Below are positions 1 to 64,000 of a DNA stretch of 64,000 nucleotides, piece by piece. This stretch comes from Gracilariopsis chorda. Lineage: Eukaryota; Rhodophyta; Florideophyceae; Gracilariales; Gracilariaceae. Location of the stretch: contig NBIV01000061.1 of assembly GCA_003194525.1 (NCBI GenBank), forward strand, positions 248,001 to 312,000. Reading direction: 5' to 3'. Positions within the stretch are counted from its first letter, which is position 1; each line of letters starts with the position of its first letter. Position numbers and translations under genes: made by a program. The notes below the pieces were generated by a model that did not search any database, was not told the origin of the DNA, and was given only the letters and a program-made list of their open reading frames with translations.

Positions 1-20
1 GTTACCACGAAACAAAACAG

Positions 21-799
21 ATGAGAATGGTTGAAGAACGGGAGCTGCAGGCTGGAACCCATACTGGAACAGATGAACGTGGCCCTCCCGGTAAACTCTT
101 CCTTCCCGGTAATCACAAAAACTCTCCGGCGTACTGGACACAAGAACGACTGGATGTGCAAGCAATGGTACCTCGACTGGGCTCCCCGACGCTTTTCGTC
201 ACATTCACAATGAACGTATGGCGGGAAGAGATGAAAAGGCTTAGTATGGAAAACGAAAATACCGGAGCATTTTCTCCACAGGGAGACAGATGCCGTCTTC
301 TTGATAGGCCAGATCTTATTGCAAGAGTGCACAACCAGTATGCAATTCAATCATGAAGGATCTACAGAATAATTCATAAGAGCTCTTTGGCTTGAAATGC
401 ATTGGGATTGACGCCAAACTTGAGTTCCAGGAGAGAAAGACTTCACATCATCACATTCTTCTTTGGTTGGAAGGGGTCATAATTGAAGATCCTGAGATCA
501 TTGACACTTTGATCAAAGCCGAACTGCCTCGAAGTGACTCGAATGAGGACCAGGAACTCCGAAAAATGGTGAAGAAATTCGATATGTACAGACACTCTCC
601 ATATTGCCGTGGTCGTACCTCTGACGGGAGGTGCAGATTTGGGTATTATCGACAAGAGATTGTGGCTGAAACAACGATCATTGAGTACAAAAATCGAGTG
701 ACCTACCGAAGAAGAAGGACAGAAGATTTGAAAGTGGTTCCGTACAATCCAGATCTCACAATGAAGTACAAGGTTCACATCAATGTTGAAAGAACCTAA
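21..799 (+). pseudogene. Helitron Rep nuclease region (HUH endonuclease), degraded
   Basis: The translation at 60-230 (LFLPGNHKNSPAYWTQERLDVQAMV, then GSPTLFVTFTMN) matches the Helitron Rep block usually written GSPRYM...FGxPdLFiTFT. At 420-470, FQERKTSHHHILLWLE is the HUH metal-binding motif (usually FQKRGLPHAHILLWL). MKYKVHINVE near 760-790 is the Rep block before the catalytic tyrosines. The reading frame changes once, near 345-355. From there one frame is kept to 3316 but carries in-frame stops at 377-379 and 797-799. Downstream, LMKYAFK near 821-841 corresponds to the YLxKYxxK two-tyrosine motif, and a stop at 818-820 sits where the first tyrosine is expected. Rep would nick and rejoin DNA during rolling-circle transposition; this copy cannot make it under the standard code. 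Confidence 0.85.
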
Positions 800-1747
800 G
801 GTGGCAGCGCCGTAGCATAATTGATGAAGTATGCTTTCAAGAGTGCCAAAGAACAGGATTTGGTTGTATCAAGTCGAACAGAAAGGCAATAAATTGCACA
901 GAGCGACATGCCTCGAAATGAGAGCAGGGCGTACATGAGAGCGAGAGTGGTGGGCGCGGTTGAAGCTGCATGGAACCTCTTTGAGTTCAGGCATGTTTGC
1001 ATCAATCCAACTGTACAGGCACTTGACATACATCTCCGTGGAGAGCGACAGGTTTTGATTTGAAACGTAAGACTGCCTAGACGTCTGAATTCTTCCCTGC
1101 TGGAAAGATATTTCAGAAAACCCTCCCGGTACATGCACTTGGACTACATGACAAACTACGAGACTGTACGTGTATACGATAAGCTACCCCGCTCTGTACC
1201 AGAGTCTGACTCCACTCGGGATGGAGGAAGTCCACTAATTTACGTATTGCAGCGATCCGAAAATGATCGAACTGTGACTCGATTTAGATTTGCTTCTCCC
1301 GCAAATCCCGAACTATTCGCTCTTCGAATATTGCTCATGAACTCTGCATTCAGCTCTTTTGATCATCCGAAACGTGTTGGGAGCGAATACTACTCAACTT
1401 ATAGAGAAGCAGCAGTAGCCCGTGGACTATATATCCATGGTGACGAGTACGAAACGGCTTTTGATGAGGCAGTAAGATACCATGCTACTCCTGCTGAGCT
1501 GCGTTATTTGTTCGTCACTTCCTTTCAATAAGGGATAAATCCTAAAACTGTGATTGAAAAGCACGAACGAGCTCTAACTGCAGATATAACCGAGGGAAAC
1601 AGAGCAAAAAGAAGAGAAGAACTACTTCGAAGAATCATTGAGATTTCGGACAGACATGGCGGTCGGCTTATTACAAATGATCCGTTCTTTCATCATACTG
1701 TATCACAACTTCATCTCAGAGAGAGTGAACTGCAATTAGCAGAGTAA
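800..1747 (+). pseudogene. Helitron Rep-to-helicase linker, degraded
   Basis: This continues the Rep frame. The piece 908-1063 reads MRARVVGAVEAAWNLFEF and then a VQALDIHLRGERQV segment, matching the Helitron block SEAxWRxxxF...H.P.V..L.vHLP..Q.V. The piece 1133-1531 holds FRFASPANPELFALRILLMNS, TYREAAVARGLYIHGDEYETAFDEA and TPAELRYLFVTSF, the conserved block just before the helicase (RLYFxsPxxGERFYLRLLL...TFKEAAxALGLL...LRxLF). In-frame stops lie at 818-820, 890-892, 1061-1063, 1529-1531 and 1745-1747. No frameshift is seen in this stretch. Confidence 0.8.
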
Positions 1748-3316
1748 CAAGCTGCGGTACGTCGCAGCTCTTCTTCGAGGTCCAGCCGAAGGTTAAAAGA
1801 GAGATATGATGATCTGAAAGAAGGCCAGAAGCAAGTTTTTGTCAAAATAATGAAAGAAATACAATATCGATATAGAATGGGAGAGTCTGAAAGACGCAAC
1901 ACACACGGAAGCGTTTTCTTCTTACAAGGACGAGCGGGGACAGGGAAGACCTATCTTCTATCTTTGCTGAGAGATATTGTTGAGCACGAAGGCTTACTGG
2001 TGCAGATGACAGCCACAACAGGTATGGCTGCTGCCCTATATGAAGGCGGAAGAACTTTGCATAGTTTGCTTGGATTGGGAGTTGATGACAACAAAGATTC
2101 GCACAGTAGAGAGCGTCAGACACTTTCCAAGTACGGACCACGATCACAGAGAGCAGAACTACTACGGAAGACTATTTTGCTGTTAATTGATGAAGCTTTA
2201 ATGTGCCCGAAAATGCTCTTCGAGATTGTGAACACCGTACTGAAGGACTTAAGAAACTCTACAAAAGACGTTGCAGGCATGGTCGTAGTTATGGCAGGCG
2301 AATATATGCAACTGCCTCCAGTCGTTCCAAGAACAAGAACAGTATCCGAAAGGGATGGAACAATTCGTGTTATTCCAGTGAGTTTCCTACGGGAGCTTCG
2401 ATGGTACTCTTGCAAGCTTTGGGACAGATAAGTCAAAGTTCTCCGCCTTACAGAACAGGTTTGTCAACAAGATGATCCAGTTTTTGCAAAAGGTTTGCTC
2501 AGTCTTGGTCGTGGGACGTTTCCAGCATCAGCAAGGCTTCCGCTCATTTCTACGTCAGATGTACAAGAAGCATACAAGTTGCTTTGGAAATGGGTTACAT
2601 CACAGAAGAAAGAAGATGCCAAGCTCAACCGATTGATTGTTGCGCTAACAAACCAATAAGTGGAGGAACATAACCAGAACGCATTGGAGTATTTCCCAGG
2701 AAGGATGTTTGACTTGAAGTCTGAAACGACGATCGTTCCCAACCGAGGGCCAACCGGTGAAGACTTTCACACAAATAGTATCATTGGACCTGAACTGACG
2801 TAAAATTACGCTCCAACTGGAGTCCCGCACCACCATTTGAAACTGAAGTTGGCTGTTCCTGTTATAGTGATGCGAAATGTACTTCATCCGCACTTGCTGA
2901 ATGGAAAGATGTCTATCGTTATCAGCATTTCTCGCAGAGTGATTCGACTTTCGGGCATTGATGAACATGGGGAATTTCAGCAAAGCTTTTTACTGCACTG
3001 CATTGACTTTGTTTCCGAGTTTGCAGATTTGAAAATCAAACGTCAACAGTTTCCCATCAGATTGGCATCTGCAGCAACTGTGCATAAAGCGCAAGGACAT
3101 ACGCTGAAGGAAATGATCATTGACTTTCGAACAAACTTTTTTTCGCCGGGTCAGGTCTATCTTGGACTTTCGCCTGTCAGAACATCTGATGATGTGTTAC
3201 TGCTGCCTGGTAAAGACGGGACGCCTCGAAATGCGCAGTATTTCCATCTAATGCCAGTGAGCATAAAACATCCTGTTCTACAAGAAGCTGTAGACTTTTT
3301 AGAGGCCCGTTATTAG
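1748..3316 (+). pseudogene. Helitron Pif1-type helicase domain, degraded
   Basis: Superfamily 1B (Pif1-like) helicase motifs occur in order: GRAGTGKTYLL (Walker A, about 1930-1960), TATTGMAAALYEGG (motif Ia), LLLIDEALM (motif II), VVVMAGEYMQLPPVV (motif III, about 2285-2320), LTEQVCQQDDPVFAKGLL near 2450, LTNQ then VEEHNQNALEYFPGR near 2650-2700, KLKLAVPVIVMRNV (about 2838), and RRQ-like QQFPIRLASAATVHKAQGHTL with VYLGLSPVR (motifs V-VI, about 3045-3180). It would unwind DNA ahead of Rep. All motifs are in one frame, broken only by TAA at 2429-2431, 2657-2659 and 2801-2803; it ends with TAG at 3314-3316. Confidence 0.9.
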
Positions 3317-3381
3317 TTTGACATAGTTTAGTGTATGCGTAAACCAAATTTTGTGCAGATATCTTATGCGAACGTTTGGCC

Positions 3382-3398
3382 GCGGCGCGAAGCGCCGC
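3382..3398 (+). repeat. Helitron 3'-terminal hairpin
   Basis: A perfect palindrome with a 3-nt loop: gcggcgc-gaa-gcgccgc. It lies 66 bp after the helicase stop and about 25 bp before the LTR junction. A second short hairpin, ggc-tgaa-gcc, follows at about 3403-3412. A GC-rich hairpin just inside the 3' end is a Helitron hallmark thought to act as the transposition terminator. Confidence 0.75.
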
Positions 3399-3424
3399 CT
3401 GCGGCTGAAGCCCGCTTTTCCGTG

Positions 3425-4026
3425 TAACACAATAAGGGTTGCACACACTGAGTACAGATAAGGACAATCATGCATAACATCATAACAACAGATTACAACA
3501 ACGCACACCAAGTGAAACAAGCAGCCAACAATGCGCAAGAAGTGAACCAGACATGCCAACAATGTGCCAGCATGTGACAGCACTGTGTAAACCCTTATTT
3601 GCATCATCATGACTATGAAAAAGCATAAATTCACATGCCACCGCATCCATGTACATACACTAGGTGTGTTGCGTGCATGGAACGTGCTTACTTGCACAAC
3701 TGCACCTATGCAACACCTGCATGTACCTGTAAACCAGATGTAGCCACACATATTCCTAAGTACCATGCCCATTCACCTTATGCCAAGTAGCCAGTTCCGT
3801 GCCCGTGACTCATAGGATGCAAAACACTTGTAACCAATGCATTGCGTAGGAGTATATGCAGTAGCCAATCATATGCCCGTCTCACGTTGGGTTGAGAACA
3901 CACGCATATGCGCTTTTGCACAGCAGCTCTCAAAAACAGCCCTCCGTTATATGAAACTTTGTTTCCAAGTGCTGCATCATGATATCCCAGGACAAAAAGG
4001 CACTCGACCATGTGCTAACATCAACA
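3425..4026 (-). repeat. LTR-A, 3' LTR of E1, interrupted by the Helitron
   Basis: This matches other LTR-A copies over their first 600 bp. Its 5' end (minus) is TGTTGATGTTAGCACATGG, at 4026. About 200 bp of the 3' end is missing at the Helitron junction and should lie left of the window if the Helitron is a simple insertion. Confidence 0.85.
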
Positions 4027-6435
4027 GATGGCATCCATATCATCCTCAGAACTATAAGTATAATATGATGTACTCTCGTCATCCATATAGTTGCTAAGAT
4101 ATGGTGCACCAGGGAACCTAGACTCATCAAAGGCGACATGACGTGACCTTACTACTCGAGTAATATCATCGTCATCACTACGCAGGACCTCGTAAACACC
4201 ATGCCCAAGAGTCTGCAAGTACACTCCCTCAAGTGCACGAGACCCGAACTTGGTGCCCGGAATCATATTTAATATGTATGCGGCACATCCGAATACTCTG
4301 ACATACGTCAAAGAAGGCCTAGGTTCAGTCAGTAGGACATACAGAGTCAAGCCAGTCGTGGAGTGCATCACTCTATTGCGAACATAAATCACATGCTATA
4401 GTGCGTACGACCACAAACATTCTCGAAGATTTGCTTGAATGAGCAAAGCTGGGGCAGCTTCTACCATAGTGCGATTGATGCGCTCTGCAATAGCATTATG
4501 TTCTGGGGTATACGGTGGAGAAAACGATACCTCCTGGACACCATTCTTGGGATTTTTCTGCAAGGCGATGTACTTTTCTGCGTTGTCAGAGTGCAGTTTT
4601 CGAAAAAGCACATGCTCTCCTATAATCTGTTTGAGCTTCTGCCTCACACCCAGGAACACTTCACTGATCTCACACCTTTGCATCTTGAACCCAAGTACTG
4701 CGTATCGCGAGTGATCATCCACAAAACCAGACGCATAACGGAATCGGTCTGGGAATGATGGCACTAACGGACCCATAATGTGTGAGTGCACAATGTCCCC
4801 AACGTGCTTAGCTCGTTTAAACTTGCCCAGAAATGGCAGCTTATGTGCCTTGCCAAGGCGACATGGCGGACATACCTCCTCCATGCACTTGATCTTTGGG
4901 ACTCCGTCGACATGGTCGTGAACCTGTTATAGGTCATGCTCAATCATATGTGCCAGTCGGCGATGCCACAATAAACTCGTGCGGTCGTCCGTTGCAGAAA
5001 GCATTGTGGATCTGTCCGTATGGGCAATTGGGTTGGGCAAGGTATATAAACCGGAGCGATGATGACGAGACCCATGTCCAACCTCAAACCCATCTTCATG
5101 TTGTAGGCGTACCTCCCTATCACAGAACAGTGATTGGATACCCTTGTCAGCTAAACAACCCACAGACACTAAGTTATATCCAAGATTCGGAACAAACAGT
5201 GCTTCAGACAACCTGACGTTCACATCAAAGAAGGGTAGTATGACATCTCCTTGTTGGGTGGCAGTGACAGTGGTGTTGTCAGCTAGTTCAATTGTCTTAT
5301 CTGGTATGTCAATTAGTGTGTTTGGAACAAAATCAGATACAGAAAAGAAGAAATGAGACGTAGCACCACTGTCTGCAAATGTGTCGATGCAATCAATAAC
5401 CGGCGATACCACTGATGACTTCTCACTTGCAACTCCAGCAATCTCAACCTTGGACGCCTTACGTGATGACATTCCGGGTCGCTTGGGCTTTTCGACTGAG
5501 TTGAGCTTCAGCTGATCCAAGATCGCTTGTGGCAAGTGGTTGTCAGAGTTATCTGGATTCATGTGACAGCGGTCTTGAGTGTGTCCATCTCGCTCACAGA
5601 AGGTGCAATGGTACCCGTTTTTGCTTCCAGCAGCATATGCAAGACCAGTGGGGTCATTAACTGTTGTTGAATCTGATGCATTACCATCATTTTTGTTACC
5701 ATTTGATGATTTGCTGTGTCCACTTATACGGGCACCACCCCTGTTCCTGTTCTTCTTGCGACTGCGATCTCTACCAGAACTGACTGAACCCATTTGGCGG
5801 GCATTGTATTCATCAATCAGTGTTGTAGCCACGTAGTCCCATGTGAGTTCTGAAATCTCCTTGGTCCTAAGTGCTGCTGCAGTTTACTCCAATGAGCAGC
5901 TGGGGTCAATAGATGCCAGAAACATGGGTGCCTTGTGAGATTCTGGTATAGCGGCATCCTTGCCCATGCGGTCCAGCTGCGAGAAAAGAGAGGCAAACTG
6001 GTCCACATACTCGGACATGTTTTGGCCGTCATACGACATTCTGAACAGCTGCGTTTGCACTGCTATACGACACACTGTCCTGTTTGATGCATATCGCGCA
6101 TCAAGTAGCTGAAGCATGCGACCGGGGTCATCATCCACATCCATAACTTCACGCAGTGGGGCATCGCCATGTGCACAAATGATGATTGCACATGCCTTTT
6201 CGCGCTTTGCAACTATACAGGAGGGGGTCTGGGTAGCACTAGAACCAGACGCTTGTGTCATTATAGCACTGGATGACTCTTACGAACTTGACATGACAAT
6301 ATTCCAGACACCTTTAATTCGACAAGCGGCACGTAGACGGTGTCACCAAAGGGTGAAATCTTCGCCCCGCTTACCGTGGAAGGGCGGGATCTTCACACCA
6401 GAAGTGGATTCTGACTCAACTTCGGAGTCTGACAT
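4027..6435 (-). pseudogene. E1 gag, protease and integrase region (copia lineage 1), fossil
   Basis: Gag begins near 6435 (MSDSEVESESTSGVK type) with the KRGEDF/Y...WRHRLRAACRIKGVWN block that defines lineage 1. A CCHC zinc knuckle, CTFCERDGHTQDRC, lies near 5545-5610. The aspartic protease site DSGATSHFF is near 5350-5390, and the pre-integrase LWHRRLAHM near 4940-4990. Integrase-core stretches (FRYASGFVDDHSRYAVLGF, LHSDNAEKYIALQ, HNAIAERINRTM) run about 4830-4450, followed by YVLLTEPRPSLTYVRVFGCAAYI. Gag would form particles, and integrase would insert cDNA. The region has several breaks and no RT follows. Confidence 0.85.
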
Positions 6436-7077
6436 GGTTCCAGAAGGACTTCAATAACCAAAATAGGAACAAATAATGCACGGAAATGAAGCAGAGTGAG
6501 GGACTCGATGCTAAGAATCACTATCAGAATAGACCAAAGAGCTGTTCGAGAGGTGCAGCTTTGGACTGATAGCGGATGTCACACTATGAAGGTGATACTG
6601 GAGTGGGGTATTCTCAACACTCAACAGCAAAGGCGCCAGCGGAGACCGTGTAACCAAGTCTCAACGCTCGTCCAGACGCGTCTGGTGCGCGACTCACAGG
6701 TGGAGTTCGGGTACTGGACGCCCGGAGTATACTCACAAGTGGCTCTGAAGCGCACTCGGAAAAGAGAATAAAAGATGAAACTTCGTAAAAGCGGGCGCAC
6801 TGACAGGAGAAACTACCTCTGCTACCCTAAGGGTTGAACCCCTGGACCCTGGATGCTCTCTCCAGGTGCGAGGTGCGATTTTCTTCGACCTGCCCTACTC
6901 TGCACACTTCATCAGTAGGGTGCTCAATCCGTACGAAACTTCCCAGGGAGGTTACTAACAAGCGCGATATGCTTTCAACAGTTGACACCTGCTGGTCTCT
7001 TGCAGGATATCAGCTTGATCTTACGCGGGCACGCAAAAATAAAGAAGTTGAAACGGAGCGACGTCAGCAAGTATCGA
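6436..7077 (-). other. E1 5' leader with conserved RNA module (6791-7010)
   Basis: Non-coding stretch between PBS and gag. The module at 6791-7010 (minus) has the blocks shared by every copia leader here: tgcaagagacc, gtgaaagca-type, cctccctggga, gtacggattg, two adjacent small hairpins, and gtcagtgcgcccgc at its 3' edge. Downstream of it is the A/B-type segment gagtatactccgggcg. Confidence 0.75.
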
Positions 7078-7095
7078 CGCTCTGGGCACATAACC
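7078..7095 (-). promoter_or_regulatory. primer-binding site of E1 (half tRNA-iMet type)
   Basis: On the minus strand it reads GGTTATGTGCCCAGAGCG, directly after the LTR. It is complementary, with one mismatch, to the anticodon arm of initiator tRNA-Met (CTGGGCCCATAACC). Confidence 0.75.
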
Positions 7096-7910
7096 TGTTG
7101 AAATGAAATGATGTTGGGCTTTGACGGAAATGAAATGGAAAGAAAGAAAGAAAATAAAGAGTGAAGGTTGCCAGGCTTCGGGGCAAGTTTACTTGGTACT
7201 GCAACTTCAGAGTCTTATATAGCACCTCTACTTCGCACTACCACTACAAGAAAACCCTACAAAACTAAGTGGGGACACCCAATACTACCAATCATAATCA
7301 AAAATAACACAATAAGGGTTGCATTCACTGATTAGAGCTTAGTACAACCATGCATAACAACATAACAACACATTACAACAACGCACACCAAGTAAACCAA
7401 GCGCAGCCGAACAATGCGCAACAAGTGAACCACACATGACAACAATGTGCCAGCATGTGACAGCACTGTGTAAACACTTACTTGCATCATCATTACTATG
7501 AAAAAGCATAAATTCACATGCCACCGCATCCATTTACATACTATAGGTGTGTTGCGTGCATGGCACGTGCTTACTTGCACAACCGCAATTATGCAACACC
7601 TGCATGTACATATAAACCAGATGTAGCCACACATATTCCTAAGCACCATGCCCATCCACCTTATGCCAAATGTCTGGTTCCATGCCCATCACCCATAGGA
7701 CGCACAACAATTGTAACCAATGCATTGTATATTAGTATATGCAGTAGCCAATCATATGCCCGTTTCACGTTGGGTTTGAGAACACACGCATATGCGCTTC
7801 TGCAAAGCAGTTCTCAAGAACAGCCCTCCGTTATATGAAACTTTGTTTCCAAGTATTGCACCATGATGTCCCAGGACTACCAGGCACTCGACCATGTGCT
7901 AACATCAACA
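7096..7910 (-). repeat. LTR-A shared by E1 (5' LTR) and E2 (3' LTR)
   Basis: The 815-bp LTR begins TGTTGATGTT at 7910 and ends ...TTTCAACA at 7096 on the minus strand. On its upstream side (7911-7925) is the polypurine tract and pol end of E2 (GAGGAGGAG type). On its downstream side is the PBS of E1. One LTR serving two elements is the expected product of LTR-LTR recombination. Confidence 0.85.
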
Positions 7911-9255
7911 CTCCTCCTCGAGTTCCTGGGAAGCACCATGCTGCAGATTCTGCAAGTACACTACCTCAAGTGCACGAGACTCGATCTTTGTGTCTGGGTT
8001 CATTCTCAATATATATATGCTGTGCATCCAAACGCTTTAGCATACTTCCACGACGGCTTACCACCACCCACCAAAAGGTATAGATTCAGACCTGTGGTAG
8101 AGTGGAGAGATCTATTGCATATACAAATATCATATTTCAATGCATACGGCCATAGGCATTCTTGCCAGTGTGCCTGAATCAGCAAAGCTCGAGCAGCTTC
8201 TTCCATTGTGCGATTGATGCGCTCGGCAATGGCATTAAGGGCTGGGGTGTAGGGAGGTGAGAATATCATTCCCTGCAGACCCTTCGTGGTTGTTTCTTGG
8301 AGAGCAATGTACTCTTCGGCATTGTTTGCATGCAAATTCTGAATATGCACATGCGCCCCTCCAACATTCTGATGTAAAACGTGCGCTCCTCCAACCTGCG
8401 GGAGATTTTGCCCAACATCAGGAAACACTGCACTAACACCATAGCTATGCGAAACGAAGTCGTTATGCTCAATTGGATATGGCAGAGTGTACAAACGAGA
8501 GCACAGGTCACGTTGCCAACATCCAATCTCTAACCCTTCTTCGTGTATAACACAAACCTCATTCGCACAGAAAAAAGACTGAATGCCTTTATCGGCCATA
8601 CGACCTACAGAAACCAAGTTGTATCCAAGATCCGGGACTAGAAGTTCATCTGTCAACCTGAGGTTAGCCTCCGAAAAAGGGAGTATTACATCCCCTTTTT
8701 GTGTAGCAGAGACAGTAGTGTTGTCAGCGACCTTAATCGTCCTTTGCTGTATGTCAACCAATGTGTTCGGGACGAACGCAGAAGCACAAGTGAAGAAATG
8801 GGGTGTGCCACCACTGTCTGCGTAGGTTTCTATGGAAGTAAACGCATGGGGCACCACTGCAGACTTTTCAGCAGACATCACAGCGATCTCAATCTTAGAA
8901 TCCTTTCGTGATGACCTTCCGGAGTGCTTGAGTTTGTGACTGGAACTAGTTTTCAGTTTCTCCAAGATAGCTTTGGGCAAGGGATTGTCTGGATCGTAAG
9001 GATTCATGTGACATCGGTACTGCGTGTGACCATCTCTGTCACAGAAGCTGCAATGATAACTATTTTTGCGTGCAATAGCATAAGCGCGCCCGTTGTCGTC
9101 ATCGTATGAGTTGGGATCTGATGTACTTGCATCAATGTCGTAAACATTTGACGATGTGGCGTGTCCACTGGAACGGCTACTGCCCTTACTTCTGCTCTTC
9201 ATGCGTTTGCGACAATGAGGAGAACCGGCTGAATCAGTTTGGCGAGCATTGTATT
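7911..9255 (-). mobile_element. copia E2 fragment (lineage 1), broken
   Basis: Internal fragment upstream of the shared LTR on the minus strand. It is cut on the right by the 5' LTR of E3 (junction 9255/9256, probable target site GTATT at 9251-9255). Much of pol is missing; only its last bases and the polypurine tract remain beside the LTR. Confidence 0.8.
8006..9202 (-). pseudogene. E2 gag end, protease and integrase remnants
   Basis: A continuous but internally shortened reading region of 398 codons. It contains CCHC knuckle CSFCDRDGHTQYRC, a protease-like YADSGGTPHFF, a LADNTTV-like AT-QKGDVILPF segment, then integrase parts LHANNAEEYIALQ and LNAIAERINRTMEEAARALL. Relative to E5 and E12 a large part of the integrase core is absent. 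It is a fossil and not expected to be active. Confidence 0.8.
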
Positions 9256-10859
9256 TGTTGATGTTAGATCATGGTCGAGTGCCTGGTAGTCCTGGAACAT
9301 CATTGTGCAGCATTTGGAAACAAAGTTTCGTATAACGGAGGTCTGTTTTTGAGAGCTGCTTTGGAAAAGTGCATATGCGTTTGTTCTCAAACCCAAAGTG
9401 AAACGGGCATATTGTAGTGCAATACCCCGAGATGGGAGCAGACACACAAGGGTGTTCGACGTCCTCCTCTGTGAGGGTAGCGCAGCGGCAAAACCCCCTG
9501 TGGTGAGCACACGAAGCCGGGTGTAAGACCGGGACTCACCGTCACGACTAGCGTACAGGTGTACAAACCAAGACAGACCACGAAGTGGGAAAGCGGAAAA
9601 TGCAGCGACACACGAGTGCTGGGCGACGCGCAAGAGCGGTGCGGTGTCCACACGAGTGGGGCGATGGTAGCGGAGGAACGGTAATCACCAGTAGTCGCAG
9701 AAACAACGACACCTGTATACGGGACAAAAGAACAATAACCGCTGTAAAAGCGTGCACAGAAACAAACACAGTGGTGGTAAGAATGGGCTGAAGCTCCACG
9801 AGGTGGGTAACGAGGCCTTCACAGGATGGCGTCTCTCCAGATGGAGGTGGACACTCACCAGGGAACCTGAGTTAGAGCCAGACACTCGCTTGTTGCGTTT
9901 ACTTTGACCCGGGCGGCCGGAGCTCACACACATAAGTAGTGGTGGCCCGCGCCCTGACAGTACAGTAGTAATTAACTAATAATATCCCTAAGGGGGTGCG
10001 AAACTCTACACACGTGTGGCACAAGCCAGCAATGCTGTGCACTACACTTGTCAACCAAATTGGGGCCCTTCAAACGGAAACAACATACCGGTGTAACACT
10101 CATACTCCATGGTAGGGAGGTTAGCATCGCCAACGCGGAATATGACTGCACCACGTGCTGATACCGCTATTAGCGTTGCACTTCACATATGATTGGCTAC
10201 TGCATATACTCATATGCAATGCATTGGCTACAAGTATTGTGCATCCTATGGGTGATGGGCATGGAACCGGGCTTTTGGCATAAGGTGAATGGGCATGGTA
10301 CTTAAGAATATGTGTGCCTAAATCTGGTTTACAGGTACATGCAAGTGTTGCATAGGTGCAGTTGTGCACGTAAGCACGTGCCATGCACGCAACACACCTA
10401 GGGTATGTACATATATGCGGTGGCATGTGAATTTGTGCTTTTTCATAGTGATGATGATGCAAGTAAGTGTTTACACAGTGCTGTCACATGCTGGCAAATT
10501 GTTGGCATGTGTGGTTTACTTGTTGTGCATTGTTCGGCTGCTTGGTTCACTGGATGTGCGTTGTTGTAATGTGTTATTATGTTGTTATGAACGGTTGTAC
10601 TTAGCTGTAATCAATGTGTGCAACCCTCATTGTGTTATGTTTGATTATGATTGGTAGTATTGGGTGTCCCCGCTTAGTGGTGTAGGGTCTTCTTGTAGTG
10701 GTAGTGCAAATTAGAGGTGCTATATAAGACTCTGAAGACGCAGTACCAAGTAAACTCGCCCCCAAGCCTGGCAACCTTCAATCTTTATTTTCTTTCTTTC
10801 TTTCCTTTTCATTTCCGCCGAAGCTCAAGTTCATCTATCAACATCATTTCATATCAACA
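9256..10859 (+). repeat. LTR-A, 5' LTR of E3, split by solo LTR-X
   Basis: The two parts, 9256-9412 and 10186-10859, add up to about 826 bp, the usual LTR-A size. Ends are TGTTGATGTT and ATATCAACA. A TATA-like tatataag precedes the probable transcription start near 10720-10735. Confidence 0.88.
9413..10185. repeat. solo LTR-X (unrelated family) inside LTR-A
   Basis: A 773-bp insert with ends TGTAGTGCAA ... TTGCACTTCA (TG...CA, imperfect inverted termini) and a perfect 5-bp target duplication CATAT at 9408-9412 and 10186-10190. It has no coding sequence and no resemblance to LTR-A, B, C or D. The termini and TSD fit a solo LTR of another LTR-retrotransposon family; strand is unknown. Confidence 0.75.
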
Positions 10860-10877
10860 GTTTATGGGCCCAGAGCG
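10860..10877 (+). promoter_or_regulatory. primer-binding site of E3
   Basis: GTTTATGGGCCCAGAGCG follows the LTR directly and matches the tRNA-iMet anticodon arm complement with one mismatch. Confidence 0.75.
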
Positions 10878-11525
10878 TCAATATTTGCAGACGTCACTCC
10901 GTTTCAACATCTTTTATTTTTTCGTGCGCGCGTAAGATCGAGCTGATATCCTGCAAGAGACCAGCAGGGGTTAACTGGTGAAAGCATATCGCGCTTGTTA
11001 GTAACCTCCCTGCGACGTTTCGTACGGATTGAGCACCCTACTCGTGAAGTGCGCGGGTAGGGCAGGTCGTAGAAAATCGCACCTCGCACCTGGACAGAGC
11101 ATCCAGGGTCCAAAGGTTCAACCCTTGGGGTAGCAGAGGTAGTTTCTCCTGTCAGTGCGCCCGCTTTTACGAAGTTTCATCTTTTATTCTCTTTTCCGAG
11201 TGCGCTTCAGAGCCACTTGTGAGTATACTCCGGGCGTCCAGGACCCGAACTCCGCCTGTGACTCGCGCACCAGACGCGTCTGGACGAGCGTTGAGATTTG
11301 GTTACACGGTCTCCGCTGGCGCCCTCGCTGTTGAGTGTTGAGAATACCCCACTCCAATATCACCTTCATAGTGTGACATCCGCTATCAGTCCAAAGCTGC
11401 ACCTCTCGAACAGCTCTTTTTTTTTATTCTAATAGCGATTCTTAGCATCGAGTCCCTCACTCTGCTTCATTTCCGTGCTATATTTGTTCCTATTTTGGTT
11501 ACTGAACTGCTTCTGGAACCAATTC
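10878..11525 (+). other. E3 5' leader with conserved RNA module (10948-11165)
   Basis: The module runs from tcctgcaagagacc to gtcagtgcgcccgc. Visible stems: CCTGG 11089-11093 with CCAGG 11103-11107, and AAGG 11113-11116 with CCTT 11123-11126. A larger hairpin, CCTAC...GTAGG, lies near 11035-11060. Confidence 0.75.
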
Positions 11526-12002
11526 AGACTCCGAAGTTGAGTCAGAATCAACTTCTGGTGTGAAGATCCCGCGCTTCCACGGTAAGCGGGGCGAAGATTA
11601 CACCCTCTAGCGACACCGTCTACGTGCCGCTTGTCGAATTAAAGGTGCCTGGAATGTTGTCATGTCAAGTTCGGAGGAGTCATCCAGTGCTATAATGACA
11701 CAAGCGTCTGGTTCTAGTGCTACCCAGGCCCCCTCCTGTATAGTTGCAAAGCGCAAAAAGGCATGTGGAATCATCATTTGTGCACTTGACGATGCACCAC
11801 TGCGTGTAGTTATGGATGTGGATGATGACCCCGGTCGCATGCTTCAGCTACTTGATGCGCGATATGCATCACACAGGACAGTGTCTCGTATAGCAGTGCA
11901 AACGCAGCTGTTCAGAATGTCGTATAACGGCCAAAACATGTCCGAGTATGTGGACCAGTTAGCCTCTCTGTTCTCGCAGCTGGACTGCATGGGGAAGGAT
12001 GC
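11526..12002 (+). pseudogene. E3 gag, first part
   Basis: Gag starts near 11526 (DSEVESEST) and contains AACRIKGAWNVV-type, KKACGIIICALDDAPLRVVMDVDDDPGRMLQLLDARYAS and MSEYVDQLASLFSQLD blocks. These are the lineage-1 capsid-like region. It is cut by the gypsy element in the GKDAAIPESHK block (target site GATGC, 11998-12002). Confidence 0.85.
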
Positions 12003-12224
12003 TGTACCAATACGTTGCAGTACGCTACAGACTCCTCTCCTGTTACGTTAGAGTTGGTGATCGTTATCTATCTACTTACAACGATAGGATAGAAGATATA
12101 GAACTTTACCTTTATGTGGAGAAGCTAGCACTACATAATGGCTTGAACAGCTGATTCTGGCAGAGCTCGGCCAGACATCAGCCACAAGTACATTCTATAC
12201 CTTCGTATTTGCTTTTGTGTTACA
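12003..12224 (+). repeat. gypsy 5' LTR
   Basis: 222 bp, TGTACCAATACG ... TTGTGTTACA. It is followed by TTTGGTAGCA; its TGGTAGCA would pair with a tRNA 3' end TGCTACCA (initiator tRNA-Met in many eukaryotes), a likely PBS of about 8 nt. Confidence 0.9.
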
Positions 12225-12290
12225 TTTGGTAGCATCTTTTTGAAGTTCCCACCGCTCGGAACTCGCTCAATCTCGCTCAGTTTACGCAAT

Positions 12291-13614
12291 GCCGTTGGCC
12301 TCAGAGAGCTTGATAGCTACTAGATCGAAAGCAGCCAAGCTTACGAGATCTAAATCAGGTGGAGCTTCGTCTTCAATGCAGCCGGAGTCCACCTCTTGCT
12401 AAGAATGCCACGTCTTCTTCAGCTCGCTCAACACAAATCGCCAACAATGAGCAGCCCAGCGCTCTCTCCGAAGTTCGTTCACTCCCGCCAGTGACAAACT
12501 CAGACGACTTCGCAAGAGCGGTAAGTGGGCCCGTCTTGTTGCAAATGCTTGAAACACAACAAGCGGCCATCGAAGCACTCAGGTCACAAATGTCCGCACT
12601 ACGCGGAAGTGACAATACCCATTCACGTTCGGTGCCAGCCATAGTGCAATGAAAAGGTAGCACCACCAGATGCAACAACCGCACAGCATGACCCATTGCA
12701 CTTGCCCTCTACGTTTCAGGAACAGTCAAAACCGAACCAGACGCCGTTGCAAGTCCTCAAATCGTCCAACTTTCTTCCCTACTGTGGCAAATAGCATGAA
12801 CGAAAATCAACGAAGGTTAGGTCATTCATTTCAAGCATTTACAAAGTGACCAATCTTTGTCGAGGACTTACCGCACGAGAAGAGGTTGATATCGCCGTCT
12901 GCCTCCTGTGTGATCACGCCGATCTTTGTTACAATCATGTAACTTTAACTGGAGAGCACTTTGCCTCTCTTGAACAGCTACATGCCGCCATGATCCAAGA
13001 GTTTGTCCCTGCAAACGAACACGCAAACGCTCGGCTCTCGCTAATCAAACTGCGAATGAACGGGTCACTTGAACCCCATATCTCGAAGTTCCGCGAGCTC
13101 ACCGATACTTGCGCAACGCCGATCAGTGAAGCCTTTACGTATTTCCAACTCAGTTTGCCAACCCTGTTTCGCAAGAAGCAGTCTGAAGCGGTACCCATCT
13201 GGACAGCCGCCATCCATGTCGGAAGTGTTCAACTTTGTCCGCACGGTGTACATCTCTGAGCGTTGGGAAGATTCTGGGAAGCATTCCCAACCTTCACGAC
13301 GGCAGGGATCGCACGCAAAGGACGTCAATCGCTCGCAACGTTCAGCCCGCCGTAGCACGAAACCGCTAAGTGCTGTGGCAATCAACAAAGATCCAGACGA
13401 CGAAACGGGTCCAGCCGATTTCCAGAAACATCTTGAGCTTGACACATACCGCACCCACGACCGCTGTATGAAATGTGGAAAGAAACCCGGGAGTGATCCG
13501 AAGCATCCTTGTCGTATGACAGTTGCTACTGCTTCCGTGCAGAAGCCGTGGAAGAACAAACCAAAAAAAATTAACCACGCCGCACGCCAGAGCGGCTCGT
13601 TCAGTTCGTGTTGA
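12291..13614 (+). pseudogene. gypsy gag region
   Basis: A start-like ATG at 12291 opens MPLASESLIATRSKAAKLTRSKSGG. A Gag-like region 12846-13200 has FASLEQLHAAMIQEFVPANEHANARLSLIKLRMNGSLEPHISKFREL, the retrotransposon Gag (RTN-Gag) pattern of chromoviruses. A cysteine-rich CMKCGKKPGSDPKHPC near 13466-13515 is the likely nucleocapsid zinc-binding segment. Gag would form the particle shell and bind RNA. The region is broken. Confidence 0.75.
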
Positions 13615-13619
13615 CACCC

Positions 13620-14332
13620 TTCCTCGCCTTTCTGCAGGCAATGCGCACTACTCCGAGGACATAATTTACCACGCATATGTCAACGCTGTCCGTGTTGCGT
13701 TCCACCTGGACCCCGGCGCTTCGCACGCATTTATGTCCCCGGCTGCCGCAAAACGATGCGGACTCCAACTCCATTCTTCTGCATGCGCTCACGCGCAACT
13801 TGGCGATCACAGCTTGATTCCTGTGTTGCATAAAACTTCAGCCAAAGTGGATCTGCACGAAACTTCCGCCACAGTATCTCTCTTTGTCATCGAGATGAAC
13901 GAAGAGCATGACGGTGCTCCTCTCATGACAGTAGGACATGAATGGTTGGGCGTACTCAACCCGCACGTAGACTGGAAGACACACACAATGAACATCAAGC
14001 GCGCAGATGGTTCAATGGCTACAGTGTATCCTCGTCACAATACGGTGGCGTCAGCGCGACCAAAGCCTCCCACGATGAAAACAATCTCCTTTAAACGACT
14101 GCGCAAGCGTGTCAAGCAACGAGCTTGTGAGTTGTATGCACTGCGGTTACAACCGTCAACCGCTGCTGACTGTCATCCGGAATTGGCAGCCATCGTTGAC
14201 ACTTTCCGCGATTTCTTCAAGGAAGAGCTTCCGTACGAGCCTCCCCCACGCCGGGAACAGGACTTTGAGATAAATCTCAAACAGGGTCAGCCACCGCCAG
14301 TTCGTCCAGTCATCCGATTTCCCAATGAATAA
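13620..14332 (+). pseudogene. gypsy protease region
   Basis: VRVAFHLDPGASHAFMSPAAAKRCGL near 13690-13760 is a retroviral-type aspartic protease start (D-x-G-A/S around the active Asp). MTVGHEWLGVLNPHVDWKTHTM near 13930-13990 is the second conserved block (G.dWL...p.iDw...t). The end of the stretch, DFFKEELPYEPPPRREQDFEI, is the spacer before RT seen in Ty3/gypsy Pol. Confidence 0.85.
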
Positions 14333-14353
14333 CTTCAGCTGCTTTGCAACACC

Positions 14354-15319
14354 TTGGATGAGCTCCTCCGCAAAGGGCCCATTCGACCCTCTTCCTCCCC
14401 GTTTGGTGCACCGGTGTTTTTTGTCAGGAAGAAGAGTGGTCAGTTACGAATGGTATGCGACTATCGCGCTCTCAATCGAATTACCATACCTGATTCCACC
14501 CCATTACCCCTCATCGACGAGGCCCTGGATCAAGTTGCCGGCGCGAAAGTGTTCTCCCAGATTGACTTAGTAGGTGCGTATCATCAGATGCGCATTCGTG
14601 ACGAAGATTGTCACAAGACAGCCATCCGAACCCGCTTTAGATCGTTCGAATGGAAGGTCGTATGCTTTGGACTAACGAATGCTCCAGCCGCCTTCTCGAG
14701 GCTGATTGCATCAGCACTGAAGGACGTAAATGGAGAATATCTGGTTCTGTATATTGATGACATATTGGTATACAGCAAATCGATAACAGAACACAAAGAG
14801 CATCCACGAATGGTGTTCGTGGCTTTACGTAGGCATAAACTATACGCAAAGCTCAGCAAATGCGCTTTTGGTGTGAAGGAAGTAGACTTTCTTGGGTTTC
14901 ATGTGTCGGATATGGGAGTATCCACCCAGGAAAGATTAACTGCATCAGTCAGAGACTGGCCTACCACACAGAATTTACGTCACATTCAACAGTTTGTGGG
15001 CCTCACGAACTTCTATCGCCGCTTCATTAAGGGCTACGCTCACATACTCCGGCCACTGACAGACCTACTGCGATCACATGAGTTCAAGTGGACCGCCCAA
15101 CAGGAGTCAGCGTTTGATGCAATCAAGCTACCCCTAACCACCGCTCCCGTCCTCGCCCATTATTCTCCAGACAAGACGTTGGTCTTGACAACTGACGCCT
15201 CGACGTACGCAGTCGGGGCGACCCTCTTGCAAGACGGTCACCCCATCCCATACCTTTTCCATCGCCTCTCGGATACTGAGTCGCGATGGACACTGGAGAC
15301 CAAGAACGCCTTGCTCTAA
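14354..15319 (+). pseudogene. gypsy reverse transcriptase and RNase H region
   Basis: RT blocks in order: GPIRPSSSPFGAPVFFVRKKSGQLRMVCDYRALN, DLVGAYHQMRI, FRSFEWKVVCFGLTNAPAAFSRLI, then YLVLYIDDILVYSKS with the YIDD catalytic box near 14750-14765. LGFHVSDMGV and FVGLTNFYRRFIKGYA follow. RNase H starts at LVLTTDASTYAVGATLLQDG near 15180-15240. This domain order (RT-RH before integrase) defines Ty3/gypsy. Confidence 0.93.
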
Positions 15320-16227
15320 TGATTGCCCTTCGTACTTGGGCCCCATATCTACGTGGCCGACATTTCGATTTACGCACTGACCATGAAGCGATTCAGTATC
15401 TGCATTCGAAGCCGAAGCTTACCGGCCGCCAGTGCAGATGGCTCAACGAAATTCAGGAGTACACCTTCGACGTCGAACGCATTGCCGGACGGTTGAACGT
15501 TGTACCAGATGCACTCAGTCGAAGACCCGACCACGCCCCCCACCTTCGCTCCATCGGGATACAGATCGCTAACCTCTTGGCATCAGTCCGTAATGCCTAC
15601 AGTGACAATTCGTTCGCTACCGAAATCCTCCGCTCGCTTCGCGACACCTCTTACGAACCGTCGGCTCTTGTCCGACGCCATCAACGCAATTTTCGAATCG
15701 CGAATGACATGCTGTATTGGACTGGCGCAGGTTCGCTCAGATTGTGTATTCATTCAACCGATCTTCGTCATACAGTGACGCAGTACTTCCATGGAATAGG
15801 ACATGTACCTGCCGACAAAGCCTATTATGCGGCACAGAAGTACGTATTCTGGCCTCACATGTATGAGATGATCTCCAAACACGTACGCAACTGTCGCGAC
15901 TGTCAGACGTACAAGTCATCAAACCGCCTCCGGCAAGGGTTGCTACAACCTCTCCCTATCCCAAACCGTTGCTGGGAGATCGTAACCTTTGAATGCCTCA
16001 CGGAAATCCCAACTTCCAATGCCGGACATGACGCGATCTTAGTGATGGTTGATAAGCTGTCCAAACAAGGAATTTTCGTACCGACTACGAAGACCACCAC
16101 AGCCCGAGAAACTGCCCATTTGTTCCACGTTCATCTGTTTGCTATCCAAGGTGTACCGCATACACTGGTCAGTGATCGCGATCCCAAGGTAACCTCGAAC
16201 TTTTGGAAGTCCTCGTCGAACTGTTGA
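15320..16227 (+). pseudogene. gypsy RNase H end and integrase region
   Basis: The RNase H tail LRTDHEAIQYLHSKPKLTGRQCRWLNEIQEYTF and RLNVVPDALSRRP lies at 15370-15530. The integrase zinc finger HGIGHVPADKAYYAAQKYVFWPHM...CRDCQTYK (H-x3-H, C-x2-C) is at 15790-15915. Core stretches GHDAILVMVDKLSKQGIFVP and LVSDRDPKVTSNFW are at 16025-16200. Confidence 0.9.
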
Positions 16228-17043
16228 ACATCCGCTCCAATTTTTCTACCACTAACCATCCCCAGACTGATGGACAGTCCGAGAATATGATCCGAACGCT
16301 CTCTTTCAATGCAGCAGTCGATGGTGCAGAAGAATCCGACGGAATGGCACCTGTCTCTCCCTACAGTTCAATTTGAGTATAACGCGTCGAAACATTGTTC
16401 TACAAAGCTTGTGCCATTTGAAGTAGAGCTTAGATTCATTCCGCATACGCTTGTCACTCGTCAGCTCGAAGACTGCGGCGCTCGAGCACAGGAAGCATCG
16501 GATGTCGTTGATCGCCGCGACGCGCTGCGTGCCCTGACTAGGGATCATCTCGCTGAAGTGGCTGCCCACAAGAAGTACTATGCAGATCAGCGCCACAGAG
16601 ATGTCTCGTTCCAGACAGGCGATCTGGTTCTCCTTGAAGCCGACTCACTCTCGCTTGCGCGCAGCGCCACTTTGCCGAAGAAGTGGCAGCCTCGATATAT
16701 TGGACCCTTCCGGATTGTGGATGTTTTTGGCCCCGTGACATACCGTATTGAGCTCCCCCCCGCCATGAAGCGAGCCCACGACGTCATTCACGTGTCAAAG
16801 ATGAAAGCGTATCACGTTGGGAATCACGACACTCTTGATATTGTGATCAACAACGACGGTGAAGTCGAGCAAGAGATAGCAGATGTGCTGGAAAAGCGCA
16901 AGTTTCAAAGACGTGTTTTCTACCTCGTGTGATTCACCAACGACACTCACGATGACACGGTTTGGCTCCCGACAACTTCGCTGAAGAACTGTAAAGACGC
17001 AGTTCGAAAGTTCAACCGGAAAGGAAAGCCAATGGGACATTGA
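16228..17043 (+). pseudogene. gypsy integrase C-terminus and chromodomain-like tail
   Basis: ADQRHRDVSFQTGDLVLLEADSL, KKWQPRYIGPFRIVDVFGPVTYRIELP and HDVIHVSKMKAYH are the GPY/F module of chromovirus integrases (16570-16810). The remaining tail to about 17043 is acidic, then tryptophan-containing, as in chromodomains that follow this module, which is why I call the element a probable chromovirus. Confidence 0.7.
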
Positions 17044-17064
17044 CTCATCCAAGGACGGGGTGAG

Positions 17065-17286
17065 TGTAACAATACGTTGCAGTACGCTACAGACTCCTCT
17101 CCTGTTACTTTAGAGTTTGTGATCGTTATCTACCTACTTACAACGATAGGATAGAAGATATAGAACGTTACCTTTATGTAGAGAAGCTAGCACTACATAA
17201 AGGCTTGAACAGGTGATTCTGGGAGAGCTCGGCCAGACACCAGCCACAAGCACATTCTACTCCTTCGTATTTGCTTTTGTGTTACA
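17065..17286 (+). repeat. gypsy 3' LTR
   Basis: 222 bp, TGTAACAATACG ... TTGTGTTACA, preceded by the purine-rich tract aaggacggggtgag (17051-17064). Confidence 0.92.
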
Positions 17287-17318
17287 GATGCCGCTATACC
17301 AGAGTCTCACAAGGCACC

Positions 17319-18043
17319 TGTCGCAACGCACGCGGGTTATGAAAACAGAAGGGAAGAAAGAAAGGGAGGAAGAAGAAACAAGAAAGTAAAACAAGGAAGG
17401 TCGTCAGCCTTAGTCGACCACTTTACTTGACAGCAGGCAAAGCCAATCTACATATACCCTACCGCACACACTTCACCGTCGTCGCAGCAAGCGACGGCGG
17501 TGGTTGCACCATTACACTACACGTTATTCGTGTGTGCAGGTGTACACGAAAAGCGCGCACAATCTAGAGGGTCACAATTTCAAATAACTAAATCAATCAA
17601 TGCAGCAAATCCATTGCAAATCCATTGATCTGCAAGCAGCTCTAAAAAATCAACAATTTCCATCCTGGCACTCCAACCCTTCAGCGCAGCCCACAAACGC
17701 ACATTGTCCCAAATCTCCCAATACAGCTCCCATTCGCATCTTGGGTAATGCAGCACACCCGTCTACTGCGCGCACACTTGGACCAACCACATTGCTCCAC
17801 TTGTGCATATCCGCAATCCAGTACCATACACTCCATAACACTTGTACGGTATACAATGCATATAGCATTTTGCAGTAGCCAATCACATTGCCGTTTCACG
17901 TTGGGTTTGAGCAGAGGCGCATATGCGCTTTTGGAGCGAGGGGCTCCAAAAGTGCCCATCTTCCCCTGAAGGTTTAGTTTTGGATCAGGTTGAGACCTTC
18001 TTGGGAGGTTGGCCATGCACTCAAACACTTCTAGAGTTCAACA
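17319..18043 (-). repeat. solo LTR-B in E3 gag
   Basis: 725 bp on the minus strand, TGTTGAACTCTAGAAG ... GTTGCGACA, with target duplication GCACC at 17314-17318 and 18044-18048. E3 gag reads up to one side and resumes at the other. Confidence 0.92.
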
Positions 18044-18048
18044 GCACC

Positions 18049-18702
18049 CATGCTTCTGGCATCTATTGACGCCAGCTGCTCGTTGGAGTCAACTGCAGCA
18101 GTACTTAGGACCAAGGAGATTTCTGAACTCACATGGGACTACGTGGCGACAACCCTGATTGATGAATACAATGCCCGCCAAATGGGTTCAGTCAGTTCTG
18201 GTAGATGTCGCAGTCGCAAGAAGAACAGGAACAGGGGTAGTGCCCGTATAAGTGGACACAGCAAATCATCAAATGGTAACGAAAATGATGGTAATGCATC
18301 AGATTCAACAACAGTTAATGACCCCACTGGTCGTGCATATGCTGCTGGAAGCAAAAAATGGGTACCATTGCTCCTTCTGTGAGCGCGATGGACACACTCA
18401 AGAACGCTGTCACATGAATCCAGATAACCTTGACAACCACTTGCCACAAGCGATCTTGGATCAGCTGAAGCTCAACTCAGTCGAAAAGCCCAAACGCTCC
18501 GGAAAGTCATCACGGAAGGCGTCAAAGGTTGCGACTGCTGGAGTTGCAAGTGAGAAGTAATCAGTGGTACCGCCGGTTATTGATTGCATCGACACATTTG
18601 CAGACAGTGGTGCTACCTCTCATTTATTCTGTTCTGTATCTGATTTTGTTCCAAACACACTAATTGACATACCAGATAAGACATTTGAACTAGCTGACAA
18701 CA
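18049..18702 (+). pseudogene. E3 gag end and protease part
   Basis: Resumes with MLLASIDASCSLESTAA, then EISELTWDYVATTLIDEYNARQMGS and a basic RNA-binding stretch RSRKKNRNRG. The zinc knuckle CSFCERDGHTQERC is near 18380-18415. The protease start FADSGATSHLF is near 18598-18630. It ends at solo LTR-C in the LADNTTV block. Confidence 0.85.
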
Positions 18703-18707
18703 CCACT

Positions 18708-19487
18708 TGTTGAAAGTTGTAAGGAATTTGAGGGGATGGAAGGGAAGTTCGCCAGCTCTGGCTTGGATTTACTTGGAGGTCCTTCAGGCACATCTTATGT
18801 ACCACTCTAAACTCGAATTGCGCGGGAAAACCAACTACAAGTAAAACCTAAACCACTAAGCAGAGACACTCAATACTACCAATCATCATCTAACATGACA
18901 TAGCCAGCTCAGCACAACCTCATTACATCAACGCACACCAACGCACCAACGTTCCGTAATAGTTACGTGGATACACATGACCATGACAAGGCACAAATTC
19001 ACGACTCCAACACACGCCAGCACATGCCAACACATCACGGTAAGTCAACACGTCACAGTAAGTCGGCACGTAACCTGTGGTGTTAGTGCCATGTCATCAT
19101 GTGGCAATGCACACAACACCCACGTCATCAATATACCCGTGCATGTGTAAACCTGTTGACAGTGCATGCGCACCTTACCATTGTACCAACCACTGCTGTA
19201 CCACTTGTACCAGGTGTCAACCACTTCATCAGTATCCCCTGCACACAACGTGCACTGTGAGCACTGTAGTAGCTGGACACGTGGGTGTGTCCAACCGATC
19301 CAGTTATGCCATACCACTTGTACGCACCACGTTGCATATGTACATTTGCAGTAGCCAATCAGAAGCCAGTTTCACATTGGGTTCGCGCACACGCGCATAT
19401 GCGCTTTTGCAGAGGTACCCTCTAAAACAGCCCATGCTCCCCGGAACATTTGGTTTTCAGTGACAGGCACAGGTAATACTGCCAACA
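18708..19487 (-). repeat. solo LTR-C in E3 protease region
   Basis: 780 bp on the minus strand, TGTTGGCAGTATTACC ... AACTTTCAACA, with target duplication CCACT at 18703-18707 and 19488-19492. It has the two-unit cttaccgtgacgtgttga repeat (see the LTR-C subfamily finding). Confidence 0.93.
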
Positions 19488-19492
19488 CCACT

Positions 19493-20088
19493 GTCACTGC
19501 CACCCAACAAGGAGATGTCATACTACCCTTCTTTGATGTGAACCTCAGGTTGTCTGAAGTACTGCTTGTTCCGAATCTTGGATATAACTTAGGTTCTGTG
19601 GGTTGTTTAGCTGACAAGGGTATCCAATCACTGTTCTGTGATAAGGAGGTACGCCTACAGCATGAAGATGGGTTTAAGGTTGGACATGGGTCTCGTCATC
19701 ATCGCTCTGGTTTATACACCTTGCCCAACCCAATCGCCCATACAGACATATCCAAGATGCTTTCTGCAACGGACGACTGCACAAGTTCATTGTGGCATCG
19801 CCGACTGGCACATATGATTGAGCATGACCTACAACAGGTTCACGACCATGTCGACGGAGTCCCAAAGATTAAGTGCATGGAGGACGTATGTCGGTCATGT
19901 CGCCTTGGCAAGGCACATAAGCTGCCATTTCTGGACAATTATAAACGAGCCAAGCACGTTGGGGAAATTGTGCACTCAGACATTATGGGTCCGTTAGTGC
20001 CATCATTCCCATACCGATTACGCTATGCGTCTGGATTTGTGGATGATCACTCGCGATACGCAGTACTTGGGGTTATGATGCACAGTGG
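19493..20088 (+). pseudogene. E3 protease end, pre-integrase and integrase start
   Basis: TATQQGDVILPFFDVNLRLSEVLLVPNLGYN is the C-terminal half of copia protease. LWHRRLAHMIEHDLQQVHDHVDGV...CRSCRLGKAHKLPF is the H-H-C-C pre-integrase finger. HSDIMGPLVPSFPYRLRYASGFVDDHSRYAVLG starts the integrase core with its first Asp. It is cut by solo LTR-A. Confidence 0.85.
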
Positions 20089-20896
20089 TGTTATGAAATG
20101 ACGTTGGGCTTCGACGGAAAAGAAAGGGAAAGAAAGAAAGAAAATAAAGAGTAAAGGTTGCCAGACTTCGGGGCAATTTTACTTGGTACTGCGACTTTCG
20201 AGTCTTATATAGCACCTCTAGTTCGCACTACCACTACAAGAAAACCCTACACCACTAAGTGGGGACATTCAATACTACCAATCATAATCATACATAACAC
20301 AATAAGGGTTGCACACACTGATTACAGCTAAGTACAACCATGCATAACACCATAATAACACATTACAACAACGCACACCAAGTGAACCAAGCAGCCAACA
20401 ATGCGCAACAAGTGAACCAGACATGCCAAAAATGTGCCAGCATGTGACAGCACTGTGTAAACACCTACTTGCATCATCATGACTATGACAAAGCACAAAT
20501 TCACATGCCACCGCATCCATTTACATACCCTAGGTTTGTTGCGTCCATGGCACGTGCTTACTTGCACCACTGCAAATATGTAACACCTGCATGTACCTGT
20601 AACCCAGATGTAGCCACACATATTCCTGAGTACCATACTCATTCAATTTATGCGAAGTGGCCTGTTCCGTGCCCATGACCCATACGATGCACAACACTTG
20701 TAACCAATGCATTGCATATGAGTATATGCAGTAGCCAATCATATGCCCGTTTCCGTTGGGTTTGAGAACACACGAATATACGCTTTTGCAAAGCAGTTCT
20801 CAAAAACAGCCCTCCGTTATATGAAACTTTGTTTCCAAGTGCTGCACCATGATGTTCCAGGACTACCAGGCACTCGACCATATGCTAACAGCAACA
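20089..20896 (-). repeat. solo LTR-A in E3 integrase region
   Basis: 808 bp on the minus strand, ending TGTTGCTGTTAGCATATGG at 20896. Integrase sequence lies on both sides. I see no clean 5-bp target duplication, so small changes at the edge are likely. Confidence 0.85.
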
Positions 20897-22249
20897 CAAA
20901 TGTGTAAGATCAGTGAAGTGTTCCTGGGTGTGAGGCAAAAGTTCAAACTGCTTGGAGGAGAGCATGTGCTTATTCGAAAACTGCACTCTGACAACGCAGA
21001 AGAGTACATTGCCATGCAAAAAATCCCAAGAATGGTCTCCAGGAGGTATCTTTTTCTCCACCATATAAACCACAACACAATGATATTGCAGAGCGCATCA
21101 ATCGCACTATGGTTGAAGCTGCCCGAGCTTTGCTCCTTGAAGCCAATCTTCCAGAATGTTTGTGGTCTTACGCACTAAAACATGTGATTTATGTTCGCAA
21201 GAGAGTGCCGCACTCCACGACTGGCGTGACTCCGTATGTCTTACTGACGGAGTCTAGGCCTTCTTTGACGTATATCAGAGTATTCGGATGTGCCGCATAC
21301 GTATTAAGAATGAATCCGGGCACCAAATTCGGGTCTCGCGCACTTGAGGGAGTGTACTTACAGACTCTTGAGCATGGTGTTTACGAGGTTCTAGTTAGTG
21401 ATCACGACCATATTCCTCGAGTAGTACGGTCACGTCATGGCACCTTTGATGAGTCCAGGTTCCCTGGTGCACCATATCTTAGCAACTATATGGATGACGA
21501 GAGTACATCAGATTATACTTATAGTTCTGAGGATGATATTGATGCCATCAGATCGGATGAGTTCTCTGTTGAAGATATTGAGGACGTCATGTAAACCTCA
21601 GAAAATTCTACCATAGACCACCCTGAGGCAGCTACAGACATGATGGTTGACCCTGTACCATCAAACATTGATGATGCCCAGCACAGTTCTAGTGATGAAG
21701 AGGGGTCAAAAGGCGATGTAGGTGACATTGAACAAGTTATTGATGACTCTGAATCACAGTCACGCTATCCTCGTCACACCAGGCGTGCACCACAACGCTG
21801 GTGGCATATGGCCGGCACGGCCAAATCTGAGGTTGAGGTTACCACCAGTGATGATCCCTCACTCAAAGAAGCACTGTCTGCAACCCCAACTGAAAGAGAG
21901 AAATGGCTGCATGCTATTGATGACGAGTTGACATCTTTAGAAGACAAGGCTACATGGGTTGTGGATGACTCACCAAAGTCCCAGCTCCTACCAACGCATG
22001 TCATACTGAAGGTAAAAAGTGATGCAGACGACTCCGTTGACCGATTTCGAGCTCGAATAGTGGCTGGAAGCAACCACCAGACATATGGTAAGGACTACTT
22101 AGAGACGTATGCACTAGTTGTTTCGTTCAATTTGGTTCGCATGTTCTTGTACCTGATGTTGTGCTTGCAGATATTTGTCTCCCAGGTTGACATAAAGACA
22201 GCATTCCTTAATGGTGACCTCAAGGAAGACGTGTGGGTGATTTCACAGC
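20897..22249 (+). pseudogene. E3 integrase end and RT start
   Basis: CKISEVFLGVRQKFKLLGGEHVLIRKLHSDNAEEYIA, then ERINRTMVEAARALLL-type and GVTPYVLLTESRPSLTYIRVFGCAAYV. An acidic linker follows, then RYPRHTRRAPQRWW and RT blocks FRARIVAGSNHQTYG and LQIFVSQVDIKTAFLNGDLKEDVWV (21990-22240). The RT is cut before its YVDD box by the 5' LTR of E4. Confidence 0.85.
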
Positions 22250-22974
22250 TGTTGAAGTCTAGAAGTGGTCGAATGCCTGGCCAATCCCCACACAAGGTCT
22301 CAGCTTGGTCCAAAACCAAACCTTCAGGGGACGATGGGCACTTTTGGAGCCCCTCGCTCCAAAAGCACATATGCGCCTCTGCTCAAACCCAACGTGAAAC
22401 GGCAATGTGATTGGCTACTGCAAAATGCTATATGCATTGTATACCGTACAAGTGTTATGGAGTGTATGGTACTGGATTGCGGATATGCACAAGTGGAGCA
22501 ATGTGGTTGGTCCAAGTGTGCGCGCAGTAGACGGGTGTGCTGCATTACCCAAGATGCGAATGGGAGCTGTATTGGGAGATTTGGGACAATGTGCGTTTGT
22601 GGGCTGCGCTGAGGGGTTGGAGTGCCAGGATGGAAATTGTTGATTTTTTAGAGCTGCTTCCAGATGAAGGGACTGGCAATGGATTTGCTGCATTGATTGA
22701 TTTAGTTATTTGAAATTGTGACCCTCTAGATTGTGCGCACTTTTCGTGTACACCTGCACACACGAACAACGTGTAGTGTAATGGTGCAACCACCGCTGTC
22801 GCTTGCTGAAACGATGGTGAAGTGTGTGCGGTAGGGTATATGTAGATTGGCTCTGCCTGCTGTCGAGGAAAGTGGTCGACTAAGGCTGACAACCTTCCTT
22901 GTTTTACTTTCTTGTTTCTTCTTCCTCCCTTTCTTTCTTCCCTTTTGTTTTCATAACTCGCGTGCGTTGCGACA
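22250..22974 (+). repeat. LTR-B, 5' LTR of E4
   Basis: 725 bp, TGTTGAAGTCTAGAAG ... GTTGCGACA. It carries the shared U3 block (palindrome partly changed) and a TATA-like gggtatatgtag near 22830. Confidence 0.9.
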
Positions 22975-22992
22975 GGTTATGGGCCCAGAGCG
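22975..22992 (+). promoter_or_regulatory. primer-binding site of E4
   Basis: GGTTATGGGCCCAGAGCG, a perfect complement to the tRNA-iMet anticodon arm core CTGGGCCCATAACC. Confidence 0.85.
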
Positions 22993-23760
22993 TCGACTTT
23001 TTGCAGACGTAGAGCTCTACTAATATCTCTTTGGATTCTATGAAGACTGGTTTTTCTTTTGCGCAGGTACGCGTTGCGTTGCGAGCGAGCGAATCTTATG
23101 GGAATCGAGTGGCAGTGGTGAAAGTAGGCAAAGCGTCCAGGGACTCGTCTCTGGTAAACCGACCTGGGCCTGTTCCGATCCCTGCTTCTTTGCTTCAGCG
23201 CACAAGGAAGACCGCGCTATTTTCCGGCAAGCGACTAGAAAGGGTTAACTGGTGAAAGCTTATCAAGTCAGCTACTAGCCTCCCTTGGAAGTCTCGTACG
23301 GATTGTAAAGCCCCCCGCTCTGAAGTGCGCAGAGCAGGATTGGTCGCAGAAACTGCATCTCACCTGGAGATAGTTACCAGGGACCAGAGGATTCGGACCT
23401 CTAGGGCAGCGGGGATAGTATCTCCTGCCAGTGCGCCCGTCTTAAGAAGTTTTATTTGTGTCCAGGCTCGTATCAGTACGTACTGTGAGTATACTCCGGG
23501 CGTTGAGTACCCGAACTCCGCCTGTGATCGCGTACGAGACGCGTCTCGACAAGTGTAGTAGACTTGGTTACACGGTCTCCGCTGACGTTTTCGCTGTTGA
23601 GTGTTTGAGATTCTTCTCCGCTCCAGTTTTTCTGGTTCTTTGTGTAACAGAAGCCTTGAAATCCCTCTTTCGGCTTCAATACATTGCGTGGATATCACTA
23701 CCTTTGGCATCTACATAGTTGCTTTTGTTGCTTTTCTTTGGTTCTAGTCCCGTAGGAACC
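22993..23760 (+). other. E4 5' leader with conserved RNA module (23221-23441)
   Basis: A 768-nt leader. Module stems: CCTGG 23363-23367 with CCAGG 23377-23381; AGAGG 23386-23390 with CCTCT 23398-23402; GCTCT...AGAGC near 23320-23338. It contains upstream ATGs, one at 23040, ahead of the gag ATG. Confidence 0.78.
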
Positions 23761-24278
23761 ATGTCCCACTCCGATGTTGAAACGGAATCCACATCTGGAA
23801 TGAAAATTCCTCGTTTACATGGTAAGCGTGGTGATGATTATATGCTGTGGCGTCACCGTCTCCGTGCTGCATGCCGTATTAATGGTGTCTGGAATGTCGC
23901 GAATCCCTCTGGGGTTCAATCTACCACAGATATTTCAACTCAAGACACAACTACTGCAGGTAGTGGCACTGAAATAGCAACTCCCCGTATCATCGCGAAA
24001 CGAGAAAAGGCTTGTGGTATCATCATCTGTGCTCTTGGTGATGCTCCATTACGCGTATTCATGGACTTGGATGATGATCCTGCACGTATGTTGCAACTCT
24101 TGGATGGACTTTATGATTCCAATAGGACTGTATCTAGAAGTGCAGTGCAGACACGATTGTTCCGAATGTCGTTCAGCGGTGAGAACATGTCCAGCTATGT
24201 GGATCAATACACGGCATTGTTCGCTCAGTTAGACCGTATGGGCAAGGATGCTGCTATACCGGAGTCTCACAAGGAACC
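23761..24278 (+). pseudogene. E4 gag, first part
   Basis: ATG at 23761: MSHSDVETESTSGMKIPRLHGKRGDDYMLWRHRLRAACRINGVWNVANPS, then KREKACGIIICALGDAPLRV and MSSYVDQYTALFAQLDRMGKDAAIPESHK. This is the same subfamily as E12, sharing the -NGVWNVANPSGVQ variant. It stops at the LTR-D of E5. Confidence 0.88.
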
Positions 24279-25079
24279 TGAAGATGATAACTGATGTTGA
24301 TGATAATGATAACTAAAGTTTGGCTTTGACAGAAGTCAACGAAGAAGAATGAAACAATAACAAGAGTGAAGGTTGTCAGCATTGGGGTGGTTTAATTGGA
24401 GATGCAACATCTGCAACTTATATAGCATCACTAAAGTTCACTACAGCTACAAGAAAAACCCTAACCACTAAGTGCGGACAGCCAGTACTACCAATCATAT
24501 TCAAACATAACACAATAAGGGTTGCACAAACTGGTGACAGTTAACTACAACCATGCATTACATTATTCTAGCACATGCTAAAGAAGCACGGTAAGTGAAA
24601 CAACCATGATAACAATATGCCAGCATGTCACAGCCCTGTATAATGACTTACTTGCGTCATCAGGACCATGACGATGCACAAAGTCGCATGAAACTGTATC
24701 CATATCGATAACCTAAGTCCATTGCGTGCGGTGCACGTGCTGGCACACACAATCACACGTCTGCCGCAACGTGATGTCCCTGTAAACCGTTGTAGCCACA
24801 CAGAATCTCATGTACGTTGACCATTCACATTATGCCAGATGGCCAATGCTGTGCCTACGACCCATACAATGTATACCACTTGTAAATCATGTAATGCATA
24901 TGGGCAAATGTAGTAGCCAATCATAAGCCCGTTTCACGTTGGGTTCGAGCACACGCGCATATGCGCTTTTGCAAAGGAGGTGCTCAAAAGTTCCTATCGT
25001 TATATGCAACTTGGTTTCCAAGTAGTCTACCATGATGTCCTAGGGCTATCAGGCACTCGATCACGTGCCAACATCAACA
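24279..25079 (-). repeat. LTR-D, 3' LTR of E5
   Basis: 5' end TGTTGATGTTGGCACGTG at 25079, 3' end ...ATCATCTTCA at 24279. It is preceded (minus) by the GAGGAGGAG polypurine tract at 25080-25089. The shared U3 block is at about 24911-24975 with the perfect palindrome at 24955-24966. Confidence 0.85.
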
Positions 25080-25132
25080 CTCCTCCTCGAGTTCCTGATG
25101 AATTCCAGCTCATTCCATTATCACTCGTGCAG

Positions 25133-26243
25133 CGGCAGGGCTAAGTGGCTTGGTGAGGATTTCGGCGTCATTGTCTTCACTTGGAACATAGTTCACAGTT
25201 ATTAATGTGTCCTTGACTAGTTGCCTAATGAAGTGTACCTTGACTTCTATATGCTTTGCACGCCCAGAAAAGCAACGTTCACTAACAGCCCACTCAAAAT
25301 CACATTGGTTGTCTGAGAGGATTGGAACAATCTTAACAACTGCTATTCCACACTGTCTGAGCACACGTGATATCCAGAGTATCTCCTGAGCAGCCATTAC
25401 CAATGCATAGTATTCGGCCTCACCAGTGGACAGTGCAACTGAGTACTGCTTACGGGCAGCATAGAAACATGAGCTGTAGCCAAGTTTAATCAAATAACCA
25501 GACAAAGACTTGCGATCTGTGGTATCGCCAGCAAAATCAGAGTATACAAAAGCATTTAACTGTAGACATCCTTGGCGGTACAGTAAACCATGATCACCAG
25601 CGCCACGTAGATATCGTAATACACGTTTGGCTGCTCGATGACAGTATGCAGTAGGAGCATTCTGGAAGCGCGCCAGTATAAGAAAAGGAGCCAGAATGTC
25701 CAAATGCGTACGCAATGCCAAGTACAGCAGAGACCCGACCATCTGCTGATACAATTGAACATCACATGGGGATTTATGCTCCTTCACATCAAGTGAAGAA
25801 AAGAAAAATTTCAGCATTGGGCTCGGTGCTGGTTTCGATTTCTGCAGTCCAAACCTGCGCAGTATCCCTTCGATATACATGGGTTGTGCAAGTTTTACAC
25901 CCAACAGCTGGCCATCGGAGTCCGTCTGCCAGGTAAACTCAACACCTAGGTACAGTCTGAAACGATCCTCAACACGCAGATCATACAGTGCCTTGAGCTC
26001 CTCCAAGATTCGGGACCGTTCTTCAGCACTTGGCGTAAAGATGAGAAGGTCGTCCACGTATACCAGGATGTACGCATAGGTATTCGTGGTCAATTCGCGC
26101 AGGAACAGGCATGGTGCACTAGGCCGTTCTTCAAATCCTAAGCCTTTAATATCAGTACTGAACTTGGTGTGCCACGCAAGGTGAGCCTGTTTCAGTCCAT
26201 ATATGGCCTTTAGCAGTTTAAAACAACGTGACTTCAGCCCAGG
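25133..26243 (-). pseudogene. E5 reverse transcriptase and RNase H part
   Basis: RT: CFKLLKAIYGLKQAHLAWHTKF, then AYILVYVDDLLIF with the YVDD catalytic box near 26050-26065, YLGVEFTW, and YQQMVGSLLYLALRTHLDILAP. RNase H: VYSDFAGDTTDRKSLSGYLIKLG, ALSTGEAEYYALVMAAQEILWISRVLR, and SDNQCDFEWAV...KHIEVKVHFIRQLV. It ends near the LTR with NYVPSEDNDAEILTKPLSP. RT and RNase H copy the element RNA into DNA in the cytoplasmic particle. The frame is open from the solo LTR-B edge to near the 3' end. Confidence 0.88.
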
Positions 26244-26248
26244 TATAC

Positions 26249-26975
26249 TGTTGAAGTCTAGCAGTGGTCGAGTGCCGGGCAAACCCCGACAGAAGGTCTC
26301 AGCTTGGTCCAAAACCAAACCTTCAGGGGACGATGGGCACTTTTGGAGCCCCTCGATCCAAAAGCGCATATGCGCCTGTGCTCAAACCCAACGTGAAACG
26401 GCAATGTGATTGGCTACTGCGAAATGCTATATGCATTGTATACCGTACAAGTGTTATGGAGTGTATGGTACTGGATTGCGGATATGCACAAGTGGAGCAA
26501 TGTGGTTGGTCCAAGTGTGCGCGCAGTAGACGGTTGTGCTGCAATGCCGAATATGCGAATGGGAGCTGTATCGGGTGATTTGTGACAATGTGCGTTTTGT
26601 GGGCTGCGCTGAGGGGTTGGAGTGCCAGGATGGTAATTGTTGATTTTTTTAGAGCTGCTTCCAGATCAAGGGACTGGCAATAGATTTGCCACGTTGATTG
26701 ATTTAGTTATTTGAAATTGTGACCCTCTAGATTGTGCGCGCTTTTGGTGTACACCTGCACACACGAACAACGTGTAGTGTAATGGTGTAACCACCGCCAT
26801 CGCTTGCTGCGACGACAGTGAAGTGAGTGCGGTAGGGTATATGTAGATTGGCTTTGCCTGCTGTCGAGTAAACTGGTCGACCAAGGCTGACGACCTTCCT
26901 TGTTTTATTTTCTTGTTTCTTCTTCCTCCCTTTGTTTCTTCCCTTTTGTTTTCATAACCCGCGTGCGTTGCAACA
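26249..26975 (+). repeat. solo LTR-B in E5 RT region
   Basis: 727 bp, TGTTGAAGTCTAGCAG ... GTTGCAACA, with perfect target duplication TATAC at 26244-26248 and 26976-26980. Confidence 0.93.
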
Positions 26976-26980
26976 TATAC

Positions 26981-27957
26981 CACGCGGAGACATTACCCAA
27001 ACTTCTTCCTTTAGGGTACCATTGAGGAACGCGTTCTTGATGTCAACCTGTGCGACATACATTTGCATGCACAGCATAAGGTACAAGAACATGCGAACAA
27101 AGTTGAAAGATACAACCGGTGCATACGTCTCCATGAAATCCTGACCATATGTCTGGTGGTTCCCTCCTGCTACGACTCCAGCTCTGAATCGGTCCACTGA
27201 GGCGTCTGCATCACGTTTCACTTTAAGAATGACATGTGTAAGTAACGGCTGTGACTGTGGTGAGTCATCTGGAACCCAAGTACCTTTGTCCTTTAGTGAT
27301 GTGAGCTCTTCATCAATGGAGCTCTCCCATTGTGCTCTTTCCGATGGAGTTGAAGATAATGCCTCCTGAAGAGTTGGGTCGTCACTTGTGGTCACTTTGA
27401 CTTGAGAGCTAGCGGCAACAGCCGTATTACACCAGCGCTGTGGTGCACGCCGACTGCGACGAGGGTATCTAGATTCACGTTCGGGATGAAAATTGGACTC
27501 ATCAATACCACTAGAATCCTCGTTAGCGTCCTCCGCAGAAGTGGTATCGCTCGCAGCATTGTCAATGCTTGGAGTTTGAACCTCATTCACAGTTTCTGTG
27601 GGTTGGTGTGGTGCATCTTGTGTATCGGTTTCTGCGTCTGACCTAAGTTCTCCGAATTCGTCGAGTGAAAACTTATCCGAACTGTCACTAGAGCTCTCAT
27701 ACCCAGCGCTACTATAGTCAACGTCTGATGCACTTTCGTCATCCATATAGTTTACGATGTATGGGGCACCAGTGAATGTGGATTCATCAAAAGCGACATG
27801 CTGGGACCTCACAATTCGAGGTATCTCATAGTCACCAGTGACCAGAACCTCGTAAACACCATGCTCCAGAGTCTGCAAGTACACTCCCTCAAGTGTACGA
27901 CACTCGAACTTGGTGTCCGGGTTCATTTTCAATACATATGCTGCGCATCCAAACACT
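26981..27957 (-). pseudogene. E5 integrase end to RT start
   Basis: On the minus strand: ARVFGCAAYVLKMNPDTKFECRTLEGVYLQTLEHGVYEVL, an acidic serine-rich linker, RYPRRSRRAPQRW, then RT blocks SIDEELTSLKDKGTW, FRAGVVAGGNHQTYGQDFMETYAPVVSFNFVRMFLYLM and VAQVDIKNAFLNGTLKEEVWVMSPRG. It runs from the E6 insertion to the solo LTR-B. Confidence 0.88.
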
Positions 27958-27962
27958 CTAGC

Positions 27963-28741
27963 TGTTGGCAGTAGTACCTGTGCTGTCACTGAAAACCAAA
28001 TGTTCCGGGGAGCATGGGCTGTTTTAGAGGGTACCTCTGCAAAAGCGCATATGCGCGTGTGCGCCAACCCAACGTGAAACTGGCTTCTGATTGGCTACTG
28101 CAAATGTACATATGCAACGTAGTGCGTACAAGTGGTATGGCATAACTGGATCGGTTGGACACACCCACGTGTCCAGCTACTACAGTGGTCACAGTGTACG
28201 TTGTGTGCAGGGGATACTGGTGAAGTGGTTGACAGCTGGTACAAGTGGTACAGCAGTGGTTGGTACAATGGTAAGGTGCGCATGCACTGTCAACAGGTTT
28301 ACACATGCACGGGTATATTGATGACGTGGGTGTTGTGTGCATTGCCACATGATGACATGGCACTAACACCACAGGTTACGTGCCGACTTACCGTGACGTG
28401 TTGACTTACCGTGATGTGTTGGCATGTGCTGGCGTGTGTTGGAGTCGTGAATTTGTGCCTTGTCATGGTCATGTGTATCCACGTAACTATTACGGAACGT
28501 TGGTGCGTTGGTGTGCGTTGATGTAATGAGGTTGTGCTGAGCTGGCTATGTCATGTTAGATGATGATTGGTAGTATTGACTGTCCCTGCTTAGTGGTTTA
28601 GGTTTTACTTGTAGTTGGTGTTCCCGCGCAATTCGAGTTTAGAGTGGTATATAAGATGTGTCTGAAGGACATCCAAGTAAATCCAAGCCAGAGCTGGCGA
28701 ACTTTCCTTCCATCCCCTCAACTTCCTTTCAACTTTCAACA
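27963..28741 (+). repeat. LTR-C, 5' LTR of E6
   Basis: 779 bp, TGTTGGCAGTAGTACC ... AACTTTCAACA. TATA-like ggtatataaga near 28646-28656. It has the two-unit direct repeat cttaccgtga(c/t)gtgttg near 28386-28420. Confidence 0.92.
28038..28101 (+). promoter_or_regulatory. shared U3 block (LTR-C example)
   Basis: Palindrome GCGCATATGCGC at 28045-28056, then AACCCAACGTGAAAC and TGATTGGCTACTGCA (inverted CCAAT box). The same block occurs at the same relative place in LTR-A, B and D (for example 24911-24975 minus, 42586-42652, 47053-47117), although the rest of LTR-C does not resemble them. Confidence 0.75.
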
Positions 28742-28755
28742 GGTTATGGGCCCAG
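28742..28755 (+). promoter_or_regulatory. primer-binding site of E6
   Basis: GGTTATGGGCCCAG, 14 nt perfectly complementary to tRNA-iMet CTGGGCCCATAACC. The next bases (CCCCGC) differ from the lineage-1 PBS (AGCG), as if the match ends here. Confidence 0.85.
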
Positions 28756-29960
28756 CCCCGCTGACCGCTGCCACTATCCCTTTCCGTATCGTTCGTCTGT
28801 CGCCGCTTTCCCTCACCGCCGTTCATCCGTTTCGCTGTTGTTGCCTCTTTCGTCGTTGCGTCGGGTGTCTTGATCCCATTGTTGGTCGGTGTTGGTCATT
28901 CTCCTTTGGTTTGCGTTCCTCTCTGAGGGCGTTGTGGTGGTAGCGGTTCGACGTTTACTTCCTATCGTTGTTGAGTTGGGCCTCCGTTGTTGCCCGTGTT
29001 GTCGATCGCTATCTACTTTGTGTGTGACACTCCCTCTATCTTGTGTTTTGGGATCCCCGAGTCGTTTGTCGGGGCGTATCCGTGAGGTCGAGTCGGTCTA
29101 GTTTCGAAGTCTGGGCTCCGTGATCGTGTGCTCAGCAGTTGTTTGTTTTTCGTCTTTCTTAATCATCATCTGGTGTCCAGTGCGACGAGCGATTGATCCG
29201 GGTTACTTTGGGTGATTCCAGGTATCCGGGGACGTGAGCCTGGCGGCTTGAACCAAAGCGGGTGTACTGTCGAGCGGCTTCCCACCGGTCCATTTGGACA
29301 GATAACGGTGACGGTCGTTAAGACCTGGTAAGTTCAGCGGGTGCATCTGTGGACGGGGTGCCGTGGCGTACTGCGCTGGTGCGGGTGATTGAATTATTTG
29401 TTTTGATCCTGACTGCGTGTCGGGATTCTTGGGCTGTTGCGAAGGTATTCCATAAGGAGCTTTTGATCCGTGCATCTGACCCTTGGGCGTTTGTGCGGGG
29501 AGGTGACGTGGCGTAGGCTGACCTCCTTCTTAGGATCAGGCCGCGTGTGACCTTAAGTGGTTGCACGTTAGCAGCGTACTTTGGTTGCCATAGTAGCTTC
29601 AGTTTCGAGGTCGCGCAAGTTCTTGCAAGAGGCCAGAGAGGGTTATACTTGGTGAAGGCATATCTTGGGTCATTAACCATCCTCTGGAAGCCTCGTAGAG
29701 AGCGACGCATCTTCTCCTTAGACGTAGGAGAGGGAAGACAGAAGAAGACGTCTTGTACCCGGAGCATCTCCCGGGGCCAGGTGTCCGACACCCTAGGGTA
29801 GCGGAGGTAGTTTCTCCCGTCAGTGCGCCCGAATTTGAAGTTTTGTTGTTGGTTTTGTCGTTGTTTTTGTTTTTATTGTTGTCGTTGTTGCCATGTTTGT
29901 ACTACTTAAGTGCCGTAGGTCTTTCATCGCACCTGTGCTGTTTGTTGACATCTACCAAGC
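28756..29960 (+). other. E6 5' leader with conserved RNA module (29621-29831)
   Basis: A 1.2 kb non-coding leader, pyrimidine-rich at first. Module stems: CCCGG 29758-29762 with CCGGG 29771-29775; GGTGT 29780-29784 with ACACC 29788-29792. A gttgtt-rich stretch near 29840-29890 separates the module from the gag ATG. Confidence 0.78.
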
Positions 29961-31385
29961 ATGGATTCATTCGGTGGCATCAAGATTGAAAAGTTGGGCG
30001 AGGATAACTTCCATGTATGGAAGCAAAAGGTTGAGTTGCTGCTTGCACTCAAGGACCTCGATGACCATCTTGAATCAACCAGGCCTACGGACGATGACGA
30101 GTTGTCAGCGTGGAAGAAGAAAGACGCCAAGGCCAGGGCTGTTATTGGTCTCAGCATCAGTGATGAGGATTTGGACCATGTGAGGCATACGGAGAATGCT
30201 GCGGAAATGTGGAAAGCCATTTGCGATGTGTTCCAGCGTAAAACGCTGCTCAACCGAATCAATGCAAGACGTGCCTTCTACACAGCCAAGATGCGAGATG
30301 ATGAGAAAATGTTACACTTCATCAATCGTGTTTGTCATCTTGCATCGGATCTGAAGAGCATGGACGTAGTGGTTGAGGAAGAAGACATCGCTATGGCAAT
30401 CCTATGTGGGCTACCAGACCGCTTCGAACACCTCATTGTCGCTATTGACACCACGATTGGTGATCGTAAACTCGATTTACAGTTTGTGAAGAGTCGTTTG
30501 CTGCAAGAGGAACAGCGAATGAATGATCGTGCCAAGGAGGAGTCCGGAAGTGACACGGCTTTGGTCGGTGCGCAGTCACGAAAGAAGTCCATGGTGTGCT
30601 ACTACTGTGGTAAGAAGGGGCATATCCAGAGAAACTGTTTCAAGAGAGAACGTGACGAAGCTAGCAAAGAGCAGAGTGCTGCCGCAAACCCAGCTGTGCA
30701 GACCGATCTCGGCAACGAGAAACGAGGATGTGACAGTGACTCTGACTTTGTTTGTCTCATTGCGACAGGTTCTGTGGAAGAAAGTATCAGTGACTGGATC
30801 ATTGACTCTGGTGCCACCGCCCATATGACGTATGACGAGTCCATGTTTGACAGTTATAGCAAAAGAGAGTCTGCCGGTGTGAGTATCGGCAATGACTCGA
30901 AGCTGGAGTCTCTTGGTCATGGCAGTGTCCACCTCGATCTCGCTGTTGAAGGGCGTGAGAGCAAGTGCCGGTTGGGTGAAGTAGTGCACGTACCGAATTT
31001 AAGGTATCATCTGCTGTCAGTATCTGCGATGTGTGACCTGGGTGCGCGAGTGGTGTTTGACAAAACCAAAGTATGTGTATACAAAGGCAACACCATTATC
31101 GCCCAGGGCCGTCGCATCAAAGGACTGTACTACCTATGTACCGCGATTGAAGTACCAGAAGACATGGAGAACGCACTTGTGACTGACCTGTCACTATGGC
31201 ATGCTCGAATGGCTCATGTGAATGTGGATGGTATCAAACATATGGCTCGTAACGATGTTGTGTCAGGGCTGAAGGTGGACTTGAATCAATCGATGGATGT
31301 GTGTGACTCTTGTGTAGTGGGAAAATCTACACGTGCTCCAACTCCCAAGCAAGGGGGGAACGGGCTTTGCACCCATTGGACCTAG
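29961..31385 (+). CDS. E6 Gag-protease-pre-integrase reading frame (lineage 2)
   Basis: A 474-codon frame. N-terminal copia Gag: MDSFGGIKIEKLGEDNFHVWKQKVELLLALKDL, AICDVFQRKTLLNRINARRAFYTAKM and HFINRVCHLASDLKSMD...AILCGLPDRFEHLI. The CCHC zinc knuckle CYYCGKKGHIQRNC starts at about residue 213. The protease site is WIIDSGATAHMT with DSGA at about 282-285. The pre-integrase finger LWHARMAHVNVDGIKHM...CDSCVVGKST runs about 411-450. E7 has the same frame with the same length. It would make the particle protein and the protease that processes it. It overlaps the start of the integrase frame. Confidence 0.9.
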   Translation: MDSFGGIKIEKLGEDNFHVWKQKVELLLALKDLDDHLESTRPTDDDELSAWKKKDAKARAVIGLSISDEDLDHVRHTENAAEMWKAICDVFQRKTLLNRINARRAFYTAKMRDDEKMLHFINRVCHLASDLKSMDVVVEEEDIAMAILCGLPDRFEHLIVAIDTTIGDRKLDLQFVKSRLLQEEQRMNDRAKEESGSDTALVGAQSRKKSMVCYYCGKKGHIQRNCFKRERDEASKEQSAAANPAVQTDLGNEKRGCDSDSDFVCLIATGSVEESISDWIIDSGATAHMTYDESMFDSYSKRESAGVSIGNDSKLESLGHGSVHLDLAVEGRESKCRLGEVVHVPNLRYHLLSVSAMCDLGARVVFDKTKVCVYKGNTIIAQGRRIKGLYYLCTAIEVPEDMENALVTDLSLWHARMAHVNVDGIKHMARNDVVSGLKVDLNQSMDVCDSCVVGKSTRAPTPKQGGNGLCTHWT

Positions 31386-32373
31386 TGCATTCGGACATTT
31401 GTGGTCCAATCCAAGTAGGTTCCTTGGGAGGTTCACGCTTCTTCGTCACATTCATCGATGATCACTCCCGTTTTTGCTTCTTGTACATGCTCAAGACCAA
31501 GGATGAGGTGTTCCACGTGTTCTTGAATTGGCTCAAGATGGTTCAAAATCAGAGTGACCGACATGTGAAAACCATCACCGCACGTGAGTCTGTGCTACAT
31601 GCGTTACGCACGGACAATGCTGGTGAATATGTGTCAAAGAAGTTTTCACAAGAGCTTGAACGTCACGGTATTGAACATCAGCGAACGGTGCCTTACAATC
31701 CACATCAGAATGGTCTGGCCGAACGGTTCAACCGAACACTCATGGACTTGGTGAGATCGATGCTGCATCACAAGAAACTGCCAAAGAGCTTCTGGGCTGA
31801 AGCGTTGAACGTTGCAGTGTATGTGCGCAATCGAGTCACCTGCAAGGCCCTTCCGAGTGAAGTGACACCACTCGAGATGTGGAGTGGATATGAACCTGAC
31901 TTGAGCAATCTGCGTGTGTTCGGTAGCGGGTGCTGGTACAAAGTGGTGGACCACAAGCTGAAGAAGCTGGAGCAACGTGCCGTGGAGTCGATCTATATTG
32001 GGTACACAACTGGATCGAACGGTTATAAACTGTGGGATGCGCAAAAGAAGAAGGTGGTTGTGTCGAGAGATGTGAGGTTTGACGAATGTAGTGGTTCAGA
32101 TCAAGGTACTGACCACGTTGATGATGACGACTGTGCTGAGATCGACATCTCGGACAAGCCGAAATCAAACATCACCTCCACCTCTACTACACCCACCGAT
32201 GCTGCCCAAGTTCAAACCGCTGCACCAGATACTCCACCAGAAGAAGCTTCAGGCAGTGGCCACGATGAGCTCACAGCTGAGACAGAAGTTGATCCAGACG
32301 TACCAGATCCACAACCACTTCGGAGATCCACTCGTGAGCGTAGAGTGCCTACCTCTTGGTGGCGCGGGACTGC
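31310..32373 (+). CDS. E6 integrase region (lineage 2)
   Basis: LDLVHSDICGPIQVGSLGGSRFFVTFIDDHSRFCFLYML, LRTDNAGEY and QNGLAERFNRTLMDLVRSML carry the integrase D-D-35-E triad. AEALNVAVYVRNRVTCKALPSEVTPLEMWSGYEPDLSNLRVFG is the copia integrase C-terminal block. A linker rich in Asp, Ser and Pro follows, with RRSTRERRVPTSWWRG at the solo LTR-E junction. Integrase inserts the cDNA into host DNA. Confidence 0.9.
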
Positions 32374-32378
32374 CCTAC

Positions 32379-33441
32379 TGTCGGTCGCTAATGTTGCGGA
32401 ATGTGCCAGATATTGCTGGAACACACGTGTAGAATGTTCCAGTAGTGTCTAGCACATTGCACGCTTTGTTGGCCCAGCAAAGACTACAGTATTTTAGTGA
32501 TGCTGGCGCAAATTGTCGCTTTATTATTGGTTAGTGTGCAGCTCCAGAGGTCTCTAGAAGCCAATGGAGTAACCTAGACGCACACATGAGTAACTAGCAA
32601 GTAGAAATGCGTATTTGGCTCATTTGTAGTGCCTCTAAACACTATAAAAAGAGGTTCTGAGCTTCGGACTTCGGTCTGAACTCACCTCAACAATCTACCA
32701 ACATCTAAGCCCCACCCCCTATCAACCTTCAGCCACTTCAACTATCATCAACAACCATTGAGGCGTTCGCCACTGGATAAAGGGCTTCTAGTGAGGCGTG
32801 TGCCGATAGTTGTCCAATAGGGTGGGGAAGTACCGTCGCTAAGACCGGTTGAAGCGCCTTAGGCGTGGACGGGAGACGGGTGGTGTGTACCAAAGGTGTT
32901 TCTGTCGTCTGTGAGCCCCACCGGAGCTTCGCTCGGATAACGGTGTCGGTCGAAAGACCTGGTGATTTTCGGACGGAAGTACTTGACGGGAAGCTATCCG
33001 CAGGCGACGTGCCGTGCAACATTTCCTGCAAAGGGCCAGCTTGGGTATAGAGTGAAAGCATATCCTGCTGTTAGTAGCTCTCCTTGGGAAGCCCTGTAAG
33101 GATTGTATGCGCCTGCTTCTGGTTAGTGCAGAGGTAGGTAGGCTGCAGAATCCACTTCACATCCGGAATGTCTGACCGGAAGCCGAGGGTCTGACCCTTA
33201 CTGATCCTTGACATAATTCTTGGGTTGCGCGCCGTTTCAACAAAGATGTTAAGAAGTTTTATTTGGGGATTGAGCCTCTTGCTCTCCTTAGTGTTGTTTT
33301 ATTTCATCGAGTGGGTTTAGTTCTTTTGATTCCACTGTTTTCAACTTGTTTTGGGGCTTTTAGCTACGAAGAGCACCCTTTTGGCTTTTATTATTACAAA
33401 TTTTTGGCTCCCTGCGTCACCGTCCCGTGATGGCGTCCACA
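32379..33441 (+). repeat. solo LTR-E in E6, carrying the leader RNA module (33021-33240)
   Basis: A 1063-bp insert with ends TGTCGG ... CCACA and target duplication CCTAC at 32374-32378 and 33442-33446; E7 shows the uninterrupted target. It has a TATA box (ctataaaaagagg, near 32641-32653), a downstream capped-leader-like region, no PBS and no coding region, which fits a solo LTR of a family not otherwise present. Inside it, 33021-33240 matches the copia leader module: stems TCCGG 33162-33166 with CCGGA 33176-33180, and AGGGT 33186-33190 with ACCCT 33194-33198. A small non-autonomous element is the alternative. Confidence 0.72.
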
Positions 33442-33446
33442 CCTAC

Positions 33447-35053
33447 TCACTGCCAGTGATGACATCCCATCCTCATACTCGGAGGCGGTGTCACGTCCTG
33501 ATTCAAAAGCGTGGACCAAGGCCATGAACAGTGAGTACGAGTCTCTGATCGAGCATGACACATGGGAGTTAGTGCCAAGGCCAGCTGACAGCAACGTGAT
33601 ATCATCCAGGTGGGTATTTGTGCAAAAATATGAGGCTGGCGACAACGATGAACCGACAGTGAGGTACAAGGCTCGTGTGGTGGCTCGAGGGTTTCTGCAG
33701 ATCGAAGGTGTAGACTTCTCCGAGACGTATGCACCAGTGGTCAAATTCACATCCATTAGAATGATTTTGTCCATTGTAGCAGTGCAGAACTATCATCTGC
33801 ACCAGATGGATGTGAAGACTGCATTCTTGAATGGCGACCTGGAAGAGACTGTGTACATGGAGCAGCCGGACGGATTCATCAAACCTGGGAACGAGGACTT
33901 GGTATGCCTTCTCAAGAAAGCCATCTATGGGCTACGACAGGCATCAAGGCAGTGGTTTGCAAAGATGTACTTGTTCCTCGTGGGTTGGATGGGTCTGAAG
34001 CCAAACGTTGCAGACGAGTGCGTCTACACTGGAGAGGTACTGGGAGCGCTTGTGATCATTGCTCTTTATGTGGACGACTTGCTCATTGCGAGTCCAAGTA
34101 TGGAGACAATGAATCGCGTAAAGCGTGAACTGTCAAAACGTTTTCAGATGAAGGATCTCAGTGAAGCGCGCATGGTACTTGGGTTCGAGATCCATCGTGA
34201 TCGATCCAAAAGACAGCTGTACCTGACACAGTTTGCATACACGCGTAAGGTCTTAGAACGTTTTAACATGTTGCAGTGCAAACCAATGGACACTCCCATG
34301 GACTCCGGTGCTGACCTCACTAAGTTAGAAGAGCCTCTGACGAACATCCCGTATCGTCAGGTGATCGGTTGTCTGATGTATCTCTCTGTTGGCACTCGAC
34401 CGGACATCTCGTTTGCAGTGTCCAAGCTAGCCAAGTATGTCGAGAAACCTGGAGAGACTCATTGGAAAGCGGTCAAGCGTGTTCTGCGTTACCTCAATGG
34501 CACTCGCTCCCTCGGGCTTACTTATGGCACCACGACTGATACTCAGCTGTATGGATACGTAGACTCTGACTGGGCAGGTGATACATCCAACCGCAAGTCC
34601 ACCAGTGGGTATGCGTTCATGATGTGCGGTGCTCCTGTGTCTTGGAGCTCGCGCCAAGAGGAAGTAGTTGCATTGTCTAGCGCTGAGGCTGAGTATGTGA
34701 GTCTGTGCAGTGGGACGAAGGAAGCGATCTGGCTGAGACGACTGTGGAGTGGCATTGGCAACGCAAGTGGACTACACGTGGATGAGTCAGTGACGCTAAT
34801 GGTTGAGCCCACAACTGTGTACGTGGACAACCAAGGTTGCATCGAACTTGCTCGAAATGGAGTTGTGAACAAGCGTACTAAGCACATTGATATTCGCTTT
34901 CACTTCACCAGAGAGACTCTACGCGACAAAGCCGTCCAGTTGCAGTACTGTTCCACGGAAGACATGGTTGCCGATATGCTGACGAAAGCGCTGGGTCGAG
35001 TTAAGCTGGCAAGGTTCCGCGGTGACTGTGGCTTGCTACCCTTAGACCTTTGA
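33447..35053 (+). CDS. E6 reverse transcriptase and RNase H region (lineage 2)
   Basis: RT blocks: AMNSEYESLIEHDTWELVPRP, RYKARVVARGFLQIEGVDFSETYAPVVKFTSIRMILSIVA, HQMDVKTAFLNGDLEETVYMEQPDGF, LLKKAIYGLRQASRQWF, and ALYVDDLLIASPS with the YVDD box near 34068-34080. RNase H: YVDSDWAGDTSNRKSTSGYAFMM, VVALSSAEAEYVSLC, VYVDNQGCIELARN, KHIDIRFHFTRE. It ends TEDMVADMLTKALGRVKLARFRGDCGLLPLDL shortly before the polypurine tract. The frame is open throughout this part. Confidence 0.92.
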
Positions 35054-35073
35054 AGTCAGTGAGAGAGGGGGGG

Positions 35074-35751
35074 TGTTGGCAGTAGTACCTGTGCTGTCAC
35101 TGAAAACCAAATGTTCCGGGGAGCATGGGCTGTCTTAAAGGGTACCTCTGCAAAAGCGCATATGCGCGTGTGCGCGAACCCAACGTGAAACTGGCTTCTG
35201 ATTGGCTACTGCAAATGTACATATGCAACGTGGTGCGTACAAGTGGTATGGCATAACTGGATCGGTTGGACACACCCACGTGTCCAGCTACTACAGTGGT
35301 CACAGTGTATGTTGTGTGCAGGGGATACTGGTGAAGTGGTTGACAGCTGGTACAAGTGGTACAGCAGTGGTTGGTACAATGGTAAGGTGCGCATGCACTG
35401 TCAACAGGTTTACACATGCACGGGTATATTGATGACGTGGGTGTTGTGTGCATTGCCACATGATGACAGGGCACTAACACCACAGGTTACGTGCCGACTT
35501 ACCGTGACGTGTTGACTTACCGTGATGTGTTGGCATGTGCTGGCGTGTGTTGGAGTCGTGAATTTGTGCCTTGTCATGGTCATGTGTATCCACGTAACTA
35601 TTACGGAACGTTGGTGCGTTGGTGTGCGTTGATGTAATGAGGTTGTGCTGAGCTGGCTATGTCATGTTAGATGATGATTGGTAGTATTGACTGTCCCTGC
35701 TTAGTGGTTTAGGGCCCTTCCATCCCCTCAACTTCCTTTCAACTTTCAACA
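35074..35751 (+). repeat. LTR-C, 3' LTR of E6
   Basis: 678 bp, starting TGTTGGCAG after the polypurine tract gagagaggggggg (35061-35073) and ending TTTCAACA. It is shorter than its 779-bp partner. Confidence 0.92.
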
Positions 35752-35756
35752 CTAGC

Positions 35757-37889
35757 ATGCTTCAATGATGGCTTATTACCAGTCACCAACAGGTATGGAG
35801 TTGAGCCGGTGGTAGAATGTGGAACTCTGTTGCGAATGTAAATAACATATTTGAGTGCGTAGGGCCATAGGAATTCTGGCAAGTTGGCCTGAATCAGCAA
35901 AGCTCGAGCAGCTTCTTCCATAGTGCGATTGATGCGCTCGGCAATTGCGTTATGTTAAAGTGTATAAGGAGGTGAGAACGACGTTCCCTGCAGACCATTT
36001 GCATCGTTTTCTTGTAACGCAATGTACTCCTCTGCATTGTCCGAGTGCAAATTTTTAACAAGCACATGCGCTCCTCCAAGCTGCTGCAGCTTCTGCCTTA
36101 TACCCAAAAACACTTCCCCAATTTCAGATCTATGCAACATGAAGGCGAGGAAGGCATATCGAGAGTGGTCATCGATAAACGCAGACGCATACTGAAAACG
36201 ATCTGGAAACAATGGCAGCAGAGGACCAATGATGTCCGAGTGCACAATGTCTCCAATCTCCTTTGATCGTTTGAACTTTCCCAAAAACGGATGTTTATGA
36301 ACTTTGCCAAGTCGGCATGGTCGACATACCTCTTCAATATGTTTCAGCTTTGGCACTCCATCAACTTGCTCGTGTACCTTTTGAAGGTCTCGTGGGTTCA
36401 TATGTGCAAGTTGGCGGTGCCACAGCTTTGTGACGTCTTTGTCTTTTGCGGATAGTAGCCTTGTGTGATCGGTGTGGTCGATGAGACATGGCAGCGTGTA
36501 CAACCTAGAGCGTGTGTCTCGTTGACCACATCCAATTTCAAACCCCTCTTCGTGGGTAAAGCGAACCTGACTTGCGCCGAACAGTGACTGTATTCCCTTA
36601 TCGGCCATACGACCAACAGACACTAAGTTGTACCCAAGATCTGGGACATGTAGTACATCCGTCAATCGGAGATTAGCCTCGACGAAGGGCAGTAAAACAT
36701 CCCCTTGTTGTGTGGCCGTGACCGTGGTATTGTCAGCAAGTTCAATACGCCTCGGAGATATGTCAACCAATGTGTTAAGCACAAATGCAGAAGCAGAACA
36801 AAAGAAATGGGACGTTTCACCACTGTCTGCATACGTATCCATGCTCTTACACACGGATGGGAGCACTGTAGACTTCTCGACACCCATTTCAACGATCTCA
36901 ATATTGGATCCCCTTCGTGATGACTTGCCAGAGTGTTTACACTTGTCACCTGAACCAGCTTTGAGTTTGTCCAAGTTGACTTTGGGTAAACGGTTGTCCG
37001 GATTGTCAGGATTCATGTGGCATCGGTCCTGCGTGTGGCCATCGTGTTCACAGAAAGTGCAATGGTAACCGTTTTTGGTGCGACCAGCATAAGCACGCCC
37101 AATGGACTCAATGTTTGAGTTGGAATCTGATATATTACCTTCATTTTCGCCCCCATTTGCCAATTTTTTACGTCCACTAGAACGGCCGTTACCTTTACCT
37201 CGGTTCTTTTTACGGTTACGACCACGAGTTGCACTGACAGAACCAAGTTGACGAGCATTGTACTCATCAATCAGGGTAGTTGCCACATAGTGCCACGTCA
37301 ATTCCGAGATCTCCTTAGTCCTAAGTGCCGCAGCAGTTGACTCTAGTGCGCAGTTGGGGTCGATAGAGGCTAGTAGCATTGGAGCCTTATGTGACTCTGG
37401 AATGGCAGCATCCTTCCCCATTCGGTCTAATTGTGAGAATAAAGATGCAAACTGGTCCACAAATTCTGACATATTTTGCCCATTGTACGACATTTGGAAC
37501 AGTTGGGTCTGTACAGCGATACGAGAAACTGTTCGGTTGGAGGCATAACGTGCATCTAGCATTCTCAACATACGCCCAGGATCATCATCCACATCCATCA
37601 CAACGCGTAGTGGGGCATCTGCAAGTGCACAGATGATGATTGCACATGCCGTTTCGCGTTTCGCCATGAGTTGGGAACTGCTTTGAGCAGCACTAGAGGT
37701 TGAATCGTGATTCATTGTAGCTCTAGATGCCTCATCCAGGGTAGATGCCACTACATTCCATACACCTTTAATGCGACATGCGGCACAAAGTCGATGTCGC
37801 CATAGCGTATAATCCTCACCACGCTTACCATGCAAGCGTGGGATTTTCACACCAGAGTTGGTTTCAGACTCAACTTCAGAGTCAGACAT
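35757..37889 (-). pseudogene. E5 gag-protease-integrase region
   Basis: On the minus strand from the ATG at 37889: MSDSEVESETNSGVKIPRLHGKRGEDYTLWRHRLCAACRIKGVWNVV opens Gag. Then KRETACAIIICALADAPLRVVMDVDDDPGRMLRMLDARYASN and MSEFVDQFASLFSQLDRMGKDAAIPESHKAPMLLASIDPN. Zinc knuckle CTFCEHDGHTQDRC; protease DSGETSHFFCSASAF; LWHRQLAHMNPRDL...CRPCRLGKVHK; integrase HSDIIGPLLPLFPDRFQYASAFIDDHSRYAFLAF and LHSDNAEEYIALQ. A frame of 644 codons, one of the longest lineage-1 frames here. It ends near the E6 insertion with AERINRTMEEAARALLIQANLPEFLW-type sequence. Broken but recent-looking. Confidence 0.88.
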
Positions 37890-38636
37890 ACTTCCAGAAG
37901 GAGCTGAAACACCAATGAATATATACTTCTAAGCAGAGTGTGGGACTCAATGCTTTTCAAAATCCGATTACGAAGAGAGGGAAAGTGTTGAATCGGAGGG
38001 TCAGCCAAGAACTTGCACCTGAGATCACACTAAGATATGAATACTGGAGTGGATTGATGACAGCACTCAACAGCAAGGGCGCAAGCGGAGACCGTGTAAC
38101 CAAGTCTCAACGCTCGTCCAGACGTGTCTGGTACGCGAATCACAGGCGGAGTTCGGGTCCTCGACGCCCAGAGTATACTCACAAGTGGCTCTGAAGCGCA
38201 CTCGGAAAAGAAAATAAAAGATGAAACTTCGTAAAAGCGGGCGCACTGACAGAGGAAACTACCTCCGCTACCCTAAGGGTTGAACCCCTGGACACTGGAT
38301 GCTCTCTCCAGGTGCCAGGTGCGATGTTCTTCGACCTGCCCTACTCGACGCACTTCGAGAGCAGGGTGCTCAATCCGTACGAAACGTCCCAGGGAGGTTA
38401 CTTACAAGCGCGATATACTTTCACCAGTTAACCCCTGCTGGTCTCTTGCTGGAAATCAGCCCGATCTTTGTGCGCTGAAACCAAAGAAACAGGGATCGGA
38501 ACAGGCGCAGGTCGGTCTACCAGAGACAAGTCCCTGAACGCTTTGACTACTTTCACCTCTGCAACTAGGTCTCCACAATATGCGCATCGCAAAAATAAAA
38601 GAAAGTTAAATAAGAGCGACGTCTGCAATATGTCGA
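37890..38636 (-). other. E5 5' leader with conserved RNA module (38237-38455)
   Basis: A leader of about 750 nt on the minus strand. The module carries CCTGG/CCAGG-type and GGGTTCAACCC-type hairpins and the gtacggattg block. It is closest to the E1 and E3 leaders. Confidence 0.75.
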
Positions 38637-38654
38637 CGCTCTGGGCCCATAACC
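38637..38654 (-). promoter_or_regulatory. primer-binding site of E5
   Basis: GGTTATGGGCCCAGAGCG on the minus strand, directly after the LTR-D. Confidence 0.85.
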
Positions 38655-40275
38655 TGATGATGATAAAGGAATGTGATAGATGAAGTTTGGCTTAGACTGA
38701 AATGAGAAAGAAAGAAAGAAGTAAAAATAAGAGTCAAGGTTGTCAACCTTGGGGTGGTTTACTTGGAGATGCAACATCTGCAATTCATATAGCACAATTA
38801 GAGTGCACTACAACTACAGAGAAAGCCCTAACCACTAAGTGCAAAAACCCAGTATTACCAATCATATTCAAACATAACAAAATAAGGGTTGCACAAAATG
38901 GTTGTTGATGTTAGCACATGGTCGAGTGCCTGGTAGTCCTGGGACATGATAGTGCAGCACTTGGAACCAAAGTTTCACATAACGGAGGGCTGTTTTTGAG
39001 AGCTGCTTTGCAAAAGCGCAGATGCGTGTGTTCTCAAACCCAACGTGAAACGGGCATATGATTGGCTACTGCATATACTCATATGCAACGTATTGGCTAC
39101 AAGTGTTATGCATTCTGTGGGTCCTGGGCATGGAAGTCGCCACTTGGCATAAGGTGAATGGGCATGGTACTTAGGAATATGTGTGGGTACATCTGGTTTA
39201 CAGGTACATGCAGGTGTTGCATATGTGCAGTTGTGCAAGTAAGCACGTGCCATGCACGCAACACAGCTAGGGTATGTACATGGATGCGGTGGCATGTGAA
39301 CTTGTGCTTTGTCATAGTCATGATGATACAATTAAGTGTTTACACAGTGCTGTCACATGCTGGCCCATTGTTGGCATGTCTGGATCACTTGTTGCGCATT
39401 GTTGGCTGCTTTGTTCACTTGGTTGCGTGGTTGTAATGTGTTGTAATGTTGTCATGCATGGTTGTACTAAGCTGTAATCAGTGTGTGCAACCCTTATTGT
39501 GTTATGTTTGATTATGATTGGTAGTATTGGGTGTCCCCACTTAGTGGTGTAGGGTGTTCTTGTAGTGGTAGTGCGAAGTACATGTGCTATATAAGACTCT
39601 GAAGTTGCAGTACCAAGTAAACTCGCCCCCAAGCTTGGCAACCTTCACTCTTTACTTTCTTTCTTTCTTTCCTTTTCATTTCTGCCGAAGCCCAACAACA
39701 TCTATCAACATCATTTCATATCAGCACTGGTGACAGTTAACTACAACCACACATAACATTATTCCAGCACATGCCAACGAAGCACGGTAAGTGAAACAAC
39801 AATGACCACAATATGCCAGCATGTCACAGCCCTGTATAATGACTTACTTAGGTCATCATGACCATGACGATGCACAAAGTCGCATGACACTGTATCCATA
39901 TCGATAACTTAAGTCCATTGCGTGCGATGCACGTGCTGGCACACACAATCACACGTCTGCCGCAACGTGATGTCCCTGTAAACCGTTGTAGCCACACAGA
40001 ATCTCATGTACGTTGACCATTCACATTATGCCAAGTGGACAATGCTGTGCCTACGACCCATACAATGTATACCACTTGTAAACCATGTAATGCATATGGG
40101 CAAATGTAGTAGCCATTCATAAGCCCGTTTCACGTTGTGTTCGAGCACACGCGCATATGCGCTTTTGCAAAGGAGCTGCTCAAAAATGCCCATCGTTATA
40201 TGCAACTTTGTTTCCAAGTAGTCTACCATGATCTCCTAGGGCTATCAGGCACTCGATCACGTGCCAACATCAACA
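38655..40275 (-). repeat. LTR-D shared by E5 (5' LTR) and E10 (3' LTR), split by solo LTR-A
   Basis: Without the insert it is about 790 bp. On its upstream side (40276-40290) lie the polypurine tract and pol end of E10; on its downstream side lies the PBS of E5. This is the second case of one LTR serving two elements. Confidence 0.83.
38903..39726 (+). repeat. solo LTR-A inside LTR-D
   Basis: 824 bp, TGTTGATGTTAGCACATGG ... ATATCAGCA. The target duplication is ATGGT at 38898-38902 and CTGGT at 39727-39731, one mismatch; intact LTR-D at 24530 reads actggtgacag. TATA-like tatataag is near 39587. Confidence 0.88.
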
Positions 40276-40686
40276 CTCCTCCTCGAGTTCCTGATGAATT
40301 CCAGCTCATTCCAATATCACTCGTGCAGCGGCAGGGCTAAGTGGCTTGGTGAGGATTTCGGCGTCATTGTCTTCACTTGGAACATAGTTCACAGTTATTA
40401 ATGTGTCCTTGACTAGTTGCCTAGTGACGTGTACCTTGACGTCTATATGCTTTGCACGCCCAGAAGGGCAGCGTTCACCAACAGCCCACTCAATAGCACA
40501 TTGGTTGTCTGAGAGGATTGGAACAATCTTACCAACTGCTACTCCACACTCTCTGACCACACGTGATATCCAGAGTATCTCCTGAGCAGCCATTACCAAT
40601 GCATAGTATTCGGCCTCACCAGTGGACAATGCAACTGAGGACTGCTTACGGGCACGATAGAAACATGAGCTGGAGCCAAGTTTAAC
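40276..40686 (-). pseudogene. E10 copia fragment: RNase H end (lineage 1)
   Basis: On the minus strand: KLGSSSCFYRARKQSSVALSTGEAEYYALVMAAQEILWISRVVRECGVAV, SDNQCAIEWAVGERCPSGRAKHIDVKVH, NYVPSEDNDAEILTKPLSPAAAR, then the polypurine tract at the LTR-D. It is the 3' tail of pol of an element whose rest was replaced by the E11 insertion at 40686/40687. Confidence 0.85.
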
Positions 40687-41497
40687 TGAAGATGTAAACG
40701 ATAGTTGGGCTACGACGGATCTGTAGAACAAGAAAAGAACCAAAAGAATGAGTGAAGGTTGCCAAGCTTCGGGCGAGTTTACTTGGTAGTGGAACTTCAG
40801 CGTGTTAAATAGCACCTCTATGTCACACTACAACTACAAGAAAACCCTATACCACTAAGAGGGGACACCCAATACTACCAATCATAAAGAGACATAACAC
40901 AATAATGGTTGCACACACTGATTACAGCTATGAACAACCATGCATAACAACATAACACCACATTACAACAATGCATACAAAGTGAACCAAGCAGCCAACA
41001 ACGCACAATAAGTGAACCGGACATGCCAACAATGAGCCAGCATGTTGCAACACTGTATAAACACTTCCCCGCATCATCATGACGATGACAAAGCACAAAT
41101 ATACATGCCACCGCATCCATGTACATACCCTAGCTGTGTTGCGTGCATGGCACGTGCTTGCTTGCACAACCGCACACATGAAACACTTCCATATACCTGT
41201 AAGCCACGTGGAGCCACACATATTCTTCAGTACCATGCCGATTCACCTTATGCCAAGTGGCCAGTTCCGTGCCCAGCACCCATAGAATGCATACCACTTG
41301 TAACCAATACGTTGCATATGAGTATTTGCAGTAGCCAATCATATGTCCGTTTCACAGTGGGTTTGAGAACATAAGCGTATGTGCTTTTGTAGAGCAGGTC
41401 CCAAAAACAGCCCTCATTTATGTGAAACTTTGTTTCAAAGTGTTGCACCATGATGTCCCAGGACTACCAGGCACTCGAGTATGTGCTAACATCAACA
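40687..41497 (-). repeat. LTR-A2, 3' LTR of E11
   Basis: 811 bp on the minus strand, TGTTGATGTTAGCACATAC ... TTTACATCTTCA. It is an LTR-A relative with a distinct 3' end; the LTR of E13 has the same tail type. Confidence 0.85.
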
Positions 41498-41534
41498 CTG
41501 CTCCTCGAGTTCCTGGGTCAGACCAGCTGTATCC

Positions 41535-42477
41535 ATGATTAATTGCGTCATAGCAGGACTAAGTGGCTTAGTGAGTATGTCGGAGTCATTGTCCTCACTT
41601 GCCACATATTCCACGCTTATCACCTTGCTTTTGACCAAGTCCCGGATAAAGTGTATCTTCACGTCAATGTGTTTGGCACGTACGGAGGAGCAACGCTCAC
41701 CAATGGCCCACTCAATTGCACATTGGTTGTCTGAGCATAGTGGAGTACTGTCACTAACCGGTATCCCAGATTCCTCAAGTACTCGAGATATCCACATTAG
41801 CTCTTGACTTGCCATCACTAATGCGTAGTACTCATACTCAGACTCGGCTGTAGACAATGCCTCCGACGCCTGCTTACGGGCACCGTAGAACCAAACACAT
41901 GACCCAAGTTTGATCATAAAGCCAGACAAAGACTTGCGATCCGTGGTGTCGCCTGCGTAATCAGAGTCCACATAACCATTCAGCAGCAGGTTCCCAGGGT
42001 GATAAACAAGTCCATGGTGAGTAGTGCCACGTAAATACCCTAGCGCACGCTTCACCGCTCGATGATAATACCCAGTTGGTGCTTTCTGAAAGCGTGCTAG
42101 GATAAGTACAGGTGCCAATATGTCCAAACGCGTGCGTAATGCCAGTTACAGCAGAGACCCGATCATCTGCTGATACAACTGGACTTCAAATGGGGACTTG
42201 TCCTCCTCCGCATCAAGCGAGGAAAAGAAGGATTCCACCATTGGGCTTCGTGCAGGCTTGCTACATTCCAGTCCAAACCGACGTAATATTCCACTGACAT
42301 ACAACGGCTGTGCTAGTTTCACACCTAACAGTTGGTCATTGGAGTCCATGTTCCAGCTTAATTCAACACCAAGATACATTCTGACACGAATCTCAACACG
42401 TAGGTCATACAAAGACTTGAGCTCCTCCACTATGTGGGAACGTTGTTCAGCTGTTGGCGTAAATATGAGAAGGTCAT
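41535..42477 (-). pseudogene. E11 RT end and RNase H
   Basis: On the minus strand: DLLIFTPTAEQRSHIVEELKSLYDLRVEIRVRMYLGVELSW, LLGVKLAQPLYVSGILRRFGLE, YQQMIGSLL, LDILAPVLILARFQKAPTGYYH, YVDSDYAGDTTDRKSLSGFMIKLG, ALSTAESE, SDNQCAIEWAIGERCSSVRAKHIDVKIHFIRDLV, YVASEDNDSDILTKPLSP and the ELEEQC pol end at the LTR. It begins exactly at the solo LTR-A inside the catalytic YVDD region. Confidence 0.87.
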
Positions 42478-43302
42478 TGTTGATGTTAGCACATGGTCGA
42501 GTGCCTGGTAGTCCTGGGACATCATGGTGCAGCACTTGGAAACAAAGTTTCATATAACAGAGGGCTGTTTTTTAGAGCTGCTTCGCAAAAGCGCATATGC
42601 GTGTGTTCTCAAACCCAACGTGAAACGGGCATATGATTGGCTACTGCATATACTCATATGCAACGTATTGGCTACAAGTGTTATGCATTCTGTGGGTCCT
42701 GGGCATGGAAGTCGCCACTTGGCATAAGGTGAATGGGCATGGTACTTAGGAATATGTGTGGATACATCTGGTTTACAGGTACATGCAGGTGTTGCATATG
42801 TGCAGTGGTGCAAGTAAGCACGTGCGATGCACGCAACGCACCTAGGGTATGTACATGGATGCGGTGGCATGTGAATTTGTGCTTTGTCATAGTCATGATG
42901 ATGCAAGTAAGTGTTTACACAGGGCTGTCACATGCTGGCACATTGTTGGCATGTCTGATTCACTTGTTGCGCATTGTTGGCTGCTTGGTTCACTTCGTGT
43001 GCGTGGTTGTAATGTGTTGTAATGTTGTTATGCATGGTTGTACTAAGCTGTAATCAGTGTGTGCAACCCTATTTGTGTTATGTTTGATTATGATTGGTAG
43101 TATTGGGTGTCTCCACTTAGTGGTGTAGGGTTTTCTTGTAGTGGTAGTGCGAAGTACATGTGCTATATAAGACTCTGAAGTCGCAGTACCAAGTAAACTC
43201 GCCCCCAAGCCTAGCAACCTTCACTCTTTATTTCCTTTCTTTCTTTCCTTTTCATTTCTGCCGAAGCCCAACATCATCTCTCAACATCATTTCATGTCAA
43301 CA
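42478..43302 (+). repeat. solo LTR-A in E11 RT
   Basis: 825 bp, TGTTGATGTTAGCACATGG ... ATGTCAACA, with perfect target duplication GTCAT at 42473-42477 and 43303-43307. It is almost identical to the solo LTR-A at 38903, so both are recent relative to their hosts. Confidence 0.95.
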
Positions 43303-43475
43303 GTCATCTACGTATACCAGGATGTATGCGTAAGTGTTGCCGGCTAGTTTTGCGCCTGAAAACACATGGTGCACTGGGTAATTCTTCAAAACCTATGCCT
43401 GTAATGTCCGTGCTGAACTTCGTATGCCATGCCAAATGAGCCTGCGTAAGCCTGTATATCGCCTTTAGCAGTTTG
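43303..43475 (-). pseudogene. E11 RT fragment upstream of the solo LTR
   Basis: On the minus strand it carries LLKAIYRLTQAHLAWHTKFSTDITGIGFEE-type sequence and the TYAYILVYVDD lead-in to the catalytic box. It is cut at 43475 by E13. Confidence 0.8.
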
Positions 43476-44278
43476 TGTTGATGTTAGCACATATTCGAGT
43501 GCCTGGTAGTCCTGGGACCTCATGGTGCAACGCTTGGAAACAAAGTTTCATATAACGGAGGGCTGTTTTTGGGACCTGCTCTACAAAAGCGCATATGTGT
43601 GTATTCTCAAACCCAACGTGAAACGGGCATATGATTGGCTACTGCATATACTCATATGCAACGTATTGGTTACAAGTGGTATGCATTCTATGGGTCCTGG
43701 GCACGGAACTGGCCACTGGGCATAAGGTGAATGGGCATGGTACTGAAGAATATGTGTGGCTCCACGTGGCTTACAGGTATATGGAAGTGTGTCATGTGTG
43801 CGGTTGTGCAAGCAAGCACGTGCCATGCACGCAACACAGCTAGGGTATGTACATGGATGCGGTGGCATGTGTATTTGTGCCTTGTCATTGTGATGATGAT
43901 GCGATGAAGTGTTGATACAGTGCTGCAACATGCTGGAACATTGTTGGCATGTCCGGTTCACTTATTGTGCGTTGTTGGCTGCTTGGTTCACTTGGTCTGC
44001 ATTGTTGTAATGTGTTGTTATGCATGGTTGTACATAGCTGTAATCAGTGTGTGCAACCCTTATTGTGTTATGTATGATTATGATTGGTAGTATTGGGTGT
44101 CCCCACTTAGTGGTGTAGGGTGTTCTTGTAGTGGTAGTGCGAAGTACATGTGCTATATAAGATTCTGAAGTTGCAGTACCAAGTAAACTCGCCCCAAGCT
44201 TGGCAACTTTCACTCATTCTTTTGTTTCTTTTCTTGCTCTACATATCCGCCGTAGCCCAACTATGGTTTACATCATTA
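43476..44278 (+). repeat. LTR-A2, 5' LTR of E13
   Basis: 803 bp, TGTTGATGTTAGCACATAT ... TTTACATCATTA, followed directly by the PBS. TATA-like ctatataag is near 44151-44160. Confidence 0.87.
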
Positions 44279-44296
44279 GGTTATGGGCCCAGAGCG
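44279..44296 (+). promoter_or_regulatory. primer-binding site of E13
   Basis: GGTTATGGGCCCAGAGCG, perfect half-tRNA-iMet type. Confidence 0.85.
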
Positions 44297-45035
44297 TCGA
44301 TATTTTGCAGACGTCGCGCTCTTTTGACTTACTTTTCGTTGGATTCATCTTCTTGCGCAGATCATCTTTGCGAGTCTTGTGGAAGTATTTGGTGCTGTGG
44401 TGAAAGTAAGCAAAGCGTTCAGAGACACCTTCTCTGGTAAGCCGACCTGCGCCTGTTCCGATCCCGGCTCCATTGCTTTAGCGCACACAGATGACCGCGC
44501 TATTTTCCTGCAAGTGTCTAGCAGGGGTTAACTGGTGAACGCTTATCGCGACAGCTACTTACCTCCCTGGGACGACACGTACGGATTGTAAAGCCCCTCG
44601 TTCTGAAGAGCGCAGAGCAGGGTAGGTCAAGAAAAATGTCGTACCTCACCTGGAGAGAGTTACCAGGGTCCAGGGGTTCAACCCTTAGGGTAGCGGAGGT
44701 AGTTCCTCCCGTCAGTGCGCCCGCCTTTACGAAGTTATTTTCATTTCCGAGTTTGCTTCAGAGCTACTCGTGAGTATACTCCGGGCGTAGAGGACCCGCC
44801 CTCCGCCTGTCATTCGCGTACCAGACGCGTCCGGACGAGCGTTGAGACTTGGTTACACGGTCTCCGCTGGCGCCCTTGCTGTTTAGTGTTGAGATACTCC
44901 TCTCCAGTTCCCTCCTCATAGTGTGACATCAGCTGCAAGACAATAGCTGTATCGCGATCAGGCATTCATATTAGCTTCTGGTCAAATTTCTAAGCATCGA
45001 GTCCCTCACTCTGCTTCATTTTCATTTCATTTGGT
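44297..45035 (+). other. E13 5' leader with conserved RNA module (44512-44723)
   Basis: The leader is mosaic: its first part (agtaagcaaagcgttcagagacacc) resembles the LTR-B leaders, while the module and tail (gggttcaacccttagggtag, gagtatactccgggcg) resemble the LTR-A leaders. It ends at solo LTR-C; the leader resumes at 45820. Confidence 0.75.
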
Positions 45036-45814
45036 TGTTGGCAGTAGTACCTGTGCTGTCACTGAAAACCAAATGTTCCGGGGAGCATGGGCTGTTTTAG
45101 AGGGTACCTCTGCAAAAGCGCATATGCGCGTGTGCGCGAACCCAACGTGAAACTGGCTTCTGATTGGCTACTGCAAATGTACATATGCAACGTGGTGCGT
45201 ACAAGTGGTATGGCATAACTGGATCGGTTGGACACACCCACGTGTCCAGCTACTACAGTGGTCACAGTGTACGTTGTGTGCAGGGGATACTGGTGAAGTG
45301 GTTGACATCTGGTACAAGTGGTACAGCAGTGGTTGGTACAATGGTAAGGTGCGCATGCACTGTCAACAGGTTTACACATGCACGGGTATATTGATGACGT
45401 GGGTGTTTTGTGCATTGCCACATGATGACATGGCACTAACACCACAGGTTACGTGCCGACTTACCGTGACGTGTTGACTTACCGTGATGTGTTGGCATGT
45501 GCTGGCGTGTGTTGGAGTCGTGAATTTGTGCCTTGTCATGGTCATGTGTATCCACGTAACTATTACGGAACGTTGGTGCGTTGGTGTGCGTTGATGTAAT
45601 GAGGTTGTGCTGAGCTGGCTATGTCATGTTAGATGATGATTGGTACTATTGAGTTTTCCTGCTTAGTGGTTTAGGTTTTACTTGTAGTTGGTGTTCCCGC
45701 GCAATTCGAGTTTAGAGTGGTATACAAGATGTGTCTGAAGGACCTCCAAGTAAATCCAAGCTAGAGCTGGCGAACTTTCCTTCCATCCCCTCAACGTCCT
45801 TACAACATTCAACA
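45036..45814 (+). repeat. solo LTR-C in E13 leader
   Basis: 779 bp, TGTTGGCAG ... CATTCAACA, with perfect target duplication TTGGT at 45031-45035 and 45815-45819. It is the two-unit subtype, like the LTRs of E6. Confidence 0.94.
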
Positions 45815-45853
45815 TTGGTTTCATTTTTTGGTGATTTATCTCCTTCCGGAACA

Positions 45854-46936
45854 ATATCTGACTCCGAAGTTGAGTCAGAAACCACCCCTGGTGGGAAGAT
45901 CCCACGCTTCCATGGTAAGCGAGGTGAAGATTACACCCTATGGCGAGACCGTCTACGTGCCACGTGTCGAATTAAAAGTGTCTGGAATGTGGTTAGGTCC
46001 AGTTCGGAGGAGTCATCTAGTGCCACAATGACACAAGAGTCTGTTTCTAGTGCGACGCAGACACCCTCCCGTGTACTTGCAAAGCGCGAAAAGGCATGTG
46101 CAATCATCATTTGTGCACTTGGTGATGCCCCACTGCGTGTAGTCATGGATGTGGATGATGACCCTGGTCGCATGCTTCAACTACTTGATGCGAGATATGC
46201 CTCAAACAGGACTGTGTCTCGTATAGCTGTGCAGACTCAGCTGTTCAGAAGGTCATACAAAGGCCAAAACATGTCTGAGTATGTGGACCAGTTTGCCTCT
46301 CTGTTCTCGCAGCTGGACCGCATGGGCAAGGATGCGGCTATACCTGAGTCTCACAAGGCACCTATGCTTCTTGCCTCTATTGACCCCAACTGCTCTTTGG
46401 AGTCAACTGCAGCAGCACTTAGGACCAAGGAGATCTCCGAACTGACATGGGACTATGTGGCGACAACCCTGATTGATGAGTATAATGCTCGTCAAATGGG
46501 TTCAGGTAGTTCCGGTAGAGGTCGTAATCGCAAAAAGAACAGGAACAAGGGTGGTGCCCGTATAAGTGGACACAGCAGATCATCGATTGGTAATGAAAAT
46601 GATGGTAACGCGTCAGATTTGACCACTGTTAACGACCCCACTGGTCGTGCGTATGCTGCTGGAAGCAGAAACGGGTACCACTGCACCTTCTGCGACCGTG
46701 ATGGATATACTCAAGACCGATGTCACGTGAATCCAGACAACTCTGACAACCATCTGCCACAAACAATCTTGGACCAGCTGAGGGTGAACGCAGTTGAGAA
46801 GCCAAAGCGTTCTGGGAAGTCGTCCAGTAGAGCGTCCGAAGTTGAGATTGCTGGTGTTGCTAGTGAGATGTCTTCAGTGGTACCGCCAGCTATTAGTCAC
46901 ATCGACACTTATGCGGACAGTGGTGCTACGTCTCAT
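45854..46936 (+). pseudogene. E13 gag and protease start
   Basis: SDSEVESETTPGGKIPRFHGKRGEDYTLWRDRLRATCRIKSVWNVV, AIIICALGDAPLRVVMDVDDDPGRMLQLLDARYASN, MSEYVDQFASLFSQLDRMGKDAAIPESHKAPMLLASIDPNCSLES, EISELTWDYVATTLIDEYNARQ, basic NRKKNRNKGG, zinc knuckle CTFCDRDGYTQDRC (about 46683-46725), and protease YADSGATSH. It is cut by E12 right at the protease active site. A continuous frame; its start region was disturbed by the solo LTR-C upstream. Confidence 0.87.
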
Positions 46937-47669
46937 TGTTGAAGTGTTGAACTCTACAAGTGGTCGAGTGCCTGGCCAACCCCCACAGAAGGTGTCAGCT
47001 TGGTCCAAAACCAAACCTTCAGGGGACGATGGGCACTTTTGGAGCCCCTCGCTCCAAAAGCGCATATGCGCCTCTGCTCAAACCCAACGTGAAACGGCAA
47101 TGTGATTGGCTACTGCAAAATGCTATATGCATTGTATACCGTACAAGTGTTATGGAGTGTATGGTACTGGATTGCGGATATGCACAAGTGGAGCAATGTG
47201 GTTGGTCCAAGTGTGCGTGCAGTAGACGGTTGTGCTGCAATGCCGAAGATGCGAATGGGAGCTGTATTGGGTGATTTGGGACAATGTGCGTTTGCGGGCT
47301 GCGCGGAGGGGTTGGAGTGCCAGGATGGTAATTGTTGATTTTTTAGAGCTGGTTCCTGATCAAGGGACTGGCAATGGATTTGCCGCATTGATTGATTTAG
47401 TTATTTGAAATTGTGACCCTCTAGATTGTGTGCGCTTTTCGTGTACACCTGCACACACGAATAACGTGTATTGTAATGGTGCAACCACCGCCGTCGCTTG
47501 CTGCGACGACGGTGAAGTGTGTGCGGTAGGGTATATGTAGATTGGCTTTGCCTGCTGTCGAGTAAACTGGTCGACTAAGGCTGACAACCTTCCTTGTTTT
47601 ATTTTCTTGTTTCTTCTTCCTCCCGTTTTTTCTTCCCTTTTGTTTTCATAACCCGCGTGCGCTGCAACA
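46937..47669 (+). repeat. LTR-B, 5' LTR of E12
   Basis: 733 bp, TGTTGAAGTGTTGAACTC ... GCTGCAACA; flank CTCAT at 46932-46936. The U3 block is at about 47053-47117 with palindrome at 47060-47071. TATA-like gggtatatgtag is near 47528. Confidence 0.92.
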
Positions 47670-47687
47670 GGTTATGGGCCCAGAGCG
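47670..47687 (+). promoter_or_regulatory. primer-binding site of E12
   Basis: GGTTATGGGCCCAGAGCG, perfect half-tRNA-iMet type. Confidence 0.87.
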
Positions 47688-48456
47688 TCGACTTTTTGCA
47701 GACGTCGCGCTCTACTAATATCTCTTTGGATTCTACGAAGACGGGTTTTTCTTTCGCGCAGGTACGCGTTGCGTTGCGAGCGAGCGAATCTTGTGGAAGT
47801 CGAGTGGCAGTGGTGAAAGTAGGCAAAGCGTTCAGAGACACCTTCTCTGGTAAGCCGAACTGCGCCTGTTCCGATCCCTGCTTCTTTGCTTCAGCGCACA
47901 AGGAAGACCGCGCTATTTTCCGGCAAGCGACTAGACGGGGTTAACTGGTGAAAGCTTATCTCGTCAGCTACTAGCCTCCCTTGGACGTCTCGTACGGATT
48001 GTGAAGCCCCTCGCTCTGAAGTGCGCAGAGCAGGATTGGTTGCAGAAACCGCATCTCACCTGGAGAGAGTTACCAGGGACCAGAGGATTCGGACCTCTAG
48101 GGTAGCGGGGATAGTATCTCCTGCCAGTGCGCCCGTCTTAAGAAGTTTTATTTCTGTCCAGGCTCGTATCAGTACGTCCTGTGAGTATACTCCGGGCGTT
48201 GAGTACCCCAACTCTGCCTGTGATCGCGTACAAGACCCGTCTCGACAAGCGTAGTAGACTTGGTTACACGGTCTCCGCTGACGTTTTCGCTGTTGAGTGT
48301 TTGAGATTCTTCTCCGCTCCAGTTTTTCTGGTTCTTTGTGTAACAGAAGCCTTGAAATCCCTCTTTCGGCTTCAATACGTTGCGTGGATATCATTACATT
48401 TGGCATCTACATAGTTGCTTTTGTTGCTTTTCTTTGGTTCTAGTCCCGTAGGAACC
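47688..48456 (+). other. E12 5' leader with conserved RNA module (47916-48135)
   Basis: A 769-nt leader almost identical to that of E4. The stems CCTGG/CCAGG and AGAGG/CCTCT are kept. Upstream ATGs precede the gag ATG at 48457, whose context is ggaaccATGtcc. Confidence 0.78.
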
Positions 48457-49600
48457 ATGTCCGACTCCGAAGTTGAAACGGAATCCACATCTGAAATGAA
48501 AATTCCTCGTTTCCATGGTAAGCGTGGTGATGATTATATGCTGTGGCGTCACCGTCTCCGTGCTGCATGCCGTATTAATGGTGTCTGGAATGTCGCGAAT
48601 CCCTCTGGGGTTCAGTTCAATCTACCACAGATATTTCAACTCAAGACACAACTACCGCAGGTAGTGGCACTGAAATAGCAACTCCCCGTATCATTGCGAA
48701 ACGAGAAAAGGCTTGTGGTATCATCATCTGTGCTCTTGGTGATGCTCCATTACGCGTAGTCATGGACGTGGATGATGATCCTGCACGTATTTTGCAACTC
48801 TTGGATGGACTTTATGCCTCCAATAGGACTGTATCTAGAATTGCAGTGGAGACACGATTGGTCCGAATGTCGTACAGCGGTGAGAACATGTCCAGCTATG
48901 TGGATCAATACACGGCATTGTTCGCTCAGTTAGACCGTATGGGCAAGGATGCTGCTATACCGGAGTCTCACAAGGCACCTATGCTACTTGCTTCCATTGA
49001 TCCGAACAGTTCGTTGGAGTCCACGGCTGCTGCACTTCGTACCAAGGACATATCGGAACTGACTTGGGACTATGTGGCAACCACTTTGATCGATGAGTAC
49101 AATGCTCGTCTGGTCAGTTCTTCTAGTTCTGGACGTACGCGAAGTCGAAAGAAGAACAGAAGCAAAGGTTCTGGTGGTTCACGTGTGTCCCAAAACTCCA
49201 GTCACACTCACATCAGGGATGGAAGTGACTCTGATGATCGGCCAAGTACAACTGGTAGAGCGTACGTGGTGTCCAGTAACCGGACTTATCACTGTGAATT
49301 CTGTGATCGTGATGGTCACACAAAGGACAGATGCCATGTGAATCCCGATAACCCAGATAATCACTTACCCAAAAGCATCCTGGACAAGCTTAACATCAAA
49401 TCGAAGAGCAAATCTGGGGCGTCCAAGTCTTGCAATAAACCGGCTGGTAGTTCATCAAAGATTGAGGTATGTGGTATGGCACTGGAAAAGTCTTCCATCG
49501 TACCTCCCGACAGTTGTGATATGGACACCTATGCCGATAGTGGTGCTACATCACACTTTTTCATTCGATGTCTGCGTTTATTCCCGAGTCTTTGCACAAC
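48457..49600 (+). pseudogene. E12 gag and protease start
   Basis: MSDSEVETESTSEMKIPRFHGKRGDDYMLWRHRLRAACRINGVWNVANPSGVQ opens Gag. It continues with GDAPLRVVMDVDDDPARILQLLDGLYASN, MSSYVDQYTALFAQLDRMGKDAAIPESHKAPMLLASIDPNSSLES and YVATTLIDEYNARLVSS. A basic stretch RSRKKNRSKGSGG, zinc knuckle CEFCDRDGHTKDRC (about 49292-49335) and YADSGATSHFF protease site follow. Gag would build particles around the element RNA. The region is broken in few places. Confidence 0.87.
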
Positions 49601-51232
49601 GTAGAAACTCGAACCATCATGCTTGCCGACAATACTGAAGTATGTGCAACGCAGCGGGGTGACATAGTATTGCCATTTGAGTACGCAAACCTACGATTGA
49701 CTGATGTCCTGTTCGTTCCAGAACTGGAATACAATTTGGTGTCCATAGGATGCTTGGCGGACAAGGGCATTGAATCTTTCTTTCGCTCAAGTGAAGTTCG
49801 TCTCACCTTGGACAATGGGTTTGTAGTCATCAGTGGCCATCGCGATCGTCGCTCGGGGTTGTACACCTTACCCGATCCGATATTGCAAGGTACCAACCCA
49901 ACCCCATCCTCGTCACCAACTAGTGGAGATCATTGCATGAATACATCGGAGTCCAGTATTGCTAATCTATGGCATCGGCGACTTGCCCACATCAATGCGC
50001 GCGACCTCCAGTCAGTTTACAAACATGCTGAAGGGGTGCCGAAGATGTCGGGAATGGAGGAGATATGCCGCCCGTGTATGCTTGGTAAGGCACATCAACT
50101 TCCGTTCCCTGGCAAATACGACCGAGCATCAGCCGTAGGTGAGGTGGTACACTCCGATATACTAGGACCCCTTGTACCTTCATTCCCACAAAGGTTTCAA
50201 TATGCCTCTACCTTCCTTGACGAGCATTCAAGGTATGCACTCTTAGGCTTCATGACCTATAAAAGTGAAATTGCTGTTGTATTCGATGCAGTTGAGCACA
50301 AGTTCCAGCAGCTTGGAGGAGTGGCCATTGCGAAAGTGCACTCGGATAATGCCCAGGAGTATATTGCGTTGCAGCTGAACCCTGCCAACAATCTTCAAGA
50401 CACTTCTTTCTCTCCCCCGTATACTCCGGAACACAATGCAATAGCCGAGCGCATCAATCGCACTATGGAGGAAGCTGCTCGAGCTTTGCTCATACAGGCA
50501 AGTCTCCCAGAGTGCTTGTGGCCATACGCATTAAAGCACGTCATACATGTTCGCAATAGGTTTTATTACTCAGCAACTGGAAGCAGCCCTTACCTTTTGA
50601 TGACTGGTTCAAAACCATCCCTGAAGCATGTCAAAGTGTTTGGGTGTGCTGCGTTCGTGCTTAAGATGAAACCGGATACCAAGTTCGAGTCTCGTGCACT
50701 TGAGGGAGTGTACTTGCAGACTCTTGAGCATGATGTGTATGATGTTTTAGTCAATGATAGTGATGAGATTCCACGCATTGTAAAGTCTCGGCATGTGACA
50801 TTTGACGAGTCCAAGTTCCCTGGGGCACCATTTCTGGAACATGTTATGAGTGATGAAGGTGCATCAGATGATACTTATGAATGCACAGATCACTCTGAAA
50901 TCGATACTGAGAGTGGTAGTATGGTTTCTGTGGACACCCCATTCGACATTGAGAGTGATACGGAACATATTGAATCCACTCCTCTACCAACGGCACAGAG
51001 CATTGAAAGCGGTACCGATCATCCAGATGATAGCGAGCATACTTCTGGTGACGATTCGGACCCAGACAATTGTGGTGAGCATGCTCCAAGTGCTAGTCAA
51101 CATACTTCGGACACTGATGCCTTACCGGAATCTGAACCAGAACCACGCTATCCTCGCCGTACACGACGTGCACCAGCTAAGTGGTGGTACATGGCCGGTA
51201 GTGCAACGTCACAAATGGATTACTACCAGTGA
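49601..51232 (+). pseudogene. E12 protease end and integrase region
   Basis: MLADNTEVCATQRGDIVLPFEYANLRLTDVLFVPELEYNLVSIGCLADKG is the protease C-terminal half. LWHRRLAHINARDLQSVYKHAEGV...CRPCMLGKAHQLPF is the pre-integrase finger. Integrase: HSDILGPLVPSFPQRFQYASTFLDEHSRYALLGF, VHSDNAQEYIAL and HNAIAERINRTMEEAARALLIQ (D-D-35-E spacing plausible), then SPYLLMTGSKPSLKHVKVFGCAAFVLKMKPDTKFESRALEGVY. A long acidic linker ends in RYPRRTRRAPAKWWYMAG. Long open frame. Confidence 0.88.
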
Positions 51233-52808
51233 TGAACCTACTCTGGGCGAAGCACTGTCTGCCACACCACTTGAGCAGAGCCTTTGGAAGAGTGCCATTG
51301 ATAAAGAACTGACATCTCTGGAGGAGAAGAACACTTGGGAGGAGGATGAATCACCTGCCTTTCAGCCTCTTCCTACTCATGTCATTTTAAACGTAAAGCG
51401 CGATGCCAAAGGATCAGTTGAGAGATTCAAGGCTAGGTTTGTGGCTGGTGGCAATCACCAGACATACGGGCAGAACTACATGGAGACATATGCGCCAGTA
51501 GTGCCATTTAGCCTGGTCCGCATGTTCCTGTACGTCGCACTTTGTCTTCAGATGTATGTGGCTCAAGTAGATGTTAAGACTGCATTTCTCAACGGTGAGC
51601 TTAAAGAAGACGTGTGGGTGATATCGCCGCGTGGTGGTCCCGGTCTGACCACAAAGTGCTATAAGTTACTCAAGGCTATGTACGGTTTGAAACAGGCTCA
51701 TCTAGCATGGCACACCAAGTTCAAAGCAGACATGAAGAGGTTGGGTTTTGAGGAACTACCCAGTGCACCGTGCGTATTCAAGCGAAAGGTTGGAGATGGC
51801 ATGTATGCATACATAGTCGTATATGTGGACGACATTCTGGTGTTCATGCCAACGCTGGAGCAACGGACTACGGTGTTGGAGGAGCTCAAAACACTCTATG
51901 ACCTCCGCATTGAGAACCGAATCACTCTGTACCTTGGCGTGGAGCTGTCATGGAAGATAGGTACAGCCAGACAACTCCTTGGTGTCAAGCTGGGACAGTC
52001 GCTGTATATTGAAAGTATACTTCGACGATTTGGTCTCCAGAACGCTAAGCCAGTACCTAGCCCTATGGTGGAGTGCTTATTCACATCTCTAGCAATGGAG
52101 GAGGACAAATCACCAATGGATGTGCAGTTGTACCAGCAGATGATCGGGTCTCTGCTGTACTTGGCTCTACGTACTAGGTTGGATATACTTGCACCAGTTC
52201 TCATCCTGGCTCGTTTTCAGAGTGCTCCTACCGCTTGGTGTCACAAAGCAGTGAAGCGTGTGCTCAGGTACCTGTGTGGAACGCGACAGCATGGGCTATG
52301 CTATAGGCCTGGATCGCTAGATCTGCATGGTTTTATGGACTCTGACTACGCTGGAGATACTACGAGTCGGAAGTCGATGTCCGGGTATATCGTTAACCTT
52401 GGGTCAGCAACCTGCTGGTATCGTGGTAGAAAACAAGCGTCAGTTGCGCTATCCACTGGCGAGGCGGAGTACTATGCTCTGACTTTGGCTGCACAGGAAG
52501 TGGTATGGGTTGCTCGTGTGCTACGGGAATGCGGCTTCGACATGAAACCTTTGGTTCCTCTACACTCTGACAACCAGTGCGCATTGGAATGGGCTGGTGG
52601 TGAAAGGTGTCCTTCTAGTCGTGCTAAGCACATTGATGTAAAGGTTCACTTTATCCGAGATCTCATAAGAGACAATGTGATTAGTGTTCAATACGTCCCA
52701 AGTGAGCTGAATGATGCCGATTTACTCACCAAGCCATTGGGACGTATGAGTGTTAATGCAATTCTCAAACGGCTTGGTCTTGGACAGGAACTCGAGGAGG
52801 AGTGTTGA
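51233..52808 (+). pseudogene. E12 reverse transcriptase and RNase H region
   Basis: RT: AIDKELTSLEEKNTW, RFKARFVAGGNHQTYGQNYMETYAPVVPFSLVRMFLYVALC, VAQVDVKTAFLNGELKEDVWVISPRGG, CYKLLKAMYGLKQAHLAWHTKF, and AYIVVYVDDILVF with YVDD near 51821-51832. RNase H: FMDSDYAGDTTSRKSMSGYIVNLG, ALSTGEAEYYALTLAAQEVVWVARVLREC, SDNQCALEWAGGERCPSSRAKHIDVKVHFIRDL. The pol end ...LGLGQELEEEC uses the first bases of the LTR: TGT is its last codon and TGA its stop (52803-52808). Open over the whole domain. Confidence 0.9.
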
Positions 52809-52991
52809 AGTGTTGAACTCTACAAGAGGTCGAGTGCCTGGCCAACCCCCACAGAAGGTGTCAGCTTGGTCCAAAACCAAACCTTCAGGGACGATGGGCA
52901 CTTTTGGAGCCTCTCGCTCCAAAAGCGCATATGCGCCTCTGCTCAAACCCAACGTGAAAAGGCAATGTGATTGGCTACTGCAAAATGCTAT
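52803..52991 (+). repeat. first 189 bp of LTR-B, 3' LTR of E12
   Basis: TGTTGAAGTGTTGAACTC ... aaaatgctat, ending at GCTAT (52987-52991) where E7 begins. Intact LTR-B continues atgcattgtatacc; exactly that continuation is found in inverse orientation ending at 61009. Confidence 0.92.
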
Positions 52992-53752
52992 TGTTGAAAG
53001 TTGAAAGGAAGTTGAGGGGATGGAAGGGAAGTTCGCCAGCTCTGGCTTGGATTTACTTGGAGGTCCTTTAGGCACATCTTATATACCACTCTAAACTCGA
53101 ATTGCGCGGGAACACCAACTACAAGTAAAACCTAAACCACTAAGCAGGGACACTCAATACTACCAATCATCATCTAACATGACATAGCCAGCTCAGCACA
53201 ACCTCATTACACCAACGCACACCAACGCACCAATGTTCTGCAATAGTTACGTGCATACACATGACCATGACAAGGCACAAATTCACGACTCCAACACACG
53301 CCAGCACATGCCAACACATCACGGTAAGTCGGCACGTAACCTGTGGTGTTAGTGCCATGTCATCATGTGGCAATGCACACAACACCCACGTCATCAATAT
53401 ACCCGTGCATGTGTAAACCTGTTGACAGTGCATGCGCACCTTACCATTGTACCAACCACTGCTGTACCACTTGTACCAGGTGTCAACCACTTCATCAGTA
53501 TCCCCTGCACACAACGTACACTGTGACCACTGTAGTAGCTGGACACGTGGGTGTGTCCAACCGATCCAGTTATGCCATACCACTTGTACGCACCACGTTG
53601 CATATGTACATTTGCAGTAGCCAATCAGAAGCCAGTTTCACGTTGGGTTCGCGCACACGCGCATATGCGCTTTTGCAGAGGTACCCTCTAAAACAGCCCA
53701 TGCTCCCCGGAACATTTGGTTTTCAGTGACAGCACAGGTACTACTGCCAACA
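52992..53752 (-). repeat. LTR-C, 3' LTR of E7
   Basis: 761 bp; its 5' end TGTTGGCAG is at 53752, next to the polypurine tract (minus) at 53753-53760. One-unit subtype of the LTR-C direct repeat. Confidence 0.93.
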
Positions 53753-53772
53753 CCCCCCCTCTGTCACTGACT

Positions 53773-56448
53773 TCAAAGGTCTAAGGGGAGCAAGCCACAG
53801 TCCCCGCGGAACCTTGCCAGCTTAACTCGACCGAGCGCTTTCGTCAGCATATCGGCAACCATGTCTTCCGTGGAACAGTACTGCAACTGGACGGCTTTGT
53901 CGCGTAGAGCCTCTCTGGTGAAGTGAAAGCGAATATCAATGTGCTTAGTACGCTTGTTCACAACTCCATTTCGAGCGAGGTCAATGCAACCTTGGTTGTC
54001 CACGTACACAGTTGTGGGCTCAACCATTAGCGTCACTGACTCATCCACGTGTAGTCCACTTGCGTTGCCAATGCCACTCCACAGTCGTCTCAGCCAGATC
54101 GCTTCCTTCTTCCCACTGCACAGACTCACATACTCAGCCTCAGCGCTAGACAATGCAACTACTTCCTCTTGGCGCGAGCTCCAAGACACAGGAGCACCGC
54201 ACATCATGAACACATACCCACTGGTGGACTTGCGGTTGGATGTATCATCTGCCCAGTCAGAGTCTACGTATCCATATAGCTGAGTATCAGTCGTGGTGCC
54301 ATAAGTAAGTCCGAGGGAGCGGGTGCCATTGAGGTAACGCAGAACACGCTTGACCGCTTTCCAATGAGTCTCTCCAGGTTTCTCGACATACTTGGCTAGC
54401 TTGGACACTGCAAACGAGATGTCCGGTCGAGTGCCAACAGAGAGATACATCAGACAACCGATCACCTGGCGATACGGGATGTTCGTCAGAGGCTCTTCTA
54501 CCTTAGTGAGGTCAGCAGCGAAGTCCATGGGTGTGTCCATTGGTTTGCACTGCAACATGCCAAAACGTTCTAAGACCTTACGCGTGTATGCAGACTGTGT
54601 CAGGTACAGCTGTCTTTTGGATCGATCACGATGGATCTCGAACCCAAGTACCATGCGCGCTTCACTGAGATCCTTCATCTGAAAACGTTTTGACAGTTCA
54701 CGCTTTACGCGATTCATTGTCTCCATACTTGGACTCGCAATGAGCAAGTCGTCCACATAAAGAGCAATGATCACAAGCGCTCCCAGTACCTCTCCGGTGT
54801 AGACGCACTCGTCTGCAACGTTTGGCTTCAGACCCATCCAACCAACGAGGAACAAGTACATCTTTGCAAACCACTGCCTTGATGCCTGTCGTAGCCCATA
54901 GATGGCTTTCTTGAGAAGGCATACCAAGTCCTCGTTCCCAGGTTTGATGAATCCGTCCGGCTGCTCCATGTACACAGTCTCTTTCAGGTCGCCATTCAAG
55001 AATGCAGTCTTCACATCCATCTGGTGCAGATGATAGTCCTGCACTGCTACAATGGACAGAATCATTCTAATGGATGTGAATTTGACCACTGGTGCATACG
55101 TCTCGGAGAAGTCTACACCTTCGACCTGCAGAAACCCTCGAGCCACCACACGAGCCTTGTACCTCACTGTCGGTTCATCGTCGTCGCCAGCCTCATATTT
55201 TTGCACAAATACCCACTTGGATGATATCACGTTGCTGTCAGCTGGCCTGGGCACTAACTCCCATGTGTCATGCTCCATCAGAGACTCGTACTCACTGTTC
55301 ATGGCCTTGGTCCACGCTTTTGAATCAGGACGTGACACCGCATCGGAGTATGAGGATGGGACGTCATCACTGGCAGTGAGTAGGGCAGTGCCGCGCCACC
55401 ACGAGGTAGGCGCTCTACGCTCACGAGTGGATCTCCGAAGTGGTGGTGGATCTGGTACATCTGGCTCAACTTCTGTCTCAGCTGTGGGCTCATCGTGGCC
55501 ACTGCCTGAAGCTTCTTCTGGTGGAGTATCTGGTGCAGCGGGTTTAACTTGGGCAGCATCGGTGGGTTTAGTAGAGGTGGAGGTGATGTTTGATTTCGGC
55601 TTGTCCGAGATGTCGATCTCAGCATAGTCGTCATCATCAACGTGGTCAGTACCTTGATCTGAACCACTACATTCGTCAAACCTCACATCTCTCGACACAA
55701 CCACCTTCTTCTTTTGCGCATCCCACAGTTTATAACCGTTCGATCCAGATGTGTACCCAATAAAGATCGCCTCCACGGCACGTTGCTCCAGCTTCTTCAG
55801 CTTGTGGTCCACCACTTTGTACCAGCACCGGCTACCGAACACACGCAGATTGCTCAAGTCAGGTTCATATCCACTCCACATCTCGAGTGGTGTCACGTCA
55901 CTCGGAAGGGCCTTGCAGGTGACTCGATTGCGCACATACACTGCAACGTTCAATGCTTCAGCCCAGAAGCTCTTTGGCAGTTTCTTGTGATGCAGCATCG
56001 ATCTCACCAAGTCCATGAGTGTTCGGTTGAACTGTTCGGCCAGACCATTCTGATGTGGATTGTAAGGCACCGTTCGCTGATGTTCAATACCGTGACGTTC
56101 AAGCTCTTGTGAAAACTTCTTTGACACATATTCACCAGCATTGTCTGTGCGTAACGCATGTAGCACAGGCTCACGTGCGGTGATGGTTTTCACATGTCGG
56201 TCACTCTGATTTTGAACCATCTTGAGCCACTTCACGAACACGTGGAACACCTCATCCTTGGTCTTGAGCATGTACAAGAAGCAAAAACGGGAGTGATCAT
56301 CGATGAATGTGACGAAGTAGCGTGAACCTCCCAAGGAACCTACTTGGATTGGACCACAAATGTCCGAATGCACTAGGTCCAATGGGTGCAAAGCCCGTTC
56401 CCCCCTTGCTTGGGAGTTGGAGCACGTGTAGATTTTCCCACTACACAA
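53773..56448 (-). CDS. E7 integrase-RT-RNase H reading frame (lineage 2 Pol)
   Basis: An 891-codon open frame, the longest in the window. Integrase: HSDICGPIQ with Asp at about residue 29, TDNAGEY with Asp at 102, NGLAEQFNRT with Glu at 138, giving D-D-35-E. The copia C-terminal block is VTPLEMWSGYEPDLSNLRVFG. A proline- and acid-rich linker runs about residues 250-350. RT holds RYKARVVARGFLQVEGVDFSETYAPVVKF, QMDVKTAFLNGDLKETVYMEQPDGF, KKAIYGLRQASRQWF and YVDD at about 564-567. RNase H starts at YVDSDWADDTSNRKSTSGY and continues through VVALSSAEAEYVSLC to HIDIRFHFTREAL. It overlaps the upstream Gag frame by 76 nt, as in E6. Confidence 0.93.
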   Translation of the reverse strand: MCSGKIYTCSNSQARGERALHPLDLVHSDICGPIQVGSLGGSRYFVTFIDDHSRFCFLYMLKTKDEVFHVFVKWLKMVQNQSDRHVKTITAREPVLHALRTDNAGEYVSKKFSQELERHGIEHQRTVPYNPHQNGLAEQFNRTLMDLVRSMLHHKKLPKSFWAEALNVAVYVRNRVTCKALPSDVTPLEMWSGYEPDLSNLRVFGSRCWYKVVDHKLKKLEQRAVEAIFIGYTSGSNGYKLWDAQKKKVVVSRDVRFDECSGSDQGTDHVDDDDYAEIDISDKPKSNITSTSTKPTDAAQVKPAAPDTPPEEASGSGHDEPTAETEVEPDVPDPPPLRRSTRERRAPTSWWRGTALLTASDDVPSSYSDAVSRPDSKAWTKAMNSEYESLMEHDTWELVPRPADSNVISSKWVFVQKYEAGDDDEPTVRYKARVVARGFLQVEGVDFSETYAPVVKFTSIRMILSIVAVQDYHLHQMDVKTAFLNGDLKETVYMEQPDGFIKPGNEDLVCLLKKAIYGLRQASRQWFAKMYLFLVGWMGLKPNVADECVYTGEVLGALVIIALYVDDLLIASPSMETMNRVKRELSKRFQMKDLSEARMVLGFEIHRDRSKRQLYLTQSAYTRKVLERFGMLQCKPMDTPMDFAADLTKVEEPLTNIPYRQVIGCLMYLSVGTRPDISFAVSKLAKYVEKPGETHWKAVKRVLRYLNGTRSLGLTYGTTTDTQLYGYVDSDWADDTSNRKSTSGYVFMMCGAPVSWSSRQEEVVALSSAEAEYVSLCSGKKEAIWLRRLWSGIGNASGLHVDESVTLMVEPTTVYVDNQGCIDLARNGVVNKRTKHIDIRFHFTREALRDKAVQLQYCSTEDMVADMLTKALGRVKLARFRGDCGLLPLDL

Positions 56449-57797
56449 GAGTCACACACATCCATCGATTGATTCAAGTCCACATTCAGCCCTGACACAA
56501 CACCGTTACGAGCCATATGTTTGATACCATCCACATTCACATGAGCCATTCGAGCATGCCATAGTGACAGGTCAGTCACAAGTGCGTTGTCCATGTCTTC
56601 TGGTACTTCAATCGCGGTACATAGGTAGTACAGTCCTTTGATGCGACGGCCCTGGGCGATCATGGTGTTGCCTTTGTATAAACATACTTTGGTTTTGTCA
56701 AACACCACTCGCGCACCCAGGTCACACATCGCAGATACTGACAGCAGATGATACCTTAGATTCGGTACGTGCACTACTTCACCCAACCGGCACTTGCTCT
56801 TACGCCCTTCAACAGCGAGATCGAGGTGGACACTGCCATGACCAAGAGACTCCAGCTTCGAGTCATTGCCGATACTCACACCGGCAGACTCTCTTTTGCT
56901 ATAACTGCCAAACATGGACTCGTCATACGTCATATGGGCGGTGGCACCAGAGTCAATGATCCAGTCACTGATACTTTCTTCCACAGAACCTGCCACAATG
57001 GGACAAACAAAGTCGGAGTCACTGTCACATCCTCGTTTCTCGTTGCCGAGATCGGTCTGCACAGCTGGGTTTGCGGCAGCACTCTGCTCTTTGCTAGCTT
57101 CGTCACGTTGTCTCTTGAAACAGTTTCTCTGGATATGCCCCTTCTTACCACAGTAGTAGCACACCATGGACTTCTTTCGTGACTGCGCACCGACCAAAGC
57201 CGTGTCACTTCCGGACTCCTCCTTGGCACGATCGTTCATTCGCTGTTCCTCTTGCAGCAAACGACTCTTCACAAACTCTAAATCGAGTTTACGATCACCA
57301 ATCGTGGTGTCAATAGCGACAATGAGGTGTTCGAAGCGGTCTGGTAGCCCACATAGGATTGCCATAGCGATGTCTTCCTCCTCAACCACTACGTCCATGC
57401 TCTTCAGATCCGATGCAAGATGACGAACACGATTGATGAAGTGTAACATTTTCTCATCATCTCGCACCTTGGCTGTGTAGAAGGCACGTCTTGCATTGAT
57501 TCGGTTGAGCAGCGTTTTACGCTGGAACACATCGCAAATGGCTTTCCACATTTCCGCAGCATTCTCGGTATCCCTCACATGGTCCAAATGCTCATCACTG
57601 ATGCTGAGACCAATAACAGCCCTGGCCTTGGCGTCTTTCTTCTTCCATGCTGACAACTCTTCATCGTCCGTAGGCCTGGTTGATTCAAGATGGTCATCGA
57701 GGTCCTTGAGTGCAAGCAGCAACTCAATCTTTTGCTTCCATACATGGAAGTTATCCTCGCCCAACTTTTCAATCTTGATGCCACCGAATGAATCCAT
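56373..57797 (-). CDS. E7 Gag-protease-pre-integrase reading frame (lineage 2)
   Basis: A 474-codon frame, the same length as in E6 and starting at the same ATG. Gag N-terminus MDSFGGIKIEKLGEDNFHVWKQKIELLLALKDLDDHLES; UBN2-like body with LLNRINARRAFYTAKV and AILCGLPDRFEHLIVAID. CCHC knuckle CYYCGKKGHIQRNC at about residue 213; aspartic protease IIDSGATAHMTYDESMF at about 281; YHLLSVSAMCDLGARVVF; pre-integrase LWHARMAHVNVDGIKHM...CDSCVVG at about 411-446. Both E6 and E7 keep Gag and Pol as two overlapping frames, which looks like the normal layout of this lineage. E8 begins the same frame. Confidence 0.93.
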   Translation of the reverse strand: MDSFGGIKIEKLGEDNFHVWKQKIELLLALKDLDDHLESTRPTDDEELSAWKKKDAKARAVIGLSISDEHLDHVRDTENAAEMWKAICDVFQRKTLLNRINARRAFYTAKVRDDEKMLHFINRVRHLASDLKSMDVVVEEEDIAMAILCGLPDRFEHLIVAIDTTIGDRKLDLEFVKSRLLQEEQRMNDRAKEESGSDTALVGAQSRKKSMVCYYCGKKGHIQRNCFKRQRDEASKEQSAAANPAVQTDLGNEKRGCDSDSDFVCPIVAGSVEESISDWIIDSGATAHMTYDESMFGSYSKRESAGVSIGNDSKLESLGHGSVHLDLAVEGRKSKCRLGEVVHVPNLRYHLLSVSAMCDLGARVVFDKTKVCLYKGNTMIAQGRRIKGLYYLCTAIEVPEDMDNALVTDLSLWHARMAHVNVDGIKHMARNGVVSGLNVDLNQSMDVCDSCVVGKSTRAPTPKQGGNGLCTHWT

Positions 57798-59002
57798 GCT
57801 TGGTAGATGTCAACAAACAGCACAGGTGCGATGAAAGACCTACGGCACTTAAGTAGTACAAAAATGGCAACAACGACAACAATAACAACAAAAACAACGA
57901 CAACAACAACAACAAAACTTCAAATTCGGGCGCACTGACGGGAGAAACTACCTCCGCTACCCTAGGGTGTCGGACCCCTGGCCCCGGGAGATGCTCCGGG
58001 TACAAGACGTCTTCTTCTGTCTTCCCTCTCCTACGTCTAAGGAGAAGATGCGTCGCTCTCTACGAGGCTTCCAGAGGATGGTTAATGACCCAAGATATGC
58101 CTTCACCAAGTATAACCCTCTCTGGCCTCTTGCAAGAACTTGCGCGACCTCGCAACTGAAGCTACTATGGCAACCAAAGTACGCTGCTAACGCGCAACCA
58201 CTTAAGGTCACACGTGGCCTGATCCTAAGAAGGAGGTCAGCCTACGCCACGTCGCCTCCCCGCACAAACGCCCAAGGGTCAGATGCACGGATCAAAAGCT
58301 CGTTATGGAGTACCTTCGCAACAGCCCAAGAATCCCGACACGCAGTCAGGATCAAAACAAATAATTCAATCACCCGCACCAGCGCAGTACGCCACGGCAC
58401 CCCGTCCACGGATGCACCCGCTGAACTTACCAGGTCTTAACGACCGTCACCGTTATCTGTCCAAATGGACCGGTGGGAAGCCGCTCGACAGTACACCCGC
58501 TTTGGTTCAAGCCGCCACGCTCACGTCCCCGGATACCTGGAATCACCCAAAGTAACCCGGATCAACCGCTCGTCGCACTGGACACCAGATGATGATTAAG
58601 AAACACGAAAAACAAACAACTGCTGAGCACACGATCACGGAGCCCAGACTTCGGACCTAGACCGACTCGACCTCACGGATACGACCCGACAAACGACTCG
58701 AGGATCCCAAAACACAAGATAGAGGGAGTGTAACACACAAAGTAGATAGCGATCGACAACACGGGCAACAACGGAGGCCCAACTGAACAACGATAGCAAG
58801 TAAACGTCGAACCACTACCACCACAACGCCCTCAGGGAGGAACGCAAACCAAAGGAGAATGACCAACACCGACCAACAATGGGATCAAGACACCCGACGC
58901 AACGACGAAAGAGGCAACAACAGCGAAACGGATGAACGGCGGTGAGGGAGAGCGGCGACAGACGAACGATACGGAAAGGGATAGCGGCAGCGGTCAGCGG
59001 GG
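57798..59002 (-). other. E7 5' leader with conserved RNA module (57926-58138)
   Basis: 1.2 kb, nearly identical to the E6 and E8 leaders. The module has the CCCGG/CCGGG stem. A gttgtt repeat lies between module and ATG (57860-57915, as aacaac on the plus strand). Confidence 0.8.
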
Positions 59003-59016
59003 CTGGGCCCATAACC
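59003..59016 (-). promoter_or_regulatory. primer-binding site of E7
   Basis: GGTTATGGGCCCAG on the minus strand directly after the LTR. Confidence 0.87.
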
Positions 59017-59777
59017 TGTTGAAAGTTGAAAGGAAGTTGAGGGGATGGAAGGGAAGTTCGCCAGCTCTGGCTTGGATGTACTTGGAGGTCCTTTAGGCAC
59101 ATCTTATATACCACTCTAAACTCGAATTGCGCGGGAACACCAACTACAAGTAAAACCTAAACCACTAAGCAGGGACACTCAATACTACCAATCATCATCT
59201 AACATGACATAGCCAGCTCAGCACAACCTCATTACACCAACGCACACCAACGCACCAATGTTCTGCAATAGTTACGTGCATACACATGACCATGACAAGG
59301 CACAAATTCACGACTCCAACACACGCCAGCACATGCCAACACATCACGGTAAGTCGGCACGTAACCTGTGGTGTTAGTGCCATGTCATCATGTGGCAATG
59401 CACACAACACCCACGTCATCAATATACCCGTGCATGTGTAAACCTGTTGACAGTGCATGCGCACCTTACCATTGTACCAACCCCTCCTGTACCACTTGTA
59501 CCAGCTGTCAACCACTTCATCAGTATCCCCTGCACACAACGTACACTGTGACCACTGTAGTAGCTGGACACGTGGGTGTGTCCAACCGATCCAGTTATGC
59601 CATACCACTTGTACGCACCACGTTGCATATGTACATTTGCAGTAGCCAATCAGAAGCCAGTTTCACGTTGGGTTCGCGCACACGCGCATATGCGCTTTTG
59701 CAGAGGTACCCTCTAAAATAGCCCATGCTCCCCGGAACATTTGGTTTTCAGTGACAGCACAGGTACTACTGCCAACA
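59017..59777 (-). repeat. LTR-C, 5' LTR of E7
   Basis: 761 bp. It shares small variants with the 5' LTR of E8 that are absent from its own 3' LTR (for example acaggaggg and ccaagtacatcc on the element strand), which links E7 and E8 at this end. Confidence 0.93.
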
Positions 59778-60461
59778 ATTTCAAGGCTTCTGTTACACAA
59801 AGAACCAGAAAAAACTGGAGCGGAGAAGAATCTCGAACACTCAACAGCGAAAACTTCAGCGGAGACCGTGTAACCAAGTCTACTACACTTGTCGAGACGC
59901 GTCTCGTACGCGATCACAGGCAGAATTCGGGTACTCAACGCCCGGAGTATACTTACAGGACGTACTGATACGAGCCTGGACAGAAATAAAACTTCTTAAG
60001 ACGGGCGCACTGGCAGGAGATACTATCCCCGCTACCCTAGAGGTCCGAATCCTCTGGTCCCTGGTAACTCTCTCCAGGTGAGATGCGGTTTCTGCAACCA
60101 ATCCTGCTCTGCGCACTTCAGAGCGAGGGGCTTCACAATCCGTACGAGACGTCCAAGGGAGGGTAGTAGCTGACGCGATAAGCTTTCCCCAGTTAACCCC
60201 GTCTAGTCGCTTGCCGGAAAATAGCGCGGTCTTCCTTGTGCGCTGAGCAAAGAAGCAGGGATCGGAACAGGCGCAGGTCGGCTTACCAGAGAAGGTGTCT
60301 CTGAACGCTTTGCCTACTTTCACCACTGCCACTTGACTTCCACAAGATTCGCTCGCTCGCAACGCAACGCGTACCTGCGCGAAAGAAAAACCAGTCTTCG
60401 TAGAATCCAAAGAGATATTAGTAGAGCGCGACGTCTGCAAAAAGTCGACGCTCTGGGCCCA
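59778..60461 (-). other. inverted LTR-B-type leader with conserved RNA module (60001-60222)
   Basis: On the minus strand this is the start of an LTR-B element leader, from the PBS remnant atgggcccagagcg to ...aagccttgaaat, where E7 begins. It matches the leaders of E12 (47682-48358) and E4. No coding sequence. Together with 60462-61009 it is the spacer between E7 and E8. Confidence 0.85.
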
Positions 60462-61009
60462 TGTTGCAACGCACGCGGGTTATGAAAAACAAAAGGGAAG
60501 AAAAACGGGAGGAAGAAGAAACAAGAAAATAAAACAAGGAAGGTTGTCAGCCTTAGTCGACCAGTTTACTCGACAGCAGGCAAAGCCAATCTACATATAC
60601 CCTACCGCACACACTTCACCGTCGTCGCAGCAAGCGACGGCGGTGGTTGCACCATTACAATACACGTTATTCGTGTGTGCAGGTGTACACGAAAAGCGCA
60701 CACAATCTAGAGGGTCACAATTTCAAATAACTAAATCAATCAATGCGGCAAATCCATTGCCAGTCCCTTGATCTGGAACCAGCTCTAAAAAATCAACAAT
60801 TACCATCCTGGCACTCCAACCCCTCCGCGCAGCCCGCAAACGCACATTGTCCCAAATCACCCAATACAGCTCCCATTCGCATCTTCGGCATTGCAGCACA
60901 ACCGTCTACTGCGCGGACACTTGGACCAACCACATTGCTCCACTTGTGCATATCCGCAATCCAGTACCATACACTCCATAACACTTGTACGGTATACAAT
61001 GCATATAGC
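60462..61009 (-). repeat. LTR-B, last 548 bp, inverted
   Basis: On the minus strand: gctatatgcattgtatacc ... GCGTTGCAACA. It starts at GCTAT (61009-61005), the same five bases at which the LTR-B of E12 is broken at 52991. The two parts overlap only by GCTAT and add up to one LTR of normal length (about 732 bp). Confidence 0.9.
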
Positions 61010-61769
61010 TGTTGGCAGTAGTACCTGTGCTGTCACTGAAAACCAAATGTTCCGGGGAGCATGGGCTGTTTTAGAGGGTACCTCTGCAAAAGCGCATATG
61101 CGGGTGTGCGCGAACCCAACGTGAAACTGGCTTCTGATTGGCTACTGCAAATGTACATATGCAACGTGGTGCGTACAAGTGGTATGGCATAACTGGATCG
61201 GTTGGACACACCCACGTATCCAGCTACTACAGTGGTCACAGTGTACGTTGTGTGCAGGGGATACTGATGAAGTGGTTGACAGCTGGTACAAGTGGTACAG
61301 GAGGGTTGGTACAATGGTAAGGTGCGCATGCACTGTCAACAGGTTTACACATGCACGGGTATATTGATGACGTGGGTGTTGTGTGCATTGCCACATGATG
61401 ACATGGCACTAACACCACAGGTTACGTGCCGACTTACCGTGATGTGTTGGCATGTGCTGGCGTGTGTTGGAGTCGTGAATTTGTGCCTTGTCATGGTCAT
61501 GTGTATGCACGTAACTATTGCAGAACATTGGTGCGTTGGTGTGCGTTGGTGTAATGAGGTTGTGCTGAGCTGGCTATGTCATGTTAGATGATGATTGGTA
61601 GTATTGAGTGTCCCTGATTAGTGGTTTAGGTTTTACTTGTAGTTGGTGTTCCCGCGCAATTCGAGTTTAGAGTGGTATATAAGATGTGCCTAAAGGACCT
61701 CCAAGTACATCCAAGCCAGAGCTGGCGAACTTCCCTTCCATCCCCTCAACTTCCTTTCAACTTTCAACA
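61010..61769 (+). repeat. LTR-C, 5' LTR of E8
   Basis: 760 bp, TGTTGGCAG ... CTTTCAACA; one-unit subtype. TATA-like ggtatataaga near 61674-61684; U3 block near 61085-61150. Confidence 0.93.
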
Positions 61770-61783
61770 GGTTATGGGCCCAG
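61770..61783 (+). promoter_or_regulatory. primer-binding site of E8
   Basis: GGTTATGGGCCCAG, as in E6 and E7. Confidence 0.87.
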
Positions 61784-62987
61784 CCCCGCTGACCGCTGCC
61801 GCTATCCCTTTCCGTATCGTTCGTCTGTCGCCGCTCTCCCTCACCGCCGTTCATCCGTTTCGCTGTTGTTGCCTCTTGCGTCGTTGCGTCGGGTGTCTTG
61901 ATCCCATTGTTGGTCGGTGTTGGTCATTCTCCTTTGGTTTGCGTTCCTCCTGAGGGCGTTGTGGTGGTAGTGGTTCGACGTTTACTTGCTATCGTTGTTC
62001 AGTTGGGCCTCCGTTGTTGCCCGTGTTGTCGATCGCTATCTACTTTGTGTTTTACACTCCCTCTATCTTGTCTTTTGGGATCCCCGAGTCGTTTGTCGGG
62101 TCGTATCCGTGAGGTCGAGTCGGTCTAGGTCCGAAGTCTGGGCTCCGTGATCGTGTGCTCAGCAGTTGTTTGTTTTTCGTGTTTCTTAATCATCATCTGG
62201 TGTCCAGTGCGACGAGCGGTTGATCCGGGTTACTTTGGGTGATTCCAGGTATCCGGGGACGTGAGCGTGGCGGCTTGAACCAAAGCGGGTGTACTGTCGA
62301 GCGGCTTCCCACCGGTCCATTTGGACAGATAACGGTGACGGTCGTTAAGACCTGGTAAGTTCAGCGGGTGCATCCGTGGACGGGGTGCCGTGGCGTACTG
62401 CGCTGGTGCGGGTGATTGAATTATTTGTTTTGATCCTGACTGCGTGTCGGGATTCTTGGGCTGTTGCGAAGGTACTCCATAACGAGCTTTTGATCCGTGC
62501 ATCTGACCCTTGGGCGTTTGTGCGGGGAGGCGACGTGGCGTAGGCTGACCTCCTTCTTAGGATCAGGCCGCGTGTGACCTTAAGTGGTTGCGCGTTAGCA
62601 GCGTACTTTGGTTGCCATAGTAGCTTCAGTTGCGAGGTCGCGCAAGTTCTTGCAAGAGGCCAGAGAGGGTTATACTTGGTGAAGGCATATCTTGGGTCAT
62701 TAACCATCCTCTGGAAGCCTCGTAGAGAGCGACGCATCTTCTCCTTAGACGTAGGAGAGGGAAGACAGAAGAAGACGTCTTGTACCCGGAGCATCTCCGG
62801 GGGCCAGGGGTCCGACACCCTAGGGTAGCGGAGGTAGTTTCTCCCGTCAGTGCGCCCGAATTTGAAGTTTTGTTGTTGTTGTTGTCGTTGTTTTTGTTGT
62901 TATTGTTGTCGTTGTTGCCATTTTTGTACTACTTAAGTGCCGTAGGTCTTTCATCGCACCTGTGCTGTTTGTTGACATCTACCAAGC
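61784..62987 (+). other. E8 5' leader with conserved RNA module (62647-62858)
   Basis: 1.2 kb leader of the E6/E7 type. The module runs from ttgcaagaggccagag to gtcagtgcgcccg, followed by the gttgtt stretch and the ATG at 62988. Confidence 0.8.
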
Positions 62988-64000
62988 ATGGATTCATTCG
63001 GTGGCATCAAGATTGAAAAGTTGGGTGAGGATAACTTCCATGTATGGAAGCAAAAGGTTGAGTTGCTGCTTGCACTCAAGGACCTCGATGACCATCTTGA
63101 ATCAACCAGGCCTACGGACGATGAAGAGTTGTCAGCATGGAAGAAGAAAGACGCCAAGGCCAGGGCTGTTATTGGTCTCAGCATCAGTGATGAGCATTTG
63201 GACCATGTGAGGGATACCGAGAATGCTGCGGAAATGTGGAATGCCATTTGCGATGTGTTCCAGCGTAAAACGCTGCTCAACCGAATCAATGCAAGACGTG
63301 CCTTCTACACAGCCAAGATGCGAGATGATGAGAAAATGTTACACTTCATCAATCGTGTTCGTCATCTTGCATCGGATCTGAAGAGCATGGACGTAGTGGT
63401 TGAGGAGGAAGACATCGCTATGGCAATCCTATGTGGGCTACCAGACCGCTTCGAACACCTCATTGTCGCTATTGACACCACGATTGATGATCGTAAACTC
63501 GATTTACAGTTTGTGAAGAGTCGTTTGCTGCAAGAGGAACAGCGAATGAACGATCGTGCCAAGGAGGAGTCCGGAAGTGACACGGCTTTGGTCGGTGCGC
63601 AGTCACGAAAGAAGTCCATGGTGTGCTACTACTGTGGTAAGAAGGGGCATATCCAGAGAAACTGTTTCAAGAGACAACGTGACGAAGCTAGCAAAGAGCA
63701 GAGTGCTGCCGCAAACCCAGCTGTGCAGACCAATCTCGGCAACGAGAAACGAGGATGTGACAGTGACTCTGACTTTGTTTGTCTCATTGCGACAGGTTCT
63801 GTAGAAGAAAGTATCAGTGACTGGATCATTGACTCTGGTGCCACCGCCCATATGACGTATGACGAGTCCATGTTTGACAGTTATAGCAAAAGAGAGTCTG
63901 CCGGTGTGAGTATCGGCAATGACTCGAAGCTGGAGTCTCTTGGTCATGGCAGTGTCCACCTCGATCTCGCTGTTGAAGGGCGTAAGAGCAAGTGCCGGTT
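62988..64000 (+). CDS. E8 Gag-protease reading frame (lineage 2), cut by the window end
   Basis: Starts MDSFGGIKIEKLGEDNFHVWKQKVELLLALKDL at the same ATG as E6 and E7 and stays open for the 337 codons visible. The zinc knuckle CYYCGKKGHIQRNC is at about residue 213, and the protease WIIDSGATAHMTYDESMFDSYSKRESAGVSIGNDSKLESLGHG follows at about 280. The frame continues right of the window. Gag makes the particle, and the protease matures it. Confidence 0.92.
   Translation, partial: MDSFGGIKIEKLGEDNFHVWKQKVELLLALKDLDDHLESTRPTDDEELSAWKKKDAKARAVIGLSISDEHLDHVRDTENAAEMWNAICDVFQRKTLLNRINARRAFYTAKMRDDEKMLHFINRVRHLASDLKSMDVVVEEEDIAMAILCGLPDRFEHLIVAIDTTIDDRKLDLQFVKSRLLQEEQRMNDRAKEESGSDTALVGAQSRKKSMVCYYCGKKGHIQRNCFKRQRDEASKEQSAAANPAVQTNLGNEKRGCDSDSDFVCLIATGSVEESISDWIIDSGATAHMTYDESMFDSYSKRESAGVSIGNDSKLESLGHGSVHLDLAVEGRKSKCR

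Follow-up and report, generated by a model that had tools for sequence, protein, structure and literature searches.

A structured leader RNA domain common to copia and Ty3/gypsy retrotransposons in the genome of the red alga Gracilariopsis chorda

The 64-kb stretch of Gracilariopsis chorda DNA analyzed here (the window) raises the question of why LTR retrotransposons that are otherwise unrelated carry what looks like one and the same RNA domain, and what that domain does for them. A preliminary description of the window, made from its sequence, had listed 11 copies of a module of about 220 nt and had placed it in every copia leader. All 11 were recovered, each on its stated strand; they align as a single homologous RNA domain of approximately 230 nt, and although the sites hold, the exact ends do not, the limits being slightly wider (for example, 10936-11165 and 29609-29833). 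A covariance model of the 11 copies matched exactly those 11 in the window at 159 to 246 bits, scores obtained on its own training set, and the search returned no further module copy in the window up to an E value of 10.

Ten of the copies belong to copia elements. Lineage 1, comprising the families labeled A and B in the preliminary description, accounts for seven: 10936..11165 (+), the A copy singled out in that description; 6790..7020 (-), also A; 38236..38466 (-), A-like; 44493..44725 (+), intermediate between A and B; and the B copies 23210..23441 (+), 47906..48137 (+; gag starts at the ATG at 48457), and 60000..60231 (-). Three copies reside in lineage 2, at 29609..29833 (+; gag starts at the ATG at 29961), 57925..58149 (-), and 62636..62860 (+); the element with the first of these has its 5' LTR at 27963..28741 (+). 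The hosts of these 10 copies were classed as copia by an RVT_2-type reverse transcriptase, a copia-type gag, and an integrase preceding the reverse transcriptase, as read from protein domains in window frames, with several copies being fragments placed by DNA similarity only. The eleventh copy, at 33010..33235 (+), lies within an LTR of a Ty3/gypsy family, designated F (formerly LTR-E). The claim that the module occupies every copia leader of the window was thus borne out for 10 copies and failed for the one given as 33021-33240, which sits in a gypsy-type solo LTR. Elsewhere in the window, 1748-2431 contains a PIF1-like helicase fragment, possibly Helitron derived or part of a host gene.

The solo LTR of family F (32379..33441, +) is 1,063 bp long, begins with TG and ends with CA, and interrupts a lineage 2 copia element; it is flanked by a 5-bp target duplication, CCTAC (32374-32378 and 33442-33446), and comparison with an uninterrupted copia copy near 55380 identifies it as an insertion. 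The 1.06-kb unit recurs across the genome (14 F loci were inspected), and one F element, that of locus L086, repeats with a period of approximately 5.68 kb. In locus L086, the frames encode, in gypsy order, an aspartyl protease, RVT_1, RNase H (RT_RNaseH), Integrase_H2C2, and rve, unlike the window copia frames, which carry RVT_2; the first frame of F has no Pfam match. Domain order, the TG..CA LTR, and the 5-bp target duplication place F in Ty3/gypsy, the proteins having been examined in this one element and other F copies having been placed by DNA or module similarity (LTR flanks were checked and present in eight divergent copies, and the remainder owe their placement to the module or to the search through which they were retrieved). 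The proposal that an otherwise unrelated LTR shares the module was therefore upheld: a model built from the 10 window copia copies alone, leaving out the copy at 33010, still detected that copy at 109.5 bits and scored 52 to 112 bits on 17 of 17 complete F copies, one F locus (L044) having been left out of the run, while a second F copy in L086, cut at its end, scored 64 bits. Because the F module lies downstream of a TATA box at 32643, it is presumably within the 5' leader of the gypsy F RNA. Within F, it is not clearly more conserved than the LTR flanks, with identities of 0.78 to 0.86 for the module and 0.77 to 0.88 for the flanks and a higher value for the module in three of eight copies.

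Beyond the window, a two-block pattern (GTGAANGCNTATC and then TCCNNNNGANG) had 897 matches in the 91-Mb genome and its reversed control had none; 897 is a lower bound, since many copies of a third copia lineage differ in the core letters. The covariance model recognized 20 of 20 stretches fetched with this pattern, 40 of 40 fetched by DNA similarity, and 14 of 20 fetched with a looser pattern of the 13-mer only, the other six being taken as chance matches. The third lineage is diverse and was identified by protein domains in L083, L084, and L130 to L132; it also includes L085, in which the frames are decayed. The two copia coding lineages initially credited with the module are thereby joined by another, and its carriers comprise one gypsy family and three or more copia lineages. 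A set of 89 distinct copies was assembled from the window and 78 further loci; it leaves out exact or near duplicates, the six unmatched stretches, and long loci obtained later.

The module is not universal, being absent from the other gypsy elements sampled. A second Ty3/gypsy element in the window (12003..17286, +), with 222-bp direct repeats taken as LTRs, lacks the module, reaching at most 4.5 bits with the model; its frames are broken into pieces, and it is inserted in a copia remnant. Among the 150 best gypsy RNase H matches of the genome, those on contigs C1 to C63 numbered 20, and 7 of them had a same-strand pattern match 3.3 to 3.6 kb upstream, as in F, with the other 13 having none within 6 kb. 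Copia RVT_2 matches chosen likewise had a pattern match in 12 of 14 cases, including a window element for which the nearest match counted was the F copy, its own module lying 3.9 kb upstream. Module positions in these counts were the first 100 places of pattern matches; a few looser matches (C13, C20, C21, C24, and C48) went uncounted, none of them within 6 kb of a counted domain. Five stretches lacking the pattern (four gypsy and one copia), in which some 0.5 to 4 kb of sequence ahead of the domain was read, gave at most 5.2 bits. In viral contigs, the single pattern match had no covariance model support and was taken for chance, and the lineage 2 Gag-Pol had no relative there; copia relatives among the 120 matches listed include one from Chondrus crispus, at 44%. 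The homology of the copies and their distribution, as far as sampled, are established by these searches, as are their structure and position by the comparisons that follow.

Some module-bearing elements have LTR pairs that are 99% identical and have been amplified recently. On contigs C408, C573, C39, C123, and C731, modules form head-to-tail arrays with spacings of approximately 7.84, 5.68, 4.97, 2.83, and 4.93 kb, respectively; arrays at a constant spacing represent either tandem elements sharing LTRs or an effect of assembly. In the C408 and C930 arrays, a 14-mer from the anticodon arm of tRNA-Met is likewise repeated every 7.84 kb or so.

The fold of the module comprises a long arm (P2), a hairpin (P3), an A-rich linker, and three further hairpins (P4, P5, and P6), with the inclusion of a closing stem, P1, being less certain. 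P2 has a conserved internal loop, YYAG/GGAM, and its apical sequence is mostly GUGAANRCWUA. To evaluate this fold, the 89 copies were aligned without regard to structure, a consensus of 53 pairs was derived with RNAalifold, and events were counted along the tree. Compensatory double changes that kept pairing numbered 42, compared with 6.45 ± 3.0 (maximum, 15) when the same structure was imposed on 40 alignments simulated along the tree without pairing, a mean of 4.8 (maximum, 11) when each of the 40 simulations was scored on its own best structure, and 3 to 6 when the partners in the 53-pair fold were slid. The excess over all 40 simulations and the slid structures supports the selected RNA structure put forward in the preliminary description. 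The signal is strongest in P2 (14 events versus a simulated maximum of 6; upper part, 7 versus 2) and P5 (6 versus 4), whereas P3 and P4, with 4 events each, equal the simulated maximum, as does P6 (2 versus 2), and the base of P2 falls below it (1 versus 3). P1 is missing from the 53-pair fold, yet it is paired in 83% of cells by a model-fitted count. That count, for which the alignment favors structure by construction, gave 86.8% of cells paired (slid, 39 to 52%) and 525 double-change cells (shuffles, 175 ± 18); together with the tree counts, it confirms that the hairpins and compensatory changes described by eye are real. Pair-breaking changes were also common (322, versus 228 in simulations), as expected if many copies are dead.

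The structure transfers between lineages. Of the cells in the 79 remaining copies, 81% are paired by a fold derived from the 10 copia copies of the window (slid, 39 to 50%), and folds derived from lineages 3, 2, and 1 alone pair 79%, 76%, and 61%, respectively, in gypsy F (slid, 42 to 43%); folds made for each lineage separately have only 6 to 25 pairs in common. Pairwise tests in the style of R-scape, the check that had been proposed for the covariation, gave a divided answer: paired columns such as 29-97, 198-211, and 19-106 were significant at an E value of ≤0.05, but nonpairing columns such as 9-144 and 19-252 also rose above the null. The pairwise null thus misses part of the deep lineage splits, and we rely on the structure-wide counts. 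Taken by itself, one copy has no greater folding stability than its shuffles (z = 0.02), so that the evidence for the fold is comparative and not energetic. The P5 cap in its commonest forms is GUYYRAC (GUUCAAC, GUCUGAC, and GUCCGAC), with AUUCGGAC in B, a cap that we take to resemble the T-loop motif. A reading of the B-box-like letters in P5 as a polymerase III internal promoter, or as a trace of a SINE, was dropped because the letters change between families while pairing stays. The letters of P6 are quite different in gypsy F, mostly CCUUGAMAUAAUUCUUGGG, and a hairpin is still possible by eye. Dimerization by a kissing loop through P3 found no support on inspection by eye, in which no self-complementary loop kept across families was seen.

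How sharply the similarity between lineages is confined to the module can be judged from low-stringency blastn comparisons of seven leaders. In 11 of 17 cross-lineage pairs, the module alone, give or take approximately 15 nt, was aligned, and in 5 of 17, four of them involving gypsy F, nothing was found. The F module was aligned with only one of the six other leaders (L084; 75% over 138 nt), and its kinship consequently rests on the covariance model. In the one remaining pair, lineage 2 and gypsy F, blastn aligned an upstream block and not the module: this second common block, at 29227..29329 (+) in lineage 2 and 32864-32963 in F, is 72% identical over 104 nt (E = 2.4e-6). The lineage 3 leaders L083, L085, L130, L131, and L132 share an upstream domain of their own (137 to 237 nt; 69 to 85% identity), located approximately 5 to 255 nt upstream of the module; L084 is without it. 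When 30 of the 89 modules were placed on a tree, all nine from F formed a single clade (100/100) separate from those of copia, a topology that fits one acquisition. One old transfer, or a common third source, fits the data as well as repeated exchange does. One element (L112/L132), lineage 3 by gag, carries a module that clusters with lineage 1 (86/93), suggesting a possible exchange within copia.

The position of the module bears on the process in which it may take part. The primer-binding site (PBS) of the copia elements, GGTTATGGGCCCAG, exemplified by 28742..28755 (+), has an exact complement in the anticodon arm of host tRNA-Met(cat) genes; 4 of 15 pattern matches for the tRNA were fetched, and ARAGORN called all four tRNA-Met. 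Complementarity to the anticodon arm points to half-tRNA priming, which the copia elements here are predicted to use. Exactly complementary sites occur in the window at 22975, 28742, 38654, 44279, 47670, 59016, and 61770, and a same-strand module follows each of the nine PBS matches (these seven and two with a single mismatch). In gypsy F, the expected place of the PBS, directly after the LTR, is occupied by a different sequence, TGGTACTCTCGAGGAGGG. The module is thus 3' of the PBS in copia and 5' of it, inside the LTR, in gypsy F, and this placement on opposite sides makes a role tied to primer placement unlikely.

The leaders themselves are long, gag lying 895 and 1,283 nt from the presumed transcription start in the two families for which this length was determined, and the module ends approximately 80 to 320 nt before the gag start in the seven copia elements with a located gag. 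The preliminary description had entertained translation past a leader with upstream ATGs, a premise contradicted by our counts: ATG depletion prevails in the leaders examined. In the 930 nt that precede the module, lineage 2 contains a single ATG, that of the PBS, compared with 10.9 ± 2.6 in dinucleotide shuffles, and lineage 3 element L084 has none in 700 nt (shuffles, 5.6); gypsy F has none in the 337 nt from the presumed start to the module (3.4), whereas its U3 is not depleted (7 versus 5.2). Downstream of the module, B has none in 320 nt (2.7) and the 44493 copy has none in 307 nt (2.9). The upstream counts for L083 (0 in 700 nt versus 2.5; P = 0.06), the 44493 copy (2 versus 3.4), and B (1 versus 1.6) were nonsignificant. 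Gypsy F has two ATGs inside the module and two between the module and the LTR end, and lineage 2 has one between the module and gag, in a frame that overlaps gag. Transcription was assumed to start 30 nt after TATA-like boxes, with a fixed 700 nt being used for L083 and L084. In the depleted stretches (28679-29608, L084, and 32673-33009), antisense CAT and other triplets are not depleted.

The preliminary description recognized no known RNA family in the module, a judgment with which the Rfam search that it had called for agrees. The whole window had no match at the gathering threshold among 4,227 Rfam 15 families, and laxer scans returned only subthreshold matches for two window stretches and nothing at an E value of ≤5 for 20 diverse loci. 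A likeness to rRNA hairpins or to conserved regions of RNase P was not supported by any scan. In the literature searched, which included few subscription journals, we found no description of a leader RNA common to copia and gypsy elements. Cis-acting RNAs of retroelements are known as a kind; what is new, within the reach of our searches, is a 5'-leader domain that copia and gypsy elements have in common.

We suggest, at a probability of about 0.45, that the module would be a cis-acting leader RNA that engages host machinery, for export or stability of the transcript or for ribosome loading, and that has moved between superfamilies. It would act in cis on the full-length RNA; the machinery engaged would be that of transcript export or stability or that which loads ribosomes, these then scanning the AUG-poor leader, and the movement between superfamilies would have taken place by recombination. 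The Gag proteins of the copia and gypsy superfamilies are unrelated. Elements that differ in their primers, in where the module lies relative to the PBS, and in their Gags all keep it under selection, and the simplest reader common to them is the host. Presence in otherwise unrelated retroelements, a trait of transport elements if not a strictly defining one, is found here also. Red algae have few introns, and the four tubulin matches of the genome are long uninterrupted frames, so that the need for a dedicated export element would be smaller than in animals. (The top match to the host gamma-tubulin among the 120 listed is labeled Camelus ferus and probably reflects contamination or a faulty gene model; that one aside, the nearest match with a named organism is from the red alga Rhodosorus marinus, at 77% identity, and other matches reach 93%.) That a host factor is recruited, and from which side and by what route the module was transferred, are matters that we infer. 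A bolder formulation, in which a portable leader RNA has passed between copia and gypsy within one eukaryotic genome, exploits a host pathway of RNA handling, and is selected in both superfamilies, possibly after originating as a cellular RNA, is one that we hold tentatively, leaning slightly against it.

A packaging or dimerization signal, selected and paired by the nucleocapsid part of Gag as genomic RNA enters the particle, would agree with the location of the module in the leader near gag, upstream of the start codon by approximately 80 to 320 nt in seven copia elements, and with its presence in recently amplified elements with 99% identical LTR pairs. Recognition by an element's own Gag is harder to explain when two superfamilies with unrelated Gags share the module and the first frame of F has no Pfam match, unless the gypsy Gag reads the same fold or gypsy RNA rides in copia particles; the differing position relative to the PBS and the lack, by eye, of a self-complementary P3 loop kept across families also count against such a signal, which we consider less likely than a host-directed element but a strong competitor to it. 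The cis-acting sequences of Ty1 and Ty3 likewise lie partly at the 5' end, according to the available text of the source (PMC4974528), and speak in its favor. Ribosome loading near gag by an internal ribosome entry site appears improbable: the long, highly structured leader (895 and 1,283 nt) and the short distance from module to gag would suit it, but the depletion of ATGs upstream of the module points to scanning of the leader, and the tolerance of upstream ATGs expected, if not strictly required, of a bypassed leader is not seen. This objection is weakened by the facts that not every stretch is significantly depleted and that lineage 2 retains an ATG between the module and gag.

Sharp limits of homology between lineages and the lack of Rfam kin are what a foreign domain would display, and the module may conceivably be a structured RNA that was captured from a cellular or viral source and has since multiplied along with the elements, having little function of its own. 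Compensatory changes that keep pairing over deep lineage divergence require selection, however, and no copy was met outside an element in the DNA similarity and pattern searches, in which the surroundings were read for a minority of copies; we regard simple capture as quite improbable. That the structure is an artefact of alignment or composition, or that conservation acts on DNA only, is hardly tenable: a single copy does fold no better than its shuffles, but the double compensatory changes exceed those in all 40 simulations and in the slid structures.

If engagement of host machinery by the leader RNA is the correct reading, the module would be a host-directed RNA "adaptor" common to unrelated LTR retrotransposons. 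To our knowledge, RNA structures have been worked out for only a handful of LTR retrotransposons, chiefly Ty1 and Ty3 of yeast, and a shared domain of approximately 230 nt makes testable the question of which parts of a leader are specific to the element and which address the host. The findings suggest that RNA domains, in addition to coding domains and LTRs, may be traded between superfamilies, and the covariance model offers a direct way to seek the module in other algal genomes.

Several known systems resemble parts of what we describe. Drosophila copia and Ty5 are half-tRNA-primed copia elements with the same type of PBS, which matches the anticodon arm of their host's tRNA-Met by complementarity; we know of no shared leader domain described for either. 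The 5' cis-acting regions of Ty1 and Ty3 are 5'-terminal structured RNAs of a copia-type and a gypsy-type element (PMC5454406 and PMC4974528, in their available text); in the literature searched, no report of a domain common to Ty1 and Ty3 was found, whereas here the two superfamilies share one. The antisense mRNA of the Mytilus Steamer-like element-1 is an LTR element RNA with internal initiation, as far as the accessible part of the report describes it (PMC10974842); the ATG-depleted leaders that carry the module argue against a bypass of the leader of the kind seen with IRESs of LTR retroelements. Closest in kind are the constitutive transport element (CTE) of MPMV and the SERV-K/MER11 element, which are structured cis-acting RNAs of retroelements that use host machinery (PMC11379458), as is proposed for the module, whose export activity is putative. 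The likeness is one of kind, with no sequence kinship shown, and the locations differ, the MER11 element lying between env and the 3' LTR and the module lying in the 5' leader or LTR. According to the same source, a HERV-K-related virus has a MER11-derived transport element that can stand in for the MPMV CTE, and the acquisition of a transport element by an unrelated retroelement through recombination is a demonstrated precedent (PMC11379458) for the kind of movement between superfamilies that we propose.
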